A stretch of 64,000 nucleotides of DNA, taken from Microbacterium atlanticum (GTDB lineage: Bacteria; Actinomycetota; Actinomycetes; Actinomycetales; Microbacteriaceae). Under the pieces are notes generated by a model. It made no database searches, was not told the DNA's origin, and saw only the letters and a program-made list of their open reading frames with translations. Positions 1 through 64,000 of the stretch are shown here, piece after piece. The stretch's first letter is position 1. Every line of letters starts with the position of its first letter. Made by a program: the position numbers and the translations under genes. Location: positions 2,728,001 to 2,792,000 of the forward strand of contig NZ_CP063813.1 in NCBI RefSeq assembly GCF_015277815.1, read 5' to 3'.

Positions 1-892
1 ACCGAAGCTTCCCGGCCGGTTCGACATCGTCGGAGCGGTCACATCGACGCTCGGTGTCGGGTCGCTGGTGTTCGCGATCCTCTACGCGGCCGAGTTCGGC
101 TGGGCGACCGTCCCCACTCTTGTCGGGTTCGTTGTGGCCGCAGTCGTCCTGACTGTGTTCGTGGTCGCGGAGGCCCGTGCGGCGCAGCCGATCATGCCGC
201 TGCGACTGTTCGCGAGCAGGCTGCGGACCGGGGCCTACCTGACGCGCCTGCTGTATCTGGGCGCGATGATCGGGTTCTTCTTCTTCACCAGCCAGTACCT
301 GCAGGAAGCGCTGGGATTCACCCCGCTGCAGGCCGGGCTGGCGTTCCTGCCGATGACGGTGGTCAACTTCGCCGTCGCCGTGGCGATCCCTCGGCTGACC
401 GCCCGCTTCGGGAACGCCCTGCCACTGACGGTCGGGGTGGTGCTCACCCTCGCCGGGATGATCTGGCTCAGCCGGATCGCACCGACCAGCGACTACCTCA
501 CGGCCGTCGCGCTGCCGATGCTGCTCATCGGAGCAGGGCAGGGACTGGCGTTCGCACCCATGACCACCTACGGCATCTCGGGCGCGACCCCGTCCGATGC
601 CGGTGCGGCGTCGGGAGTGGTGAACACCTTCCACCAGGTCGGGTCCTCGCTCGGTCTGGGCATCCTCGTCGCCATCGCCGGCGCCGCGGTCTCCGGCACC
701 ACCACGAGCATGGCCACGGCAGTCACTGCGGAAGCGTCGGCCGCTCTCACGGCGGGCAGCGGATTCCTGCTGCTCAGCCTGATCATCGTGCTCGCGCTGG
801 TCGTGCCGGGAGCTGCCGCCCTACGCCGGCGTGCCGCGACGGAGGCGACCGTCGAGACGCCCGCAGCCGTGAGCGCGCAGTCTCGCGCCTGA
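1..892 (+). CDS. MFS drug-efflux transporter (DHA2/EmrB-QacA type), 5' partial
   Basis: C-terminal part of an integral-membrane drug:proton antiporter; the reading frame is open from base 2, so the start lies outside the window. About 297 residues are visible, with roughly eight hydrophobic segments. The motif PLRLF in the loop after the first segments and the pattern GASGVVNTFHQVGSSLG in the last third are typical of 14-TM DHA2 exporters (family knowledge). The tail is short, Ala-rich and hydrophilic. The next gene begins 40 bases downstream after an AAAGGA ribosome-binding site, so the transporter may share a transcript with the reductase genes. The substrate cannot be told from the sequence. 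Confidence 0.9.
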   Translation, partial: PKLPGRFDIVGAVTSTLGVGSLVFAILYAAEFGWATVPTLVGFVVAAVVLTVFVVAEARAAQPIMPLRLFASRLRTGAYLTRLLYLGAMIGFFFFTSQYLQEALGFTPLQAGLAFLPMTVVNFAVAVAIPRLTARFGNALPLTVGVVLTLAGMIWLSRIAPTSDYLTAVALPMLLIGAGQGLAFAPMTTYGISGATPSDAGAASGVVNTFHQVGSSLGLGILVAIAGAAVSGTTTSMATAVTAEASAALTAGSGFLLLSLIIVLALVVPGAAALRRRAATEATVETPAAVSAQSRA

Positions 893-932
893 CCTCCTTA
901 CTCGAGGCACCCGAACGAAAGGACTGCAACGG

Positions 933-1261
933 ATGTCGGAACCTACTCCCGCCCAGCGCGCGATCGGCGACTTCGCCCCCAAGCTCGTCGAACTCACCGA
1001 CGAGGTGCTGTTCGGCGACATCTGGGAGCGGCCGGGACTCGCCCGCGCGACCGCAGCCTCATCACCGTCGCCACCCTCATCGCCAACGGCTCCACCGAGC
1101 AGCTCGTCGGCCATCTGCGGATCGCGCAGCAGAACGGCCTCACCCAGGACGAACTGAAAGAAGTCATCATCCACCTGGCTTTCTACGCGGGCTGGCCCCG
1201 CGCGATGAGCGCCATCACCGTCGCCAAGAAGGTCTTCGCAGAACAGGAACCCACCGCATGA
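933..1261 (+). pseudogene. Carboxymuconolactone decarboxylase-like protein, frameshifted
   Basis: Starting at ATG 933, the protein reads MSEPTPAQRAIGDFAPKL and continues as a carboxymuconolactone decarboxylase/AhpD-like fold for about 36 codons. It then leaves frame at the GCCCGCGCGA stretch (1041-1050). The expected continuation (RDRSLITVATLIANGS, then HLAFYAGWPRAMSA) is intact in another frame up to TGA 1259-1261, which overlaps the ATG of the next gene. The total length is one base short of 110 codons, so a single lost base (probably a C in the C run) explains it. The family includes small alpha-helical decarboxylases and peroxidase-like proteins. This could be a true mutation or a sequencing error; the preserved ATGA overlap argues that the gene was functional recently. 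Confidence 0.8.
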
Positions 1262-2142
1262 TCCAGGTCACCCTCAACAATGGCGTCACCCTGCCCACCA
1301 TCGGGCTCGGCGTCTTCCAGAGCCCGCCCGACGAGACCGCCGCCGCCGTCGAGACTGCGCTGCGTACGGGCTACCGACACATCGACACGGCCGCCGCGTA
1401 CGGCAACGAACGGCAGGTCGGCGAAGGCCTGCGCGCATCCGGAGTCGACCGCGACGAGGTCTTCCTCGAGACCAAGGTGTGGGTCACCGACTACGGCTAC
1501 GACCACACCCTCCACGCCTTCGAGAAGGCCACCGGCAAGCTCGGAGTCGACACCCTCGACCTGCTGATCCTGCACCAGCCCATCCCCACCCGGTTCGACA
1601 ACACCATCGCCGCCTACAAGGCGCTGGAGACCCTGCTCGACCAGGGCAAGGTCCGCGCCATCGGAGTCAGCAACTTCATGCCGCACCACCTCGAACGCCT
1701 GCTCGCAGCGACCGACGTCGTCCCGGCCGTCAACCAGGTCGAACTGCATCCCTACTTCACCCAGCCCGAGGTGCAGAAGGCCGACGCCGCGCACGGCATT
1801 CTCACCCAGGCGTGGTCGCCTATCGGCGGCATCACGTTCTACCCGGGCTGGAGCGACGGCGCCCGCAGCGTCCTGCAGGACGCCACCATCGCCGAGATCG
1901 CCGCAGCGCACGGCAAGAGCCCTGCCCAGACCATGCTGCGCTGGGGCATCCAGCAGGGCCGGTCGGTCATCCCCAAGTCCACCAACCCCGCGCGCATCGC
2001 CGAGAACTTCGACGTCTTCGACTTCGAACTCTCCACCGACGAACTCTCCCGGATCGACGCGCTCGACACCGGTGTCCGAGGCGGGCCCGACCCCGACCAG
2101 CCGAGCGACGCGTACTTCGCCCGCGAGATCCCCGAAGCCTGA
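1258..2142 (+). CDS. Aldo/keto reductase (2,5-diketo-D-gluconate reductase type)
   Basis: Soluble NADPH-dependent carbonyl reductase of the AKR5-like group, 294 residues, full length for the family. The catalytic tetrad can be read: Asp and Tyr in HIDTAAAYGNE (about residues 42-52), Lys in LETKVW (about 72) and His in LLILHQP (about 105). The cofactor-binding end VIPKSTNPARIAEN sits near residue 240. The start ATG overlaps the stop of the preceding decarboxylase gene, indicating translational coupling. It is followed by a second, distantly related reductase. The natural substrate is unknown; small aldehydes and keto-sugars are usual for the family. Confidence 0.92.
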   Translation: MIQVTLNNGVTLPTIGLGVFQSPPDETAAAVETALRTGYRHIDTAAAYGNERQVGEGLRASGVDRDEVFLETKVWVTDYGYDHTLHAFEKATGKLGVDTLDLLILHQPIPTRFDNTIAAYKALETLLDQGKVRAIGVSNFMPHHLERLLAATDVVPAVNQVELHPYFTQPEVQKADAAHGILTQAWSPIGGITFYPGWSDGARSVLQDATIAEIAAAHGKSPAQTMLRWGIQQGRSVIPKSTNPARIAENFDVFDFELSTDELSRIDALDTGVRGGPDPDQPSDAYFAREIPEA

Positions 2143-2170
2143 ACCAGAACGACCGACAAGGAGAACGACG

Positions 2171-3187
2171 ATGGACTACCGCCCGCTCGGACGCACCGGC
2201 GTCCAGGTCAGCCCGCTGTGCCTGGGCACCATGATGTTCGGCCCCTGGGGCAACCAGGACGAAGCGGACAGCATCCGCATCATCCACCGAGCCCTCGACG
2301 CCGGCATCAACTTCGTCGACACCGCCGACGTCTACTCGGCCGGTGTCTCGGAAGAGATCACCGGCAAGGCTCTCGCCGGCCGCCGCGACGACGTGTTCCT
2401 CGCCACGAAGTTCTTCATGCCGATGGGGGACAACCCGAACCACCGCGGCGGATCCCGCCGATGGATCATCCAGGAGGTCGAGAACTCGCTGCGCCGCCTC
2501 GGCACCGACTGGATCGACCTGTACCAGGTGCACCGCCCCGACCCCCACGTCGACATCGAAGAGACCCTCGGCGCGCTGTCCGACCTCGTCCACCAGGGCA
2601 AGATCCGCTACATCGGCTCGTCGTCCTACTCCGGGTCGCAGATCGTCGAAGCGCAGTGGACGTCCCGCGAGCGAAACCTCGAGCGGTTCATCACCGAGCA
2701 GCCCCCGTACTCGATCCTCGTGCGCGGCATCGAGGAAGACATCCTGCCCACCACACAGCGCCACGGCATGGGAACGCTGACCTACAGCCCCCTGTCGGGC
2801 GGATGGCTCTCCGGAAAATGGCGGAAGGACGCCGCCGCGTCGCCGACCTCCGCCGCCCGCCCGAGCGCCCGCTTCGACATGAACAGCCCCGCCAACCAGC
2901 GGAAGCTGGACATCGTCGAGGAGCTCGCGCTCCTCGCCGAGGCCAACGACATGACCCTCATCGAGCTCGCCATCGCGTTCGTGCTGAACCACCCCGGCGT
3001 GACCGCGGCCATCGTCGGGCCCCGGACGATGGAACAGCTCGAGTCCTACATGCCCGCCGCAGACATCCGGCTCTCGACGGCCGTCCTAGACCGCATCGAC
3101 CAGCTCGTCGCGCCCGGCGTCACCCTCAACCCCGACGACAACAGCTACGGCGCCCACGAGCTGCTGCCCGCAGCGCGCCGCCGCTGA
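2171..3187 (+). CDS. Aldo/keto reductase (YghZ/Tas-like group)
   Basis: Second oxidoreductase of the operon, 338 residues, starting at ATG 2171 with an AAGGAG site 8 bases upstream. The start MDYRPLGRTGVQVSPLCLG is the classic AKR N-terminus. Catalytic Asp/Tyr lie in FVDTADVYSAG, Lys in FLATKF and His in DLYQVHRPDP. The NADP-binding region is AAIVGPRTMEQLESY near residue 285. The pair of unrelated AKRs next to an efflux pump and an FMN-binding lipoprotein suggests a reactive-carbonyl or xenobiotic response, but this is only contextual inference. Confidence 0.92.
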   Translation: MDYRPLGRTGVQVSPLCLGTMMFGPWGNQDEADSIRIIHRALDAGINFVDTADVYSAGVSEEITGKALAGRRDDVFLATKFFMPMGDNPNHRGGSRRWIIQEVENSLRRLGTDWIDLYQVHRPDPHVDIEETLGALSDLVHQGKIRYIGSSSYSGSQIVEAQWTSRERNLERFITEQPPYSILVRGIEEDILPTTQRHGMGTLTYSPLSGGWLSGKWRKDAAASPTSAARPSARFDMNSPANQRKLDIVEELALLAEANDMTLIELAIAFVLNHPGVTAAIVGPRTMEQLESYMPAADIRLSTAVLDRIDQLVAPGVTLNPDDNSYGAHELLPAARRR

Positions 3188-3212
3188 CGGCACCGAAACG
3201 ACAGGACTCACC

Positions 3213-3635
3213 GTGTCCTCTGCCATCCGCGCAGGCGCAGCGGTCGGGGTCGCGCTCCTCGGCGCGACCCTGACCTCCTGCGCCGCCTCCGACCCCGACT
3301 CCGGGCGCCGAGCAGAGCGGTCGGAGTCGAGCTACCGAGACGGCGAATACACCGCCACCGGGTGGTACGGCTCACTGCCCTCGCACCACGACGTCACCCT
3401 CACCATCCGCAACGACACCGTCCAGAGCGTGCGCATCACAACGCCCGCCGAAGACCCAACCTCGCTCGAGCACCAGCAGCGCTTCGCCCAAGCACTCCCT
3501 GACGCCATCGTCGGCCGCGACGTCGATGCGCTCGACATCGACCGGCTGGCCGGTGCATCGGGATGCTCGGAAGGTTTCATGAACGCCCTCGAGCAGATCA
3601 AGTCCGCCGCATTCCGGTCGCCCGCAGATTCCTGA
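3213..3635 (+). CDS. FMN-binding domain lipoprotein
   Basis: GTG start at 3213 followed by a hydrophobic stretch ending in LTSC at about residue 23, a lipobox for attachment to the outer face of the membrane. Residues about 40-130 match the small FMN-binding domain (RnfG/NosR C-terminal type). They include YRDGEYTATGWYGSLPSHHD, a beta-strand pair with valine-rich VTLTIRNDTVQSVRI, and the flavin-attachment-like end DRLAGASGCSEGFMNALE. In RnfG the flavin is linked through a Thr in an S(T)GAT motif; here the equivalent is SGCS, so covalent attachment is doubtful. A role in electron transfer outside the membrane is likely. It sits between the AKR and NAD(P)-binding genes on the same strand. Confidence 0.8.
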   Translation: MSSAIRAGAAVGVALLGATLTSCAASDPDSGRRAERSESSYRDGEYTATGWYGSLPSHHDVTLTIRNDTVQSVRITTPAEDPTSLEHQQRFAQALPDAIVGRDVDALDIDRLAGASGCSEGFMNALEQIKSAAFRSPADS

Positions 3636-3653
3636 CACACAGAAAGTCCCCCG

Positions 3654-4433
3654 ATGACCACCTCCCCAGCTCTGACCATCCTCCTCGTCGGCGGCACCGG
3701 CAGCATCGGCCGCCACGTCGTCACCGCCGCACGCCGCGCCGGACACCACGTGCGAGTCCTCACGCGCACCCATGCCGCCGTCGAGGGCGCAGACGTGGTG
3801 GTCGGAGACCTCACCGACGCCAAGAGCCTCGGCGCCGCCGTTGACGGGGTCGACGCCGTCATCTTCACCCACGGCACCCACGGCGGCGAACCCGGCGTAC
3901 GCGACGTCGACTACGGCGGAGTCCGCAACGTCCTCGAAGCCGCCGGCGCGCGCCGCATCCGCATCGCACTGATGACCGCCATCGGCGTCACCGTCCGTCA
4001 CGGCTCCTACAACCGCTCCACGAAAGCACACGACTGGAAGCGCCGCGCCGAACGCCTCGTGCGCGCCAGCGGACACCCCTACACCATCGTCCGCCCCGGC
4101 TGGTTCGACTACAACGATCCAGACCAGCACCACCTGCACTTCCTGCAGGGCGACCACCGTCGCGCCGGCGACGCCTCGGACGGCGTCATCGCCCGCTCCC
4201 AGATCGCCGACATCCTCGTCGCCTCCCTCACCTCACCCGGTGCCACCTCCAAGACGTTCGAACTCGTCGCCGAACCCGGAGCCGCCCAGACCGACCTGGA
4301 ACCGCCTTTCACAGCGCTCGCGCCCGACGCGGGCTTGGAGGGGCCGGGAGATCGCGACAACCAGCCCATCACCGACGAACCCCAAGACGTCCGCGACGAC
4401 TTGGACCGGATCACAGGGCTGGCCGACGCATGA
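3654..4433 (+). CDS. NAD(P)-binding atypical short-chain dehydrogenase
   Basis: 259-residue Rossmann-fold protein. The N-terminus LLVGGTGSIGRHVVTAARRAGH carries the GxxGxxG dinucleotide motif (about residues 12-18), and VRVLTR follows at the end of beta-2. This is the atypical SDR/NmrA-like NAD(P)-binding group used as small reductases or redox sensors. A YTIVRPGWFDYND element near residue 143 is characteristic of that group. The classical YxxxK catalytic motif is not obvious. The stop overlaps the start of the next gene by four bases (ATGA), so both belong to the same operon as the reductases. Confidence 0.85.
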   Translation: MTTSPALTILLVGGTGSIGRHVVTAARRAGHHVRVLTRTHAAVEGADVVVGDLTDAKSLGAAVDGVDAVIFTHGTHGGEPGVRDVDYGGVRNVLEAAGARRIRIALMTAIGVTVRHGSYNRSTKAHDWKRRAERLVRASGHPYTIVRPGWFDYNDPDQHHLHFLQGDHRRAGDASDGVIARSQIADILVASLTSPGATSKTFELVAEPGAAQTDLEPPFTALAPDAGLEGPGDRDNQPITDEPQDVRDDLDRITGLADA

Positions 4434-4810
4434 GCAGCGAGGGCGACGACGTCGCCGCCGACATCACGCGCGCCTACCAGGCACTATGCGCGGCAATGGT
4501 CGACGCCCATACGGACGAGCTCAGCGATCTGCTCGCGTCCGACTTCACGCTCACGCACATGACGGGATACCTGCAGCCCAAACGCGAGTGGCTCAACGAC
4601 ATCGGCAGCGACCGCATGACCTACCACTCCATCCGCAACGTGACCATCGACACGAAGGTGGACGGCACGGAAGCGACGCTCATCGGGCGGTCCCACACAC
4701 ACGCCACGATCTGGGGAGCGGAGGGAACCTGGCCGCTCGAGCTCCGAGTCGAGTACCTCCGAACCACCTCCGCATGGGTAGCGCAGCGAATCGTCGCCAC
4801 CACATGGTGA
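4430..4810 (+). CDS. NTF2-like (DUF4440/SnoaL-fold) protein
   Basis: 126-residue cytoplasmic protein of the cone-shaped NTF2/SnoaL fold. It starts with an amphipathic helix (ITRAYQALCAAMVDAHTDELSDLLASDFTLTHMTGY), followed by KREWLNDIGSDRMTYHS and three beta strands ending WVAQRIVATTW. That order is typical of the family, which contains small isomerases, cyclases and proteins of unknown role. It overlaps the preceding dehydrogenase gene by four bases and is the last gene of the plus-strand redox operon. Confidence 0.82.
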   Translation: MSSEGDDVAADITRAYQALCAAMVDAHTDELSDLLASDFTLTHMTGYLQPKREWLNDIGSDRMTYHSIRNVTIDTKVDGTEATLIGRSHTHATIWGAEGTWPLELRVEYLRTTSAWVAQRIVATTW

Positions 4811-4978
4811 AGCTGATTAGACGGCAACGCAACCTCGAACCGAACTGTCCCTCGATCGGCGAGATCCTGGAATGGAATCAGCGCCAACGTCGACGCGACG
4901 ACTTCTTGCACGGTTGTGTTGGTAGAACTTCTCGACGCACTCACGCCTTCGCGCTACCCGCGGGAGGCCTTGGACTTC

Positions 4979-5263
4979 TCACGCCGCGCTGCCATCCATA
5001 GCCGCGTAGAACTGCTCTTCCGCCACGCGGCGGCTTGCGGTGTCTTCGAGCACGAACCTGATGAAGTCCTCGTCGCGGGTGGTGATGACTGTGTCTTCGA
5101 CGGTCAAGGCTGGATGCCGATGCGCGCAGACGTGACGGGCACAAGCAGCACATCGGGGTTCAGTCGCGTCAAGTCGACGAAGAGAGTGATGCAAGGCCTC
5201 TTCCGTGCCGGCTATGCGAAGTTGGTTCGCCGTCTCACAGTCGGCCACTAGTTGGCCAGTCAT
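4979..5263 (-). CDS. Small protein with DUF4913-like tail, possible fragment
   Basis: 94-residue open frame from an ATG at 5261-5263. It is not recognisable at its N-terminus and has a Cys/His-containing stretch (CAACARHVCAHRHPAL) at about residues 35-50. The last ~35 residues contain DEDFIRFVLEDTASRR then FYAAM. These closely parallel the end of the DUF4913-like protein at 38293-38880 (DEDFVQFVLSDIERRR then FYSTV). The two proteins share only this tail, so the small gene may be a shortened relative or a fragment left by an earlier mobile element. The 168 bases between it and the preceding operon hold nothing I can recognise. Confidence 0.5.
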   Translation of the reverse strand: MTGQLVADCETANQLRIAGTEEALHHSLRRLDATEPRCAACARHVCAHRHPALTVEDTVITTRDEDFIRFVLEDTASRRVAEEQFYAAMDGSAA

Positions 5264-5327
5264 AGATGATTGCTCTGTGAACTCGGATCTTCGCGCCCGT
5301 CGCCGCGGAAGCGATGGGCGAGGATTT

Positions 5328-5903
5328 GTGAAGCGCCATCTCATCGCCGTCATCAGCATCGTGACAGTGGCGGTCGTGGGTGCGATCGTCGCGATCGTCA
5401 TCGGTTGGACTGGGGTGGGTGACTGGCGACCACTCTGTGACGCATTCAACTGGTGCGTAGGCCCGTCGCAAGCCTCACCCGACGATTCGCCGCCGTCGAC
5501 TTCGCCTCATCCGTCCGATACACCTTCGTACTCGGCATCGGCAACTGCGCCGAACGCGACGCCAACGCCCACATCCGAGCAACCGACACAGCGCTTGAAA
5601 CAAGAAACGGTCACGCTATCCGACAGCTCATCGACGCCGATTAAGGATTCGGGCCTGCGAGTCTCGACCGGTTATGTCTTCGATGGCTTCGCACGAGTTC
5701 GCATCTCGACTGATGAGAGTCGATGTGAAGAATTGCTGAACGTCGGCGACTCAATCGTGATGAGCAATCGATCTCCCGGGGAACTGGACTATAGCGAGTG
5801 GTATGCCGTCGTGCTGACATCGACAGACGGCGGACAGGCGACTCTAGAGTGGTCCATAGGGACCGGCGCGGCGCCCTCTGCGGCATACAAGAAGTGCATA
5901 TAG
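5328..5903 (+). CDS. Membrane-anchored hypothetical protein
   Basis: Starting at GTG 5328 (GCGAGGA just upstream), the protein begins VKRHLIAVISIVTVAVVG, one N-terminal transmembrane helix. A Ser/Thr/Pro linker of about 50 residues follows, then a compact C-terminal domain of about 95 residues. That domain contains two cysteines (SRCEELL and the penultimate KKCI) that could form a disulfide outside the cell. GTG 5277 is an alternative start adding 17 residues. No family recognised. A linker plus small extracytoplasmic domain is common in actinobacterial surface proteins. Confidence 0.6.
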   Translation: MKRHLIAVISIVTVAVVGAIVAIVIGWTGVGDWRPLCDAFNWCVGPSQASPDDSPPSTSPHPSDTPSYSASATAPNATPTPTSEQPTQRLKQETVTLSDSSSTPIKDSGLRVSTGYVFDGFARVRISTDESRCEELLNVGDSIVMSNRSPGELDYSEWYAVVLTSTDGGQATLEWSIGTGAAPSAAYKKCI

Positions 5904-6034
5904 CGGGCAAGTCGTGGGCGAGTCTCGTGGCGACATCCCATTAAGCCTGCGATCCCCATTCGTTCGCTGCCCGTTGGAGGAACGACGCGGGCATCCGAGG
6001 GTCGATTCCTGGCATAGGCGGGCCGGGGAGCGGC

Positions 6035-6925
6035 CTATGCGCGACCGCTTCGCCACCTCCACCACTCGGCGGCGACCCTACGCCTCCAGTGGTTGTATGG
6101 CAGTTTCTGCAGCATCCCGAACGCCACCTCATCAGCGCTATGCAGCTGCTGCCAGAGGTACCGAGAGACGCTGGGTGTGCGAGCCTCTCCAACTGAGGTG
6201 AGCAACTCCTTGACCTCAGCGAGCCGCGCCCCGTCGGAATCGACCCAACGTTCTTCTTCGCCGAGCTGCCTTAGAGTCCTGTACAGCTCCAGCTGGCGCT
6301 GCTCGGCAACCTTCTGATCCTCGCCGCGGGACGTTGTGGCCGGCACTAGCGTCCCGGACCATAGGCGGCGCCAGCGTTTCCCATCCGCGTCCGCAAATGA
6401 GAGCCAGCCCGTCGAAGCGTAGAACTCCGGGTCCAAAAGTGAACCTCCAAACCCGGACACATGGAACACGCGGCGTTCGCGAGGACCAAGGGAGCCGGGA
6501 ACGAATGCGTCGAGCCCGAGAAGCAGAAACGATGGGGCGTTGACCACAATCTCGTGCATGGGGGCGTCCGATTTGTTCTCGAGCACGACGACGTCGCCCC
6601 AGCATCGTTCGAGCCCGAGGGTCGCATACGCTCTGCTCAGCACCCATTCGGACTCCCAGGGGGAGGGGTGCTCGTCACAATCGCGGAGCCACCAATGCCC
6701 CTGCTCGGCCTGAGCTCTTGCCGCTGCCCGCGCAGCTTCGGCGCGACGCTTGCCTCTTTCGACCGAAGCCGTCACCCAACCAACAATCGCGAGGACGAGC
6801 GAAAGCACGACGGCACCTACTGTACCGATCGCCGTGAGCGTGTCAGTCCAAAGGATCTCCCGAGCGGGGGACTCGGAAGTTGAAGTTTCGAGACCAACCG
6901 ACAGGAGCGAAAGCAGCGTCAGCAT
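6035..6925 (-). CDS. Hypothetical protein with N-terminal membrane helices
   Basis: About 296 residues. Two hydrophobic stretches occur at the N-terminus (LTLLSLLSVGLE and TLTAIGTVGAVVLSLVLAIVGWV), followed by a basic helix RGKRRAEAARAAARAQAE. A Trp-rich soluble domain follows (VVVLENKSDAPMHEIVV, GSLGPRERRVFHV, WLSFADADGKRWRRL) that resembles a beta-sandwich. The C-terminus is Trp/Arg-rich. No family assigned. It lies on the same strand as and downstream of the Hachiman genes, but 250 bases separate them, so co-transcription is uncertain. ATG 6925 is chosen; GTG 6928 is equally possible. Confidence 0.6.
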   Translation of the reverse strand: MLTLLSLLSVGLETSTSESPAREILWTDTLTAIGTVGAVVLSLVLAIVGWVTASVERGKRRAEAARAAARAQAEQGHWWLRDCDEHPSPWESEWVLSRAYATLGLERCWGDVVVLENKSDAPMHEIVVNAPSFLLLGLDAFVPGSLGPRERRVFHVSGFGGSLLDPEFYASTGWLSFADADGKRWRRLWSGTLVPATTSRGEDQKVAEQRQLELYRTLRQLGEEERWVDSDGARLAEVKELLTSVGEARTPSVSRYLWQQLHSADEVAFGMLQKLPYNHWRRRVAAEWWRWRSGRA

Positions 6926-7178
6926 CACTAGCCGAGCCTACTGAGCGCGGGCCCTCCGACGGCGACCAAGGCGAGGTCAAGAGCAGAAAGGACCTGCTGA
7001 CAACCGGTCCCAAGCGCCTCCGTGGCTGGCCCAGGAGCATGTCGCGATTCTCTGGCCATCCCCATTCGGGCGATGCGCGTTGACCGGCGCCCGCGTGCGC
7101 GACGGGGGTGTCGGCCGGATGCGGGGTGGAGGCACCCTCCGTACATCGCTTGCGAAACGGAGTGCGAACGTCAGCCGA

Positions 7179-9302
7179 CTACGCAGGAGCGGGCCCTGGC
7201 AAGTTGACGGAGGGGATTTCCCTGGAGAGACCAGACGCTACGTCGGAGAGGAACCATCGCTCCACGCGGGTCAGCGCGGCCAGCACGTCCTGGCGCTTCG
7301 CCATCAAGACCACCTTCCGAGCAACCTCCTCGATCGTCTCGCCGCGGAGCCCCAAGTTGGCGAGTCTGACGCCGACGGGAATCGGGAGGCCATAGTCCTC
7401 GAGCTCCGCGATGAATGGAGGAAGGTACAGGGATTCAATCTCGCGGATGACGTACTCGTAGTTGGACGAGGGCGCGCCGCGGTCCTTCGCGACCTCCGAC
7501 TGGATGGAACTGGCAGCACGCAGCATGGATGGGATCTTGAACCCCATCCAATTGCGCTGAAAGCTCAGCACATCGTCCACGACCTCACTGCGAGTCTGGT
7601 TGGGGCGCTTGTGTGGCATCGCTGCCGCAACCAGGGAGGGGATCTGGCCCTGTGCTGTGCGCGCCGCCCGCAGCTTGGCCAGGATCGAAAGCGGGTTATC
7701 GCCGCTACGATCCCTACCCTTCAGGAGCTCGTCGTATCCGAGTGTGATGGTTGCACCGAGCTGGTCGCGAGTCGGCATGCCCCTCCAGGACAGGTCCTGG
7801 AACTCCTGGCTAGAGGCTTCCCTCATGCGTCGCGCAGCTCCAATCTGGAGTTCCGGATCGAGTCCGCGATTCTTGCGTATGGTCTCCAGGGACAGGACAT
7901 CTTGTTCGAGCACGGCCTGCAATCGCTCCCGGGACTGCGCTGTGAGCTCGTCGGGTCCAAGCTGTACGAGAGTTGCCAATGATGCCGCTGGCGACTGGGA
8001 CTCAATAGGTAGGTCGACCGTGGACAACGTGGGCTCCGGCTGGTCGGCATAGGAAATCACACGGCCGACGAAGTGCTTCAACATCCGGCCCGCCCGCCCA
8101 CGGATGTTGGAGAAGGTGAAGAAGTCGATTGGTTTTCGGTCGATCTTCTTGTCATAGATGACCACGTTCTTGGCGACCGTGTTGACGCCTTCAATCAGCG
8201 TGGTGGTGCAGACGAGCTTGTCCACCTTGCCCATCGCGAACAGCCGGACCATAGCCCTTTGGATGCTGCGAGGCATCGGGCCTGTATGTGTGCCAACGCC
8301 CCCTGCCAACGCCTTCGTGACGAACCACTCGGGGTCGTAGTGGTTGGCGATCCAGTCAGCCATTTCAACCACGAAGGGATCCGCGGCACTCGTCGAAAGT
8401 TCGAACGCAATCTCGCTGGCTCGGGCCGGCGCACTTACGAAGATCAAGCTCGGACCTGCGGCTTCGGTATCTAGGAAGCTCCGCATGTCAGCGAGTCGGT
8501 CCTCTACATGCGATCGGTCCTCGACGTCGATGACGACCGGGTTGAAGTCAGACACCACGAACGCGCGGGCGAGGTCAGTGCCTTCGTCCACACCGAGGGC
8601 GTCAATGTTCGGGCCAAGAAGGTAGTACTGTGCCCCCGTGTTTCGCAGCAGTCGCCAAGCAATATTGAGGGTGGCACGACGCTTCTCGTCGGTTTCACCA
8701 TCGCCGAGCTTGTAGAACTCATCAATGATGAAGAAGTCGACAGTGGGGACCGGGTCCAACTCGAGGAATCGCTCCTGGGTCAGGACAAATACGTTGCGTT
8801 CGGCACGCTGCTGATTCGGATGAGAAACGACTGTATAGCCGGTATCAAGAGCGACCAACCGACGCCGCGTCTCATCGATGAGCGCGATCGTCGGCACGAT
8901 GATTACGAAGTTGTGCCACCTGCCCGATAGGATCAAAGCATCAACGATCGCCGACTTGCCAAATGACGTTGGAGCCGAAAGCACGACGCTCTCTCCGTCC
9001 ATCAGCCGCTCGTATATGCGCTGTTGCTCGACGTGGAATGTGAAACCCCGGTCGCGCAGCGCTCGCGGCGAGTGATACGCAAGTGTCAGCGCCTCAGCTT
9101 CACTCGCCTCGCCAGCGAGCGGCGAGACGTAGGGAAAGAGGCCAAGCCGAACGGCCAATGAATCCACGACTGGCACAAGCGGACCAGCGCCTGAGTAACC
9201 ATCGAGGAACCGGATGAACTTGTCACGGGCAAGGTGCTCAGATTCGCCAACCATCAGCATGTTGGAGATGGCGCGCAGTTCTGCGAAGTCTGTTGATGCC
9301 AC
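7179..9302 (-). CDS. hamB: Hachiman defence helicase HamB
   Basis: 707-residue superfamily 2 helicase, starting at a GTG that overlaps the hamA stop by one base. Motifs in order: Walker A APTSFGKSA (residues 110-118), motif Ia VPTIALIDETRRR (138-150), motif II DEFYK (194-198, in place of DExH), CTTTLIEGVNTVAKN (365-379) and motif VI NIRGRAGRM (399-407). A long helical C-terminal part follows. HamB is the ATP-driven sensor partner of the HamA nuclease in the Hachiman anti-phage system (established family knowledge). The immediate pairing with a DUF1837 gene is what identifies it. Length and motif order look intact, so an active system is plausible. Confidence 0.9.
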   Translation of the reverse strand: MASTDFAELRAISNMLMVGESEHLARDKFIRFLDGYSGAGPLVPVVDSLAVRLGLFPYVSPLAGEASEAEALTLAYHSPRALRDRGFTFHVEQQRIYERLMDGESVVLSAPTSFGKSAIVDALILSGRWHNFVIIVPTIALIDETRRRLVALDTGYTVVSHPNQQRAERNVFVLTQERFLELDPVPTVDFFIIDEFYKLGDGETDEKRRATLNIAWRLLRNTGAQYYLLGPNIDALGVDEGTDLARAFVVSDFNPVVIDVEDRSHVEDRLADMRSFLDTEAAGPSLIFVSAPARASEIAFELSTSAADPFVVEMADWIANHYDPEWFVTKALAGGVGTHTGPMPRSIQRAMVRLFAMGKVDKLVCTTTLIEGVNTVAKNVVIYDKKIDRKPIDFFTFSNIRGRAGRMLKHFVGRVISYADQPEPTLSTVDLPIESQSPAASLATLVQLGPDELTAQSRERLQAVLEQDVLSLETIRKNRGLDPELQIGAARRMREASSQEFQDLSWRGMPTRDQLGATITLGYDELLKGRDRSGDNPLSILAKLRAARTAQGQIPSLVAAAMPHKRPNQTRSEVVDDVLSFQRNWMGFKIPSMLRAASSIQSEVAKDRGAPSSNYEYVIREIESLYLPPFIAELEDYGLPIPVGVRLANLGLRGETIEEVARKVVLMAKRQDVLAALTRVERWFLSDVASGLSREIPSVNLPGPAPA

Positions 9303-10144
9303 TAGATGGCCTGCAGCGCGGCGAGCTTCGTGTGCATGAGACTCACGAGCATGGACTTTGACTTCAACGGCACCAGGATCAAGCGGATCTCAACCTCCAG
9401 CGGTTTCTTCAATCGAGACTCGAACGACGCGAGGGCGGCGCCAGTCTCTTCCGTCAACGCCGCAATGTACTCGTCGGTCACGACATCGTGTGCGTCGACG
9501 GCTTCGCTGTCGTAGGTAAGAAAGATTGGCATGACGAGTTCGGAGGAGATTTCGTCCAGGCTGCGCGCACGCGCGATCATCTCGCGGAAGATCGTCGCAT
9601 GCGGCCAATCATCATCGATCTTGCGAGTGATGAAGACGAACTCCTTGCGAAGGAAATCGGCTGCTAGGTGCGTTTCTATGTCCTTCAACACGCTCGACAT
9701 CGCCCCGTCAAGGTCTGAGTAGAACTTCGCCTCTCCTAGCCAGATCTTGAGCGCGCCTCCCGCCCCCGCGACGACGTGGACGCTGTCGAAGCCCTTGACG
9801 ACATCGTTTGCCGAATCTTCGTAGTAAATCTTGCTGACAGCGGGTTCGGCGCCATAGAAGTCAACGAGCGCAGCGTGGAGCAACAGCTCCCCGAACTCGC
9901 CGCGCCGCCCATACTTATCAGTGCTGTAGACGGATGTGGCAGCGTCTCGGATCGATCTGATTGCTGTGGCGCTCGAGATGTTCTTCGCCTCTGAGTAGCT
10001 GAGCGCAAATGTCAGAAGGTGGTTCTCGAACACATCGTCAACGAGCGCGTCTGCGCGCCAAGCTTTCAGTTCGTATCCCGCGCACAAGCTATCGACGGCG
10101 ACAGAGTTTGGCACGAGGCTCACCCGTACCTGCAGTACTGGCAT
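9302..10144 (-). CDS. hamA: Hachiman defence nuclease HamA (DUF1837)
   Basis: 280-residue DUF1837 protein, first gene of the defence operon, with an AAGGGG ribosome-binding site before ATG 10144. The catalytic core of its PD-(D/E)xK-like nuclease fold can be read: GEFGELLLH (Glu83/Glu86), KGFDSVHV (Asp120) and WLGEAKFY (Glu138, Lys140). In the known system HamA is held inactive by HamB and released to degrade DNA on infection. All expected acidic and lysine residues are present. The 187 bases between this gene and the divergent gene at 10332 must hold both promoters. Confidence 0.9.
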   Translation of the reverse strand: MPVLQVRVSLVPNSVAVDSLCAGYELKAWRADALVDDVFENHLLTFALSYSEAKNISSATAIRSIRDAATSVYSTDKYGRRGEFGELLLHAALVDFYGAEPAVSKIYYEDSANDVVKGFDSVHVVAGAGGALKIWLGEAKFYSDLDGAMSSVLKDIETHLAADFLRKEFVFITRKIDDDWPHATIFREMIARARSLDEISSELVMPIFLTYDSEAVDAHDVVTDEYIAALTEETGAALASFESRLKKPLEVEIRLILVPLKSKSMLVSLMHTKLAALQAI

Positions 10145-10331
10145 GTATCTGTTTCCCCTTGCAGATGCGTCGCTTCTCCCGACCCTACCGCGATCATTCA
10201 GGCTCGTTGATCAATTCGGAGCAGCCATGTCGGCGCCTCCGGCCAAACTGTCGTGAGCGGCATCAGGAGCGCGTCAGTCATCGATTGACAAGGTTTCTGT
10301 GGGTGCCTGAACCTAAGGGAGGAGTCAACTC

Positions 10332-10730
10332 ATGAGCTTGGTGGTTGAAAGCGCTTGGAGCGGATGGAGCGGCGACACGATCGTCGAACTGAGCGACGGA
10401 ACGATCTGGCAGCAGGATGAGTATCTCTACGAGTATCGCTACTCATACCGCCCGGCCGTCTCGATCGCCAACAGGATGATGTCCGTCGACGGCATGAGTC
10501 GCCCAGTGAGAGTAAAGGCACTTTCCGCCGACGTGCGGCGCACTATCGCCGGTGCGTGGAAAGGCTGGGACGGGAAGACGACCGTCGAGTTCACCGACGG
10601 GAGCCGGTGGGAGCAAGCGGAGTACCACTACGAATACCGCTACGCCTACCGGCCGAAGGCATTCTTCGTTGATGGCAACGTGCTTGTCGAGGACATGTCG
10701 AAGGCAGTTCGGGTCCGCCGTGCCCGCTGA
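10332..10730 (+). CDS. Tandem-repeat small protein beside Hachiman
   Basis: 132-residue protein with a very strong AAGGGAGGAG site 7 bases before ATG 10332. It consists of two copies of a ~60-residue unit. Unit 1 (about 8-65) has AWSGWSGDTIVELSDGTIW, YEYRYSYRP and SRPVRVKAL. Unit 2 (about 74-131) has AWKGWDGKTTVEFTDGSRW, YEYRYAYRP and SKAVRVRRA. Each unit looks like a small beta-barrel rich in Trp, Tyr and Arg, as in SH3-like or nucleic-acid-binding folds. I do not recognise a named family. It is divergent from hamA; a functional link to the defence genes is only a possibility. Confidence 0.75.
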   Translation: MSLVVESAWSGWSGDTIVELSDGTIWQQDEYLYEYRYSYRPAVSIANRMMSVDGMSRPVRVKALSADVRRTIAGAWKGWDGKTTVEFTDGSRWEQAEYHYEYRYAYRPKAFFVDGNVLVEDMSKAVRVRRAR

Positions 10731-11470
10731 CGTCCCCAACAACGGGATCTGCAGTCTGCATCGGTCGCTGGCGGGGTCGCTCGTCGGTGGCTGTGCTGCG
10801 TCAACGGCCCCAATCGCCGCGAATGCCCGTGGTCAATCGGGCCAGGCTGACCCCAAGCATGCGGGTGACTCAGGGCGTGACTGTCGGCGTGGGTACGATC
10901 GTGACGCCAGTTTGTGTGAGGCGCACCGGTTGAGATGGGGACGGCTCGGGCGAGATTCCAGCGGCCTGCGATTCGAAGAGCGTGTACTGGAATCCATACA
11001 TGAGGATGAGTGCAAGGCCGAGTTGCGCAACCATCAGCCCCACGATCACCAGGATGGATCGAATACCAATCGATCGCCTCACCGACATCAGCGGTCGAAT
11101 CGCCGTCGCACGCTCAGTCGCCGGCAGACGACGAACCTGGTCGAATCCGTCAATCAGCGCTGGCGCCCGCACCCGACCGTACGTTTCGACCAAACCGCTC
11201 CCAGGCGCGAATCCGAGTTCGCGCTCGCAGTTGTAGGCGGCGTAGGCGATCGGTACCAGGTGTCGGTAGATGCTTATCGAGCCAAGTAGTAGCGCGAGCA
11301 GGACGAACAACCCGAAGAAGACCGGCCCAGCAATTCCAAGGGTTAGTCCATAGACGATCAACGCCACATCGGCGGCTGCGAACAAACCCCACGCCGTCCG
11401 CTCCAGGCCGAGAAGGAAACGGAAGGTCTCGATGGATTGGTCGAACTGAGCACGCAGGTCCGCTTCGCTA

Positions 11471-11487
11471 GGGCGTGTTGATCAAGA
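11471..11487 (+). repeat. Left terminal inverted repeat of the IS
   Basis: GGGCGTGTTGATCAAGA, immediately after the GCTA target duplication at 11467-11470. It is identical to the complement of the right end over 17 bases. Confidence 0.9.
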
Positions 11488-11519
11488 GGTTCCGCTCCTC
11501 GGTGGGTGAGTCTTGAACG

Positions 11520-12405
11520 GTGACGCGACAGGAGATCTCTGACGAGGTGTGGGCCGTGATGGAGCCGTTGATGCCGACGGTGACCGGTCGGTCGCGGCCG
11601 TGGACGGATCACCGGCTCGCTATCGAGGGGATGGCGTGGAAGTACCGGACCGGTGCGCCGTGGCGTGACGTTCCGGAACGGTTCGGGAAGTGGAACTCGA
11701 TCTACAAGCGGTTCAACCGGTGGGCCGGGGACGGCACCTGGCAGAAGCTGCTCACCGAGGTGCAGAAGCAGGCCGACGCCGCTGGGGAAATCGACTGGGT
11801 CGTCTCGATCGACTCCACGATCGCGCGCGTGCATCAGCACGGCGCGACCCTCGCCCGGGACACAGGGGGCTGTGCCGAATCACAAGAATCCGTGGTCCGA
11901 GCCGCCTGATCACGGGATCGGACGCTCCCGCGGCGGGCTGACGACCAAACTGCACCTGGTCTGCGACGGCCGCGGCCGGCCGCTGAGCATGATGATCACC
12001 GCCGGGAACATCAACGACACCACGATGATGAGCGCGGTGCTGGAGAACATCCGCGTTCCCCGCGACGGGAAGGGCCGCCCCCGCACCCGCCCCGACCGGG
12101 TGCTCGCCGACAAGGGGTACCCCTCAAGGGCGAACCGCGCCTGGCTCCGCGACCGGAGGATCGCGGCGACCATCCCCGAGCGGGACGACCAGATCGCGCA
12201 CCGCCGCAAGAAGCCGGGCCGGCCGATCGCTTTCGGCGACAAGCAGAAGGAACGCTACAAGGGACGCAACGTCGTAGAACGCTGCTTCAACCGTCTCAAG
12301 CAGTGGCGCGGCATCGCGATGCGCTCGGACAAACTCGCCCGCAACTACCGAGCCGCCGTCAGCCTCGCCGCGGCGCTGATCTGGATCAAGACCGATCTCC
12401 GCTGA
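11520..12405 (+). CDS. IS5-family transposase in two frames
   Basis: Frame A (11520-11909) gives the N-terminal domain (ISDEVWAVMEPLMP, GMAWKYRTGAPWRDVPERFGKW) and the first catalytic Asp in VVSIDSTIARVHQHGA. Frame B then carries DHGIGRSRGGLTTKLHLVCDG, the second Asp in VLADKGYPS and the catalytic Glu in NVVERCFNRLKQWRGIA, ending at TGA 12403-12405. The switch in the +1 direction fits the run of five G at 11865-11869. Many IS5 relatives join two frames by programmed slippage, so this may be functional; a simple one-base mutation is the alternative. All three DDE residues are present. Confidence 0.88.
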
Positions 12406-12715
12406 GCGCTTCGCGCTCCTGCAGCGTGCGCTCAAGCTGTCCCACCGTCGGCGCACCTGCAAAGCCGCGCTCGGTCAGATAGACCCTGCACGCCAAGTCG
12501 GCAGTGTTCCCCTGGGACGGGAACAAGTCCTGACCGTCCAGAAGAATCGTGGGCGAGCCCGCGAAACCAGAGCTCACCGCCTCAGCCTCGGTGCGGATCA
12601 ACACGAACTCCACCGGAACATCGCCCCGTCCGATCGAGTCGAGCACCAGCCGTACTCGATCGCCCGCCTCCTGCCAATTCGGGCAATCCTCGATATGCAG
12701 CACCTGGATCTTCAC
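12386..12715 (-). CDS. Thioredoxin-fold protein carried inside the IS
   Basis: 109-residue protein from GTG 12713-12715, preceded by a GGGAG site. It begins VKIQVLHIEDCPNWQEAGDR: a beta strand followed by a single N-terminal cysteine in the active-site position of thioredoxin-like folds (DCPN rather than CxxC). The middle (FAGSPTILLDGQDLFP) contains the cis-proline element GSPT and the end has CRVYLTERG. Such proteins are found near mercury and thiol-stress genes in Actinobacteria and are often called alkylmercury lyase- or thioredoxin-like (recalled). The 3' end overlaps the transposase gene tail-to-tail by 20 bases. The frame is open further upstream, through the right IS end, but that extension is not a plausible protein. 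Confidence 0.8.
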   Translation of the reverse strand: MKIQVLHIEDCPNWQEAGDRVRLVLDSIGRGDVPVEFVLIRTEAEAVSSGFAGSPTILLDGQDLFPSQGNTADLACRVYLTERGFAGAPTVGQLERTLQEREALSGDRS

Positions 12716-12762
12716 ACGCCCATTCTCCCGCGCAACTCGCGGCGGCTGGCCACCCCGCACCT

Positions 12763-12779
12763 TCTTGATCAACACGCCC
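12763..12779 (-). repeat. Right terminal inverted repeat of the IS
   Basis: Reads TCTTGATCAACACGCCC on the plus strand, the exact complement of the left end, followed by the second GCTA copy at 12780-12783. Confidence 0.9.
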
Positions 12780-13018
12780 GCTAGGACGCGTGACAGGAGG
12801 CGAAGTCCAGGGCCACATGTGCGGAGCATATCGATTGCAGAACGAGGCTCCCGGAACATTGGCTTCTGGCGCCGGCGCCCCGCACGCTCACCGGTCCTCA
12901 AGCGCACAGATCGGCCGACGGCGCACAGCCCACAAAGGAGAGGGGCGGCAGTTGCGATAGTTATGCGCGTTTGCCCCGCGCGTTGAAGTCGAGCGCGATG
13001 GTGCCACAAGCGCGCGCG

Positions 13019-14128
13019 CTAATTCGGCAGGTCCCGAATCTCAAAGGCTGACTCCCCCCGCCGGTGCGCTTGCGAGTCGGCCGGCGACACGTGCTTCACA
13101 ACCCCAGCCGGGGCAAGCACCGACCGCGATGATCGGCGCGATGTCGGAAGGCGATGGTCGATCAGCCGCTTCATCTGGTCCTCGTCAGCGCTCCGCTGGG
13201 CGAGCGTCAGAGCGAGTTCGCTAGCTTCCTGCTTGACGCGACGCCGCAGCTCCGACTCCACGTCGTAGGGCTCGCGGCCGCGAACTCGGCGGGCAATCGA
13301 GTCCAGTTGAATCTCGCAACGGAGTCGATCCTGACGCGCGTGATAGAGCCGACCTGCAACCTCGGGGAAGAACGCCCGCGCGAGATCTCGAGCCTTTGCG
13401 GCACGCAATCGCTCCTGAAGATGGGTACCTGCCGCCGCGAGTTCTTCACGGCTCATGACTCGACGACGTGCTTCGAGCACCGCGAGCTGGGCTCGTGTCG
13501 GACGGCGGAAGACTGATTCACCCTCGCGCCGCAGCCGATGCATCTCTGCTGCGGAGCGGCGACGGCTGAAGAACTCCGCGCTAGCTCGGTCATTGGCCCG
13601 ACGCTCATTTGAGTACGTGTGCCGAACGCGACGCGTCGGTAACCCCAGGTTCTTCAATCGGCTGCGAAGCCGACTGGCCTCCCGTCCGCGGGCTCGCTGC
13701 TGCTCGAGATTCGCCTGGTACCACCGCCGGTAGGCGTCGGGATCGCTTGCACGACGCTGATGGGCAGCGATGCGCTGCTCTTCTCGAATCGCCTCCGCAT
13801 TCTTGTCATGCCATCGCTCCGACGCGCGACGCGCCTGTTCCGCCGCCCGTTCGGGGTGACGCTCCTGGAACCGGGCGCGGTATTCGTGGACCTTTTCGGG
13901 ATGTTCTAGCCGAAAGCGACGAGCCCGCATACGTTCGGCTTCACGATGCTCGGCGTACCAGGCGCGCCCACTCTCTTTTCGCTGCTCGACGATGCGCCGC
14001 CTTTCGGCAGCCTTATGCGCCGATCTCCGATTGTGGGAGCGCGCTCTCTCGGGATTCGCTGCCTTCCATGCTCGGCTCGCTGCGAGCATCTCCTCACGGT
14101 GAGCCTCGTAGTACCGGCGGTCGGGCAT
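13019..14128 (-). CDS. Arg/Glu-rich repeat protein, unknown function
   Basis: 369-residue, extremely charged protein. The N-terminal half contains irregular repeats of a His-Pro/Asn-Pro-Glu type: YYEAHREEML then WKAANPERARSH, WYAEHREAER then RLEHPEKVHEY, and RFQERHPERAAEQ. Such repeats are seen in phage and mobile-element proteins, sometimes next to HNH nucleases; no HNH motif is visible here. The C-terminal half is predicted helical, basic and rich in RRR runs, suggesting nucleic-acid binding. It is the last gene of a short minus-strand run (14634 to 13019), three bases after the preceding stop. No ordered enzymatic domain was recognised. Confidence 0.6.
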   Translation of the reverse strand: MPDRRYYEAHREEMLAASRAWKAANPERARSHNRRSAHKAAERRRIVEQRKESGRAWYAEHREAERMRARRFRLEHPEKVHEYRARFQERHPERAAEQARRASERWHDKNAEAIREEQRIAAHQRRASDPDAYRRWYQANLEQQRARGREASRLRSRLKNLGLPTRRVRHTYSNERRANDRASAEFFSRRRSAAEMHRLRREGESVFRRPTRAQLAVLEARRRVMSREELAAAGTHLQERLRAAKARDLARAFFPEVAGRLYHARQDRLRCEIQLDSIARRVRGREPYDVESELRRRVKQEASELALTLAQRSADEDQMKRLIDHRLPTSRRSSRSVLAPAGVVKHVSPADSQAHRRGESAFEIRDLPN

Positions 14129-14131
14129 TGG

Positions 14132-14389
14132 CTAATCGCCGTCTTCGACCAGCCCGTAGACGAAGTCGGTGAGTGCTTCGCGATTCCCCGTCGGATCGAT
14201 GATGACCCGACTGACGATGTCGACGAGCATTTCGCGATCGCCTTCTGCGAACTCCCCTGCTTCCTCGAGGACCCAGGAGACGTCATTCGCCAGACGATAG
14301 TCCGGGTCATCGGCGTGAATCTCGGGATAGTAGAGCACGGCCAGGATGCCGGCTTTCTGGACAATCTCGTCTGCCGCGTCACGGTTCAT
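14132..14389 (-). CDS. Small acidic hypothetical protein
   Basis: 85-residue acidic protein (MNRDAADEIVQKAGILAVLYY...). Its start ATG overlaps the stop of the upstream small gene (ATGA, 14386-14389), and its stop lies three bases before the repeat-protein start, so the three genes look translationally coupled. Composition and helix-rich pattern (VSWVLEEAGEFAEGDREMLVDIVSRV) resemble small regulators or inhibitors of mobile elements. No family recognised. Confidence 0.6.
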   Translation of the reverse strand: MNRDAADEIVQKAGILAVLYYPEIHADDPDYRLANDVSWVLEEAGEFAEGDREMLVDIVSRVIIDPTGNREALTDFVYGLVEDGD

Positions 14390-14634
14390 ACTTGATGGTC
14401 CCAGTCCTCGGGTCTCGATGGCTCGGCGAGCGCAACGGCTGGGTCACGCCAGACACCCGCTCTATCGGCCTTTGCCACTTCGTCAGTCAGGTGCACGCGG
14501 AGGCCCGTAACCGCGCCCACATCGTGGACGCGCAGCCCGGGGGGCCACAGGCTCATCCGCCGTCGCCAGCCTTGAGTGAGTCGAGTGCGAGTACGAGTGC
14601 GGAGGAACCCGCGTGTGATGGAGACCTCCGGCAC
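14386..14634 (-). CDS. Possible small basic protein
   Basis: Open frame of 82 codons from a weak GTG start. The second half (LRVHDVGAVTGLRVHLTDEV...SRPEDWDHQV) has normal coding character, and the stop overlaps the next start as ATGA. The first half is a run of Arg/Thr (RTRTRTRLTQGWRRRM) without clear character, and no ribosome-binding site is seen. The true start may be internal (MSLWPPGL) or the gene may be the remains of a longer one. Confidence 0.35.
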   Translation of the reverse strand: MPEVSITRGFLRTRTRTRLTQGWRRRMSLWPPGLRVHDVGAVTGLRVHLTDEVAKADRAGVWRDPAVALAEPSRPEDWDHQV

Positions 14635-14648
14635 GCCGTCAGCGAAGT

Positions 14649-15053
14649 TCAGTGCATAACCCGAGCGGGCGCCTGGGTCGCGCGCTCGAGCGGGACCCCG
14701 TCGCTCAGCACCGCCGCCCGCTCCAAGCGTCGGATCCGAGCCTCACCCATCCGCACGCGCAGCAGGCAGAAGAGACTTGCGGGGCCGACCGCGACGAACT
14801 TGAGCGCATTCCACAGACAGAGAAGCACGAGGAGGTTCAGCCAGCCGGGCGCGCCCTGACTGATGGCTCCCGCACAGAGCGCGGCGGCCACGAAGTAGAC
14901 CCCCGCCAAGACCATCGCCGGCAGCCCCCACTTCAGACCGCGCCGAGTGAAGATCGCACCAAGAAGGATGTTGGTCGGCATGAACCGACGCAGAAACACG
15001 CGGATACGGATGCTGAGCATCCAGACGAGTCCGAACATGCGGCTGCCCTCCAT
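14649..15053 (-). CDS. Mobile-element membrane protein
   Basis: 134 residues. A basic amphipathic N-terminus (MLSIRIRVFLRRFMPTNILLGAI) with FTRRGLKWGLPAMVLAGVYFVAAALCAGAI leads into two transmembrane helices, the second being APGWLNLLVLLCLWNALKFVAVGP. Close relatives occur next to relaxase and transfer genes of actinobacterial mobile elements and are sometimes mislabelled sulfate permease (recalled); nothing here supports transport. It lies 123 bases downstream of the relaxase gene on the same strand. That spacer contains no gene. Confidence 0.65.
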   Translation of the reverse strand: MEGSRMFGLVWMLSIRIRVFLRRFMPTNILLGAIFTRRGLKWGLPAMVLAGVYFVAAALCAGAISQGAPGWLNLLVLLCLWNALKFVAVGPASLFCLLRVRMGEARIRRLERAAVLSDGVPLERATQAPARVMH

Positions 15054-15176
15054 GTGTCCGGCAATGAGAACCTGGAAGGACTGGCCGACGGCCCGTCATA
15101 CCGCCGCAACGAGCGGCGGCGCGTGAGAGATTGCCTGGTGACAGGGTAAGACGGGTAGCCGACAAATGAAAGGCCA

Positions 15177-18100
15177 CTACCGGCCCGGTGCCGCCCTGTC
15201 ACGAACACGCTCCGGCGCGCCGGAGACCTGATCATGTGCTCGGTGTGCCAGGCGTTGCGCCGTCTGGATCGCAACACGGGCAGCAGCAGCATCGCGCTCC
15301 TGCGCGCTGCCTGTCGGAACGCCGCCGAGTGGACGATGGCTCGTCACCCCGTACCGGTCGCGGTATGCGGCGACGATGCAAGCCTGACGCACCCAAGCCG
15401 CACGGGATGATCCCTCCGGCGCGACGCCGAGTGCGCCGACCCACGCCTGGCGTCGCGCGAGAGCAGTCTCCGCAAGACCCTGGGCTCGGCGTTCGATCAG
15501 CGCCTTTCGTTCGTCCAACGCGCGACGCATCTCGGGCGCCATCGGGCCGAGAGCCTCGGGGATGAGCCCCACAATCGCTCGCGACGCCTTCCGCCCGAGC
15601 CCACTGTCCATCTTCGCCGTCGCGTTCTCGAGGCGGGACAACAGGACCGTCGCGACATCGCCGGCCCCATCGAAACGGCGTGACCGCACAAGCGCGGAAA
15701 GCAGTTGGCGCACATCGTGGTGATCGGCCTCGGCCCGGCGGAGCGCAGCTGTCAGTCGACCGAATGCGTCCGAGCTCAGCACCGCCGCGGCTTCGGCGCT
15801 CGTCAGGCCAGCGCCCTCGACCAGAACAACCCAGCGGTCGTGCTGGGCGGCGGCTGCGATCGTCTCGTATTCAGCGGCGAGCTGTGCGATCGAGCCCCAA
15901 CGGTTCTGCTCCGCGGCAATCGTGTCGTGCGCAGACAGTTCCGCACCGACATGCTGGAGCACTCCGTGAAGCACAGTCCGCGCGGTCGCGTCGATCGGGT
16001 CCCCGGGGTGCGGTCCGGCGTGGGCAGCTTCCGGCCTGTCGATGGAGACGTAGGCCGTGTTCGTTTCGCGTCCGCGAGTCATCGCGACGTAGAGACTCTC
16101 CCGGGTCATCCCCGATCGCACCAGCACATGAGCCGTGTCGGTCGTGATGCCTTGTGCCCGGTGAGCGGTGATCGCGTAGCCCAGATCGACGTGTTCAGCG
16201 ACGTATGCAGAGGGCAGTGCGACGGTCGCTCCCCACGATCGGCCAGCTCGACGCACCAGCATCCCGCCATCGCGGCGGAGCGCAGTGACGCTCCATCTGT
16301 CGCCGTTGCGCACCCAGGTTCTCCCCGCGCGCATTGAGCGATCGTTTCGCCGCGTGATCACGATGTCACCGACTGCTGCCGCACCCTCGCGCAACATCAC
16401 TTCGTCCGGTCCCGTGATCTCACCGGCGAGGATCCGCTCGGCGCGGGCGCGGATGTTGAACGATGCAACGGCGTCGTTGGAATCCGCAACGAGGACACTC
16501 GATTTGCCACGTCGCACGTCCTGGCGCCAGTTCGCGTAGGCCGCGTCGATCATCGCGTCCCAGTCCCCCTCGGCCACCCTGCCGTGCTCCGCGTAAGCGT
16601 CAATCGCCTCGTCATTCCCATCACGCAGCTGAATGGATGCATCCCTTTCCCACGCGTGGAGGAACCGGTGGATGTCGACGAGCTCGGGCACGTCGTCTCG
16701 ATCGTGCACGAGCAGGGCGAACGCGCCGCCCGCATCGACAGCCTGAAGTTGCGCATGGTCGCCGACGAGGAGCACCTTCGCCCCCGCACGCTCCGCAATC
16801 CCCGTGATTCGATCGAGCGAGAGCGTGCCGGCGAGCGATGCCTCGTCAACGATCACCAACTGCCCCACCGAGAAGGCCTCGCCGCGGGTCAGGTGGTTGC
16901 TCCACCACTTGGCGGTGTTCTCGGTAGGGATGCCGAGTTCCTCAGCGAGCACGTGCGCCGCTCCCGCCGATGGCGCCAGCCCGACGACGGATCCGCGACC
17001 GTAGGCGGACTCCCAGGCGTTGCGAAGTGCTCGCATCGCCGTCGTCTTGCCCGTCCCAGCAGCCCCGACAAGCAGATCGACGGCGCGGCCCGAGCTGACG
17101 ATCCGGTCGAGAGCCACTCTTTGGTCGGTCCCGAGCGCAACGCGTTCATGCCCTGCGGATGGAATCTGCAAGGTGGTCATGCGCGGCGCGCTTGTGGTGC
17201 GAGATCGGTCGAGTAGCCGGCACTCGGCGTCAAGCAGGAGCTCGGCTGTGAACACGGCGCTCTGGCGGGCGCGGAACACGGACGAACCGTCGGCGCGCTT
17301 GAATGCAACGGGGCTCTCCGCAATCTCTGGCGGCGAGAGCCGCAGAGACGCGTTCTCGGCGGCGTCGGCGACGAGCTCGACGAGCGTTTCACGATCGGAT
17401 GCTGTTGCGAATCGCATCGGCATGGTCTGACGTGCAGCCTCGGCGATGAGGTTCCAGCGGCGCCACGTCGTCCGCCTTTCGGCGACTGCGACCATGACGC
17501 TTGCGCCGAGTGCCGCGAGAGCATCAGATGGCACGTCCGTCATGCGTGTCAGCGTGGGCTTCCCGCTGTTCGTGACAAGAGCGCGTGCCCAGGATGTTGC
17601 GTCACGCCCGAGCTCGTGCGTTGTGCGGTTGCGCCATCCGGCAGTCAGCTCGGCGAGCGAGTGCAGCTGCTTCTCGGGACGCGTTGTAAGCGTTGCCTGC
17701 GCGCGTAGCTTCATGATCGTTGCACGGGCAGGACGGTGACCATGCGTCGCGAGGTAGGAGGCGATCAACCGGTCCGTCTCGTCATCGATCGCGTGTGCGC
17801 GAGTGGAGAACGCTTGGACAAGCTCTTCGGGGACGCCGCTGATCGCCCACGTCGTGTTTCGGTCGCGTCCAAGACTGCGCCCCTCCCAATCGATGCCGAG
17901 TGCGCGGGTGAGCTCGTCGCTGAAGATCGCCTCGTGCAACTCGGACAATGCGACGACTGCGGCATGCAGAGGGCGGCCGTCCAGAGAACGCCATTTGCCG
18001 TCAAGTGCGGTCTGCACCTTGTTGCTCACTACGACGTGAGTGTGCAGATGCGGATCCCCCGCGCGGCTATCGAAGTGATCGAACGCCGTGGCGATGAGCC

Positions 18101-18626
18101 CGTTCACGTCGACCTGCGCAACCGCCCCGTCGGCAGCTGTGGCGCCCGTGCGCGTGGCCGCAATCTCGCGTTCCATGTACGCAACGACGTAGGCAACGGC
18201 ACGGTGGTGTGCCCGAGCGATGCGCTCCTGCGTCACCGCATCGGCGACGGCCCACAGCACGCTCGCCGACTTAGGAATTGAGAACGTGAAGTCGTAACCG
18301 GCCACCGCGCGCTGGCGGGACCCGCCAGTCTCCCCATCCTTGGCGTACTCCGGGTACGCACGACCGAGGGGTTCACCGTTGGACGGGTGGCGCCCCATTC
18401 CGATCAGCAGCTGCAGCTGAGCTTCGCTTACGGTGTCTCCCTCGCGGATGCTGGAGCCTAGCGAGCCCACGCCGCCCCCCATCCACCGGCCGGGCGGGGT
18501 GCCTTCCGCACTGTAGTAGCGCGTCAGCGGCGTGGAGAGCGAGCGGGAACCGTCTCCCACGGCCACAGTGCGGAGCAGGTACTTGTAGCCGTCGCCGGCG
18601 CTCATGACCCGCATCGAGACCGTCAC
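15177..18626 (-). CDS. MobF relaxase / conjugative helicase (TrwC-TraI family)
   Basis: About 1149 residues from GTG 18626 (VTVSMRVMSAGDGYKYLLRT, the conserved start). Relaxase domain: paired catalytic tyrosines RYYSAEGTPPG (Tyr37/Tyr38), and the metal-binding histidines in HFDSRAGDPHLHTH (His184, 193, 195, 197). Helicase domain: Walker A GAAGTGKTTAM (about residue 520), Walker B VIVDEASLAG, and a C-terminal UvrD-like motif LGYAITAHRAQGITTDTAHV. The enzyme nicks at oriT, stays attached to the transferred strand and unwinds it. No oriT was pinpointed; MobF origins usually lie near the relaxase gene, so the flanks 15054-15176 and 18627-18728 are candidates. An upstream in-frame start would add only 12 unlikely residues. 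Confidence 0.93.
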   Translation of the reverse strand: MTVSMRVMSAGDGYKYLLRTVAVGDGSRSLSTPLTRYYSAEGTPPGRWMGGGVGSLGSSIREGDTVSEAQLQLLIGMGRHPSNGEPLGRAYPEYAKDGETGGSRQRAVAGYDFTFSIPKSASVLWAVADAVTQERIARAHHRAVAYVVAYMEREIAATRTGATAADGAVAQVDVNGLIATAFDHFDSRAGDPHLHTHVVVSNKVQTALDGKWRSLDGRPLHAAVVALSELHEAIFSDELTRALGIDWEGRSLGRDRNTTWAISGVPEELVQAFSTRAHAIDDETDRLIASYLATHGHRPARATIMKLRAQATLTTRPEKQLHSLAELTAGWRNRTTHELGRDATSWARALVTNSGKPTLTRMTDVPSDALAALGASVMVAVAERRTTWRRWNLIAEAARQTMPMRFATASDRETLVELVADAAENASLRLSPPEIAESPVAFKRADGSSVFRARQSAVFTAELLLDAECRLLDRSRTTSAPRMTTLQIPSAGHERVALGTDQRVALDRIVSSGRAVDLLVGAAGTGKTTAMRALRNAWESAYGRGSVVGLAPSAGAAHVLAEELGIPTENTAKWWSNHLTRGEAFSVGQLVIVDEASLAGTLSLDRITGIAERAGAKVLLVGDHAQLQAVDAGGAFALLVHDRDDVPELVDIHRFLHAWERDASIQLRDGNDEAIDAYAEHGRVAEGDWDAMIDAAYANWRQDVRRGKSSVLVADSNDAVASFNIRARAERILAGEITGPDEVMLREGAAAVGDIVITRRNDRSMRAGRTWVRNGDRWSVTALRRDGGMLVRRAGRSWGATVALPSAYVAEHVDLGYAITAHRAQGITTDTAHVLVRSGMTRESLYVAMTRGRETNTAYVSIDRPEAAHAGPHPGDPIDATARTVLHGVLQHVGAELSAHDTIAAEQNRWGSIAQLAAEYETIAAAAQHDRWVVLVEGAGLTSAEAAAVLSSDAFGRLTAALRRAEADHHDVRQLLSALVRSRRFDGAGDVATVLLSRLENATAKMDSGLGRKASRAIVGLIPEALGPMAPEMRRALDERKALIERRAQGLAETALARRQAWVGALGVAPEGSSRAAWVRQACIVAAYRDRYGVTSHRPLGGVPTGSAQERDAAAARVAIQTAQRLAHRAHDQVSGAPERVRDRAAPGR

Positions 18627-18728
18627 CGCGACACCCCCGCTCCTCTCCGGGGAGGTGCGCACCCTCGATCTGCAAGAGGCGTGGCCGCCAGTGAGGGGGT
18701 GTCTGCGAAAGAGGCGACGGAGGTTCGG

Positions 18729-19877
18729 TCAGGTCGATGGATGGCGAGAGGTCAGCCAATCGGAGACGATCGCCTGCCAGCGCTCGGGGTCAGAGTTCCA
18801 GGTCATCGTGTGGGCCGCATCGAACTCGTCGAGCTGAACGAGATCGGGGCGGATTGCGGCCAGCGTTCGGCTGACCTCGAGCGGCGCCGAATCGTCACGT
18901 GCGCCATGGAGGATCAGTGTCGGCTTCGCAAGTTCGCGCGCACGGACTATCCAATTCAGGGTGCGCAGCGGGATCGGGCCGGGAAGCCCGAGAGTGCGAG
19001 CAAGCGGACCGAGCGAGAGCCATGGGACGGCGAGCAGTCCAGTACCGGCAGGAAGGCCTGCGCGGACGCAGTTGGCCTTCAGGGTTGCGATCCAGTCGAG
19101 CACGGGTGACTCGAGGATGAGTGAATCGACGTGCACGGAGTGTGTCGGGTCTGCAGCAAGGCGCAATGCGATCGCGGCGCCCATTGACCATCCGAAGAGA
19201 ACGATCCGCTGCGCGCCGTGGTCGACGGCATACCGAATTGCAACGGCGACGTCATCGACCTCAGTCGCACCGAGCGTTGACCGCCGGCGTCCAGCCCAGG
19301 GCCCGTCGCCGTCATTGCGGTAGGTCACGACGAGTGAGGTGTAGCCCCGCGCGGCCGCTACTCGTGCCCCACGAAGCGGCCCCGATCGCGGACTCCCCAT
19401 GCCATGAATGTGAATCGCCCAAGCGCCCGACGAATCGCCGTCGATGAGCCACGCCGGCGCGTCGCCGGCGGAAGTCGACAACCGCACCTCCTTGGCGTCG
19501 AGATCAGCTTCCGTGGGCGTCGTGTAGTAGATCCCACTCCACGACACACGATCACCAATCGCAGGCACGCGGGTGGCCGACAACTTCGTTACGCGCCGCG
19601 CAACACGATCCGGCCCTCGTTCCATCACATCCGCCGCGAGTTGCGCCCATCCTCCAACCTCGAACAGCAGCGTGTAGGAGCCGCGTGCGATGGTCTGCCG
19701 GGTTCGATCGAGGACGACCACGACGTCGCCGTCATCGATCTCGACATCCAGAATCGAGAGATCAAAGGTCCGCGGACCCGGTGGGGCAGTCAGCCTGCGA
19801 GCGACGCTCTCGCCGACGGCAAGCGCCGATGCGGCTACAGCACCCAGCATCCATCCCAGCGTTGTCAGTGTGCGCAC
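18729..19877 (-). CDS. Alpha/beta hydrolase, membrane-anchored
   Basis: 382 residues from GTG 19877 (GGGCGGGGGA upstream). An N-terminal hydrophobic helix (LGWMLGAVAASALAVGESVARR) precedes a ~100-residue extension. The hydrolase core follows: nucleophile elbow GWSMGAAI (Ser at about 228), acid in LHGARDDSAPLE and His in FDAAHTMTW. This looks like a serine esterase or peptidase of the BAAT/DUF-type alpha/beta hydrolases. It follows the regulatory trio on the same strand and lies upstream of the relaxase. It is a cargo-type gene with unknown substrate. Confidence 0.8.
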   Translation of the reverse strand: MRTLTTLGWMLGAVAASALAVGESVARRLTAPPGPRTFDLSILDVEIDDGDVVVVLDRTRQTIARGSYTLLFEVGGWAQLAADVMERGPDRVARRVTKLSATRVPAIGDRVSWSGIYYTTPTEADLDAKEVRLSTSAGDAPAWLIDGDSSGAWAIHIHGMGSPRSGPLRGARVAAARGYTSLVVTYRNDGDGPWAGRRRSTLGATEVDDVAVAIRYAVDHGAQRIVLFGWSMGAAIALRLAADPTHSVHVDSLILESPVLDWIATLKANCVRAGLPAGTGLLAVPWLSLGPLARTLGLPGPIPLRTLNWIVRARELAKPTLILHGARDDSAPLEVSRTLAAIRPDLVQLDEFDAAHTMTWNSDPERWQAIVSDWLTSRHPST

Positions 19878-19913
19878 TCCCCCGCCCGATCTCTCATCCG
19901 CGACGAGGATGAC

Positions 19914-20879
19914 TCATCGCGCATCTGAGCCAAGCAGATGTGCCTCTGCACGCTCCAGCAGTTGACGGTCTTCACTGGTCGGATCGAATTCGACTCGCGG
20001 GTCGATCATCGCGTCCCGGATCTCGACCACCTCTCGATGAAGCACGGTCTCGGGGTCCTCGAGCCGGATCGCTGTCGCACCCCGCTGCCTGAGTCCTGGG
20101 CGGACCCGGGTCGCGGCATCCCACAGCGGAGTGAGTTGCTGAACGAAACTCTGGGTTTGGGTCAGCCTCTTGCGCTCACTGAGATAGCGAAGTGCCGGCT
20201 GGCCCGCGAGGCCGACGCAAAGGAAGACGAACGTGAGGAGGAACAGCGGTCCATACAAAGTCCCTACCGCAGTCATCAGGTCGAGGTTCCCCGCAAGGTG
20301 GGTTACATCCATGACGATCACGCCGATGCTCAGTGAGACCCCCAACACAGCGCCGATGATGAGGGAGGCGGCCGGAACCCGCTGAATGCCGGTGCGGAGG
20401 CGGAACTGTCGGATCGCGACCGCCCCCATGGCAGCGACGACGATGCCGTAGTAGGTGAACTGGATGATGGAGTAGGCGGCCGCGGCCGGTTGGCTGCCGA
20501 GGTCGAGCATGAAGTTCGTGGTCGTCGAGCCCGTGTCGATGAGGAGGAATGCGATCACGAGCGCGACGAGTGCGACGACGAGCGTGGCCGAGCCGAGTGC
20601 GATTCGCACAGGAAGCGGCCGATACTCAGCGGCCTTCATGATGCCGCGGCCGAGAAAGAAGACGCCGATCATCAACGCTGCGTCTGCGATGAGAGTCCCA
20701 CCGTTCGAGCCGCCAAGGAGCGCGTCGACGGGTGCGTAGACAGCATCGACGCTGAGCGTCATGGCGATCGCGATGGTGATCGCGGCGTAGGTGATGCTGC
20801 GTTCTGTCCGCCTGCGCCGCAGGACCAGCAGGCTGATCACGAGCGCCCACATCAGAGTCGCTATAGCTGCCTGGATCAT
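19914..20879 (-). CDS. Multi-pass membrane protein paired with ImmA protease
   Basis: Starts at ATG 20877-20879 (MIQAAIATLMWALVISLLVL), overlapping the upstream protease stop as ATGA; an upstream in-frame start is not needed. About 321 residues with seven hydrophobic segments in the first 230 residues, then a cytoplasmic tail of ~90 residues with acidic HREVVEIRDAMIDPR and VEFDPTSEDRQLLERAEAHL. This layout matches the MAB_1171c-like membrane proteins encoded beside ImmA/IrrE proteases and XRE regulators in Actinobacteria (recalled). A signalling or export role is suspected but not shown. Confidence 0.72.
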   Translation of the reverse strand: MIQAAIATLMWALVISLLVLRRRRTERSITYAAITIAIAMTLSVDAVYAPVDALLGGSNGGTLIADAALMIGVFFLGRGIMKAAEYRPLPVRIALGSATLVVALVALVIAFLLIDTGSTTTNFMLDLGSQPAAAAYSIIQFTYYGIVVAAMGAVAIRQFRLRTGIQRVPAASLIIGAVLGVSLSIGVIVMDVTHLAGNLDLMTAVGTLYGPLFLLTFVFLCVGLAGQPALRYLSERKRLTQTQSFVQQLTPLWDAATRVRPGLRQRGATAIRLEDPETVLHREVVEIRDAMIDPRVEFDPTSEDRQLLERAEAHLLGSDAR

Positions 20880-21349
20880 CCGAAGATCTCCAAGTACCGA
20901 GACTCCGCGAACGCCGACCCACGGATCGCCGCGGCCAGACGGTCGGCGAGCGATTCTGCGGCCACCTCGCTCTCGCAATCGAGGTCCTGCCGGGCGAGGA
21001 GCCGGCGGCGCGTGTACGGCGGGATGTCGGGAAGCAGCAGGTCGTCAGCGGGGCAATCGTCGTCATCGCCGTGGCCGAGGATCATGTGCGCGAATTCATG
21101 GAGAACGAACTGCTGCCGGTGAAGAACCGAGTCGCTATGTGCGTGAAGCACAAGGTCTTCGGTGTCCCTGATGAGCCACACCGCGCAGATGCCGTCGTGC
21201 GCACCAAGGTCGGCGAGTTCTACGATTCGAAGCGCTCTCCCGCGGCGCTTCTGGAGCACCATGACCAATGCGTCGAAGCTGAAAGCGCTGCCCAGCGCGA
21301 GGTCTTCCACGGCCGTTGACACGGTCTGTTCGATGTTCACGTGTCCCAC
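20876..21349 (-). CDS. ImmA/IrrE-type metallopeptidase
   Basis: 157 residues from GTG 21349 with a GGAAGGGA site. The zinc motif HEFAHMILGH (about residues 85-94) is the HExxH signature of ImmA/IrrE proteases, and a downstream acidic region (ESEVAAESLADRL) can supply the third ligand. In known mobile elements ImmA cleaves a phage-like repressor to induce transfer. Here it is encoded between a membrane protein and an EspR-like DNA-binding protein, all on one strand, which is the expected arrangement for such control. Confidence 0.85.
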   Translation of the reverse strand: MGHVNIEQTVSTAVEDLALGSAFSFDALVMVLQKRRGRALRIVELADLGAHDGICAVWLIRDTEDLVLHAHSDSVLHRQQFVLHEFAHMILGHGDDDDCPADDLLLPDIPPYTRRRLLARQDLDCESEVAAESLADRLAAAIRGSAFAESRYLEIFG

Positions 21350-21402
21350 TCCCTTCCGGGAGCATGCGCACTGGGGGCCGGCGAGGACCGACGTGGCACT
21401 GC

Positions 21403-21825
21403 TCAGGTTTGGTTCATTTCCTCATCCAGGTATTTGCTGATCGCTTGAAGCGCCTTGGGCGACACATCCCCTAGCGTTCGCGCGGCGTATGACTTGACCC
21501 GCGCCGCCCGCATGGAACGGATGAGGTCGAGTTGGGCATTCACCTTCTCAGGCGTCGGTGCGTCCTCGTCACCGAGCAGGAATGGTGCGTCGACATCGAA
21601 GAAGGCCGCGAGGCCATCGACGATCAGAGGGTCCCGGACGTATCGGTGCCCATTGACCATGTAGGTCCAACGCGATCGCGAGAGGCTCGTGCCTCGCGCT
21701 TCGAGGAACGCCGAGATTTCGGAATAGGTCGGCTCGGCGCCTGACTCGGCGGTGGAGACATCGAGCAGGAGTCTCAGGCGTTTCGCCAGATCCTGCGCCG
21801 CTGACTTGTTGTCGTCGTCCGTCAT
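21403..21825 (-). CDS. EspR-like XRE regulator
   Basis: 140 residues from ATG 21825 (MTDDDNKSAAQDLAKRLRLL). The helix-turn-helix is EPTYSEISAFLEARGTSLSRSRWTYMVNGHRYV, followed by a dimerisation part ending LGDVSPKALQAISKYLDEE. Domain order and the unusual spacing (YSEI...LSRSRW...NGHR) match mycobacterial EspR-type regulators (recalled alignment) rather than the short phage XRE repressors. The divergent space upstream holds the phased repeat array at 21901-21997, its likely target. An alternative upstream start (ATG 21855) adds ten residues. Confidence 0.78.
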   Translation of the reverse strand: MTDDDNKSAAQDLAKRLRLLLDVSTAESGAEPTYSEISAFLEARGTSLSRSRWTYMVNGHRYVRDPLIVDGLAAFFDVDAPFLLGDEDAPTPEKVNAQLDLIRSMRAARVKSYAARTLGDVSPKALQAISKYLDEEMNQT

Positions 21826-21900
21826 TCCGCTGGACCACCCTTCACCCTCGGGCAAGGCAAGGCATCGTCGCTCGATTGTTTATGGTACCCATCGATTGGG

Positions 21901-21997
21901 CATGCTCAATGTACTCGTTGGTCATGCTCAAAACAACGGTTGCGCATGCTCAAAGTCAGTGCTACACCAGAGCTAGTGAAGACTTGAGCATGCTCAA
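21901..21997. promoter_or_regulatory. 22-bp-phased operator array
   Basis: The 9-mer CATGCTCAA occurs at 21901, 21923, 21945 and 21989. Spacings are exactly 22, 22 and 44 bases, i.e. one slot (21967) is empty. The last copy is part of a perfect 14-base palindrome TTGAGCATGCTCAA (21984-21997). Steps of two DNA turns put every copy on the same face, as for cooperative binding by a regulator or for plasmid-type iterons. It lies between the minus-strand EspR-like gene and the plus-strand transfer operon. The region 21856-22235 has no gene. Confidence 0.85.
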
Positions 21998-22235
21998 CGG
22001 AGGTGACGACAGCACCGATCTCGGCTACGGCCCAGCTTCGTATAGAAGCCGCTGGCTCTCGAACCGTCGCCCGGAGTGACTTCTCGCGGGCCCATCAACC
22101 TTGCACTCTCGCACGTGATGACCCCGCTCCTGCGGTGCGGTCTCGCGAAGTGCCCCATCAGCTCCCCATGGAGCACCTCAGTGTCATGGACGCACCGCAC
22201 AGAAGGCGCGCCATCACTCAGGAGAGGTGGTCGTC

Positions 22236-23291
22236 GTGTCCGACCAGATGGCAAGACCCGACTCCGAGTCGAAGCTCAACGAGTTGCATGATCGACTCGT
22301 CCGTTCTGTCCAGGCCCTCATCGAGAGCGACGACTGGAAGCGGGCACTCGAATTCGCAGCTCGGTTCCGCTCGCGGTCGTTCAACAACTCATTGCTGATC
22401 TGGGCACAGCACGCGGCCGCGTTCGAGGCGGGAACGGTAGGCGAGCCCACGCCAACACATGTCGCCGGCTTCAAGCAATGGCAGGCACTCGGCCGCAGCG
22501 TGGTGGCCGGCCAACACGGCTACATGATCTTCGCGCCGCGGACGGCAAGGTTTGCGACGACGACACCACTGGATGCCGCGTCATGGCGCATGCTCGCGCC
22601 ACGGGAGCGCCCCCGTCCTGGCGAGGCTGTGCGCACGGGCATCACCGGCGCGCGGCCCGCGTATGTCTGGGACATCGCGCAGACGAGCGGCCCGCCAATC
22701 GCGGAACCTCCGCGACCTCAGCTCCTTCTCGGCGATGCACCTGCCGGGTTGTGGAGCGGGTTGACCGCTCTGATCGAAGAAGAAGGGTTCAGCTTGTCGA
22801 TGGTCACCGATGCGGCTTCCCTCGACGGCGCCAACGGACGAACTGACTTCTCGCATCGGCAGGTCGCGGTTCGGGAAGATATGGATGCCGCCGCGCGCAC
22901 GAAGACTCTGGCGCACGAGCTCGCTCACATCCGGCTGCACGGGCCGCACCACCAAGCACTCACGCACCGCGGCATCGGCGAGGTGGAGGCAGAGTCCGTC
23001 GCGCTGATGGTCGCGGCCGCACACGGGATGGACACACAGAGCTACACGATCCCGTACGTCACCGGATGGGCCACTTCCGTTCCCGATGCGGATGCCGTCG
23101 CCGTTGTCCAGCAGACCGGCGAGCGGGTGCGGCGGGCGGCGGTCGCCATTCTCGAGGCGCTGCCCACCGAACAGGTCAGCGCGGCTATCCTGCCCGGCCC
23201 GGAACGCCCGCCCGCGCGCGAATCCCTTCGGCGGACCACTTCGGCCGCTCCGCATAGCGCAGGGCCAAACCCAACGCGGAGCATGGCGTGA
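22236..23291 (+). CDS. ArdC-like antirestriction protein with metallopeptidase domain
   Basis: 351 residues from GTG 22236 (GGAGAGG site 8 bases upstream; an earlier GTG 22227 overlaps that site). The N-terminal ~100 residues (SRSFNNSLLIWAQHAA, FKQWQALGRSVVAGQHGY) are the ssDNA-binding domain of ArdC, which protects incoming single strands. Residues ~225-235 carry HELAHIRLH, a zinc peptidase motif, with the downstream EVEAESVALMVAAAHGM region. First gene of the plus-strand run; its stop overlaps the next GTG. Expected to act in the recipient during conjugation. Confidence 0.85.
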   Translation: MSDQMARPDSESKLNELHDRLVRSVQALIESDDWKRALEFAARFRSRSFNNSLLIWAQHAAAFEAGTVGEPTPTHVAGFKQWQALGRSVVAGQHGYMIFAPRTARFATTTPLDAASWRMLAPRERPRPGEAVRTGITGARPAYVWDIAQTSGPPIAEPPRPQLLLGDAPAGLWSGLTALIEEEGFSLSMVTDAASLDGANGRTDFSHRQVAVREDMDAAARTKTLAHELAHIRLHGPHHQALTHRGIGEVEAESVALMVAAAHGMDTQSYTIPYVTGWATSVPDADAVAVVQQTGERVRRAAVAILEALPTEQVSAAILPGPERPPARESLRRTTSAAPHSAGPNPTRSMA

Positions 23292-24178
23292 ACATCGCAG
23301 AGGTGCTGCTGGCCGTCGCGCACGTGGATCCGCGCCGCGCGGCCATCCAATTCGCGACCGCGGGTCTGCCGATCTTCCCATGCGAACCAGGGGGCAAGCG
23401 ACCGCTGACCGGGGCGGGATTCCTCGACGCCACGCACGACATTGACAGGGTCGCCGCATGGTGGCGCCACACGCCCCACGCCAACATCGGGATGCCCACC
23501 GGCGCAAAGGCGGGGATCGATGTCGTCGATGTCGATGTCAAGTCGGACGGGACTGGTTTCACGATGCTCCAGCGAGCTCTGGATGCGGGCTTGCTCGACG
23601 GAGAGCTTGCTCGTGTTCGAACGCCGTCGGGCGGTCTGCATGTCTACTTCCCGGCGGCGCCGATTCCCCAGCGCTGCTGGCAGGCGGCTCGCTGCCACAT
23701 CGACTTCCGTGGCGACGGCGGGTACGTCGTCGTGCCGCCGTCCGTCGCCATCGTCTCGACCGGTACGGGGCGCTACCGTCCGTTGTCCCTCTCATCTGCT
23801 CCATCCCGCCCCGTCGATGCCGGCGCCCTGCGCGACTTCGTGGATCCTCGGCCCGCGCGACAGGAGCGCCAGGGCACTCACGGCATCAGCGGCGAAGCGC
23901 TCTCGCTGTGGGTCTCCCGGCTGAGGGAGGGCGAGCGCAATCACGGACTGTTCTGGGCCGCGTGCCGGATGAGCGAGGCGGGCGAAACCGCGGACGCCAT
24001 TCTCGAGGTCCTCGGGCCCGCTGCCACTCGCATCGGCCTCGACCCGAGAGAGATCGAGCGAACCGTCTCCTCCGCGTGCCGGCATACCCACTTGAGCCCG
24101 GCCAGCACGAGCATGAGCGCGGTCGGCCGCGCTCCGACTCGACCGCACGTGTCGACGTCGATGCGGAGCCTTCCATGA
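23288..24178 (+). CDS. Bifunctional DNA primase/polymerase (prim-pol)
   Basis: 296 residues from GTG 23288, overlapping the previous stop. N-terminal prim-pol domain: LPIFPCEPGGKRPLTGAGFLDAT, WWRHTPHANIGMPTG, the metal-binding DVVDVDVKSDGT (about residue 80) and RTPSGGLHVYF with the downstream DFRGDGGYVVVPPS. The C-terminal part (LREGERNHGLFWAACRMSEAGE) is the helical cap common in mobile-element primases. It makes primers or fills in strands during plasmid/ICE replication. Its stop overlaps the DUF2637 start. Confidence 0.9.
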   Translation: MNIAEVLLAVAHVDPRRAAIQFATAGLPIFPCEPGGKRPLTGAGFLDATHDIDRVAAWWRHTPHANIGMPTGAKAGIDVVDVDVKSDGTGFTMLQRALDAGLLDGELARVRTPSGGLHVYFPAAPIPQRCWQAARCHIDFRGDGGYVVVPPSVAIVSTGTGRYRPLSLSSAPSRPVDAGALRDFVDPRPARQERQGTHGISGEALSLWVSRLREGERNHGLFWAACRMSEAGETADAILEVLGPAATRIGLDPREIERTVSSACRHTHLSPASTSMSAVGRAPTRPHVSTSMRSLP

Positions 24179-24855
24179 ACCGTTCGGGCAGTGGGATTCG
24201 ACTCGCCATGCTCACCGCGGTCGTCGGAACCGTATTCATCGCGGCCGGCGCCTTCTGGTTGTCGTTCACGTCATTGGCCGACCTCGCCCGGCGCAGCGGC
24301 TTGGGTACGGAACAGGCCTGGGCGTGGCCTCTGATCGTCGACGGCATCATCGTCGTGGCGACAGTCGCCGTCGTCGTGCTGGCCGGGACTCGCGCGGCGT
24401 GGTACCCCTGGACGCTGCTTTTCGCTGGCGCCCTCATCTCCGTCACCGGAAACGCATTGCACGCCGTGGTGACCGCGACCTCGGATGTGCCCCTCGTGCT
24501 GGCGGCGGCGGTAGCGGCCGTGCCACCCCTCGTTCTGCTTGCCATCACTCACCTCACTTCCGTGCTCACCCGGCATGCGTCTGTAGCGGCAGGGCCCGCG
24601 CCCGTCGCTCAAGCCGCGCGGCGATCGGCCCGCGTCGTCGCCGAGGAGGACTTGGAGTTTCGCGTGGTCGCCTCGAAAGCTTCAAGTGCGCTGACTCCAG
24701 GCGGCCCGGACGACGCCGCCGAACTTCGCGCATCCGGGTGGTCGAACCGCGCCATTGCGCAACGCTTCGGCGTCCATCCTTCGACGGTTGGACGTTGGCT
24801 ACAAGGCCGAGTGCCGGATGCAGAGACACGGAACGAACTCGCAGAACGGAGTTGA
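24175..24855 (+). CDS. DUF2637 membrane protein with C-terminal HTH
   Basis: 226 residues from ATG 24175 (ATGA overlap). Four hydrophobic helices lie in the first 130 residues, with WAWPLIVDGIIVVATVAVV the DUF2637 hallmark. The tail (ELRASGWSNRAIAQRFGVHPSTVGRWLQG) is a resolvase-like helix-turn-helix. DUF2637 proteins (SpdB/TraS relatives) accompany actinobacterial conjugative elements and are implicated in spreading or copy control. Confidence 0.85.
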   Translation: MNRSGSGIRLAMLTAVVGTVFIAAGAFWLSFTSLADLARRSGLGTEQAWAWPLIVDGIIVVATVAVVVLAGTRAAWYPWTLLFAGALISVTGNALHAVVTATSDVPLVLAAAVAAVPPLVLLAITHLTSVLTRHASVAAGPAPVAQAARRSARVVAEEDLEFRVVASKASSALTPGGPDDAAELRASGWSNRAIAQRFGVHPSTVGRWLQGRVPDAETRNELAERS

Positions 24856-24858
24856 GCG

Positions 24859-25266
24859 ATGAACGAGACATCCCACGTCGACGAACAAGGCGCCCACGTC
24901 ACGCCAACGGAGCGCGAGGCGATCGAATTGGTCGCAACCTCCCATACCCCCGACATCGACCCCCACCGCGTGCCTGCGAACCGAGCCGGATTCGATCGCG
25001 CCGCCGTCGAACAGCGACTCCGAGCGAACGTCGTCACGTCAGGCAACGGCGTGACATGGGTTCGCATGTCGGACCTCATCAGTTCCGGCAGCGGACGCAT
25101 CGCGGGTCGCGGCATTGACCTCGAGGCCGACCTCGCGCGGCGGCTGAGGCATCCAGTAGACGCCACTCGACAGGCCATCCGCAATCGCAGGGCTTCGCTT
25201 GCGCCGCTCGATGCATTCGGGCGGAGTCGGTCGCGCGCCGATCGAGACGCGCTCGGCCGGAGTTGA
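24859..25266 (+). CDS. Hypothetical mobile-element protein
   Basis: 135 residues, starting three bases after the previous stop. An acidic N-terminus (TPTEREAIELVATSHTPDIDPHRVPANRAGFDRAAVEQRL) is followed by a short domain with VTWVRMSDLISSGSGRIAGRGIDLEADLARRL and a basic tail RNRRASLAPLDAFGRSRSR. No named family. Position between DUF2637 and the next gene, on the same strand with tight spacing, makes it part of the transfer operon. Confidence 0.65.
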   Translation: MNETSHVDEQGAHVTPTEREAIELVATSHTPDIDPHRVPANRAGFDRAAVEQRLRANVVTSGNGVTWVRMSDLISSGSGRIAGRGIDLEADLARRLRHPVDATRQAIRNRRASLAPLDAFGRSRSRADRDALGRS

Positions 25267-25356
25267 TCGATGATGCCCTTCTCCAATGCGCACGGCCGCT
25301 CATCCTCCGCCGGAGAACTGCATAGCTTGCGCACCTTCCAACCAGGAGGTGCCAGC

Positions 25357-26178
25357 ATGCCGGAATCCAGCCACGCCAAGAACTTGACGTTCAAAGACTC
25401 GGAAGGTCTTCGAGCGGTGCTCGACCGCATGAGCAGCGAAGGAGGCGGGGCATGGCAATCGGACCGTGAGGTCGCCGATCTCATGAGCTACGCGGCCTCC
25501 CGATACGCGGCGCTCGCTCGCAAGCACGGACTCGACCCGTGGGAAGCGGCGGCCGCAGCGTTCGATGCCATGCGGGTCACGTCGACGCGGCACGCAGAGG
25601 ACCCGTGGGCCCTTGTGACACGGGCGGTGCAGGTGACGTGCATCGCCGAGGAACGGGCGCGCGGATTGATGTGCTCCGTCCACCAGGCGCGGCGGCCCCG
25701 CTACTCGGTCTTCCACGACGCCGAACGGTTCAGCGATCGAGAGAATGCCCTGGTCGACTACCACCCCGCCTTCCGGGTTCAGCCACCCGATTACCACGTT
25801 TCGGAGGAGACGGTCGCCGTTGAATCGGCGATGGAAGACGCGATAGCCCTCTTCGCGCTGGTGGGCTGGTACGCCGATACCGCTCGCGCCGGCGTCGAAT
25901 ACGTGTGCGCACGACTCGCCGATGCCGCATCTCGCGCAACTGCGTTCGAGCAGCTCCGCCGCGACCACGCCGCTCGAGCGTTGCTAGACGTTCCCCAGAC
26001 GGCATGGCGCGCGATGCTCCGTGCGCTGCTCGGGTCCCCCGACCCCGCGCAGCAAAACACGGCGGCTGGCCGTGGCATCTTGCTGCGTCTCCTCGTCGGC
26101 GAATCCCTGGAGTCGCTGCTCCACGATGACCGCCTGCTCGCTGGACTTCTCGAGAACCTGCCCCGCCGACGACCATGA
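25357..26178 (+). CDS. Hypothetical protein of transfer operon
   Basis: 273 residues from ATG 25357, set by a strong AGGAGGTG site; an upstream in-frame ATG at 25270 is ruled out by this. Mostly helical, with LMSYAASRYAALARKHGLDPWEAAAAAFDAMR and a region similar to sigma-like or replication-associated helices (WALVTRAVQVTCIAEERARGLM, RYSVFHDAERFSDRENALVDY). No catalytic motif is visible. It overlaps the following ParB-like gene (ATGA) and probably functions with it in element maintenance. Confidence 0.7.
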   Translation: MPESSHAKNLTFKDSEGLRAVLDRMSSEGGGAWQSDREVADLMSYAASRYAALARKHGLDPWEAAAAAFDAMRVTSTRHAEDPWALVTRAVQVTCIAEERARGLMCSVHQARRPRYSVFHDAERFSDRENALVDYHPAFRVQPPDYHVSEETVAVESAMEDAIALFALVGWYADTARAGVEYVCARLADAASRATAFEQLRRDHAARALLDVPQTAWRAMLRALLGSPDPAQQNTAAGRGILLRLLVGESLESLLHDDRLLAGLLENLPRRRP

Positions 26179-27230
26179 AGCAGCAGGGGCACATCGAGCT
26201 CGAACGATCCGTCGACTCCATCCGCGTCGGATCGCGACACCGCGTCGACCTCGGTGACATCGATACGCTGGCCGAATCGATCGAGCGGCAAGGACTGCTG
26301 CAGCCCATCACAGTCACACCTGAAGGAGTTCTCGTCTGCGGCGCACGCCGACTCGCTGCGCTCCGGCAGCTCGGTGTCCGCACCGTCAGCGTCTGGGTGC
26401 GCGCTGGCATCTCAGACCGCCTGACCCAACTGCTCGCCGAGCAGGACGAGAATGCTCTGCACAAACCGCTGTCACCTACCGAGGCGGCCGCGCTGTACCG
26501 CGAGTGCAAGGCACTTCTCGCGGAAGACGCGACACGCCGACAGATCGCATCTCGATTCGGTGCCCCGGCGAAGCCAGAACATCCTGACGGCGCCGTTACG
26601 CTAACGGCACCGTCGAAAAGGAACGACAGCGACACGAGAACCCAGGCCGCCCTCCTCGTCACTGGTCGACGCTCGTTCACAACGCTGGATCGCATCGGCC
26701 GGCTGCAGGACATCGCCGATGACTCGTCGCTCCCCGCTCAGGTGCGCCGGCACGCGGAAGAGGAACTCGACGCGGTCGCAAACGGCGCACCTGTCCTTCC
26801 GGCCTTCCGTCGCGTGAGCGAGGAACAGGTCCTCACGGAACTGGATGGGGTTGCCCAATCGCAGGCGGAATCTCCCGAAGCGCAGAAAGCCGCTGTCCAG
26901 GCCGCGGCAAAGATTCGGGCCGGCGAACAGCCGTCGTGGGGTGAAGACCCGAAACAGTTCGCCGTAAGGGCGCTGACCCGTTCACAGGGCACCAGTGCAC
27001 CGAATAGCTCTCCTCGGCGGGTCGCGACCGCTGAACTCAAGCGCTTTGTCTTCACCTGGGATGACCTCGCGGGCTGGTGGGAGAGATTCGATCCGACGGT
27101 GATCGCCGCGGGGCTCACGCAGGAGGAGTGGCACCGGTTCGAGGCGACACTCGAGGGCAGTCTGAGCTTTGCCCACCGCATCCGCGAGCTACGCGACGAT
27201 CGCTCGACAACGTCGCAACGCGCGAGCTGA
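26175..27230 (+). CDS. ParB-like nuclease/partition protein
   Basis: 351 residues. The ParB N-terminal domain shows SIRVGSRHRVDLGDIDTLAESIERQGLLQPITV, the CTP/phosphate-binding box VCGARRLAALRQLGV (about residues 55-70) and then LLAEQDENALHKPLSPTEAAALYRE, which precedes a helix-turn-helix (TRRQIASRFG). No ParA partner lies in the window. Comparable orphan ParB proteins accompany conjugative elements. Long charged C-terminal extension of unknown function. Start overlaps the previous gene by four bases. Confidence 0.85.
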   Translation: MKQQGHIELERSVDSIRVGSRHRVDLGDIDTLAESIERQGLLQPITVTPEGVLVCGARRLAALRQLGVRTVSVWVRAGISDRLTQLLAEQDENALHKPLSPTEAAALYRECKALLAEDATRRQIASRFGAPAKPEHPDGAVTLTAPSKRNDSDTRTQAALLVTGRRSFTTLDRIGRLQDIADDSSLPAQVRRHAEEELDAVANGAPVLPAFRRVSEEQVLTELDGVAQSQAESPEAQKAAVQAAAKIRAGEQPSWGEDPKQFAVRALTRSQGTSAPNSSPRRVATAELKRFVFTWDDLAGWWERFDPTVIAAGLTQEEWHRFEATLEGSLSFAHRIRELRDDRSTTSQRAS

Positions 27231-27296
27231 TCCCGGACCGGGGCTTCCCGCGCGCACCTCTCCGTCGACTACTGAACCGAGCCGACGGGATATCTC

Positions 27297-27947
27297 ATGC
27301 ACGTTCAGCGCCGCCGCCGGATGGTCATCGTGACTGTGATAGTCGGCGCCTTCATCCTGGCTCTCCTGATCACGGTCGGCGTGTACGGGCTTCTTCGGGG
27401 ACCAGCATCCGCTCGGACGGATTCGCCGACGGCAAGCGCGACGAGCGCATCCGTCTCGCCCTCGATCGGTCAACCACGGGCGCTGCCCGCGACGACCAGC
27501 GCAGCGACATTCGGACACTCGGTGGCGCTCACGCTGTTCCGCTGGGACACGCGCGGCTCGATGGGACCGTCGGATTGGGCGCAGGCGCTCGTCGAAGTCG
27601 CAGATCCTGAGGAGGCGGCAGGGCTCGCCTCGGACGTGCGTGCGTACATGCCCTCGAGTGAGCAGTGGGAGCAACTCAAGCTCTACGGGACACGGCAATG
27701 GCTCACCATCGATTCCGCTGAAATTCCCAAAGCGTGGGCGGCGGCCGTGGCGCAGGCAGCCCCCGGCCAGCTGCCTCCGGGTGCGACGGCATACACGATC
27801 AGCGGTGTGCGGCATCGCGAAGGCATCTGGGATGACGAGGTGATCGCGACTTCCAGCGATGTCAGGTTCACCGTCTTCCTGGCGTGTCCACGCGCGGGCG
27901 AATGTCGTCTGTTGCGTCTCTCGCGATTGAACGAGCCGCTCGAGTGA
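27297..27947 (+). CDS. VirB8/TcpC-like conjugation protein
   Basis: 216 residues: a short basic N-terminus, one transmembrane helix (MVIVTVIVGAFILALLITVGVYGLL), a Ser/Thr/Ala linker and an extracytoplasmic domain of ~140 residues. That domain has FGHSVALTLFRWDTRGSMGPSDWAQALVEVADP, and ends CPRAGECRLLRLSRL with two Cys. This matches the order TM-linker-NTF2-like domain of actinobacterial conjugation assembly proteins (VirB8/TcpC class); fold assignment is inference. It precedes the peptidase gene by four bases. Confidence 0.65.
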   Translation: MHVQRRRRMVIVTVIVGAFILALLITVGVYGLLRGPASARTDSPTASATSASVSPSIGQPRALPATTSAATFGHSVALTLFRWDTRGSMGPSDWAQALVEVADPEEAAGLASDVRAYMPSSEQWEQLKLYGTRQWLTIDSAEIPKAWAAAVAQAAPGQLPPGATAYTISGVRHREGIWDDEVIATSSDVRFTVFLACPRAGECRLLRLSRLNEPLE

Positions 27948-27951
27948 CAAG

Positions 27952-29115
27952 ATGGCGAAGTTCGTCGGCAGTCTCATCGTCCTCGTGCTCGTGTTCCCGT
28001 CGGTCGGGTTGATCGTGGTCGCGACGCTTCTCAGCCCGGTGGTCATGTCGTGCTCGCTCAGCAACTTGGTCGTCGGTTCGATTCCGGAGTCGCTGACGGC
28101 CCGGACGCGCGACGGTCATGCGATCACTCTCAACAGGCAGCAGCTCAGCCACGCCGCCACAATCATGACCGTCGGCGCGCAGACTGTCGGCGTCGGTCGC
28201 TCCGGAGTTGTCATCGCTGTGATGGCTGCACTCACCGAGTCGACGCTTCGCATGCTGTCGAACACAACCGCGTATCCGGCGTCGGCCGCCTACCCGAACG
28301 ACGGCGACGCCTCTGACCATGATTCGCTCGGGCTCTTCCAAATGCGGCCCGCGTCCGGATGGGGAACTGTGGCCGAGCTGATGGACGCGACCTACCAAGC
28401 GCGCGCGTTCTTCGGCGGCGCATCGGGACCCAATGGAGGGTCTCCAGGCGGACTCCTCGATATCGCCGGCTGGCAGTTGATCGACCCGGGCGTCGCTGCG
28501 CAGCGGGTCGAAGTCAGTGCGTACCCCGCCCGGTATCAGAACTACCAGCCAGTCGCCGAGGCGATCGTCGACGCCCTCACTGCAAGACCTTCGAGCGCGG
28601 GAGCGCAAGGCGAGGTCCGTGTCCCGGAGACGACTCGAATCGCGTTCCCACTGCCCTCTGGCACCTACACCGACACCTCCAGTTACGGATGGCGTACCGA
28701 CCCGTTCACGGGCAACCGGACCTTTCACGAAGGCAGCGACCTCGCCGCCGCGGGCGGGACTCCCATCCTCGCGATTGCCGACGGTGTGGTCACGTTCGCC
28801 GGTCGCAGCGGCGGCTTCGGAAACCTGATCATCGTCGAGCACACAGTTGATGGCGAGCGCGTCGCGTCCTACTACGCACACATGTGGGAATCCGGCGTGC
28901 ACGTCATCGCCGGCAGCACCGTCACCGCCGGCCAGCACATCGGCGACGTCGGATCGTCCGGCCGCTCGTCGGGCACCCATCTCCATCTCGAGATCCACCC
29001 GGACGGAAGCGACCATCCCCCGGTGAACGCCATCGAGTGGCTCACGAAACACAACGCCGATGGCGCGTCAGGCGGGCGGATCGTCCCCGCAGATTGCGTC
29101 GCGAGCGGATCATGA
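27952..29115 (+). CDS. M23 peptidase with lysozyme-like domain (conjugative cell-wall hydrolase)
   Basis: 387 residues. An N-terminal membrane anchor (SLIVLVLVFPSVGLIVVATLLSPVVM) is followed by a lysozyme/transglycosylase-like part (GRSGVVIAVMAALTESTLRML, HDSLGLFQMRPASGWGTVAELMD). The C-terminal M23 domain has SYGWRTDPFTGNRTFHEGSDL (first zinc ligands His/Asp) and GTHLHLEI (HxH). This is a typical VirB1-like enzyme that opens peptidoglycan for the secretion channel. Stop overlaps the next start by ATGA. Confidence 0.9.
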   Translation: MAKFVGSLIVLVLVFPSVGLIVVATLLSPVVMSCSLSNLVVGSIPESLTARTRDGHAITLNRQQLSHAATIMTVGAQTVGVGRSGVVIAVMAALTESTLRMLSNTTAYPASAAYPNDGDASDHDSLGLFQMRPASGWGTVAELMDATYQARAFFGGASGPNGGSPGGLLDIAGWQLIDPGVAAQRVEVSAYPARYQNYQPVAEAIVDALTARPSSAGAQGEVRVPETTRIAFPLPSGTYTDTSSYGWRTDPFTGNRTFHEGSDLAAAGGTPILAIADGVVTFAGRSGGFGNLIIVEHTVDGERVASYYAHMWESGVHVIAGSTVTAGQHIGDVGSSGRSSGTHLHLEIHPDGSDHPPVNAIEWLTKHNADGASGGRIVPADCVASGS

Positions 29116-29384
29116 GCACTCAGGTCTTCCCTGATTTCGGCGCTGTCGGCGGCGCAGCCCAGCTTCGCGACATCGTGGGCGCACTGATGATGTTCGCGCT
29201 AATCACCTCCGTGCTCATGCTGATCGTGTGCGCCGTCGCATGGGCACTTGCCGCGGGCCATGGCCACTTTCAGACCGCGGCGCGGGCGCGACTCGGCGTG
29301 TGGCTCAGCTGCGCGACCGCCGTCTTCGCCGGCGCAGCCGTCGCTCTCGTCAACTTCCTTCTCGGCATCGGCGCGAGTCTCTAA
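29112..29384 (+). CDS. Small two-helix membrane protein (DUF6112-like)
   Basis: 90 residues with two transmembrane helices (IVGALMMFALITSVLMLIVCAVAWAL and LGVWLSCATAVFAGAAVALVNFLLGI), a polar loop between them and no signal peptide. The layout is that of VirB2-like pilin or channel subunits; I recall the label DUF6112 for such proteins. A paralog follows at 29453. Confidence 0.75.
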   Translation: MSTQVFPDFGAVGGAAQLRDIVGALMMFALITSVLMLIVCAVAWALAAGHGHFQTAARARLGVWLSCATAVFAGAAVALVNFLLGIGASL

Positions 29385-29452
29385 CCGGGCTTCCGACGGG
29401 CAGTCCTGGCGCTCCTTCCCCACGACAGCATCCGTCAAGCGAGGAGCACGCC

Positions 29453-29722
29453 GTGATCGACATCGACCCGAACGCCACTGGACTGCCCGGCATCGAGCAG
29501 CTCCGCGTCATCGTCGGTGCAGTAATGACGATCGGCCTCATCCTGAGCGTTCTCGCGCTGATCGTCGCGGCGATCGTGTGGGGGTTCGGCGCGAACTCGT
29601 CCAATCCTCACCTGTCCTCGCGGGGCAAGCTCGGCGTTCTCGTCTCGTGTGGCGCAGCGATCGTCTGCGGCGCCGCGGTCACCCTCGTCAACTTCTTCTG
29701 GGGTGTCGGTCAGACGGTCTGA
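29453..29722 (+). CDS. Small two-helix membrane protein, paralog of the preceding gene
   Basis: 89 residues from GTG 29453 (GAGGAG site). Two helices with the same sequence plan as its neighbour: LRVIVGAVMTIGLILSVLALIVAAIVWGF and LGVLVSCGAAIVCGAAVTLVNFFWG. Such duplicate pairs next to a VirB6-like gene are usual in actinobacterial type IV secretion modules. Confidence 0.75.
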   Translation: MIDIDPNATGLPGIEQLRVIVGAVMTIGLILSVLALIVAAIVWGFGANSSNPHLSSRGKLGVLVSCGAAIVCGAAVTLVNFFWGVGQTV

Positions 29723-29749
29723 CCGAGCTGAAAAGACCAGGCCCCCACC

Positions 29750-31063
29750 ATGAGCGTCTGCGATGTGCCGATCATCGCCACCGTATGCGACGCGGTGGGT
29801 GAGGGAAGCGCATCTCTCATCACCGCACCCTTCAATTGGCTCGCCTTTGCGATGGGATCGGCCGCTTCATGGATGTTCGAGGCGGTCTGGAGCGCATTCG
29901 ACAGCACAACGCTCGTCGATGTGAAGGCGCCCGGATACGTCGACGTGTTCAATGTGCTCTTTGGGGTCGCCGTCTTCGTCACCCTCATCTTCTTCTGCTT
30001 CCAGCTCATCGCGGGACTGGTCCGCCGCGACCCCAGCGCGCTCTCACGAGCAGGACTCGGGCTGGGCAAATCGATCCTCGGCTCGTTCGTTGTGATCTCG
30101 CTGACGGGTCTGCTGCTGGAAGTCACGGACCAACTCGCGATCGGCATTGTTCAGGCGACGGGGAACACGATGGCCGGCATGGGCGATCGAATCGCATTGC
30201 TCGTCGGAGGCCTTGCGACGATGAACATCACGACGCCCGGAGTTGGCGCGATCGTCACGATCTTTCTGGCAGGTCTCGCGATCAGTGCCGCAGCGATCGT
30301 CTGGTTCTCGTTGCTCATCCGCAAGGCACTCCTGCTTGTCGCCATCGTCTTCGGCCCCATCGCACTCGCAGGGTCGACCTGGGATGCGACGAAGGGATGG
30401 CTTGGCAAATGGACTGCGTTCGTCGTGGCGCTGATCCTCTCGAAGCTCGTGCTTGTCGTCATCTTCCTGGTCGCGGTCGCTCAGGTCGCCGCGCCGATAG
30501 ACGCCGATCTAGCGTCGATCAGTGACCCGATCGCAGGGATCGTGCTGATGTTCGTGGCCGCCTTCGCGCCGTACATCACGTACAAATTCCTCAGCTTCGT
30601 GGGCTTCGACATGTACCACGCCATGTCGAGCGAGCAGGAGGCGAAATCCTCCCTGAACCGCCCCGTTCCGATCCCGACCGGACCCGTGACGGGCAACGCC
30701 GCGCAGATTCTCAGCGCGACCGGAAAGCGAGGCACCGCGTCGGCCGGCGAAGCCGCAGCGGCCGCGCGCGGTTCCGCCGGCACGGGAGCCTCCGCGGCCG
30801 GCGCAGTCGGAGCGGGCATCGCGGCAGGCGCGGCTGTCGTTCACGGCGCAGCTACCGCGGGGCAAAGAGCGGGGAGCGCCGTCGGCAGCTCCGCCGCAGC
30901 CCAGAGTCACGCGGCCAGCCTCTCGGGGTCGGCATCACAAAACCCCGGCGCCATCGGCCGCCCGCATGAGGCTCCTGCCGGAGTAGCAGTGCCAGGACAC
31001 CACAACTCTGCACCCCGCCCACCCGTGAGAGTCCCACCGCGACGGGGAGAGATGCGACCATGA
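29750..31063 (+). CDS. VirB6/TrbL-like conjugation membrane protein
   Basis: 437 residues. A hydrophobic region with about six helices occupies residues 15-290 (VDVFNVLFGVAVFVTLIFFCFQLIAGLV, VWFSLLIRKALLLVAIVFGPIAL, FVVALILSKLVLVVIFLVAVAQV), including the KALLLVxIxFGPxALAG pattern characteristic of VirB6/TrbL. The C-terminal ~140 residues are an Ala/Gly/Ser-rich disordered tail with a PRPPVRVPPRRGE end. It is the inner-membrane channel core. It overlaps the next gene by four bases (ATGA, 31060-31063). Confidence 0.88.
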   Translation: MSVCDVPIIATVCDAVGEGSASLITAPFNWLAFAMGSAASWMFEAVWSAFDSTTLVDVKAPGYVDVFNVLFGVAVFVTLIFFCFQLIAGLVRRDPSALSRAGLGLGKSILGSFVVISLTGLLLEVTDQLAIGIVQATGNTMAGMGDRIALLVGGLATMNITTPGVGAIVTIFLAGLAISAAAIVWFSLLIRKALLLVAIVFGPIALAGSTWDATKGWLGKWTAFVVALILSKLVLVVIFLVAVAQVAAPIDADLASISDPIAGIVLMFVAAFAPYITYKFLSFVGFDMYHAMSSEQEAKSSLNRPVPIPTGPVTGNAAQILSATGKRGTASAGEAAAAARGSAGTGASAAGAVGAGIAAGAAVVHGAATAGQRAGSAVGSSAAAQSHAASLSGSASQNPGAIGRPHEAPAGVAVPGHHNSAPRPPVRVPPRRGEMRP

Positions 31064-32524
31064 CCCGATCGGAACCGAGCTCGAGCTTCCAACCCGTGCC
31101 AGTGCAATTCTCGCGGCTCAGTCGCCGCGGCATCCTGCTCGGCCTCACCCTTCCACAGCTCCTCGCCGTCTCATCCGCGTTGCTCACGATCGTTCTCGCG
31201 CTCTACATCTCGGGAGCCGAGGCAGTCATGTGGACGGCGCCGATTTGGGTTTCGGCTGTGGTTGGTGCGACCCTCCCTGTTGGCGGTCGCAAGGTCGTCG
31301 AATGGACGCCCGTCATTGCCCGGTGGTGTCGGCGCGTGCTCTCCCGACAACTCACCTACCGCAAGCGGATCGAACAGCCACGCCCTGCGGGCACCCTCGC
31401 GCCCCGGCGATGCCGCGCGCCTTCGCGAATGGGTCGACACCGAGTCCGGTGCGGTGATGATCCACGATCCGCACGCGCAGACCCTGGCTGCGGTTCTCAC
31501 GGTGTCCCATCCCGCGTTCGCGCTGCTGGACCCCGCGGAGCAGCAGCATCGGCGCGTCACCGGATGGGGTCGTGTACTTGCGGGCGCATGCCGATCAGGG
31601 CGAATCGCGCGGTTGCAGGTCTCCGAGCGGACCCTGCTCGACTCGGGCACCGGGCTCGACGACTGGTGGGACCGGCACGGCGTGGACGATGCGGGCTGGG
31701 CTGCGTCGACGTATCGAGAGCTTATAGATCGCGCTGGTCCGGCGGGCGAGCGTCACGCCACGACGATCACCATCGCCGTCGATCTCCGAGCAGCCGCCCG
31801 ACAGATCCGTGCCGGCGGTGGAGGCATGCGCGGATCGGCGAGCGTCCTCCGCCAGGAGATGGCCGCCGTGACCGCAGCACTTCGCGCCGCGGATCTTGTA
31901 GTCGGCGAATGGCTGGGTCCGGGACAGCTCGCCGCGGTGCTGAGGTCGGCTTACGATCCGGCGACCAGTCTCAGCCTGGAACGGCATCCGTCGATCGGAC
32001 GATCGCTTAGCGACGCCGGCCCCGTTGCCATCGCCGAAAGCTGGGACGGGCTCCGCAGCGACACGGCGCATCACGTCGTTCTGTGGATCAGCGAGTGGCC
32101 GCGGTCGCAGGTGTACCCCGGGTTCCTTTCGCCCATCGTGCTGTCCAACGGCGTCCTCCGGAGTCTGTCCATTCACTACATTCCTGTGCGATCGGATCGC
32201 GCCGCCCGCGACATCCGCCGGAAGAAGACGGAGCTTCTCAGCGACGCTCACCAACGGCACCGCATTGGACAGACCGAGGATGCTGCCGCAACGGCTGAAT
32301 ACGAGGACGTGTTGCAGCAGGAAGCCGACTTGACCGCGGGACACGGCGTGCTCCGAACCATTGGACTGATGAGCATTTCTGCTCCCAGCCGGGAGGAACT
32401 CGACGTCGCTGTCGCCACCGTCGAGCAGGCGGCGATCCAAGCGTCCTGCGAAACCCGTCGGCTGGTCGGTCAGCAGGCACAAGCATTCGCAGCTGCCGCG
32501 CTCCCGCTGTGCCGACCCACATAA
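31060..32524 (+). pseudogene. SCO6880-family conjugation protein, frameshifted
   Basis: Frame A (31060-31400) gives the N-terminus with two hydrophobic segments (QLLAVSSALLTIVLALYISG, WTAPIWVSAVVGATLPVGG) and VIARWCRRVLSRQLTYRK. From the CCCC run at 31402-31405 the coding sense continues in another frame (GDAARLREWVDTESGAVMIHD) for ~370 more residues to a stop at 32522-32524, ending CETRRLVGQQAQAFAAAALP. The whole segment is one base over a multiple of three, so one extra C explains it. The intact product would be ~487 residues, the usual SCO6880 size. The family is conserved beside actinobacterial VirB4 genes. Assembly error is as likely as mutation. Confidence 0.8.
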
Positions 32525-32562
32525 ATCCGCTTCCCCGCGTCAAAAAGTGATTGGAGAAGGTC

Positions 32563-33327
32563 ATGGAACCTCACGGGACTACCCGTCAAACCGCGGCCGC
32601 CGCGTCGAGTGCGATGAAGGATCTCGCTCAGGCGACAATCGCCATCGACAACCCTGCCGATCTCCACCTGGTCGTCGACGAACTTCTCGGTTCGCTCCGG
32701 TCACTCGTTCAAGTCGCCGACCAGCTCGCTCATGCGCACATGCACCATCGTGGACGCGCGCGCACCCATGACGGTGATGCAGCCCTGGGCGCACACGAAG
32801 CAGACGGCGCCACGTGGGCACTCGTGCGAACCCGCGAGCTCCTCCACGCAGCCCAGGGCGCCACCGACCTCGCTTCCCAGGACTCGGGCCAAATCGCATG
32901 GGCCCCCATCGAGAAGAGCGAGCGATGGGTGAACGTCGTGTTCCAGCAAGGTATCGACGCTCACGAAGCGCTGGACATCCTCGAGCGGTCAGGTGCCCAG
33001 GCAGCTATCCGACACCTCTCGCGCTGGGACTACGGCGACGAAACGACGGAGGCTGCCCTCGCCAACGGGTACGTCTATGAGGGGATCCCCCACTGCCCGA
33101 CCGACCATACCGCCGAGGACCCGGCTTCCGGGTACGCGCTCATCCATAATCCGACGCTTGGCTACGTCTCGCTCGTGCGTCGCTTCCGCTCCGGCGCAGA
33201 TGACCTCGGCGATGCGTCCCCAGCCACCAAAGCTCCAGCGGAGCCGTCACCATCGCGCGCCACGCCGCATTGGATCTCGTCGCGTCCCAGCGTCCACCGA
33301 GCAGGCGCGAGGAGCGTCTCGCTGTGA
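32563..33327 (+). CDS. Hypothetical transfer-operon protein
   Basis: 254 residues, ATG 32563 with GGAG seven bases upstream. A helical N-terminal half contains ADLHLVVDELLGSLRSLVQVADQLAHAHMHHRG. A conserved C-terminal domain has ALDILERSGAQAAIRHLSRW, ETTEAALANGYVYEGIPH and YALIHNPTLGYVSLVRR. I recall the second domain from other actinobacterial conjugative elements, always near VirB4/TraG genes, without known activity. The stop overlaps the next gene's GTG start. Confidence 0.7.
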   Translation: MEPHGTTRQTAAAASSAMKDLAQATIAIDNPADLHLVVDELLGSLRSLVQVADQLAHAHMHHRGRARTHDGDAALGAHEADGATWALVRTRELLHAAQGATDLASQDSGQIAWAPIEKSERWVNVVFQQGIDAHEALDILERSGAQAAIRHLSRWDYGDETTEAALANGYVYEGIPHCPTDHTAEDPASGYALIHNPTLGYVSLVRRFRSGADDLGDASPATKAPAEPSPSRATPHWISSRPSVHRAGARSVSL

Positions 33328-34805
33328 AAGAAGATGAACAGCTGCACGCCAGCACCCTGATCAACCCGCACGGCGAACGTCGCCATCTGCGACGCAGCCG
33401 CGAGCGCGACGCCGCTCGGCTCGAGGCCGATGCTCGAAAGACTCGCGCCCTCGATTCGAAAGAACGCTGGGCAGCCCAGCGCGCTGAAGCCCGGGCCGCA
33501 GCTTACTTGCCGGCCGCGGGTGAGCCGGGGCGGGCAGCATTGCGAATGCCGGGCCGCCTTCGCCTTCCTCAGCATCAAGACACGTCCGCCACGCTGGCCG
33601 GCCACTACCCGTTCCTGGCCGAAGCGGGGCTGGGCTCGGCCGGGGTCTTTGTCGGCCAGAACCTCTACTCCGGTGGCTCGTTCGTCTATGACCCGTGGGT
33701 GCTCTACCAGCGCGGCCTCATCACGGCGCCGAACGTGGTGCTCGCCGGCATCGTCGGGTCTGGGAAGTCATCTCTCGCCAAATCGCTATACACGCGCTCC
33801 CTCCCGTTCGGACGCCGCGTCTACGTCCCGGGCGATCCGAAGGGTGAACATACTGCGGTCGCAGAGGCGGTCGGGGGCCGTGCGATCATCCTCGGTCACG
33901 GACTCCGCAACCGTCTCAACCCCCTCGACGAAGGACACCGCGCGTCGGCCCTATCCGACGCGGAGTGGGCCGCTCAGATCGCTTCTCGACGCCGAGATCT
34001 GATCGGGGCTCTGGCGGAGACCGTGCTCGAGCGCTCCCTCACACCCCTGGAGCACACTGCGATTGATCTCGCCCTCACGGACACCGTCCGCAGCGCGGAG
34101 GTGCCGATCCTGCCCATGGTCGTCGAACGCATCCTCTCCCCCAGCATCGCCGAGGATCGCGAGCGGCGGCTTGTTGAAGATGGCCGACTCGTTGGGCATG
34201 CGCTCCGTCGACTCGTCGCCGGCGACTTGGCGGGGCTGTTCGATGGTCCGTCGACTGTTCGCTTCGATCCATCCCTGCCGATGGTGTCGCTCGACCTGTC
34301 CCGCGTCGCAGAGAACTCCACCCTCGTCTCTGTACTGATGACCTGCTCATCCGCATGGATGGAGTCGGCATTGGCGGATCCGTCCGGCGGGCAGCGTTGG
34401 GTCATCTACGACGAGGCGTGGCGCCTGATGGCCTATCCGGCGTTGCTGCGCCGGATGGATGCCCAATGGCGCCTGGCACGACACTTCGGCATCGCAAACA
34501 TGCTCGTCTTCCACAAGCTCTCCGACCTTGACAATGTCGGTGACTCCGGTTCGGCGATGCGCGCCCTCGCCTCGTCGCTCCTTGCCAACGCCGAAACCCG
34601 CGTCGTCTACCGGCAGGAACCCGATCAGCTCGGCGCCACTGCGGCTGCGCTCGGCCTGACTCGCACGGAGATGAACCTGCTCCCGTCCCTCGGCACCGGT
34701 CAGGGACTCTGGCGAATCACAGACCGCAGCTTCGTCGTCCAGCACCAGTTGCATCCCGACGAACTTGCTCTGTTCGACACCACCGCCCGAATGACGGCGG
34801 CCTGA
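33324..34805 (+). CDS. VirB4-like conjugation ATPase
   Basis: 493 residues from GTG 33324 (GAGGAGCG site, overlap with previous stop). Walker A GIVGSGKSSLAKS (about residues 155-167), Walker B RWVIYDEAWRLM (about 370) and the sensor region MRALASSLLANAETRVVYRQEPDQ follow the VirB4/TraC pattern. The protein lacks the long N-terminal domain of Gram-negative VirB4, as usual in Actinobacteria where SCO6880 supplies part of it. Powers assembly and transport by the type IV channel. Confidence 0.9.
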   Translation: MKEDEQLHASTLINPHGERRHLRRSRERDAARLEADARKTRALDSKERWAAQRAEARAAAYLPAAGEPGRAALRMPGRLRLPQHQDTSATLAGHYPFLAEAGLGSAGVFVGQNLYSGGSFVYDPWVLYQRGLITAPNVVLAGIVGSGKSSLAKSLYTRSLPFGRRVYVPGDPKGEHTAVAEAVGGRAIILGHGLRNRLNPLDEGHRASALSDAEWAAQIASRRRDLIGALAETVLERSLTPLEHTAIDLALTDTVRSAEVPILPMVVERILSPSIAEDRERRLVEDGRLVGHALRRLVAGDLAGLFDGPSTVRFDPSLPMVSLDLSRVAENSTLVSVLMTCSSAWMESALADPSGGQRWVIYDEAWRLMAYPALLRRMDAQWRLARHFGIANMLVFHKLSDLDNVGDSGSAMRALASSLLANAETRVVYRQEPDQLGATAAALGLTRTEMNLLPSLGTGQGLWRITDRSFVVQHQLHPDELALFDTTARMTAA

Positions 34806-34849
34806 CCGCAGGCGCTCCCCGACGCACCTGCCTGACACAAGGAGGCACC

Positions 34850-35848
34850 ATGTCCCACTCGTTCTCCGAAGACCGCCTCGCCCGAATCAGCCTCGCCGCC
34901 GCCTCCGAGCCCGGCGACACCGTCACCGGCACCCTGATCGCGCGGGTTGGCGCGGTCGAAACTCTCGCGCTCATCACGTCAGGCGCACCGCTCCCTACCC
35001 CGATCGATCCCGCCGAAGGAAGCCTCTGGCGGCGAAGGCTCGCGCCTCGACTCGATCCGGGCCTGGTCGATCGCATCCTCGCTGAGATGGAACGCCGAGC
35101 GCTCACGATGCTGACGACGGAGGATCTCGGCTGGCCGGCGGAACTCCAACAACTGGGGTTCCAGGCTCCACTCGCCCTGTGGCTCAGCGGAGAACCGAGC
35201 TGCCTCGAAGGCGCCACCGCGAGCCGCATCACGCTCGTGGGTGCCCGTGCGGCTACAAGCTACGGTGAACACATCACCATGGAGCTCGCCTCCGACCTCG
35301 CCTCCCAGGGTCGGATCATCTACTCCGGCGGCGCCTACGGCATCGACGGTGCCGCACACCGAGCCGCCACGATGGCGCACCCCGGATCGACGATCGCCGT
35401 CCTCGCGACAGGGCTCGACCGTGCCTACCCCGTTGGCAACCAGCAGCTGTTCGAGCGCATCAGGGAATCCCACGGACTCCTGATCAGCGAACTCCCCCCG
35501 GGCTCGTCCCCCACACGGTGGCGGTTCCTGCAGCGCAACCGCATCCTCGCGGCCCTCACCGGCGCCACCGTCGTCGTCGAGGCAGGGTTTCGGTCCGGAT
35601 CCCTCAACGTCGCCGGCCAGGCACACGCCCTGGGCAGGCCGATCGGTGCCGTCCCCGGGCCTATCACGAGCCCCGCCAGCGCCGGCTGTCACCGCCTGCT
35701 CCAGGAAGGGATCGCGACCATCGTCACCGACGCCCGCGACGCGATCGATCTCCTGGACTCCACGAATAGCAGCGGAACCGACCGCCCCTTCAACTTCGCC
35801 ACAGCGACGCGCCTGCCCCTTCGCACCGAAACCGACCGCAGCCTGTGA
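34850..35848 (+). CDS. dprA: DNA-processing protein DprA
   Basis: 332 residues, ATG 34850 (AGGAGG upstream). The Rossmann-like core is complete: ITLVGARAATSYGEHIT, the nucleotide-type loop YSGGAYGIDGAAHRAA, VLATGLDRAYPVGNQQLFERI, RNRILAALTGATVVVEAGFRSGSLNVAGQAHALGRPIGAVPGPI and GCHRLLQEG. DprA binds single-stranded DNA and loads RecA during uptake. It is encoded here inside the transfer operon between VirB4 and the coupling protein, which suggests a role in handling the incoming strand rather than transformation. No recA neighbour. Confidence 0.9.
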   Translation: MSHSFSEDRLARISLAAASEPGDTVTGTLIARVGAVETLALITSGAPLPTPIDPAEGSLWRRRLAPRLDPGLVDRILAEMERRALTMLTTEDLGWPAELQQLGFQAPLALWLSGEPSCLEGATASRITLVGARAATSYGEHITMELASDLASQGRIIYSGGAYGIDGAAHRAATMAHPGSTIAVLATGLDRAYPVGNQQLFERIRESHGLLISELPPGSSPTRWRFLQRNRILAALTGATVVVEAGFRSGSLNVAGQAHALGRPIGAVPGPITSPASAGCHRLLQEGIATIVTDARDAIDLLDSTNSSGTDRPFNFATATRLPLRTETDRSL

Positions 35849-35888
35849 GCGCCTTCCTCCCCCTCCCACTTTCCTGCGGGGCCCGCCC

Positions 35889-37709
35889 GTGAGACCGCCA
35901 GGGGCCCCGGCCAGCTACGGCGACGCGCTGACGAACTTGAGCCTCGGCCTACTGATCGCCGGAGCCGCTATCGCGGCGCTGCTCCGCGCGGCAGGCTCAA
36001 TCGCCACCTGGATGACCGGTCTGACCCAGCCCGCCGGCGGGATTGCCGCTGGGCTGGCTGTGCTGCTCAACCCCAGCGACCCCAGCGCCGCCCTGGAGGC
36101 GTCGGGCCTCGATCCGGTCGTCTACTGGGTGTGCGCCGGCCTGCTCATCACCATGGCGGTCGGCGCCAGCATCCTGATCTGGCGAGTCGTACGCGGAAGA
36201 ACCCTCAGAACAGTCGACCCGCACCGCATCGAGGGAATCGCCGGCCGCGCGGACGTCGCCAAGGCCGCGTCCCGAACCGCGCTCATGCACCGAGCCGCCC
36301 ACCTGCGACCCTCCATGACGAACGCGAAGGCGACCGACGTCGGCTACCTCATAGGCCACGCCCCGTCGGCCGCGATCTGGGCGAGCGTTGAGGACTCGAT
36401 CCTCGTGATCGGCCCACCACGATCCGGCAAGGGCGCGCACATCGTCATCAACGCGATCCTCGATGCCCCCGGCGCCGTCGTCACCACCTCCACCCGTCCG
36501 GACAATCTCACCGCCACACTCCGCGCGCGCGAGCGACTCGGGCCTGTCGCTGTGTTCGACCCGCAGCAACTCGCCGATGGGGTTCCTGCGGGGCTGCGAT
36601 GGTCGCCGATCCGCGGCTGCGAAAACCCACTCACCGCGATGATCCGCGCCGCCGGGCTCGCCGCCGGCACCGGCTTGGGCGCCGGCGGTGTCGAGTCTGG
36701 CGGATTCTGGGAGGCGAAGACCCGCACTGCTCTGCAGTCGCTCCTTCACGCGGCCGCACTCGCGCATCGACCACCCGGCGAACTCTTCCGCTGGACACTC
36801 GACCCCGCAGCCGCATCCGACGCGGTCGCGATACTGATCAACGACTCGCGCGCGGCGACCGGGTGGGCGGACTCACTGCAAGCGATGCTCGAGTCCGATC
36901 CCCGAACCCGAGACTCCATCTGGCAGGGCGTCTCTCTCGCACTCGGAGCGCTCGCGGATCCCCGCGTTCTGGCCGCCGTGTCACCCGCCGAGGGCGAATC
37001 GTTCGACCCCGAGTCCTTCCTCCGCAGCAACGGCACCCTGTACCTTCTCGCCACCGGCGCCGGCGCCAACAACTCCGCCGCCCTTGTCGCCGCGTTCGTC
37101 GAGGATGTCGTCGAATCGGCGCGCCGGATCGCGGCCCGCAATCCCGGAGCACGGCTTGATCCTCCGCTCCTGCTCGCGCTCGACGAGATCGGAAACCTCG
37201 CCCCGCTTCCCTCACTGCCAACACTCATGGCTGAAGGCGGCGGCACCGGAATCACCACGATGCCGGTGCTCCAATCGCTGACCCAAGCACGCTCGAAGTG
37301 GAGCGACAACGCCGCCGGCGCAATTTGGGATGCCTCGATCGTGAAGGTCATCCTCGGTGGGGCGTCCAACTCCCGCGACCTCCAGGACCTGTCCACGCTT
37401 ATCGGCGAGCGTGACGAGACCACAGACTCGGTGACCGTCGGCGACCGCGGCTCCCGATCCTCGCAACGCTCCATCCGCCGCGTCGCGATCATGCCGCCTG
37501 ACGTCATCCGCACCTTGCCCTTCGGCACCGGCCTCGTGATGTTCCGCGCAGCACCACCCATCGTGACGCGACTGCGGACGTGGACCTCGCGCCGCGATGC
37601 CAAGGCGCTGCTCGCCGACCGATCGGGCCTGGAGACGCTCCTACAACAGCATCCGGTACTCATCGCGGATCCCGCTCCGGCCGAGGATGATCCGACGGAG
37701 TGGGGGTAG
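35889..37709 (+). CDS. Type IV coupling protein (VirD4/TraG family)
   Basis: 606 residues from GTG 35889 (start inferred from the first plausible in-frame codon after dprA; no strong ribosome-binding site). Two N-terminal membrane segments (LSLGLLIAGAAIAALLRAAGS, VYWVCAGLLITMAVGASILIW) precede the ATPase. Walker A is VIGPPRSGKGAHIV (about residues 175-188), and Walker B LLLALDEIGNLAPLPSL lies near 425. Further hallmarks are TTMPVLQSLTQARSKW and GGASNSRDLQDLSTLIGERDE. It docks the relaxase-DNA complex to the channel. Confidence 0.93.
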   Translation: MRPPGAPASYGDALTNLSLGLLIAGAAIAALLRAAGSIATWMTGLTQPAGGIAAGLAVLLNPSDPSAALEASGLDPVVYWVCAGLLITMAVGASILIWRVVRGRTLRTVDPHRIEGIAGRADVAKAASRTALMHRAAHLRPSMTNAKATDVGYLIGHAPSAAIWASVEDSILVIGPPRSGKGAHIVINAILDAPGAVVTTSTRPDNLTATLRARERLGPVAVFDPQQLADGVPAGLRWSPIRGCENPLTAMIRAAGLAAGTGLGAGGVESGGFWEAKTRTALQSLLHAAALAHRPPGELFRWTLDPAAASDAVAILINDSRAATGWADSLQAMLESDPRTRDSIWQGVSLALGALADPRVLAAVSPAEGESFDPESFLRSNGTLYLLATGAGANNSAALVAAFVEDVVESARRIAARNPGARLDPPLLLALDEIGNLAPLPSLPTLMAEGGGTGITTMPVLQSLTQARSKWSDNAAGAIWDASIVKVILGGASNSRDLQDLSTLIGERDETTDSVTVGDRGSRSSQRSIRRVAIMPPDVIRTLPFGTGLVMFRAAPPIVTRLRTWTSRRDAKALLADRSGLETLLQQHPVLIADPAPAEDDPTEWG

Positions 37710-37713
37710 TCTC

Positions 37714-37738
37714 CACGGACCCAGCAGTTGGGTCCGTG
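37714..37738 (+). terminator. Hairpin after the coupling-protein gene
   Basis: CACGGACCCA (37714-37723), 5-base loop, TGGGTCCGTG (37729-37738): a perfect 10-base-pair stem starting four bases after the stop. No T-tract follows, so it is a likely but not canonical terminator, separating the transfer operon from ssb. Confidence 0.7.
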
Positions 37739-37837
37739 CTGCGCGCCCGACACGATGCACCTCATCGGATGGCACGACATGCACACCTTCTCGGTAGAGC
37801 GGACTTACCAGTTCGCCCCTACTCAAGGATCAGTCCG

Positions 37838-38284
37838 ATGGCTCTACACACCCAGCAGTCCATCTCCGGCTTCATCGCCTCGGAGCCGCAGCAGTCGATT
37901 ACCGAGAACGGAGACACCCGTCTCTACGTCCGGATCGGTCAGCCGCACTTCCGTCGCAACGACGACGGCACCTTCACCGAGACGGAACCCACCTTCCACG
38001 ACATGGTCGCCTACCGCGCCACCGCCGAACGAGCACTCGCCCTCCTCGCCAAAGGCGACAGCTTCATCGCAGAGGGATACACGCGCACCTACACCGCCGA
38101 GCGCGACGGGAAGGTCGTCGAAGCAGAGGAATTCGTCGCAAAGAAGCTCGGACACGACCTCGCCCGCACGAACTACGCCGTCGACCGCAGTCGCCGGTTC
38201 ACCGCGGCCGAACGGGAAGCGCCGACCCGTCCCGTATCTCCGAGCGGGTCGAAGGCTACTGCCGCAAGCGCGCTGGGGCTCTGA
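37838..38284 (+). CDS. ssb: Single-stranded DNA-binding protein
   Basis: 148 residues from ATG 37838 (AAGGA nine bases upstream). OB-fold pattern: HTQQSISGFIASEPQQSITENGDTRLYVRIGQ, then ETEPTFHDMVAYRATAERALALLAKGDSFIAEGYTRTY. The tail lacks the acidic DDDxPF end of chromosomal SSB, consistent with a mobile-element version that coats the incoming strand. The C-terminus ends ALGL instead. Confidence 0.82.
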   Translation: MALHTQQSISGFIASEPQQSITENGDTRLYVRIGQPHFRRNDDGTFTETEPTFHDMVAYRATAERALALLAKGDSFIAEGYTRTYTAERDGKVVEAEEFVAKKLGHDLARTNYAVDRSRRFTAAEREAPTRPVSPSGSKATAASALGL

Positions 38285-38292
38285 CGATCGCA

Positions 38293-38880
38293 ATGTCAGC
38301 CACATTCGGGGGCCTTGGCGACGGCGAACACGATCCGCAGGTCGACGGGGCGTCGTCGGACGAAATCGACGGGCCCACGAAGTCCGAACCGCCTCGCCCC
38401 GTGAACTGGAATCTGCTCACGGCCGAACAAGCAGAGGTCGAGTGGGTGGATCTCAACCGATGGGTGAACTGGTTGCGCCACACGTACGGGCTTCCGGCAT
38501 CCGTTGTCCCTCCGTTCTGGCACCGGCATCCCGAACTGGTCTGGGAACTGTCCGCGCTGCACGTCCACTGGCTCTGCGCGTACGACCCCGAACAGCACGG
38601 ATCCGCACCCATCGGCTGGCAACACGACTTCGCCGCCGCCCGCGACCGCCTGCACGAGTGGGTGAGTGTGTGCGGTACGCGGCTCGATAGGGATCGCCCG
38701 ACACGGCAGACCTCATGGCCGGGTGAACCTCCTGCCGGCGCGATCGAGGACGTTGTCATTCCGGATCGTGACGAGGACTTCGTGCAGTTCGTCCTCAGCG
38801 ACATCGAACGAAGACGCGAGGCAACTCGCCTCTTCTACTCCACGGTGGGGCAAGGTCATCCGGCCAATCCTGATCCGTAG
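38293..38880 (+). CDS. DUF4913-like mobile-element protein
   Basis: 195 residues. The middle (VNWNLLTAEQAEVEWVDLNRWVNWLRHTYGLPASVVPPFWHRHPELVWELSALHVHWL) is the DUF4913-type signature, including the conserved W-x-H-x-E-L-V-W element. The tail has DEDFVQFVLSDIERRREAT, shared with the short gene at 4979-5263. Such proteins sit with ssb and traG in actinobacterial elements; their role is unknown. The gene starts eight bases after ssb. Confidence 0.72.
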   Translation: MSATFGGLGDGEHDPQVDGASSDEIDGPTKSEPPRPVNWNLLTAEQAEVEWVDLNRWVNWLRHTYGLPASVVPPFWHRHPELVWELSALHVHWLCAYDPEQHGSAPIGWQHDFAAARDRLHEWVSVCGTRLDRDRPTRQTSWPGEPPAGAIEDVVIPDRDEDFVQFVLSDIERRREATRLFYSTVGQGHPANPDP

Positions 38881-39117
38881 TCAAGCGGGAACCGTCGTCG
38901 TCGGGCCCCTGCGGACACTGGCATCGCCGTGCTCGGTGCACATATTGGTGCACACATACGCGTCATCGACTTGGTCGTGCTGTCAGGCTCGCTGCTCGCG
39001 CGTGAAGCGACGGACCCATGGAGCAAAATCGCCCCGTTTGAGCACGACGTTTCACAACGTGCCCTGATGCCACTCGGCGCCCGCTGCTCATGCGCGAACG
39101 ACTACCGGCGGAGACGG

Positions 39118-39760
39118 AGGGATTTGAAACTCGCCTTGAGAGTTCCGGGGGCTCGAGGTCGGAGAGACCGAATCGCAACCGTTCTGGACCACGTTCCTCC
39201 GCTCGTTGAAGGCCCGCGGCCTCGGCGGAGTGAAGCTCGTGATCAGCGACGCACACCGGGCTGATCGCTGCGGTCGACACCGTGTTCGCCGGCGCCAGTT
39301 GGCAGAGATGCCGGGTGCTTTTCATGCGGAATGTGCTCACCCCCTACCGAAAGCGGCCGGTCCGATGGTCGCGTCGATCATCCGCACGATCTTCGCGCAA
39401 CCCGATACCGAGCACGTGTTCGCCCAGTTCCACGAAGTCGTCCGGATGCTCACCGGGTCGCACCCGAAAGTCGCGGACATGCTCGAGGACGCCAAGGACG
39501 ACCTGCTCGGCGTTCTGCCAGTTCCCGTTCCAGCACTGGCGTCAGATCTGGTCCACGAACCCGCTGGAACGGGTGAACAAGGAGATCAAACGACGCACCG
39601 ACGTGGTCGGCACGTGCCCCAACCCGGCCGCGCTGCTGCGCCTGGCCGGTCACGTCCTGCTTGAGCAGCACGACGAATGGGACGGCGCGGACCGCCGCTA
39701 CTTCAGCGAGCAGTCCATGGCGCTGCTGCACTCCGACACCGAGGAGGTGAGCATCCCCGG
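39118..39760 (+). pseudogene. Decayed IS256-family transposase
   Basis: Fragments of a mutator-type transposase appear in three frames: KARGLGGVKLVISDAH and LIAAVDTVFAGASWQRCRV, then MVASIIRTIFAQPDTEHVFAQ, MLTGSHPKVADMLEDAKDDLL, and finally NPLERVNKEIKRRTDVVG with HVLLEQHDEWDGADRRYF. The N-terminal half and at least three single-base shifts show it is dead. The flanks 38881-39117 and 39761-39861 contain no gene I can support. It marks the junction between the mobile region and the sugar locus. Confidence 0.85.
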
Positions 39761-39861
39761 AACTGACCGCGGCATAGTCAGAACAGCTGACCCGCACGGG
39801 GTCGAGAAACTCCACCAACCAGCGCGCCGTGACGGTCACCGTTGCTTCGTTCAGGTTTCCA

Positions 39862-40896
39862 CTAACGGATGAGTATGCGGGACTTGGTGTCGTTGGGCCG
39901 GATCTGTAGCTTGCGCCCGTTGCCGGCTCGGAACATCTCCAGCGCCTCGGCGTACTGATCGAGCGTGAAGGAGTGGCTGATCATCGCGGTCGCGTTGATG
40001 GCGCCGGCTTCGAAGAGCTCGACCGCGCGACCGAATGAGTTGTGCACAGCCATCGATCCGACGATCGTCACCTCGTCGCGATACACCCGGAACGGCGAGA
40101 ACTGCGCGGTGCGATCCGCCGGGGCGACGCCGAAGTCCTGGAAGTACCCGGCCGGCTTGACCCGGCTGAGCGCGTCTTCGATCGCGCGGATGTTTCCGGT
40201 GCAGTCGATCACGACGTCCCACTGCGCACGATCGGCGTCATCCGCCGAGGTGTGGCGCAGCTCGATCCCGCACTCCGCCGCCGTCCGGAGCCGGTCCTGG
40301 TTGAGATCGACGATCGTCACCGACGCGGCGCCGGCGCGCGTGGCGAGTTGTGCCATGAGCAGGCCCATCGTGCCCGAGCCGTAGACGAGGACGTGGTCGC
40401 CGAGGCGGCGGGGCAGCACGTCCCACCCTCGGATGGCGCACGCGAGCGGCTCGATGAGCGCGGCTTCGTACAGATCCGTCTCGGGCTTCAGCTTGTAGAC
40501 GTTGCGCACCGGAGCCGTGAACAACTGCTGCGAAGCGCCGTCGGAGGCGACGACGCCGAGTCCGTCCCAGAACCTGCACAGGTTCTGATGACCGTTCAGG
40601 CAGTATTCGCAGTCGCCGCAGACGTTGCTGGGGTTGACGACGACGTGATCACCCACCTGAAGGTCCGCGACGCCGCCGGCAGCCCCTTCGCCGAGGGCGC
40701 GAACGACGCCCGTTGCCTCGTGACCGGGCACCAGCGGGAAGATAGTTCCCTCGAACTCGCCGTCCAGCACGTGGACGTCCGTACCGCAGATCCCGACGGC
40801 CGCGGTCTCGATGAGGACCTCGCGGTACCCGGGGGCGGGCACCGGGCGGTCCTGTACCGAGAGCTCTCCCTTGGAGCCGAAGACGATTGCGCGCAT
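39862..40896 (-). CDS. Zinc-dependent alcohol/polyol dehydrogenase (MDR family)
   Basis: 344 residues, medium-chain dehydrogenase. Catalytic zinc: Cys in VGICGTDVHVLDG (about 37) and GHEATGVV (about 61). Structural zinc: NPSNVCGDCEYCLNGHQNLC (residues ~88-107, all four Cys). NAD site: VLVYGSGTMGLLMAQLATRAGA (about 165). It resembles sorbitol/arabinitol/threonine dehydrogenases. Last gene of the long minus-strand catabolic cluster, downstream of a GPH symporter; a sugar alcohol is the likely substrate. Confidence 0.88.
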   Translation of the reverse strand: MRAIVFGSKGELSVQDRPVPAPGYREVLIETAAVGICGTDVHVLDGEFEGTIFPLVPGHEATGVVRALGEGAAGGVADLQVGDHVVVNPSNVCGDCEYCLNGHQNLCRFWDGLGVVASDGASQQLFTAPVRNVYKLKPETDLYEAALIEPLACAIRGWDVLPRRLGDHVLVYGSGTMGLLMAQLATRAGAASVTIVDLNQDRLRTAAECGIELRHTSADDADRAQWDVVIDCTGNIRAIEDALSRVKPAGYFQDFGVAPADRTAQFSPFRVYRDEVTIVGSMAVHNSFGRAVELFEAGAINATAMISHSFTLDQYAEALEMFRAGNGRKLQIRPNDTKSRILIR

Positions 40897-40920
40897 GGGT
40901 GTGTCCCTTCCTGCCGTCGT

Positions 40921-42333
40921 CTACTGTGCCGACGCCGCGACGTGCGCGGCTTCACGCGATGAGCCGGAGTCGTCGCTCTCACGGAGTTCCAGGTCGCGCG
41001 CGATCTCGGCGAAGCGGGCGTCGGTGAGCGGATAGAAGGCGACGAGCACGATGCCGAGCGCCACCAGCACTGCAGGGACCGCGGCGAACGACATCCGGAT
41101 ACCGGCAAGCGCCGTATCCGATTGGATCGCCTGTCCTGCGACGTAGCCGCCCCATGCCAGTACGAACGCTCCCACGGCACCGCCGAGCGACGCAGCCCAT
41201 TTCGTGACGAACGCGAAGACGGCGAAGGCGACGGCCTCGGCGCGCACCCCGCTGCGCCATTGCCCGAACTCGACGGTGTCGGCCTGCATCGCGAAGCACA
41301 TCACGACGATGAGTCCCAGTCCACCGTTGAACAGGCCGATGCCGGTGAAGCCGGCGACGACGCCATCGGCGAACAGCAGGACGATCGTGCCCGCGAACGA
41401 CGTCGTCGCAGCGACGAAGAAGGTCCGCCGCTTGCCGATGCGGCGCACGAGCCAGGGCGCCAGCAGCGCAGCGGTGACGGTGAGCGCGAAAGAGATCCCC
41501 GAGACGATCGGAGCGAGCTGAAGCGCGCCCAGGATGTCGCGCATGTAGTAGATCATCGCCCCGTTGAAGACCGCGGCCGCCGAGAAGCAGAGGAACGCCG
41601 CGAAGGAGATGATCAGGAGGGGTCGGTTCGTGATGAGCATGTGCAGGCCGTCTCGGGCGGAGACGGAACCGGAGGGTCGTGCCACACGCTCGCGGGTCCC
41701 GAAAGCGGCAGTCACGACGAGGATCGTGCCGATGACCCCGAGGATGAGGATGGTGACGGTGAACACGGTGCGCAGATCGCGGTCCGGGGTCAGCATCGGC
41801 AGCACGAGGGCGACGACGAGCGTCTGAACGCCGAGGAGCGTGATCGAACGGGCGCTCGAGAGCTTGGTGCGGTCGGCTGGTCGCTGCGTCATCGAGGCGC
41901 CGATCGATCCCAGCGGGATGTCGAGGCAGCTGTAGAGCACCCCGAACAGGGAGTAGGCGACGACCGCCCACGCGACGGTGCCGACCGGACCCAACTGCGG
42001 GATGGAGAACAGCGCGACCGTCGTGATGAGGATGGGGATCGGGATGATGAGCAGCCACCGGCGGAATTTGCCGAACCGCCCCGGCTTCCACTTGTCGATG
42101 ATCAGCCCCAGTGGGATGTCCACGACGGCATCCAGTCCCCGCATCAGCAGGATGATCACGCCCGCGACAGCTGCCGAGATACCTGCGACATCCGTGAAGT
42201 AGAACAGCATCAGCGATGCCGTCGGGATCATGAAGAACGCGACGCCGGCCGTTCCCGATCCGAACGCGGCGAGCGAGCGGAACCTGAGCGGTTGCGATGC
42301 GGATACGGTTTCGGTCGATGCTCGTTCGGTCAT
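40921..42333 (-). CDS. GPH-family sugar:cation symporter
   Basis: 470 residues, ATG 42333 with GAAGGAGAG upstream. Twelve predicted transmembrane helices; the loop KWKPGRFGKFRRWLL and the motif GLIIDKW are the diagnostic glycoside-pentoside-hexuronide symporter signature (D-[RK]-x(4,6)-G...). Imports a sugar or glycoside with Na+ or H+. The presence of both an ABC importer and this symporter in one cluster suggests two related substrates. Confidence 0.85.
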   Translation of the reverse strand: MTERASTETVSASQPLRFRSLAAFGSGTAGVAFFMIPTASLMLFYFTDVAGISAAVAGVIILLMRGLDAVVDIPLGLIIDKWKPGRFGKFRRWLLIIPIPILITTVALFSIPQLGPVGTVAWAVVAYSLFGVLYSCLDIPLGSIGASMTQRPADRTKLSSARSITLLGVQTLVVALVLPMLTPDRDLRTVFTVTILILGVIGTILVVTAAFGTRERVARPSGSVSARDGLHMLITNRPLLIISFAAFLCFSAAAVFNGAMIYYMRDILGALQLAPIVSGISFALTVTAALLAPWLVRRIGKRRTFFVAATTSFAGTIVLLFADGVVAGFTGIGLFNGGLGLIVVMCFAMQADTVEFGQWRSGVRAEAVAFAVFAFVTKWAASLGGAVGAFVLAWGGYVAGQAIQSDTALAGIRMSFAAVPAVLVALGIVLVAFYPLTDARFAEIARDLELRESDDSGSSREAAHVAASAQ

Positions 42334-42404
42334 CGTCTCTCCTTCGAGTGCGATGGGCGCTGCGGAACACGCTGCATCAGCAGTGGTTCCCGCCGTGGCC
42401 ACCG

Positions 42405-43418
42405 TCATGGATTCGGGTGTCGATCGCACGCGGCCGCGTGCGCAGTGTAAAGGGCGGAGCTGGCGAGTCGCAGTGCGGCGACGGAGTCGTGTTTCGCCTG
42501 CGCGGCGCTCAGCGCGTCGACGTCGAGCGTGTCCAGGGCGCGGGAGATCTGCTTGAGGAAGTCGATCGCCGCGTCGGCCGCGTCGACGCTGTCCTCGCGG
42601 AACGGGAACTGGTCGAGCTGCCACACACCCCGCCAGTCGTTCTTGCGGAGGGTGTAGAAGAACTCGAACAGCTCGATCGGATGGATGCTGCCGGCGATCA
42701 TGTCGTCGTCCCACCCGCGGAGGTTGTCGTTGACGTCGATCCCGAACAGCCGGCCATGGTCGATCGCCAGCTGCGCGGAGTCCGCCGGCGACTCGCCTCC
42801 GAACAGTGCGTGCCCGAAGTCGAGGAGGACGCCGACGTTCGGGAGCCCGATCCGCTCGATCCCCAGCAGGGTGCGCGACACGGAGTGGTAGCTCATGTGC
42901 ACGCGCGGCTCGCGTGGCTTGTACTCGATGACGAATCGCAGGTCCGGGTTCTCCGACGCGAGCCGGCCGACCCCTTCGATCGACGCGGTCCACAGCGCGC
43001 CGTGGTCGACCTGGAACGGGTAGTCCCAGCCGTCTTGGCCCGGCCACAGCTTGACGTACTCCGCGCCGAGTCGCCGCGCGACGCCGGCCGAATCGGTCAC
43101 CAGCTCGTGCGCGAGGCGGCGCAGTCCCGGATCCGGGTTCGTGAACGAGCCTTTCGCGAAGACGCGGGTGTAGATCTCCGGGGTGATGCCGATCACGCCG
43201 AGGCCGTTGCGGCGGAGGGCTCCCTCGATCTGGTCGTGGCTGAAGTCGCCGCCGAAGTACGGATAGTTGAGGTCGACGACGGAGAGGTCCCGCACCCGAC
43301 CCGCCAAGTCGATCGCGTCCAGGATGGTACGAGGGTCCCCGTATCCGTCGGTGGCATAGCGGTCGACATAGGTGGCGAAGTGCCAGATCCCCGCGCCGAA
43401 GCGCTGTTCGTGCTGCAT
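42405..43418 (-). CDS. TIM-barrel sugar isomerase (xylose-isomerase-like)
   Basis: 337 residues from ATG 43416-43418. Metal-binding acid residues of the barrel are visible in [35 protein letters not shown] and [19 protein letters not shown], at about residues 175-265. Related to AP-endonuclease-2-fold isomerases, including L-rhamnose isomerase and similar enzymes. The precise sugar cannot be given. It sits between an SDR and the symporter, all on the same strand. Confidence 0.82.
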
Positions 43419-43467
43419 TGTCGTCCTTCTCGCGTCTGCGTCGTCGGCTGTGATCAGGTTCCGCGGG

Positions 43468-44235
43468 TCACCAGATGACGTGGCCGCCATCGACGAGGAG
43501 GTCGATTCCGGTGATGTAGGACGCGGCGCTGCTGAGCAGGAACGCGACCGGCCCCGCGATGTCATCGGGTTGCGCGTTGCGCCCGAGTGGCGTGTCGGCC
43601 GCGTACCCCGCCATGGCGTCCGCCTGCTCAGGGCGCTCGGTCATCGGCGTGACCGTGTAGCCCGGGCTGACGGAGTTGACCCGGATCCCGTGTGGCGCCC
43701 ATTCCCAGGCCAGGCTCCGGCCGAGGTGGACGACGCCTGCCTTCGCCGTGTTGTAGTGCGCCTGATGCAGCCCTCGGTTGGCGATGGTCGCCGACATCGA
43801 GGCGATGTTGACGATCGCGCCGCCGCCGTTGCGCATCATCGCCCGCCCCTCGGCCTGCGCCGACAGGAACACACCCGTCAGGTCGATGTCGATCACACGC
43901 TGCCATTGCCCTGGGGTCATCTCCTCCGCAGGAGCCGCACCCGCGATGCCGGCGGCGTTGACGGCCAGGGCAAGCGGGCCCAGCTCGTGCTCCACGATGA
44001 AAACCGCGCTGTCGAGTTGGTCGGCATCGGTGACGTCTGCGGTCGCGGCGAGGGCGAGACCTCCGATCGAGCGGATGCTGTCCGCCGTCTCGATCGCGCC
44101 GGCGGCCGTGACGTCGATGCACCCCACTGCGGCGCCCGACCGCGAGAGCTCGAGGGCGATGGCCCGGCCGATTCCGCTTCCCGCACCCGTGACGAAGGCG
44201 ACGGCGCCGTTGAAGCCGAAATTGATGGATGACAT
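43468..44235 (-). CDS. Short-chain dehydrogenase/reductase
   Basis: 255 residues from ATG 44235. Classical [21 protein letters not shown] (NAD(P) site), VNAAGIAG (NAG motif), catalytic Ser in [20 protein letters not shown] (YxxxK) and the C-terminal [13 protein letters not shown]. Probably oxidises or reduces a sugar or sugar acid from this cluster. Follows the LacI gene. Confidence 0.9.
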
Positions 44236-44272
44236 CACTGATGTTCCTCGCAGATCTGCGCGTTCGTCGTCT

Positions 44273-45265
44273 TCATGCCGCCTCCTGATCGCATCCGCAA
44301 CTTCGTCGGACGACGAGCATGTTCTCGAGCGCGCGGTGGATGACCTCGGCGGGGCTCTCGATGAGGTGGGCGACCGCCTGTGCGCCCATCTCGGTGATGG
44401 GCTGCGCGATCGAGCTGAGTGGCGGGACGGCGAACGCGCCGGCTGTCGTTCCGTCGATCGCGACCACGGCGACATCCCCGGGAACCGCGATCCCCTCCCG
44501 GTCCAGGCCGCGCAACAGGCCCAGGGCCTGAATGTCCGAAGACACCAGGACGGCGGTGGGTGCGGGCGTCTGTGCGGCGACGGCCCGCGCGGCTGAGAAG
44601 CCCCCTGCGAAGCTGAACGCGGCGCGCTCCGCCACCGACGGGTCGAGCTGCGCTTCGTCGAGCGCGCGCCGCCAGCCGTCCTGCCGTGCGTCGGAGACTC
44701 CGGCATCAGGACCGCCGACGAACGCTATGACGCGATGCCCGTGTTCGATGAGGTGCTGGGTTCCGACGTAGGCTCCGCGCTCATTGTCCGCGCGGATCGT
44801 CGAGATGGGGGCTTCATCAGGCGATCGGTCCAATGCGACGACGGGGATGGCGAGGTCGGTGAGGTCCGTCAGATCTTGATCGGCCGTCGCCGAGACGAGG
44901 ATGAGGCCGTCGATCCGACGCCCGGCGAGGGACGCGATGTAGGTGCGCTCGCGTTCGATGTCGTCAGCGCTGTTGCAGACCATGACGGCGTAGCCCCGCG
45001 TGTAGGCGGCGTCCTCGATCGATCGGGCGAGTTCGGCGAAGAAGGGGTTCGACGCGTCGGGAAGGACGAGTCCAAGGGTGTTCGTACGACCCATTCGCAG
45101 CGACCGCGCAAGACCATCGGGACGATAGCCGAGCGACTCGACCGCTTCGAGCACGCGGCGGCGCGAGGCATCCGATACCGGGCGGGGCCCGTCGTTCAGC
45201 ACGTACGACACGACAGCGGCAGAGACCCCCGCCGCGCGCGCGACATCGTTCCTGGTGACGGCCAC
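44273..45265 (-). CDS. LacI-family transcriptional regulator
   Basis: 330 residues. HTH at the N-terminus: TRNDVARAAGVSAAVVSYVLNDG, with hinge GYRPDGLARSLRMGRTNTLGLVLPD. The sugar-binding part has two Rossmann-like lobes. The HTH is nearly identical to that of the divergent LacI gene at 50955, so both may bind the same operator (ATCTAC-N4-GTAGAT). It begins after the 45281-45310 hairpin. Confidence 0.92.
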   Translation of the reverse strand: MAVTRNDVARAAGVSAAVVSYVLNDGPRPVSDASRRRVLEAVESLGYRPDGLARSLRMGRTNTLGLVLPDASNPFFAELARSIEDAAYTRGYAVMVCNSADDIERERTYIASLAGRRIDGLILVSATADQDLTDLTDLAIPVVALDRSPDEAPISTIRADNERGAYVGTQHLIEHGHRVIAFVGGPDAGVSDARQDGWRRALDEAQLDPSVAERAAFSFAGGFSAARAVAAQTPAPTAVLVSSDIQALGLLRGLDREGIAVPGDVAVVAIDGTTAGAFAVPPLSSIAQPITEMGAQAVAHLIESPAEVIHRALENMLVVRRSCGCDQEAA

Positions 45266-45280
45266 GTGAATCCTTTCGCT

Positions 45281-45310
45281 GAGGGGCGGGGTGTCCCCAC
45301 CCCGCCCCTC
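45281..45310 (-). terminator. Strong 13-bp hairpin between operon halves
   Basis: GAGGGGCGGGGTG (45281-45293), 4-base loop, CACCCCGCCCCTC (45298-45310); perfect stem, all GC-rich. It lies between the RraA-like gene end (45327) and the start of lacI (45265), so transcription from the ribokinase promoter should largely stop or drop here, and the five genes beyond may rely on read-through or another promoter. Confidence 0.85.
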
Positions 45311-45326
45311 GTGCTCGGTGCTGCCG

Positions 45327-46103
45327 TCAGGCGCGACGCAGCGTCTTGGCGAGCGTCTCGGCGGTCGGCGCGAACGGGTGCGTCTCGACGTCGAACTTCG
45401 ACTGGGTCGACTCGTTGCGCGGGATGCCGAGCGCGTCGAACAGATAGCCGCGTGCGATCTTGTCCTGCTCGGACTCCTGGATGGCGTACTTCAGCACGCC
45501 GTCGATGATGTCCTCCGGCACGACGATCGCGCCGTCGCCGTCGGCGACGATCAGGTCGCCGGGGTTGATGATCTGGCCGCCGATCTCGACGGGCATGCTG
45601 TGCCCGCCCCACTCGACGCGGCCCTGGTACATCGGCTGGACGACCCAGCGCGACCAGATCGGAAGGTGCTTCGACTCCAGCGTCTCGTCGGTGTCGCGGG
45701 CGCCGCCGTTGGTGAGGCACCCCTTCGCGCCGAGGGCGGCCCAGATCATCGAGTCCATCGATCCCACGGCCGGCGTCTGCGTGTTGCAGGTGTCGACCAC
45801 GAGGAACGTGGTGTCGTCGATCAGGTCGGCCATATCGTTGGCGAACACCTTGCCGTACCAGTACTCGTACGCGTACTCGGTGTACTGCTCGGGGGTCATC
45901 GTCGGCACGACCTGCTGCGTCGGGATGTGACGCATGGTGTGCGCGAAACCCGCCGCCTTCGTGCGCCACAGCGGACGGATCTCGGGCGAGACCGTGCCGA
46001 AGTGGTGACGTCCCATCCAGTCCATCCCGTCACGGATGTCCGTCACCCGAAGGTTCTTGACGATCTCGAGGACTTCCTTCTTCCGCTCAGCGGAGAGAGC
46101 CAT
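45327..46103 (-). CDS. RraA-like / hydroxy-methyl-oxoglutarate aldolase family protein
   Basis: 258 residues from ATG 46103. RraA-fold features: SMDSMIWAALGAKGCLTNGGARDTDE (the GxxGxVxxGxxRD element), then WVVQPMYQGRVEWGGHSMPVEIGGQIINPGDLIVADGDGAIVVP. These proteins are metal-dependent aldolases or decarboxylases of oxo-acids in catabolic loci. Here it lies between an RpiB-like isomerase and the terminator; a C-C lyase role in the sugar pathway is plausible. Confidence 0.78.
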   Translation of the reverse strand: MALSAERKKEVLEIVKNLRVTDIRDGMDWMGRHHFGTVSPEIRPLWRTKAAGFAHTMRHIPTQQVVPTMTPEQYTEYAYEYWYGKVFANDMADLIDDTTFLVVDTCNTQTPAVGSMDSMIWAALGAKGCLTNGGARDTDETLESKHLPIWSRWVVQPMYQGRVEWGGHSMPVEIGGQIINPGDLIVADGDGAIVVPEDIIDGVLKYAIQESEQDKIARGYLFDALGIPRNESTQSKFDVETHPFAPTAETLAKTLRRA

Positions 46104-46165
46104 GGTGTGTAACCTTTCGTTGTTGTTGATGGCCTGCGCCAGGCGGCGCGGGTCGTGCGCAGGAG

Positions 46166-46657
46166 CTAGCGGGCTCCTTCGTGCCGGCCGCCCACGAGGC
46201 TCTGCGCCTCGCGGGTGGCCGCTTCCATGTCGGCGAGCTGCGCGACGCGCCGCCGGAAGTCTGGGTCGGTGCTGAACTCGGCCTCGAGGTAGGCCGTGAT
46301 GACGTCCTCGGCGATCTTGCGGCCGACGATCCACGCGCCGAGGCACGCCACATTGACGTCGTCGTGCTCGACGCCCTGCCGGGCGACATACGTGTCGTGG
46401 ATCACCGCGGCACGTATTCCGGGCACTTTGTTGGCCGCGATCGCCGCGCCGACCCCGGTGCCGCAGACGAGGATCCCCCGCTCGGCTTCGCCGGACGCGA
46501 CCAGCGCGGTCACGCGCTGCGTCATCATCGGGAAGTCGACGGGATCGTCGTTGAGGGTGCCGACATCGATCACCTCGTGCCCGATCGATTCGAGGAAGTC
46601 CTTCACATGCGGCTTCAGCAGGAAACCGGCGTGGTCGTTGGAGAGTGCGATGCGCAT
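46166..46657 (-). CDS. RpiB/LacAB-type sugar-phosphate isomerase
   Basis: 163 residues. Characteristic N-terminus MRIALSNDHAGFLLKPHVKDFL (Asp/His substrate residues), the ILVCGTGVGAAIAANKVPGIRAA loop with the catalytic Cys, and ARQGVEHDDVNVACLGAWIVG. RpiB-like enzymes interconvert ribose-5-P/ribulose-5-P, and relatives (EryI, LacA/B) handle tetrose or hexose phosphates. Combined with the adjacent kinase it points to a phosphorylated-sugar pathway. Two bases separate it from the upstream permease gene. Confidence 0.88.
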   Translation of the reverse strand: MRIALSNDHAGFLLKPHVKDFLESIGHEVIDVGTLNDDPVDFPMMTQRVTALVASGEAERGILVCGTGVGAAIAANKVPGIRAAVIHDTYVARQGVEHDDVNVACLGAWIVGRKIAEDVITAYLEAEFSTDPDFRRRVAQLADMEAATREAQSLVGGRHEGAR

Positions 46658-46658
46658 G

Positions 46659-47570
46659 TCAGCCCTTCAATCCGGAGGTGGCGATGCCTTCGACGAGCAG
46701 TCGCTGGAAGGCGATGAATATCCCGAGCACGGGCAGCAGCGAGACGATGCTCATCGCGAACAGGGCGCCGAAGGCGGAGTAGGAGGTGGCGTCGATGAAC
46801 GACCTCAGCGCCAGCGGCACCGTGTACAGCTCGGTGTCGGTGAGGTAGATCAGCGGTGTGAAGAAGTCATTCCAGCTGTAGATGAAGGTGAAGATGGCCG
46901 TCGTCGCGAGCGCCGGCTTGGACAGCGGGAGGATCACCCGGAAGAAGATCCCGAAATGTCCGCAGCCGTCGATACGGGCCGCTTCGTCGAGCTCGCGAGG
47001 GATGGCACGGAAGAACTGCACCAGCAGGAAGATGAAGAACGCGTCGGTGGCGAGGATCTTCGGGACGACGAACGGCAGGTACGTGTTGATCCAGTCGAAC
47101 TCGCGGAACAGGATGTACTGCGGGATCAGGATCACGTGGTGCGGCAGCATCAGCGTCGCGAGCATCACCGCGAACCAGACCTTCTTGAACTTGAAGTCGA
47201 TCCTGGCGAAGGCGTAGGCCGTGAGCGAGCACGCGATGAGGTTCGCCAGCACGCACAGTCCCGACACCAGCAGCGAGTTGAAGATGAAGCGCCAGAACGG
47301 CGTCCCTGCAACCCCGGCGAATCCCTGTTCGTAACCCTCGAGCGTGAAGTACTGGCCGGGCCAGATGCCGGGATCGTTGATCTGTGAGTCGTCGCGGAAA
47401 GACGCTCCCAGCATCCACAGCAGCGGGTAGAACATCACGGATGCCATCGCGATGAGCATGAGGTGGCGGTAGAACTGCCGCTTGCCGAGGGGACGGGGAC
47501 GCTCACCGCGGCGCCCGCGCTTGTGGAGCGGCGGGACGACGACCGCTTCCGTTTCGGTGATCGTGGTCAT
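46659..47570 (-). CDS. Carbohydrate ABC transporter permease (MalG type)
   Basis: 303 residues from ATG 47568-47570. Six transmembrane helices; the EAA loop ELDEAARIDGCGHFGIFFRVILPLSKPAL (about residue 205) contacts the ATPase. MalG-type C-terminus LLVEGIATSGLKG. Starts one base before the upstream permease stop region. No ATPase gene is in the cluster; MsiK-like shared ATPases are usual in Actinobacteria (family knowledge). Confidence 0.92.
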   Translation of the reverse strand: MTTITETEAVVVPPLHKRGRRGERPRPLGKRQFYRHLMLIAMASVMFYPLLWMLGASFRDDSQINDPGIWPGQYFTLEGYEQGFAGVAGTPFWRFIFNSLLVSGLCVLANLIACSLTAYAFARIDFKFKKVWFAVMLATLMLPHHVILIPQYILFREFDWINTYLPFVVPKILATDAFFIFLLVQFFRAIPRELDEAARIDGCGHFGIFFRVILPLSKPALATTAIFTFIYSWNDFFTPLIYLTDTELYTVPLALRSFIDATSYSAFGALFAMSIVSLLPVLGIFIAFQRLLVEGIATSGLKG

Positions 47571-47571
47571 G

Positions 47572-48519
47572 TCACTCGTCTCCGTAGTAGACGACGCGGC
47601 GGCTGAGCGTGAACAGCAGCACGGCGACGGCACCACTGATGATCAGCAGCACCCAGCCGAGCGCCGACGCGTAGCCCATGTCGAAGTCGACGAAGCCGCG
47701 CTGGTAGAGGTACAGCGTGTAGAAGAGGGTCGAGTCCGCCGGCCCACCGGTGCCGTTCGAGACGACATACGCCGAGTTGAAAGCCTGGAACGCCGCGACG
47801 ACGTTCATCAGGACGTTGAAGAAGATCACCGGGCTGAGCATCGGCAGAGTGATCGAGCGGAACTGCCGCCACGCGCCCGCCCCGTCGATCTGGGCCGCCT
47901 CGTACAGTTCGGTCGGGATGTTCTTCAGTCCGGCGAGGTAGATGATCATGGCCGCGCCGAACTGCCAGATGTTCAGGACGATGAGTGTGCTCAGCGCGGT
48001 GGAAGGCGTCCCGATCCAGGAGTAGCTCGTGTCGATGCCGACGACGGAGAGCAGGTTGTTGAGCAGGCCGTCGCTCTCGAAGATGAACCGCCAGAGGATC
48101 GCGATCGCCACGCTTCCGCCGATGAGCGACGGGACGTAGAACACCGCTCGATAGACCGGCAGGGCACGGATGCCCCGGTTGAGGACCGTCGCAAGGAAGA
48201 GGGCGAACACCTGGACCAGCGGAACGGAGACCAGAAGGTAGATGAACGTGACGCGCAGCGCCGCCCAGAACCGCGGATCGGACGTGAACATCCGCACGTA
48301 GTTCTCTGTCCCGATCCATTCGGCGTCTCCGATCACCGCGTAGTCGGTGAACGAGAGGTAGAGCGAGACGACGACCGGGCCGCCGATGATGAACACGAAC
48401 CCCAGCAGCCACGGCGTCATGAACGCGTAGCCTGCGAGATTCTCGCGCCGCCGGCGCGCCCGGCCGCTGCGTACAGCAGTCGGCACGGGGGCGACCGGGC
48501 GCTCGATGGTGGTGGTCAT
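47572..48519 (-). CDS. Carbohydrate ABC transporter permease (MalF type)
   Basis: 315 residues, six-helix MalF-like permease. EAA loop PTELYEAAQIDGAGAWRQFRSITLPMLSP near residue 215; N-terminus with basic RARRRRENLAGYAFMTPWLLG. Follows the solute-binding protein gene and is tightly spaced with the MalG-type gene. Confidence 0.92.
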   Translation of the reverse strand: MTTTIERPVAPVPTAVRSGRARRRRENLAGYAFMTPWLLGFVFIIGGPVVVSLYLSFTDYAVIGDAEWIGTENYVRMFTSDPRFWAALRVTFIYLLVSVPLVQVFALFLATVLNRGIRALPVYRAVFYVPSLIGGSVAIAILWRFIFESDGLLNNLLSVVGIDTSYSWIGTPSTALSTLIVLNIWQFGAAMIIYLAGLKNIPTELYEAAQIDGAGAWRQFRSITLPMLSPVIFFNVLMNVVAAFQAFNSAYVVSNGTGGPADSTLFYTLYLYQRGFVDFDMGYASALGWVLLIISGAVAVLLFTLSRRVVYYGDE

Positions 48520-48527
48520 GGTCGGAG

Positions 48528-49847
48528 TCAGTTCAGTGCGTCTTCAGCCGAGGCGAAGAAGGCGTCGACGGCGGCGTCGACGGTCATCTCACCGAACGCG
48601 ACCGACTGGTACAGGCGCAGCAGCTCGTTGCTGATGGTGTTGAGTCCTGCCGGGTACCGCGAGGTGGTGAGATCGCCGGCTTCGGTGAGGCCGCGAAGGA
48701 TCGTGACGTTCTGCTTGACGCCATCGGGCGTCGTGTCGTCCTCGAGCAGCGCATCCTGCGCGTCGGTGTTGGTGAGGATGCCGTTGTCGGACTGGAAGGC
48801 GAGCGCCGCGTCCACGTCATTCGCGAAGAAGTCGATCCACGCTCCAGCCGTCGGCACGTTGTCGCAGGACTCCGGGATGGAGATGCCGTTGGAGCCGAGG
48901 ATGTTCGCGGACTGGTCTTCGTCTTCGCTCGGGATCGAGACCTGTTCGATGTTCGAGGGCTTGCCCGCACCGGCGAGCGCCTGCTCGGTGATGTAGATGT
49001 GTGGGATGTCGCGGGTGCCGGCGACGGCGGCGCCGGTCGCCATCGGGGTGAGCTCGAGCGCGCCGTTCTGCTCGGGGATCGACGACGGGGGCAGGATCAC
49101 GCCGGCGTCGGCGAGGTCGAGCCAGTACTGCAGGTAGTCGGCGAGCATCTCCTTGTCGAAGCCGAGCTCGTTGTCCTCGGTGAAGACCTCTCCCCCGTGG
49201 CCGATCACCCAGGAGGAGAAGGTGAACATGAGCCCGCCTTCGTTCTCCGCGGCATAGACGCCGGCAGGGAGCTTGGGCTGCAGCTGCTCGAGCCACGCCG
49301 CGTAGTCCTCCCACGTCATGTCGTCGTTCGGCTTCTCGAGGCCTGCTTCCGCGACCATGTCGGCGTTGTAAGCGAGCAGGCGGACGAAGGTGCCGGTGGG
49401 GATCATGAACTGCTCGCCGCCGATCTGCCCCGCCTCGAGCACATCATCGGGAATGCCGCTGACATCGATCTGACCCGACTCGATGAGATCGTCGAGCGGA
49501 CGCAGCACACCCTTGTCGGCATACTGCGCGAAGAACGTGCTCTGCGTGCCTGTGGCACACGGCAGATCGTTGCCCGCGGCACGGACGGTGAGACGCTCGA
49601 TGTAGGCGTAGTAGTCGGCCACTTCGGTCTTGATCGACGCTTCGGGGTACGCCGCCTTGAAGAGATCGCCGACAGCGTCGACCTTCTCCGCTCTGGCGGG
49701 CGTTCCCCAGAATCCGTACGCGATCGTGCCTTCGACGGCGCCCGAGGCGTCAGACGAACCACTGCCGCCGCCGCAGGCCGACAAGGCGACGGCTCCCGCA
49801 GCGAGCGCGGCGACCGCGGTCGTCATTCGGATGGACTTCTTCGACAT
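48528..49847 (-). CDS. ABC transporter sugar-binding lipoprotein
   Basis: 439 residues from ATG 49847 (AGAGGAG site). Lipoprotein signal: AAVAALAAGAVALSACGGG, cleavage before Cys at about residue 25. Family SBP1 features: GTIAYGFWGTPARAEKVDAVGDLF, PLDDLIESGQID, ILGSNGISIPESCDN. Captures the substrate outside the membrane for the two permeases downstream. It follows the ribokinase gene by 62 bases. Confidence 0.92.
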   Translation of the reverse strand: MSKKSIRMTTAVAALAAGAVALSACGGGSGSSDASGAVEGTIAYGFWGTPARAEKVDAVGDLFKAAYPEASIKTEVADYYAYIERLTVRAAGNDLPCATGTQSTFFAQYADKGVLRPLDDLIESGQIDVSGIPDDVLEAGQIGGEQFMIPTGTFVRLLAYNADMVAEAGLEKPNDDMTWEDYAAWLEQLQPKLPAGVYAAENEGGLMFTFSSWVIGHGGEVFTEDNELGFDKEMLADYLQYWLDLADAGVILPPSSIPEQNGALELTPMATGAAVAGTRDIPHIYITEQALAGAGKPSNIEQVSIPSEDEDQSANILGSNGISIPESCDNVPTAGAWIDFFANDVDAALAFQSDNGILTNTDAQDALLEDDTTPDGVKQNVTILRGLTEAGDLTTSRYPAGLNTISNELLRLYQSVAFGEMTVDAAVDAFFASAEDALN

Positions 49848-49909
49848 GTGGTGCTCCTCTTCGTTGAGATGCGATCGTTCGTTCTGGTGTTGATCGCGGG
49901 GGTGGTTGG

Positions 49910-50830
49910 TCAGGCGATCGCCTCTGCGGCGGCGCGGTCCGGTTGCGACTGGGCGCCGGGGCTGGAGACGGACGCGGCTGCGGCGGCTGATGCAGCCGCC
50001 ATCGCGGCGACGATGTCCTCGCGCCGCGCCAGCGAGGCGGCCAGCGTCCCGACGTAGACGTCGCCGGCTCCCGTCGTGTCGACGACGTCTCGCACGATGA
50101 CCGCGTCGACCGCGGCGACTCGGCCGCGCGTGGAGGCGAAGACCGAACCGCGCTCGCCGAGCGTCACGACGCAGGCGCAGCCGGTGGCCGTGACGACGGC
50201 AGTGGCCAGGTCCTCCGCGGCCGGGGCCGCGCCGACGAGCGATCGCGCCTCGGACTCGTTGACGACGAGGAGGCTGATGTCGGAAAAGGTGGTGCGCTCG
50301 AGTTCCGCGTAGGGGGCCAGGTTGACCACGACGGTCGCCTGCCTGCGCGCGGCGCCGCGGATGATCTGCTCGACGCGTGGGATGGGGATCTCGCACTGGA
50401 CGACGACGATGTCGTTCCGTGCGATGTCATCGAGTGCAGCGTCCACAGTCGTGGCAGCGAGGTCGGCATTCGCGCCGGGCGCCACGATGATCTCGTTGCT
50501 GCCGTGGGCATCGACGAGGACGATCGCGACGCCCGTGGCTTCATCGGCGGAGCGGGCAGTCGAACTCGTGTCGATGCCGTGCGCGGCGAAGTTGGCGAGC
50601 ACGTCGTCCCCCGGCTGATCAGAACCGATCGAGCCGACGAATGCGACCAGTCCGCCTGCACGGGCGGCGGCCACCGCCTGGTTCGCACCCTTACCGCCCA
50701 GGCCCAGGGAGTATGCGCCTGACAGCACCGTTTCGCCGGACCGGGGAAACTCCTCGACCACCAGCACGTGGTCGTGGTTCGCCGAACCGAATACGAACAC
50801 CCGGCCGGTGTTCACAGCGCCGTCGCTCAT
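49910..50830 (-). CDS. rbsK: Ribokinase-like PfkB-family sugar kinase
   Basis: 306 residues from ATG 50830. PfkB hallmarks: VFVFGSANHDHVLVVEEFPRSGE, the N-terminal glycine motif GGKGANQAVAAARAGG (ATP/substrate) and the C-terminal anion hole VVDTTGAGDVYVGTLAASLARRED (catalytic Asp in DTTGAGD). Phosphorylates the imported sugar or sugar alcohol. First gene of the cluster, directly downstream of the palindromic operators. The exact sugar is not known; the symbol reflects family only. Confidence 0.85.
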   Translation of the reverse strand: MSDGAVNTGRVFVFGSANHDHVLVVEEFPRSGETVLSGAYSLGLGGKGANQAVAAARAGGLVAFVGSIGSDQPGDDVLANFAAHGIDTSSTARSADEATGVAIVLVDAHGSNEIIVAPGANADLAATTVDAALDDIARNDIVVVQCEIPIPRVEQIIRGAARRQATVVVNLAPYAELERTTFSDISLLVVNESEARSLVGAAPAAEDLATAVVTATGCACVVTLGERGSVFASTRGRVAAVDAVIVRDVVDTTGAGDVYVGTLAASLARREDIVAAMAAASAAAAASVSSPGAQSQPDRAAAEAIA

Positions 50831-50845
50831 GTTCTGTCTCCGTTG

Positions 50846-50882
50846 ATCTACTCGTGTAGATAAGAAATCTACACGAGTAGAT
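50846..50882. promoter_or_regulatory. Two 16-bp LacI-type operators in divergent promoter region
   Basis: ATCTACTCGTGTAGAT (50846-50861) and ATCTACACGAGTAGAT (50867-50882): each is a palindrome ATCTAC-N4-GTAGAT, and the two are inverted copies of each other with centres 21 bases apart (two helical turns). They lie between the ribokinase start (50830) and the divergent LacI gene (50955), the expected place for autoregulation and operon control. Confidence 0.9.
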
Positions 50883-50954
50883 TAATTTGGCAATGGGCAA
50901 TTGTGAGAAACCTGCTCGCGAGGTCGGGTGGCGGTCGCGTCATAGGATCGCCGC

Positions 50955-51968
50955 ATGGTCACGCGCAACGACGTCGCTCGCGCCGCCGGGGTGTCCACGG
51001 CGGTCGTCTCGTACGTGCTCAACGACGGGCCCCGCCCGGTTTCGACAGCTGCACGCGCGCGAGTGCTGGCCGCCATCGACGAACTGGGCTACCGGCCGGA
51101 CAGCGTCGCCCGGTCCATGCGCACCCGCACGACCAACTCGATAGGGTTCGTGCTCCCCGAGATCAGGCTCGAGTACTTCTCCGTGATGACCCAGCGGATC
51201 ACCGAGATCGCGCGTGCGCGCGGCCTCAGCGTCATCGTGGCCACGTCGAACGGAGATGTCGACGTCGAGCGCGAGCACCTCACCGACCTCGCCGGCAGAC
51301 GGGTCGACGGAGTCATCCTGATGAGCGTCGACCCCGCGCAGGACTTGACCTGGGCCGCCGACCTCGGAATGCCGATACTGCTCGTCGACCGACCGATCGT
51401 CGCCGTCGAAGGCACGGCCGCCGCCACCGAGCACCTCATCGCATCCGGCCGCCGTCGCATCGCTCGCCTCAGCGCTGACGCGGAGGGTCAGATGACTCGC
51501 CGGAGAGACCGAGGCTGGGAGCGCGTCCTCCGTGAACACAGCATCGCTCCCGCCGATGCACGACTTCTACGCGTGAGCGGCTCGGAGTCCGCGGGCTACA
51601 AGGCCGCGCACGACCTCCTGACAAGCCCTGGCCGTCCAGACGGAGTGGTCATCGACTCCCCACTCCATGCGGCGGCCTTCCTCCGCGCGGCCGCAGACCT
51701 CGGCGTGCGAATACCCTCCGAAGTTGCGGTAGTGGCCATCGAATTCGGTCGCGCGGCCGAATACAGCGTCCCCCGACTCACGTCCGTCGACTCGCCGTTG
51801 GATCAGATCGCCGAATGTGCCGTCGACGCGATCACGTCAGCTTCCCGCGACGATCACGTGCTCACTCTCGATGGCACAGACTTCGCATTGACCCCTCGAG
51901 AATCCTCCGGCGCACCGGTCGATCTGACGCTGACTGCGTCGCAGCGCGATAGGAAGAGGACGTCATGA
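50955..51968 (+). CDS. LacI-family transcriptional regulator
   Basis: 337 residues. HTH TRNDVARAAGVSTAVVSYVLNDG and hinge GYRPDSVARSMRTRTTNSIGFVLPE closely match the LacI at 44273. Divergent from the ribokinase operon with the paired palindromes between them, so it is the probable local repressor. The ligand-binding domain is full-length. From here to 52374 no full gene exists. Confidence 0.92.
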   Translation: MVTRNDVARAAGVSTAVVSYVLNDGPRPVSTAARARVLAAIDELGYRPDSVARSMRTRTTNSIGFVLPEIRLEYFSVMTQRITEIARARGLSVIVATSNGDVDVEREHLTDLAGRRVDGVILMSVDPAQDLTWAADLGMPILLVDRPIVAVEGTAAATEHLIASGRRRIARLSADAEGQMTRRRDRGWERVLREHSIAPADARLLRVSGSESAGYKAAHDLLTSPGRPDGVVIDSPLHAAAFLRAAADLGVRIPSEVAVVAIEFGRAAEYSVPRLTSVDSPLDQIAECAVDAITSASRDDHVLTLDGTDFALTPRESSGAPVDLTLTASQRDRKRTS

Positions 51969-52040
51969 TCACGGATCGTGTCGAGACGGGCACCCATCGT
52001 CCGCGCGAACGATGTATTTACGTGCTGCGTGGGTGACAGC

Positions 52041-52195
52041 CTAACCGCTCGAAGTCGCGACTTCGTTGACCAGGCATCGCGCTTGACGCCGACTGACGGC
52101 GCGGGTGATCTCCGCGGTCAGAGTTGCGGGGGTGGGATCGCGGGGAAGATTGATGACGATGCCGTGTTCGAGCGATCAGCTCGCGCAGGGTGATC
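52041..52195 (-). pseudogene. Small decayed ORF
   Basis: On the minus strand the end ITRAVSRRQARCLVNEV, preceded by EHGIVINLPRDPTPATLTAE, forms a good coding segment stopping at 52041-52043. Its upstream part (ITLRELIA) is in another frame, with a one- or two-base slip near 52170. It looks like the broken remainder of a small protein, family unknown. The surrounding 51969-52374 has no other support for coding. Confidence 0.4.
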
Positions 52196-52374
52196 AAGCG
52201 GAGGCGGAGGCGGAATCGATACCGAGGATCAAAGAACCGCCCCAGGGCGCGCAGGCGCAACTCGGGCATTGCCCTGTCTCGTCCACTTGGTCGGAGGCCG
52301 TCTCAGTGACGGGGCGGTGCTGCGCGGAAGGACAATGGAGTCCACCGGGGTGGACGGCACCCCCGTCCTTGCCT

Positions 52375-53955
52375 CTAGCTTTCACGGTAGTCAAACCAAT
52401 CGAATTCCCCGGTCGCCCCAGCCCCCACGGCGTAGAGTCCGATGAACACACCCGTGAACCCCCCAGCGACCTCCGTGCTCAAGTAGCGCGTTTCCACAGG
52501 CTGGAAATTGTGCTCATTCAACCCATCGGTAGACAGGCAGCTGAACGAGTAGGTGTCGTCGTTCCCCGAAACGGCGAGGATCAATGGCCCGTCGGACACG
52601 GGGAATGAGTTCTCTGCGCTCATGTCACCAACCACCCTGCGGTTGACCACAAACCGTTGTCCCGAACGCTCGGTGACGAACATCTCGTAGTGATGACGCT
52701 CATCCATCCGCGCTATCAGCCCAACTTCACCGCTGGCCGGCTGCGCCTCAACCAAAGTCGATGCCGAAAACCTCACATGTTGCTGACGGCGACCGAGGAA
52801 CGAAAGGTCAGGATCTCCGGTATGCGCCGAACGCCCTGTCAGCGTCAACCATCCCGGCCTTCGAGTCAGCGATGAGTTCGAGCCGATCGGCCGGCGGAGG
52901 CTGGCCCACTCTACGGCGAGCTCGGCTTCGTCGAAATCATCCCTACCCGATGAGGTCGGTGTGGTCTGGGCCAGCGTGGGCCGAACGTGCTCGGCGAGAA
53001 CTTTCCCATTCTCACCGATCCGGGGCCACCCTTCAGAGTCCCAGGACACCGGTGCGAGGAAGGTCTCTCGTCCGATGTGGTGTCGACCCTTGTGAGGCCG
53101 AGTACCGAGGAGGACCGCCCACCAGGTGCCGTCATCGAGCTCGACGAAGTCGGCGTGGCCGGTGGACTGAATGGGACTCGCGAGGCTGCGATGGCTGAGG
53201 ATCGGATTCGCGGGGTTCGACTCGAAGGGGCCCCAGGGACTTTCGGCCCGCGCGATCGTGACCATATGCCCGGCTTCGGTGCCGCCTTCCGCCACAAGCA
53301 GGTAGTACGAGGCACCGCGCCGGAAAAGGTGCGGGGCCTCCGGAAAGCGTCCTCCAGATCCCGCCCAAAGGAAGCGGGTCGGGCAGAGCTTCGCGCCGGA
53401 GAAAGGGTCGACAACACACTGCTGGATTCCGCGAACGAATCCCGGGTCCACCGCGTGCTCGCCGTGGGGTTCAGGCTCGACGTTGGACTGGAAGTAAGTT
53501 AATCCGTCTTCGAAGTAGAGCGACGGGTCGATTCCGTCTTGGTCGACCCAGACCGGTTCGGACCACGGCCCATACGGGTCGGTTGTGTGGACGATGAAGT
53601 GGCCGCCGCCGGAAACGTTTGTTGCCGTGACGAAGAACACTCCGTCATGCCATCGGATTGTGGGGGCGTAGATCCCTTGAGACGGACCCGCTGCGCGGAG
53701 GTCGAGTTGAGACTCTCGTGTGAGAACGTGCCCGATCTGCTTCCATTGAACGAGGTCGCTGCTCTCGAAAAGCGGAATCCCGGGGAAATACTCGAAGCTG
53801 CTTGACACAAGGTAGAAGGTCTCCCCGACCCGGCAGATACTCGGATCGGGGTAGAAACCGGGGATGACTGGGTTCGAGAACGTGGCTCGCGTCTGCTTCG
53901 GGGATGCCGCGGCTCGGTCGGGTTCGGTCGCCATCTGTCGCTGCTGCCCGCTCAC
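52375..53955 (-). CDS. Glycoside hydrolase family 43 (beta-xylosidase / arabinofuranosidase type)
   Basis: 526 residues from GTG 53955 (overlapping the LacI stop). The five-bladed propeller shows the catalytic base Asp in NPVIPGFYPDPSI, the pKa-modulating Asp in DQDGIDPSLYFEDG and the general acid Glu in RFPEAPHLFRRG. The C-terminal ~190 residues form a beta-sandwich (RPGWLTLTGRSAHTGDPDLSFLGRRQQHVRFSA) common in GH43 xylosidases/arabinosidases. No signal peptide, so it probably acts on oligosaccharides brought in by the linked ABC importer. Confidence 0.9.
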   Translation of the reverse strand: MSGQQRQMATEPDRAAASPKQTRATFSNPVIPGFYPDPSICRVGETFYLVSSSFEYFPGIPLFESSDLVQWKQIGHVLTRESQLDLRAAGPSQGIYAPTIRWHDGVFFVTATNVSGGGHFIVHTTDPYGPWSEPVWVDQDGIDPSLYFEDGLTYFQSNVEPEPHGEHAVDPGFVRGIQQCVVDPFSGAKLCPTRFLWAGSGGRFPEAPHLFRRGASYYLLVAEGGTEAGHMVTIARAESPWGPFESNPANPILSHRSLASPIQSTGHADFVELDDGTWWAVLLGTRPHKGRHHIGRETFLAPVSWDSEGWPRIGENGKVLAEHVRPTLAQTTPTSSGRDDFDEAELAVEWASLRRPIGSNSSLTRRPGWLTLTGRSAHTGDPDLSFLGRRQQHVRFSASTLVEAQPASGEVGLIARMDERHHYEMFVTERSGQRFVVNRRVVGDMSAENSFPVSDGPLILAVSGNDDTYSFSCLSTDGLNEHNFQPVETRYLSTEVAGGFTGVFIGLYAVGAGATGEFDWFDYRES

Positions 53956-54956
53956 GACAGCGCGGTCGATCCGCGCTGGACCAACTCAACCGGCATCACG
54001 ATCTGCTTTGTTGATTCGGGATCTGAGACCTGCTGAAGCAGGATCTCGAGCGCCGCGTCAGCGACCTCCACGATGGGCTGCCGTACCGTGGAAAGGCCCG
54101 AGTCCGAGGCTGAAGGCAGGTCGTCGAAGCCTAGGACTGCGACATCTTCGGGCACGCGCATTCCGTGCTCTGCAAGCACGGCAAGGGCTCCGACTGCCAT
54201 CGTGTCAGAAGCGACGAAGACCGCCCGGGGACTGAGTGGAAGAAGTTCTCTCATCCGCACCTCCCCGGATCGCCGGGTGTAGTCGCCCTCGCGGATCAGC
54301 TTCGGGTCTACGACGATCCCGCTCTCACCGAGCCCAGCGATGAAGCCCTCGCGCCGTTCGCGGCCCGACGGGGTGTCCTCAGGGCCGTTGATCATCGCGA
54401 TCTGAAGTCGTCCGAGCGTTGCCATGTGGCGCCCGGCGATTCGGCCGCCCTCCAAGTTATCGACGGAGACCGAGCCAAAGACTGCTGGGTACGGGTTGGG
54501 TCCCATCGTGACTACAGGTACGTCGAACTCGCTCAGGCGATCGATGAGCGACTCGCGGGTGTGGAAGGCGGAGACGATGAGCCCATCGACCCGTCGTGGA
54601 CCGACAACTTGGTCGATGAGGGTGTCCTGATCGCCCTCTTCGTCGAAGATGAACAGGGCCACGGTGATCCCGTGCTGAGCTGACGCCCGAGTTATGCCGC
54701 GGATCAGCACGCCGAAGTACGGGTCGTCGAAGAGGGCCGATGCACCCAGCGGGACTACGAATCCAACGACTCCGGTTCGTTGTGAGACCAGCGACTTGGC
54801 CGATGCCAACGGTCGATACCCGGTGTCGGCGATAACCTGCTCTACGCGCGCGCGCACCTCCGATCGAACCTCTCCGCGGCCGTTGAGCACCCGTGACGCC
54901 GTCGTGCGCGAAACGCCGGCGAGGGCGGCGATGTCCTTGATTGTCAGTCTGCTCAC
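53952..54956 (-). CDS. LacI-family regulator of GH43 operon
   Basis: 334 residues from GTG 54954-54956. HTH: LTIKDIAALAGVSRTTASRVLNGRGEV, hinge GYRPLASAKSLVSQRTGVVGFVVP. Encoded inside the transport/hydrolase operon, four-base overlap with GH43, eight bases after the permease. Likely binds the tandem GGAATCGGTTCC element at 58169-58192. Confidence 0.92.
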   Translation of the reverse strand: MSRLTIKDIAALAGVSRTTASRVLNGRGEVRSEVRARVEQVIADTGYRPLASAKSLVSQRTGVVGFVVPLGASALFDDPYFGVLIRGITRASAQHGITVALFIFDEEGDQDTLIDQVVGPRRVDGLIVSAFHTRESLIDRLSEFDVPVVTMGPNPYPAVFGSVSVDNLEGGRIAGRHMATLGRLQIAMINGPEDTPSGRERREGFIAGLGESGIVVDPKLIREGDYTRRSGEVRMRELLPLSPRAVFVASDTMAVGALAVLAEHGMRVPEDVAVLGFDDLPSASDSGLSTVRQPIVEVADAALEILLQQVSDPESTKQIVMPVELVQRGSTALS

Positions 54957-54963
54957 GAGCGCA

Positions 54964-55800
54964 TCAACCCTTCACTGCGCCAGCGGTCAGACCCTGGACG
55001 ATGTAGCGTTCCGCAACACCGTACGCCAGGACCGTCGGCACCATCGCGACCACGGAGTAGGCGAGAACGCGCGCCGTGTCATACGTGTAGGAGCCGGCGA
55101 ACCGCGACAGCCCCAGGGGAATCGTCCAGCTCTCTGGATCGGTCAAGATCAGCAGCGGAAGCAGGTATCCGTTCCAGCTCGTCACCAACGCGAGGATCGA
55201 AACGGTAATGAGGACCGGAACCGACATCGGCAGCAGGATTCGGAGGAAGAACCGCATCGGCCCGGCGCCGTCCATCGCGGCGGCCTCTTCGAGCTCTTGG
55301 GGGATGGACTGGAAGAAGGGCCGGAGGATCACCACCGTCACCGGCAACGCGAACGCAGCCTGGGGCAGCGCGACGCCAAGCGGGGTGTTGAGCAGGTCAA
55401 GCTCCCGAAGCATGAGATAGAGCGGAAGGATCGCGACTGCCGCCGGGAAGAGCAGACCCAGCGTGAAGAACGCGTAGACCGACTCTCTGCCCCTGAAGGT
55501 GAACCGTGAGAGGGCGAAGGTCGCGAGTGTTCCGCAGATCAGCACGATGAGGACGGTCAGAAGTCCAACAAGCACGCTATTGAGGAGTGGTCGCCAGAAT
55601 ACGTCGCCACCGAGCACCGCAGCGTAGTTCTCCCAGACCCAAGGATCGGGAAGCCCGAGCGGGTTGGTGCTGATCTGCCCTGAGGTCTTCAGACTGCCGA
55701 GCACGGCGTACACGAATGGGACCAGGGTCAGCAGGGCTGCCACGATCAAGACGGTGTAGCCGAGCGGACTACGTCGGTCCTGCTTGCTGGTAGTCGCCAT
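54964..55800 (-). CDS. Carbohydrate ABC transporter permease (MalG type)
   Basis: 278 residues from ATG 55800 (AAGGGGG upstream). Six helices, EAA loop PQELEEAAAMDGAGPMRFFLRILLPMSVPVL, and a MalG-like end YIVQGLTAGAVKG. An in-frame extension upstream to 55866 is unlikely because it overlaps the upstream permease. Confidence 0.92.
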   Translation of the reverse strand: MATTSKQDRRSPLGYTVLIVAALLTLVPFVYAVLGSLKTSGQISTNPLGLPDPWVWENYAAVLGGDVFWRPLLNSVLVGLLTVLIVLICGTLATFALSRFTFRGRESVYAFFTLGLLFPAAVAILPLYLMLRELDLLNTPLGVALPQAAFALPVTVVILRPFFQSIPQELEEAAAMDGAGPMRFFLRILLPMSVPVLITVSILALVTSWNGYLLPLLILTDPESWTIPLGLSRFAGSYTYDTARVLAYSVVAMVPTVLAYGVAERYIVQGLTAGAVKG

Positions 55801-55801
55801 G

Positions 55802-56773
55802 TCAGCGCCCCCTTGCCGTCGTGTCGATGGGGTTGTCGCGGGAAAGCACCCATCGTTGGTACGCAATCGCGAACAGGAATGAGATGACGGCGACGATGAC
55901 GGCGATCGCGCTGGCGTAACCGAACTCGTAGCTCTGCAGCCCGCTGCGCACCATGTAGGTCACCATCGTGGACGACGCCCCCACCGGCCCGCCTTGGGTC
56001 ATCACCCAGACCAGGTCGAAGAGCTGGAGGGAGCCGATGATCGCGAGGAAGATGCATATCCGCACTGTTGGCCCGATCGCGGGGAAGGTGACGTAGCGGA
56101 ATACCTGCGCCCTGTTGGCGCCGTCGATTCGAGCGGCCTCCAGGTGTTCCTGGGGCACTCCCTGCAGGGCGGTGAGGAAGAGGATCGTGTAGAAGCCGAA
56201 GAACTTCCAGGTGACCACCCAAAGGATGGCGTACATCACTGTCGCCGGGTCACCCAGCCAGGCGTGCGCGACGGCATCGAGACCGATCGTCCGCAGCAGT
56301 TCATTGACGAGACCAGTCGGGGCGAGCACGAAGTCCCAAAGGACTGCCGCAATCACCTCCGAGATGATGTACGGCAGGAAGAAGGCGACACGAAAGATCG
56401 CTCTGCCGCGGAACCGGCCGGTGAGCAGCGTCGCGATCCACAGAGCAAGCGGCAGTTGCACGAGCAGCGAGACCCCGATAACCGAGATGTTGTTGAAGAG
56501 TGCTCGATGGAACGCGGAGTCGGTCCAGGCGCGCAGATAGTTCGCGAGGCCGACGAAGTCGGTAAGAGGCTCGATACCGTTCCACTTGAAGACGCTGTAG
56601 AACGCCGCCTGTGCCAACGGCGCAAAAACGAACAGCGCATAAAGCGCGACTGCGGGGGCGAGGAGAGCCAGCACCAATCCGATGCGGCGACGTCGGCGGA
56701 CGCGCCTCTGGGAGTGTTGCCGTTCCCCCGGAAGGGCCACTGACCCGGTCTTGACGGATTCGGTCGAGATCAT
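55802..56773 (-). CDS. Carbohydrate ABC transporter permease (MalF type)
   Basis: 323 residues from ATG 56773. Basic N-terminus QRRVRRRRRIGLVLALLAPAVALYALFVFAPLA and six helices; EAA loop PQEHLEAARIDGANRAQVFRYVTFPAIGP. Follows the binding-protein gene after a stem-loop. Confidence 0.92.
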   Translation of the reverse strand: MISTESVKTGSVALPGERQHSQRRVRRRRRIGLVLALLAPAVALYALFVFAPLAQAAFYSVFKWNGIEPLTDFVGLANYLRAWTDSAFHRALFNNISVIGVSLLVQLPLALWIATLLTGRFRGRAIFRVAFFLPYIISEVIAAVLWDFVLAPTGLVNELLRTIGLDAVAHAWLGDPATVMYAILWVVTWKFFGFYTILFLTALQGVPQEHLEAARIDGANRAQVFRYVTFPAIGPTVRICIFLAIIGSLQLFDLVWVMTQGGPVGASSTMVTYMVRSGLQSYEFGYASAIAVIVAVISFLFAIAYQRWVLSRDNPIDTTARGR

Positions 56774-56794
56774 GGTTCCCTATTCGAGATCGAA

Positions 56795-56839
56795 TGGCGG
56801 TTGAAGGTCGCACGGTGACTTGTGGACCTCCAACCGCCA
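56795..56839 (-). terminator. Stem-loop between binding-protein and permease genes
   Basis: TGGCGGTTG (56795-56803) pairs with CAACCGCCA (56831-56839), with additional AGGT/ACCT pairing inside. Such intercistronic hairpins often stabilise the upstream binding-protein message and lower expression of the permeases; a partial terminator is the alternative reading. Confidence 0.65.
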
Positions 56840-56851
56840 CACGGAGGAAAG

Positions 56852-58123
56852 CTACTGCGCCTGGGCAACCTGCGTGATCGCTTCGGCGGCGGCCTGTGGC
56901 GTGAGCGTGCCAGCGAAGATCGCCTGCACGTTGTCATTGATCGCCGTGCCGACCGCCGGCGCGTACGCCTGGTCGAGGAACACCTGCAAGTAGTCGAGCT
57001 CTACCAGGGCGTCACGGATCTGACGCTGGTAGGGGTTCTCGATCGAGTCCTCCGCGCCGTTCGCGACGGGGAGAAGCTGACCCGCCGCACCGAGCTTCTT
57101 CTGCGACTCAGTTGAGAGGATGAACTCCAGGAACTCGATGGTCTCCGGCGGAGCGTCCTTGCCGACCGCGAAACCGTTGATTCCACCGAAGCCGACCTTC
57201 TCGTCGGTCGATGTGCCCAGCGGGTAGGGGAACCAGCCGAGGTCGTCCCCGAGACCCTCGCCGTTCTCGGCGACACTCGCCTGTGTGCCCGGGCTCCAGC
57301 TTCCCATCAGCTCCATAGCTGCCTGACCGTTGGCGATCAGGCTTGATGCGCCTCCCGCCTCCGCATAGGCGGTACCAAGGAACCCGTCCTGGAAGGCGTT
57401 GGCAGCAACGAGTTCGTCGATCCGCTCCCCAGCCTTGATAAATGCGTCGGCCGTGAAGTCGCCGGTCTCACCCGCGTCGATGAAGGGCTGGCTGCCGCCT
57501 TCGGCGAGCCCACCCTCAGCCCAGTAGAACATCGCCGGCCACTTGTCCCCGGCGCCGAGCGCCAGGGGTGTTACTCCGGCAGCCCGAAGGGCCTTGACCG
57601 CGGACATGAACTCTTCCCACGTCGTCGGCACCGCGTCGATGCCTGCCTGAGCGAAGAGCGCCTTGTTGTACCAGACGCCCACCAGCCCGGAGTCGTAGGG
57701 AACGCCGTATTGCTTTCCGTCGATCTGCAGGCCGGCCACAGCCCCGGCCGCGAGATTATCGATCCACCCCGAAGTCGACTCGGACAGATCCTGCACGAGT
57801 CCTGCGTCGACCTGCGCGCCGAGGACTCCGCCGCCCCAGGTCTGGTAGATATCGGGAAGGTCCCCGGCCTGTGCGCGCGCGTCGATCCCGGTCTTGAACT
57901 CCGGATCGTTTTGCACAGTGATGTCGATGGTGACCCCGGGGTGCGCCGCCTCGAACTCGTCGGCAAGCTCCTGCCAGACCCCACGCGTGGGCTCCTGTGT
58001 CTGGATGTGCCACCACTCGATGGTCACGTCGTCGCCGTCATCGCTCGACCCGGCGGCGCAGCCACCGAGGGCGAGCGTTCCGACGAGAGCTAGACCCAGC
58101 GCCACAACTCCTTTGTTGCGCAT
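56852..58123 (-). CDS. ABC transporter sugar-binding lipoprotein
   Basis: 423 residues from ATG 58123 (GGGAGATGAA site). Lipobox LALVGTLALGGCAAGSSDD with Cys at about residue 22. SBP1 features: VTIEWWHIQTQEPTRGVWQELADEFEAAHPGV, AAGVTPLALGAGDKWPAMFYWAEGG, GGINGFAVGKDAPPETIEFLEF. First gene of the GH43 operon; likely binds xylo- or arabino-oligosaccharides. Confidence 0.92.
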   Translation of the reverse strand: MRNKGVVALGLALVGTLALGGCAAGSSDDGDDVTIEWWHIQTQEPTRGVWQELADEFEAAHPGVTIDITVQNDPEFKTGIDARAQAGDLPDIYQTWGGGVLGAQVDAGLVQDLSESTSGWIDNLAAGAVAGLQIDGKQYGVPYDSGLVGVWYNKALFAQAGIDAVPTTWEEFMSAVKALRAAGVTPLALGAGDKWPAMFYWAEGGLAEGGSQPFIDAGETGDFTADAFIKAGERIDELVAANAFQDGFLGTAYAEAGGASSLIANGQAAMELMGSWSPGTQASVAENGEGLGDDLGWFPYPLGTSTDEKVGFGGINGFAVGKDAPPETIEFLEFILSTESQKKLGAAGQLLPVANGAEDSIENPYQRQIRDALVELDYLQVFLDQAYAPAVGTAINDNVQAIFAGTLTPQAAAEAITQVAQAQ

Positions 58124-58168
58124 TTCATCTCCCTTGATTGCGAGAAACCGCCACGGTGCAAGATGGCC

Positions 58169-58192
58169 GGAATCGGTTCCGGAATCGGTTCC
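58169..58192. promoter_or_regulatory. Tandem 12-bp LacI-type operator
   Basis: GGAATCGGTTCC twice with no spacer (58169-58180, 58181-58192); each copy has the palindromic arms GGAA-N4-TTCC. It lies 46 bases upstream of the binding-protein start, where the operon's LacI would act as repressor. Confidence 0.75.
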
Positions 58193-58739
58193 AGTGGCAT
58201 CGTAGGCCTACTTTGCTGTTCGCCGCAACAAACTCTTCGAAGACGCCGACTGGCTTGCCGGTTCCACCGACGAGCACGTGCCGACAACGGCGCCACGGTT
58301 TCGACGAGAGGGTCGGCGACGGAGCACAGCTGGCGTCGACCAGACCTGTCGCCCGCGAGTGTCGGCGAGCATGGTCGTCGGTCCCCCGACGATCGGCGCA
58401 CGTCGAGCGGGCCGTCGAGGTGCTGGACCTCGACGCGCGGCACTGCGTCGCCCTCATGAACCTGGTGCTGCACGAGACACGTGCCGATGTCGCCGAGGTC
58501 GACGGCCGGCCCCTGGCGATCTGGGAGCGACGACGAAAGGACACCCCCACGCCGTCGTCCGCCTCCTCCGCTTTCGCGCTCCAACTGCGCGGCGAGGGCG
58601 GCGTCGGCCCCCGCTCGGCGCACGCGCCGAGATCGGCGGCCCCCCGCGGGTCCAAGGTGCTCGTCGGCCGGCCCGACGCTGGGTTCCTCGCGGGCGACGA
58701 CGGCCGTGCCCGCGATCCGCCGATGCACGCGGGCGATGG

Positions 58740-58879
58740 ACGCCGCGGCCGTCGGGAGCATCGTCGTGGAGGTGATGGATGCCGCGCACGAGCTCACGAT
58801 CCACGCGCCGGCGGGCGTCGTGGTCGAGTTCGTGCACTGCGGCGACCGGGCGTCCGGTGCGGCGCTGCCGCACGCCTGA
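58740..58879 (+). pseudogene. Biotinyl-carrier-like remnant
   Basis: The frame ending TGA 58877-58879 reads VGSIVVEVMDAAHELTIHAP then AGVVVEFVHCGDRASGAALPHA. This strongly resembles the second half of a biotin carboxyl carrier domain (VEAMKMEHxVxAPxxGxVxxxxVxxGDxVxxGxxLxxx), but the biotin-accepting Lys position holds Asp. Upstream sequence 58350-58520 also shows coding-like stretches (VEVLDLDARHCVALMNLVLHE) in a different frame. The 58193-58882 spacer therefore looks like an eroded gene of a biotin-dependent carboxylase. Confidence 0.45.
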
Positions 58880-58882
58880 GAT

Positions 58883-59314
58883 TCAGCTCATCGCAGAAAT
58901 GTCCACCTCGAGCCGCTTGAGCGGCAAGGCGGACGCACCCCGGAATGCGGTGACTTCGATCTCGACCTTGAACTCCCCCGCCAGTGGACTGCAGGTAACG
59001 GTGCTGACCGGGTCGATTCCGCGGTAGTGCTCGCCGACGACCGCCATGACCGCCGGCACGTCGTTGATGTCCGGAACGAACACCCGCGAGCGCACAACGT
59101 CCGCGAGAGAAGAACCGACGCTCTCGAGCGACTTCCTCACATTGGCGAAGGCCTGGACGGCCTGCGTGGCCGCGTCGTCCGGCATCTCCCTCGTCGTATA
59201 GTTCCTGCCTGAGGTGAGCGAGCTGAAGATCCAGTCGCCGACGACCACGAGCCGCGAGAAGCTCTCGCGCTGCTCGAACGGGCTGCCGGTGCTGACCTTG
59301 GTGATTTCTGGCAT
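58883..59314 (-). CDS. RidA/YjgF-family protein
   Basis: 143 residues. The family pattern is present: SRLVVVGDWIFSSLTSGRNY, MPDDAATQAVQAFANVRKSLESVGSSLADVVRSRVFVPDI and a C-terminal VKIEVTAFRG-like strand (FKVEIEVTAFRGAS). The conserved Arg of active RidA (SxVRSRVF, about residue 94) is present. RidA removes reactive enamine/imine intermediates. It follows the amino-acid dehydrogenase gene, whose reaction produces an imine. Confidence 0.88.
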   Translation of the reverse strand: MPEITKVSTGSPFEQRESFSRLVVVGDWIFSSLTSGRNYTTREMPDDAATQAVQAFANVRKSLESVGSSLADVVRSRVFVPDINDVPAVMAVVGEHYRGIDPVSTVTCSPLAGEFKVEIEVTAFRGASALPLKRLEVDISAMS

Positions 59315-59386
59315 GGGTGGCTCTTGCCTTCTCTCTGTGTGCAGACGAGTGTGTGCGAGGCGCCCGCGCGGGCGGACGCCTCGCGA

Positions 59387-60658
59387 TCAGGGGTAGAGGC
59401 CGCGGAGCCGGTGGGCCTCGGCCACGCGTTCGACGGCGATGGCCGTGGCCGTCTCACGGAGCGAGCGACCGGTGCGCAGGGACGCGGCGTGCACCTGGCG
59501 CCAGCTCTCGGTCATCCGCTCGCGCAGGCGTTCCTCGACCTCGGCGCTGGTCCAGCGGTACGCCTGATTGGCCTGCGCCCACTCGAAGTAGCTGACGATG
59601 ACCCCGCCGGCGTTCGCAAGGATGTCCGGCACCACCAGCACATCGCGTGCGCGCAGGATCGCGTCCGCCTCGGGCGTCGTCGGACCGTTGGCACCCTCGA
59701 CGACGATGCGCGCCTGGACGCGCCGCGCGTTGCCGGCGTGGAGCACCCCCTCGATCGCGCACGGGGCGAGCACGTCGACCCGCAGCTCGAGGAGGGCGGC
59801 GCCGGTGAGGGGCTCACCGCCGCCGAAACCGGTGACCGTACCCGTGAGGCGGACGTGTTCCTCGAGCGCGCGGATGTCGAGCCCGCCGGCCGCGTACACC
59901 GCGCCGTACTCGTCGCTGACGGCGACGACGCGCACCCCGGCGTCGGCGAGCAGACGCGCCGCCCCCGCGCCGACCTTGCCGAATCCCTGCACGGCCGCCG
60001 TTGGACGGTACGGCAGCAGGCCGTGCGAGCTGAGGGCTTCCAGGGCGACGATCGTGAGACCGAGCGACGTGGAGTCGGCACGCCCCAGCGAGCCCCCGAG
60101 TCCGAGCGGCTTGCCCGTGACGGATGCCGGGAGCGTGACGCCGCGCCCGGTCGACACCGTGTCCATGATCCAGGCCATGGTCTGCGCATCGGTGCCGACG
60201 TCGGGTGCGGGGATGTCACGGTCGGGACCGATGAACTCCCCCAGCTCGCTGGCGTAGCGTCGCGTCACCCGCTCCAGCTCCGCGCGGGAGTGCAGGCGCG
60301 GGTCGATGGCGACCCCGCCCTTCGCCCCGCCGTACGGGAGGTCTACGAGTGCGCACTTCCACGTCATCCACATCGCCAGGGCGCGCACCTCGTCGATGTC
60401 GACCGAGGGCCTGAACCGGATGCCGCCCTTCGCGGGTCCGCGCGACAGGTTGTGCTGCACCCGGAACCCGGTGTGGATCGTGATCGTCCCGTCGTCGCGG
60501 CGCAGCGGAACGCTCACCGTCATCTCCCGGCGCGGCCGCGAGAGCATGTCGTACAGCCCCTGATCCAACTCCAGGTAGGTGGCGGCGTCGGACAGCTGCC
60601 GACGGGCGGCCGCCAGCGGGGAGCCGGCGACGACGGGGATCGATGCGGTCACGGTCAC
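59387..60658 (-). CDS. Glu/Leu/Phe/Val dehydrogenase
   Basis: About 423 residues (GTG 60658; GTG 60652 is an alternative). The family catalytic region is complete: HNLSRGPAKGGIRFRPSVDIDEVRALAMWMTWKCALVDLPYGGAKGGVAIDP with both Lys (KGGIRF, GGAKGG), the Asp in RDIPAPDVGTD, and the NAD site AVQGFGKVGAGAARLLADAG. Converts an amino acid to the oxo acid plus ammonia, or the reverse. Length suits the glutamate dehydrogenase subgroup. It lies between the FMO and RidA genes. Confidence 0.9.
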   Translation of the reverse strand: MTVTASIPVVAGSPLAAARRQLSDAATYLELDQGLYDMLSRPRREMTVSVPLRRDDGTITIHTGFRVQHNLSRGPAKGGIRFRPSVDIDEVRALAMWMTWKCALVDLPYGGAKGGVAIDPRLHSRAELERVTRRYASELGEFIGPDRDIPAPDVGTDAQTMAWIMDTVSTGRGVTLPASVTGKPLGLGGSLGRADSTSLGLTIVALEALSSHGLLPYRPTAAVQGFGKVGAGAARLLADAGVRVVAVSDEYGAVYAAGGLDIRALEEHVRLTGTVTGFGGGEPLTGAALLELRVDVLAPCAIEGVLHAGNARRVQARIVVEGANGPTTPEADAILRARDVLVVPDILANAGGVIVSYFEWAQANQAYRWTSAEVEERLRERMTESWRQVHAASLRTGRSLRETATAIAVERVAEAHRLRGLYP

Positions 60659-60677
60659 GGCGGCGGTCGTCGGCGGG

Positions 60678-61967
60678 TCAGACGGCGACGAGCTCGTCCG
60701 GACGGTCCGCGAACTCGGCGACGGCCATCGCGAGGCGTGCCTCCGCCGCTTCGAGCTCCTCGACCCACGCTGGCAGCAGCCAGTCCATGCGGCCGCTGGG
60801 CACCTCGTCGGCGAACACGGTCTCCGCGAGCGGGCGGCCGATGCGGGCGCGGGCGGCGACGAGCTGCGCGATGGTCTGGGCGCCGCGGCCGTAATTGTGC
60901 GGGGCGCCGCCACGCGGGCTGCACATCCCGGAGTAGTAGAGGTTGTCGGCATCCGACGACACCAGGCCGCCCACGATGCGCGACGGGTACCCGGCGGTCT
61001 CCGTGATGACGCCCTCGGCGACGAACGGCACCGGCGCACGGTATCCGGTCGCCCAGACGATGGTGTCGACCTCTTCCACGGAGCCGTCGGTGAAGTGCAC
61101 GCTCTGACCGTCGAAGCGGCTGATCTCCGGCACCGCGCGCACGCGCCCGCGCTGCGCCCAGTACGGCACCAGGGTGCTGAACGTCGGCGGCGTGGACGCC
61201 CAGTCGTCGTGCTCCGGCTCGGGGAATCCGTATGCCGACGGGGTGCCGATGCTCGCCTTGACGAGGAACCGGTTGAAATCGTTGAGGGTGCCATCCGGTG
61301 TGTGCTTGAGGAATTCGAGGTTCCCCCGAGGCGTGCCGAAGAACGACTGCGGGACGAACCAGGTGCCGGAGCGGAGCGACATCATGGGGCTGCGGCCGGA
61401 CGCGATCGCATCGGTCACCATGTCGCACGCGGAGTTGCCGGAGCCGACCACGAGCACCCGGTCGCCGACGAAGTCTGACGGGTTGTGGTATTCCGATGTG
61501 TGCAGCTGCGTGCCGGTGAACGCGCCGGGATAGCTCGGAATCCGGGGTGCCCACAGGTGGCCGTGCGCGGCGACGAGAGCGTCGAAGTGCTCGACCGTGC
61601 CGTCGCCGAGGGTGACGTTCCAGCCGTCGGTGCCGCCGTTGAGCGGCACGGCTTCGACCACGTCGGTGTTGAAGGCGATGTACTGGCGCAGGTCCGCGGC
61701 GTCGGCGAACCAGCGGATGTACTGCCGGTACTGCTCGCCGGTCGGGAACGACGGGTACGACTCGGGCATCGGGTAGTCACGGAACGACGTCGCCTCGCGG
61801 GACGTGAGCAGGTGGACGGTGTCGTACACCCGGGCCCACACGCCCACGACGTCATCCGTGCGCTCGTACGCCTGCACGTCGAAGCCTGCGTCGACGAGCT
61901 CGCGGATCGCCACCAGCCCCGTCACTCCAGCGCCCACCACGCAGACGCGCACCTTGTCCGTTGACAT
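60678..61967 (-). CDS. Flavin-containing monooxygenase
   Basis: 429 residues from ATG 61967 (AGGAGAGGA site). FAD site VCVVGAGVTGLVAIREL near the N-terminus, FMO/BVMO fingerprint FTGTQLHTSEY (F-x-G-x3-H-x3-Y, about residue 155), NADPH site RVLVVGSGNSACDMVTDA, and WATGYRAPVPF. Oxidises a nitrogen- or sulfur-containing or ketone substrate. First of three minus-strand genes; divergent from the acid-sugar kinase. Confidence 0.88.
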   Translation of the reverse strand: MSTDKVRVCVVGAGVTGLVAIRELVDAGFDVQAYERTDDVVGVWARVYDTVHLLTSREATSFRDYPMPESYPSFPTGEQYRQYIRWFADAADLRQYIAFNTDVVEAVPLNGGTDGWNVTLGDGTVEHFDALVAAHGHLWAPRIPSYPGAFTGTQLHTSEYHNPSDFVGDRVLVVGSGNSACDMVTDAIASGRSPMMSLRSGTWFVPQSFFGTPRGNLEFLKHTPDGTLNDFNRFLVKASIGTPSAYGFPEPEHDDWASTPPTFSTLVPYWAQRGRVRAVPEISRFDGQSVHFTDGSVEEVDTIVWATGYRAPVPFVAEGVITETAGYPSRIVGGLVSSDADNLYYSGMCSPRGGAPHNYGRGAQTIAQLVAARARIGRPLAETVFADEVPSGRMDWLLPAWVEELEAAEARLAMAVAEFADRPDELVAV

Positions 61968-62065
61968 CAGAAATCCTCTCCTGCCCCGTCCGGGAGAACG
62001 GGCATGGCATGACGGTACCCATGCGTGAACTAAGTAGTCAAATTATTTTTGCTAGTGATTGACAT

Positions 62066-62082
62066 CGTTACTTGCTGTAACG
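62066..62082. promoter_or_regulatory. Palindromic operator in divergent promoter region
   Basis: CGTTAC-TTGCT-GTAACG (6-base arms, 5-base spacer) starts one base after a TTGACA (62059-62064) that fits a -35 box for the kinase gene. The overlap suggests a repressor site. The AT-rich stretch around 62036-62050 is unusual for this genome. Confidence 0.65.
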
Positions 62083-62155
62083 TGGCGTTCACAATCATTT
62101 GCTTCCTTTAGTTCAATCATGATCGGAGACGCATGTTGATCACGGAGCTTCCGCG

Positions 62156-63481
62156 ATGACGGCGGTCATCGTCGACGACGATCCCACCGGTGCCCAAACT
62201 CTGCGCGATGTCGCCCTGATCTTCGGCGTCGACCCCGCGCTGCTGAACCGTCACCTCGATGCCGGCGAACTGGCGGTCTGCGTGCTCACCAACTCCCGTG
62301 CCCTCTCGGCGGACGCCGCGCGCTCGGCCAATCAGCGCGTCGCGGCCGCCCTGCGAGAGCGGGCGGGCGCCATGCCACTGCTCGTCAGCCGTGGGGACTC
62401 GACGCTGCGGGGCCACGTTGCCGTCGAGGTCGGTGCGCTGCGCGCGGCACTCCCCGACGGGGCGGGGGTGCGCCGCGTGTTCGTCCCCGCGTTCATCGAG
62501 GCCGGACGCACCACGCGCGCCGGCCGGCACTTCGTCGACATCGCGGGCCAGCCGGTGCCCGTCGGCGAGACGCCCTTCGCCACCGACGCCCGCTTCGGAT
62601 TCTCTTCGTCCGACCTTCCCGACTTTCTCGCCGAGGTCGGCGCGGTCGCCGATGCAGGCGAGGTCGACATCGTGCCGCTCGAGCTCGTCGCCGAGGGGAC
62701 GGATGCCGTCGCCTCCGCCATCGCGAACGGTGGGGGATCCTGGACCGTCGTCGACGCGACCACCGTCGCCCACATCGACGCCATCGCCGCAGCGCTGCAG
62801 CGTCTGCATGCCGCCGGAGTCCCTATGGTCGTGCGCTGCGCGCCGTCGCTCGTCCGAGCCTTGGCCCGGCGCGACTCGCTGCCCGCGCTCACCGATGACG
62901 AGCTGCGGGCGGCGTTCCCTGCCCGGCGGGGTCACGGGCTGGTGGTCGTCGGCTCGCACGTGCCGCAGACCACCCGCCAGCTCGCATCGCTCACCGGCGT
63001 GACCGGACTCGCCCGCTTCGAGGCCGGCATCGACGCGCTCACCTCCGAGGATCCGGGCGATCGCGCGGCGCTGGTCGAGGCCGTCGTCGCTGCGCTCCAG
63101 ACGAACGACGTCGTGCTCGAGACCCCCCGCGCCGAGGTGCGCGACACCTCGGCCGGCGGCGATCTCGCGCGCCGACTGTCCGACTCGCTCTGCGAGATCG
63201 TCGCGGCCGTGCACGCCCGCGCCGAGCTGGGCTGGGTGATCGCCAAGGGCGGGATCACCTCTCACGAGACCGCGGCGCAGGGACTCGGCATCCGTTCCGC
63301 GTCCGTCGTCGGGCAGCTGTTCGACGGCAAGGTGTCGATCATCCGCCCCATCGAGGCGCTGCGCCGCACCATCGACCTGCCGTATGTCATCTTCCCCGGC
63401 AACGTGGGCGGCGACGACGATCTGCGGATCGCCGTCGAGCGCCTGCGCCGGCTGACCTTCACCGACGAGGAGACCTCATGA
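62156..63481 (+). CDS. Four-carbon acid-sugar kinase (DUF1537/OtnK type)
   Basis: 441 residues. N-terminal domain MTAVIVDDDPTGAQTLRDV with the DDPTG signature, then LLVSRGDSTLRGHVAVEVGAL (KxDSTxRG-like) and VFVPAFIEAGRTTRAGRHFV. The C-terminal nucleotide-binding part contains VVVGSHVPQTTRQL and VIAKGGITSHETAAQGLGIRS. This is the two-domain kinase that phosphorylates D-/L-threonate or erythronate. It overlaps the dehydrogenase gene (ATGA). An 8-codon open frame starting at 62133 overlaps its start. Confidence 0.88.
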   Translation: MTAVIVDDDPTGAQTLRDVALIFGVDPALLNRHLDAGELAVCVLTNSRALSADAARSANQRVAAALRERAGAMPLLVSRGDSTLRGHVAVEVGALRAALPDGAGVRRVFVPAFIEAGRTTRAGRHFVDIAGQPVPVGETPFATDARFGFSSSDLPDFLAEVGAVADAGEVDIVPLELVAEGTDAVASAIANGGGSWTVVDATTVAHIDAIAAALQRLHAAGVPMVVRCAPSLVRALARRDSLPALTDDELRAAFPARRGHGLVVVGSHVPQTTRQLASLTGVTGLARFEAGIDALTSEDPGDRAALVEAVVAALQTNDVVLETPRAEVRDTSAGGDLARRLSDSLCEIVAAVHARAELGWVIAKGGITSHETAAQGLGIRSASVVGQLFDGKVSIIRPIEALRRTIDLPYVIFPGNVGGDDDLRIAVERLRRLTFTDEETS

Positions 63482-64000
63482 CAACGATCGGTTTCATCGG
63501 CCTGGGCGCGATGGGGCGGCCGATGGCCCGCCACCTCGCCGCTTCGGGCTTCACTGTGACCGGGTTTGACCCGTATGCGCCTGTCGACCGGCTCGACGGC
63601 TTCGAGCGCGCCCACACCGCCGCCCAGGCGGCCGACGCCGATGTCGTCGCGCTGATGGTCGCGACGCCGACGCAAGCCGAGTCCGCGCTCGGCGGCCCTG
63701 ACGGTGTGCTCGCCGGGCTCCGCCCGGGCGCCGTCGTGATCGTGATGGCGACGGTCGGCCTCGAGTCGGTGCAGGCCATCGCCGCGCAGGTCGAGGCCGC
63801 CAGCGGACTCGTCGTCGACGCACCGGTGTCGGGTGGCGTGCGCCGTGCGGCGACCGGCGACCTCCTCATCATGGCCAGCGCCTCACCCGACGCGTTCGCG
63901 CGGGCCGACGCGACGCTCGACGCCCTCGGCGGCAACGTCTATCGGCTGGGTGCCGCGGTCGGCGACGGCCAGCGCATGAAGCTCGTCAACCAGCTCCTGT
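63478..64000 (+). CDS. Beta-hydroxyacid dehydrogenase (LtnD/GarR type), 3' partial
   Basis: First 174 residues. N-terminus MTTIGFIGLGAMGRPMARHLAASG with the GxGxMG NAD site and the substrate loop DAPVSGGVRRAATGDLLIMASA (about residues 118-139), then the catalytic Lys in GDGQRMKLVNQLL at the window end. Usual partner of the OtnK-type kinase: oxidises the 4-carbon acid sugar (tetronate) at C2, after which the kinase acts. The rest lies beyond 64000. Confidence 0.9.
   Translation, partial: MTTIGFIGLGAMGRPMARHLAASGFTVTGFDPYAPVDRLDGFERAHTAAQAADADVVALMVATPTQAESALGGPDGVLAGLRPGAVVIVMATVGLESVQAIAAQVEAASGLVVDAPVSGGVRRAATGDLLIMASASPDAFARADATLDALGGNVYRLGAAVGDGQRMKLVNQLL

Follow-up and report, generated by a model that had tools for sequence, protein, structure and literature searches.

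What is the role of a short array of regularly spaced near-palindromes that lies, in a bacterial mobile element, between operons read in opposite directions? In the window (the whole 64,000-nucleotide stretch of Microbacterium atlanticum DNA that was analyzed), copies of CATGCTCAA start at 21901, 21923, 21945, and 21989, i.e., at steps of 22, 22, and 44 bp, as a sequence-only reading of the same stretch had reported, and all four sit within 14-bp near-palindromes that begin 5 bp earlier. The array was therefore redefined as 21896 to 21997, with four sites, O1 to O4 (Table 1), the last of which is the single perfect palindrome that had also been noted in that reading. We argue that this array is very probably the four-site operator of the adjacent EspR-like autorepressor and that it controls two back-to-back sigma-70-type promoters. 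The sites, their spacing, the promoter-like elements, the synteny, and the exclusive pairing with the regulator can all be read from the DNA itself.

Table 1. Sites, predicted promoters, and genes at and around the array (positions in the window)
Feature	Position	Strand	Sequence or elements	Remark
O1	21896-21909		TTGGGCATGCTCAA	Least conserved; overlaps -10 edge of predicted regulator promoter
O2	21918-21931		TTGGTCATGCTCAA	Inside spacer of predicted regulator promoter
O3	21940-21953		TTGCGCATGCTCAA	Left half is predicted -35 of transfer promoter
O4	21984-21997		TTGAGCATGCTCAA	Perfect palindrome; about +9 to +22 of predicted transfer promoter
Predicted regulator promoter	21908-21936	-	-35 TTGTTT 21936-21931, 17 bp, -10 TACATT 21913-21908	
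Predicted transfer-operon promoter	21940-21968	+	-35 TTGCGC 21940-21945, 17 bp, extended -10 TGC-TACACC 21960-21968	-10 hexamer TACACC 21963-21968
Leader hairpin	22171-22231	+		CACCUC pairs with ardC ribosome-binding site
EspR-like HTH regulator, 140 aa	21403-21825	-		Proposed array-binding autorepressor
ImmA/IrrE-like M78 metallopeptidase	20876-21349	-		Proposed anti-repressor; Peptidase_M78 E 0.0025
DUF6545/MAB_1171c-like membrane protein	19914-20978	-		Proposed sensor; DUF6545 above cut-off, MAB_1171c family below
Alpha/beta hydrolase	18729-19877	-		Enzyme of cassette
MobF (TrwC) relaxase	15177-18662	-		TrwC E 9.7e-90
ArdC-like gene	22227-23291	+		First clear transfer-operon gene; alternative start GTG 22236
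Primase-polymerase (Prim-Pol)	23288-24178	+		
ParB-like protein	26175-27230	+		
M23 peptidase	27952-29115	+		Probably part of transfer apparatus
VirB4-like ATPase	33270-34805	+		Match below family cut-offs
VirD4/TraG-type coupling protein	35646-37709	+		

Sites and their conservation

On the two strands of the window, CATGCTCAA was found 5 times, always in the array, where 0.33 occurrences were expected; TTGNNCATGNNCAA with at most one mismatch was found 6 times in the window against 0.69 expected, and four of these sites are within the array. In the 3.71-Mb genome, exact TTGNGCATGCNCAA identified only O1, O3, and O4, and the reversed pattern gave no match.

Using the regulator as the query, we found relatives at 79 loci in several actinobacterial families, 78 of which have upstream DNA (L011, with 9 bp upstream, was excluded from array counts). 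At least three sites with no more than two mismatches lie beside the homologous regulator in all 78 loci, and at least four do so in 69. Together with the window, these loci make up an alignment of 79 rows, of which 40 are non-redundant and 26 fall into one closely similar group; counts out of 39 given below refer to anchored rows and leave out L077, which was not anchored. The O1-O2 step is 22 bp in 31/39 rows and 23 bp in 8/39, and the O2-O3 step is 22 bp in 36/39 and 23 bp in 3/39, whereas the O3-O4 step ranges from 43 to 47 bp. The steps of the array are thus kept in related elements; lack of such conservation was one half of what the sequence-only reading had named as counting against it. 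Its claim that every site presents the same face of the helix stands for O1 to O3, with their steps of 22 to 23 bp, but not for O4, which floats relative to O3.

The pairing with the regulator is also seen at genome scale. A pattern built on O2 and O3 had 16 matches in 15 of 398 family genomes (reversed control, 0), all of them 61 to 102 bp away from a member of a set of 18 regulator homologues with at least 67% identity; the exact pattern was absent at 2 of these 18 close regulators, one with CGTG variants (G204, the same locus as L132) and the other G444. In 1.43 Mb (1,425,212 bp) of related loci, allowing one mismatch, the array zone held 295 sites and the remaining DNA 1, and the reversed pattern had 5. 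The group of 26 closely similar rows (the L014 group) represents one version of the regulatory region, present in Leucobacter, Agromyces, Propionicicella, Nostocoides, Kocuria, and other genera, a spread that suggests recent wide transfer of this version.

Predicted promoters and the ardC leader

Between the sites, the alignment contains conserved letters that do not belong to the operators. A strict generic scan of the array region for sigma-70 promoters and terminators found none, so the two predicted divergent promoters rest on the comparative alignment. Their -35 elements are 3 bp apart in the window, where both -10s are weak. With counts that lean towards the model, since for the transfer spacer the best fit among 16 to 19 bp was kept and letters from each -35 region served in anchoring the rows, minus-strand TTGnnT-N17-TAnnnT is present in 38/39 rows, and plus-strand TTGCGC, which forms the left half of O3, in 37/39, with a TG-extended -10 at 17 or 18 bp further on (TG in 38/39 rows, a TA start in 33/39, no TA in 6/39). 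O4 was located in 38 rows and begins there 20 to 24 bp past the start of this -10; the one anchored row that lacks the regulator-promoter pattern, L059, also lacks O4 at the expected place. We dropped an alternative leftward promoter (-35 TTGAGC of O1, -10 TACCAT), because TTGnnT-N17-TAnnnT fits 38/39 rows and because O1 of the L042 group starts 29 bp upstream of the start codon.

The near-constant distance of O4 from the -10 indicates what occupies the 44-bp step. The sequence-only reading had seen an empty slot there; we read it instead as the -10/start region of the transfer promoter, with no operator missing, which accounts for an O3-O4 step that floats while the others hold at 22 to 23 bp. 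A gap of 66/67 bp is found in five loci (L069, L072, L074, L078, and L080). In the four of these that are aligned, the right half of O3 is gone, TTGCG or TTGTG of the -35 half is retained, and the -10s are not of the TA type. Loss of the right half with retention of the left hexamer is as expected if this hexamer doubles as a -35.

Sites placed over a -35, a spacer, a -10 edge, and an early transcribed region indicate repression, and the proposal of a regulatory array preceding the transfer operon is supported. The sites are graded in quality: mean mismatches to the perfect palindrome are 0.18 for O4, 1.56 for O2, 1.77 for O3, and 2.18 for O1, and O4 is a perfect palindrome in 34/39 rows. With O4 the best site and O1 the worst, transfer could be turned off before the regulator's own promoter is. 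The same gradation would permit an ordered filling in which low occupancy of O4 and O3 represses transfer while activating the regulator promoter, and Rco of pLS20 is described as both activating and repressing its own promoter (PMC4207663). This variant, which is compatible with our model, is possible, yet we incline against it, as the placement of O1 and O2 in the regulator promoter, at the rim of the -10 and between the two hexamers respectively, is one usual for repression.

A second, translational layer of control is possible in the leader of ardC. In loci of the ArdC type, a conserved CACCTC ... ribosome-binding-site element lies between the transfer promoter and ardC. The window leader folds at -32 kcal/mol (z -2.1) with its ribosome-binding site paired; when 16 further leaders were folded, z was between -1 and +1.1 in 9, so that folding strength alone is unremarkable in these. 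Pairing of ACCT with the first AGG had a mean probability of 0.54 over 27 rows, against 0.16 in letter-keeping shuffles, and exceeded 0.5 in 17 of them. RNAalifold on the leader alignment A2 gave neither a consensus structure nor covariation support (31 leader rows, excluding the badly cut L041 and L055 and the over-long L009 and L010, with two others shortened), and a search of 21800 to 22400 against Rfam had no match up to an E value of 1.

The regulator and its cassette

The regulator had no match in Pfam or NCBIfam up to an E value of 0.01. Against EspR (3r1f), phmmer aligned residues 12 to 132 with an E value of 5.6e-4, and a structure model with a mean pLDDT of 84.6 retrieved EspR as the top Foldseek match (probability, 1.00; E, 2.2e-3; none at E of 0.001 or below). 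Both results bear out the EspR-like assignment made in the sequence-only reading. Relatives of the regulator were sought in 50,697 phage records, with no match at an E value of 1e-5.

Recognition helix and operator appear to vary together. SRSRW is found in the window clade and in the distant locus L086, both with GCATGC-centred sites; in loci with SRARW, SRGRW, or SRTRW, those sites that were found are mostly ACATGT-centred. L100 departs from this, with SRSRW and TTAGACATGTCCAA downstream of its cassette; L101 and L125 are mixed cases, and many distant loci are without a site. This co-variation is only suggestive, since the window clade counts once and L086 is essentially the sole independent case. 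Together with the co-inheritance of array and regulator, this suggestive pattern supports the earlier proposal that the regulator is the binder.

The genes leftward of the regulator are equally constant. An M78 gene adjoins the regulator in 79/79 loci and carries HExxH in all of them, so an ImmA-like anti-repressor role is a natural inference; 12 aligned M78 proteins share an HRQQFVLHExAH block, the window protein matching its Pfam family at 18.1 bits, under the cut-off of 22, and solved structures at chance level only. The DUF6545 gene is present in 74/74 and the hydrolase gene in 70/70 loci with enough sequence. The DUF6545 protein matched no solved structure up to an E value of 1, and the structures nearest to the window hydrolase by sequence are an esterase and monoacylglycerol lipases. 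On the transfer side, in loci with enough sequence, homologues were found of ArdC in 63/76, of Prim-Pol in 69/74, and of ParB in 64/69, and a relaxase of the window's MobF type in only 9/64 (within 10 kb). With the regulator cassette constant and ArdC, Prim-Pol, ParB, and relaxase variable, the array belongs to the cassette rather than to replication or nicking.

Such constancy of the M78, DUF6545, and hydrolase neighbors, and a ParB-like gene in so many loci, might also fit a different binder, the M78 or the ParB-like protein, with the EspR-like protein acting elsewhere. We consider this quite unlikely: no ParB homologue was found in L068, L069, L071, L078, and L080 (5/69), which retain their arrays; an HTH fold was obtained for the regulator alone among the constant cassette genes, the others having been scanned with Pfam; and operator type tracks the recognition helix of the regulator in most cases read. 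The sequence-only reading had allowed, besides a transfer switch, for an iteron-like origin. That the array is an iteron-type origin, at which an initiator or relaxase binds phased repeats and starts replication or nicking, is highly improbable: the repeats do lie near a Prim-Pol gene in an element with a relaxase, and a single DNA strand of the array folds well (z -4.1), as palindromes must, but the array is kept in L069, L074, L078, and L080, where neither ArdC nor Prim-Pol homologues were found, and in L068, where no Prim-Pol homologue was found, window-type relaxases are as infrequent as stated above, all 16 pattern matches in the 398 genomes lie beside a close regulator homologue, and the sites match promoter geometry, with only 1 beyond the array zone in 1.43 Mb.

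Other genes of the window were recorded in passing. A DprA-like gene (34850-35848, plus strand; DNA_processg_A E 9.6e-64) sits between the genes for the VirB4-like and VirD4-like proteins. To the left of the transfer region, at 7179-10144 (minus strand), a HamA gene (PF08878, E 2.1e-52) adjoins a DEAD-box helicase gene, a pair that resembles Hachiman-type defence, and an ORF in the left flank (11653-12405, plus strand) looks by eye like a transposase of the IS5 kind.

A candidate switch, distant cassettes, and known systems

From the arrangement of sites, promoters, and genes, we infer binding, cooperativity, repression, cleavage, and a signal, and propose the following model. O1 and O2 would lie across the promoter that drives the regulator-M78-DUF6545-hydrolase operon leftward, and O3 and O4 would cover, at the rightward ardC/prim-pol/T4SS promoter, the -35 and an early stretch of the transcript. 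Regulator dimers at O1 to O3, two helical turns apart, could touch and cooperate, while the perfect site O4 would anchor the complex across the transfer promoter. Occupied sites would close both promoters, keeping the element quiet and the regulator autoregulated. Both would open once the repressor is lost, for which the ImmA-like M78 protease encoded in the same operon is the likeliest agent, and the DUF6545 membrane protein may relay a signal to the M78 step.

Distant homologues of the regulator (about 30 to 50% identity), on plasmids and in other genomes, extend the comparison. In 46 distant loci, exact TTRNRCATGYNYAA, a pattern written after inspection of some of these loci, has 14 sites, 12 of them within 400 bp of regulator or cassette edges, a zone that makes up 10.7% of the distant-locus DNA, and the exact reversed pattern has 0; with one mismatch there are 29 sites, 20 of them near, against 5 for the reversed pattern, and 27/46 loci have no site even then. 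The first 14 distant plasmid loci were without an array of the window type and had single sites only. Six loci (L106, L110, L111, and L114 to L116) combine regulator, M78, and DUF6545, with window-type transfer genes undetected within about 5 kb and no CATG-centred palindrome upstream of the regulator; their cassette possibly has a different job.

In 34 of 52 distant loci, one of four unrelated enzyme families, assigned in part from record annotations, is encoded no more than 4.5 kb from the regulator: alpha/beta hydrolase in 18, PAP2-like in 8 (L153 being counted by its similarity to other loci, as its sole Pfam hit was to MauE and weak, at E 0.003, and L155 having a PAP2 match under the cut-off), MpaB/Lcp-like oxygenase in 5, and FAD/geranylgeranyl-reductase-like in 3. 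No locus has two of the families, and 18/52 have none of the four, while M78 and/or DUF6545 are present in 46/52. This exchange of enzymes supports, without proving, a role for them in signalling. Tentatively, and with more doubt than confidence, we suggest that the cassette may be a new type of small-molecule-responsive conjugation switch, in which an EspR-like repressor, M78, and DUF6545 are combined with an exchangeable enzyme for the synthesis or breakdown of the signal. If so, each enzyme would mark its own pheromone channel, possibly based on lipids or terpenoids, that times the transfer of its element.

Compared with EspR of Mycobacterium tuberculosis, the regulator is related in sequence and fold over most of its length, and autogenous regulation and cooperative binding, which we propose here, would be shared features. 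EspR, a nucleoid-associated protein that binds autogenously and cooperatively, has the consensus TTTGC[TC][GA] and occupies hundreds of sites (PMC3315491), whereas the inferred sites here form one cluster per element. Comparable cassettes are found on Arthrobacter plasmids and related ones (pAO1, FB24 plasmid 1, and others), with a homologous regulator (38 to 48% identity in 20 examined) and M78 and/or DUF6545 genes, many of them adjoining transfer-type genes. They differ in that the regulator is usually last in the operon and there is no 22-bp array; their sites are of the ACATGT type or were not found, and L086 has TTGAGCATGCTCAA.

Our literature search found no paper containing TTGAGCATGCTCAA or DUF6545, and one that contains the name MAB_1171c. 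MobF relaxases have been reported in a Leucobacter strain, in a paper whose main text mentions neither EspR nor ImmA nor ArdC (PMC6868719). In titles and the beginnings of abstracts, we found no description of how such elements are switched on in high-GC Gram-positive soil and water bacteria. The locus offers a widely conserved candidate for such a switch: its regulator and the four sites can be named, two promoters are predicted, one protein is a probable protease anti-repressor, and another may be the sensor. Related cassettes are present on known catabolic plasmids such as pAO1.

Two known conjugation switches come close. In ICEBs1 of Bacillus subtilis, the metalloprotease ImmA inactivates ImmR (PMC6540685). 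Our locus has two features of this type, an HTH regulator gene adjoining an M78 gene and repeated sites between the regulator and the transfer operon, and would share with ICEBs1 the pairing of a master repressor with a metalloprotease anti-repressor in the control of conjugation. Unlike in ICEBs1, the regulator here is EspR-like by sequence and fold, and a DUF6545 membrane gene and an enzyme gene are constant companions. A Pfam scan of the 10 main genes near the array named no RapI-PhrI. In pLS20, Rco controls divergent promoters that overlap each other, by way of repeated 8-bp motifs, CAGTGAAA, grouped in two operators that are 75 bp apart and loop (PMC4207663). Divergent regulator and conjugation promoters overlapped by repeated operators, predicted in our case, and a transfer promoter distant from its first gene would be common to both systems. 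Here, by comparison, four 14-bp palindromes span 102 bp, and a second, distant operator cluster as in pLS20 was not found (the 1.43 Mb of related loci contained a single site beyond the array zone). We thus liken the proposed switch to ICEBs1 ImmR/ImmA and pLS20 Rco, but built on a different regulator family, an uncharacterized membrane partner, and an exchangeable enzyme.
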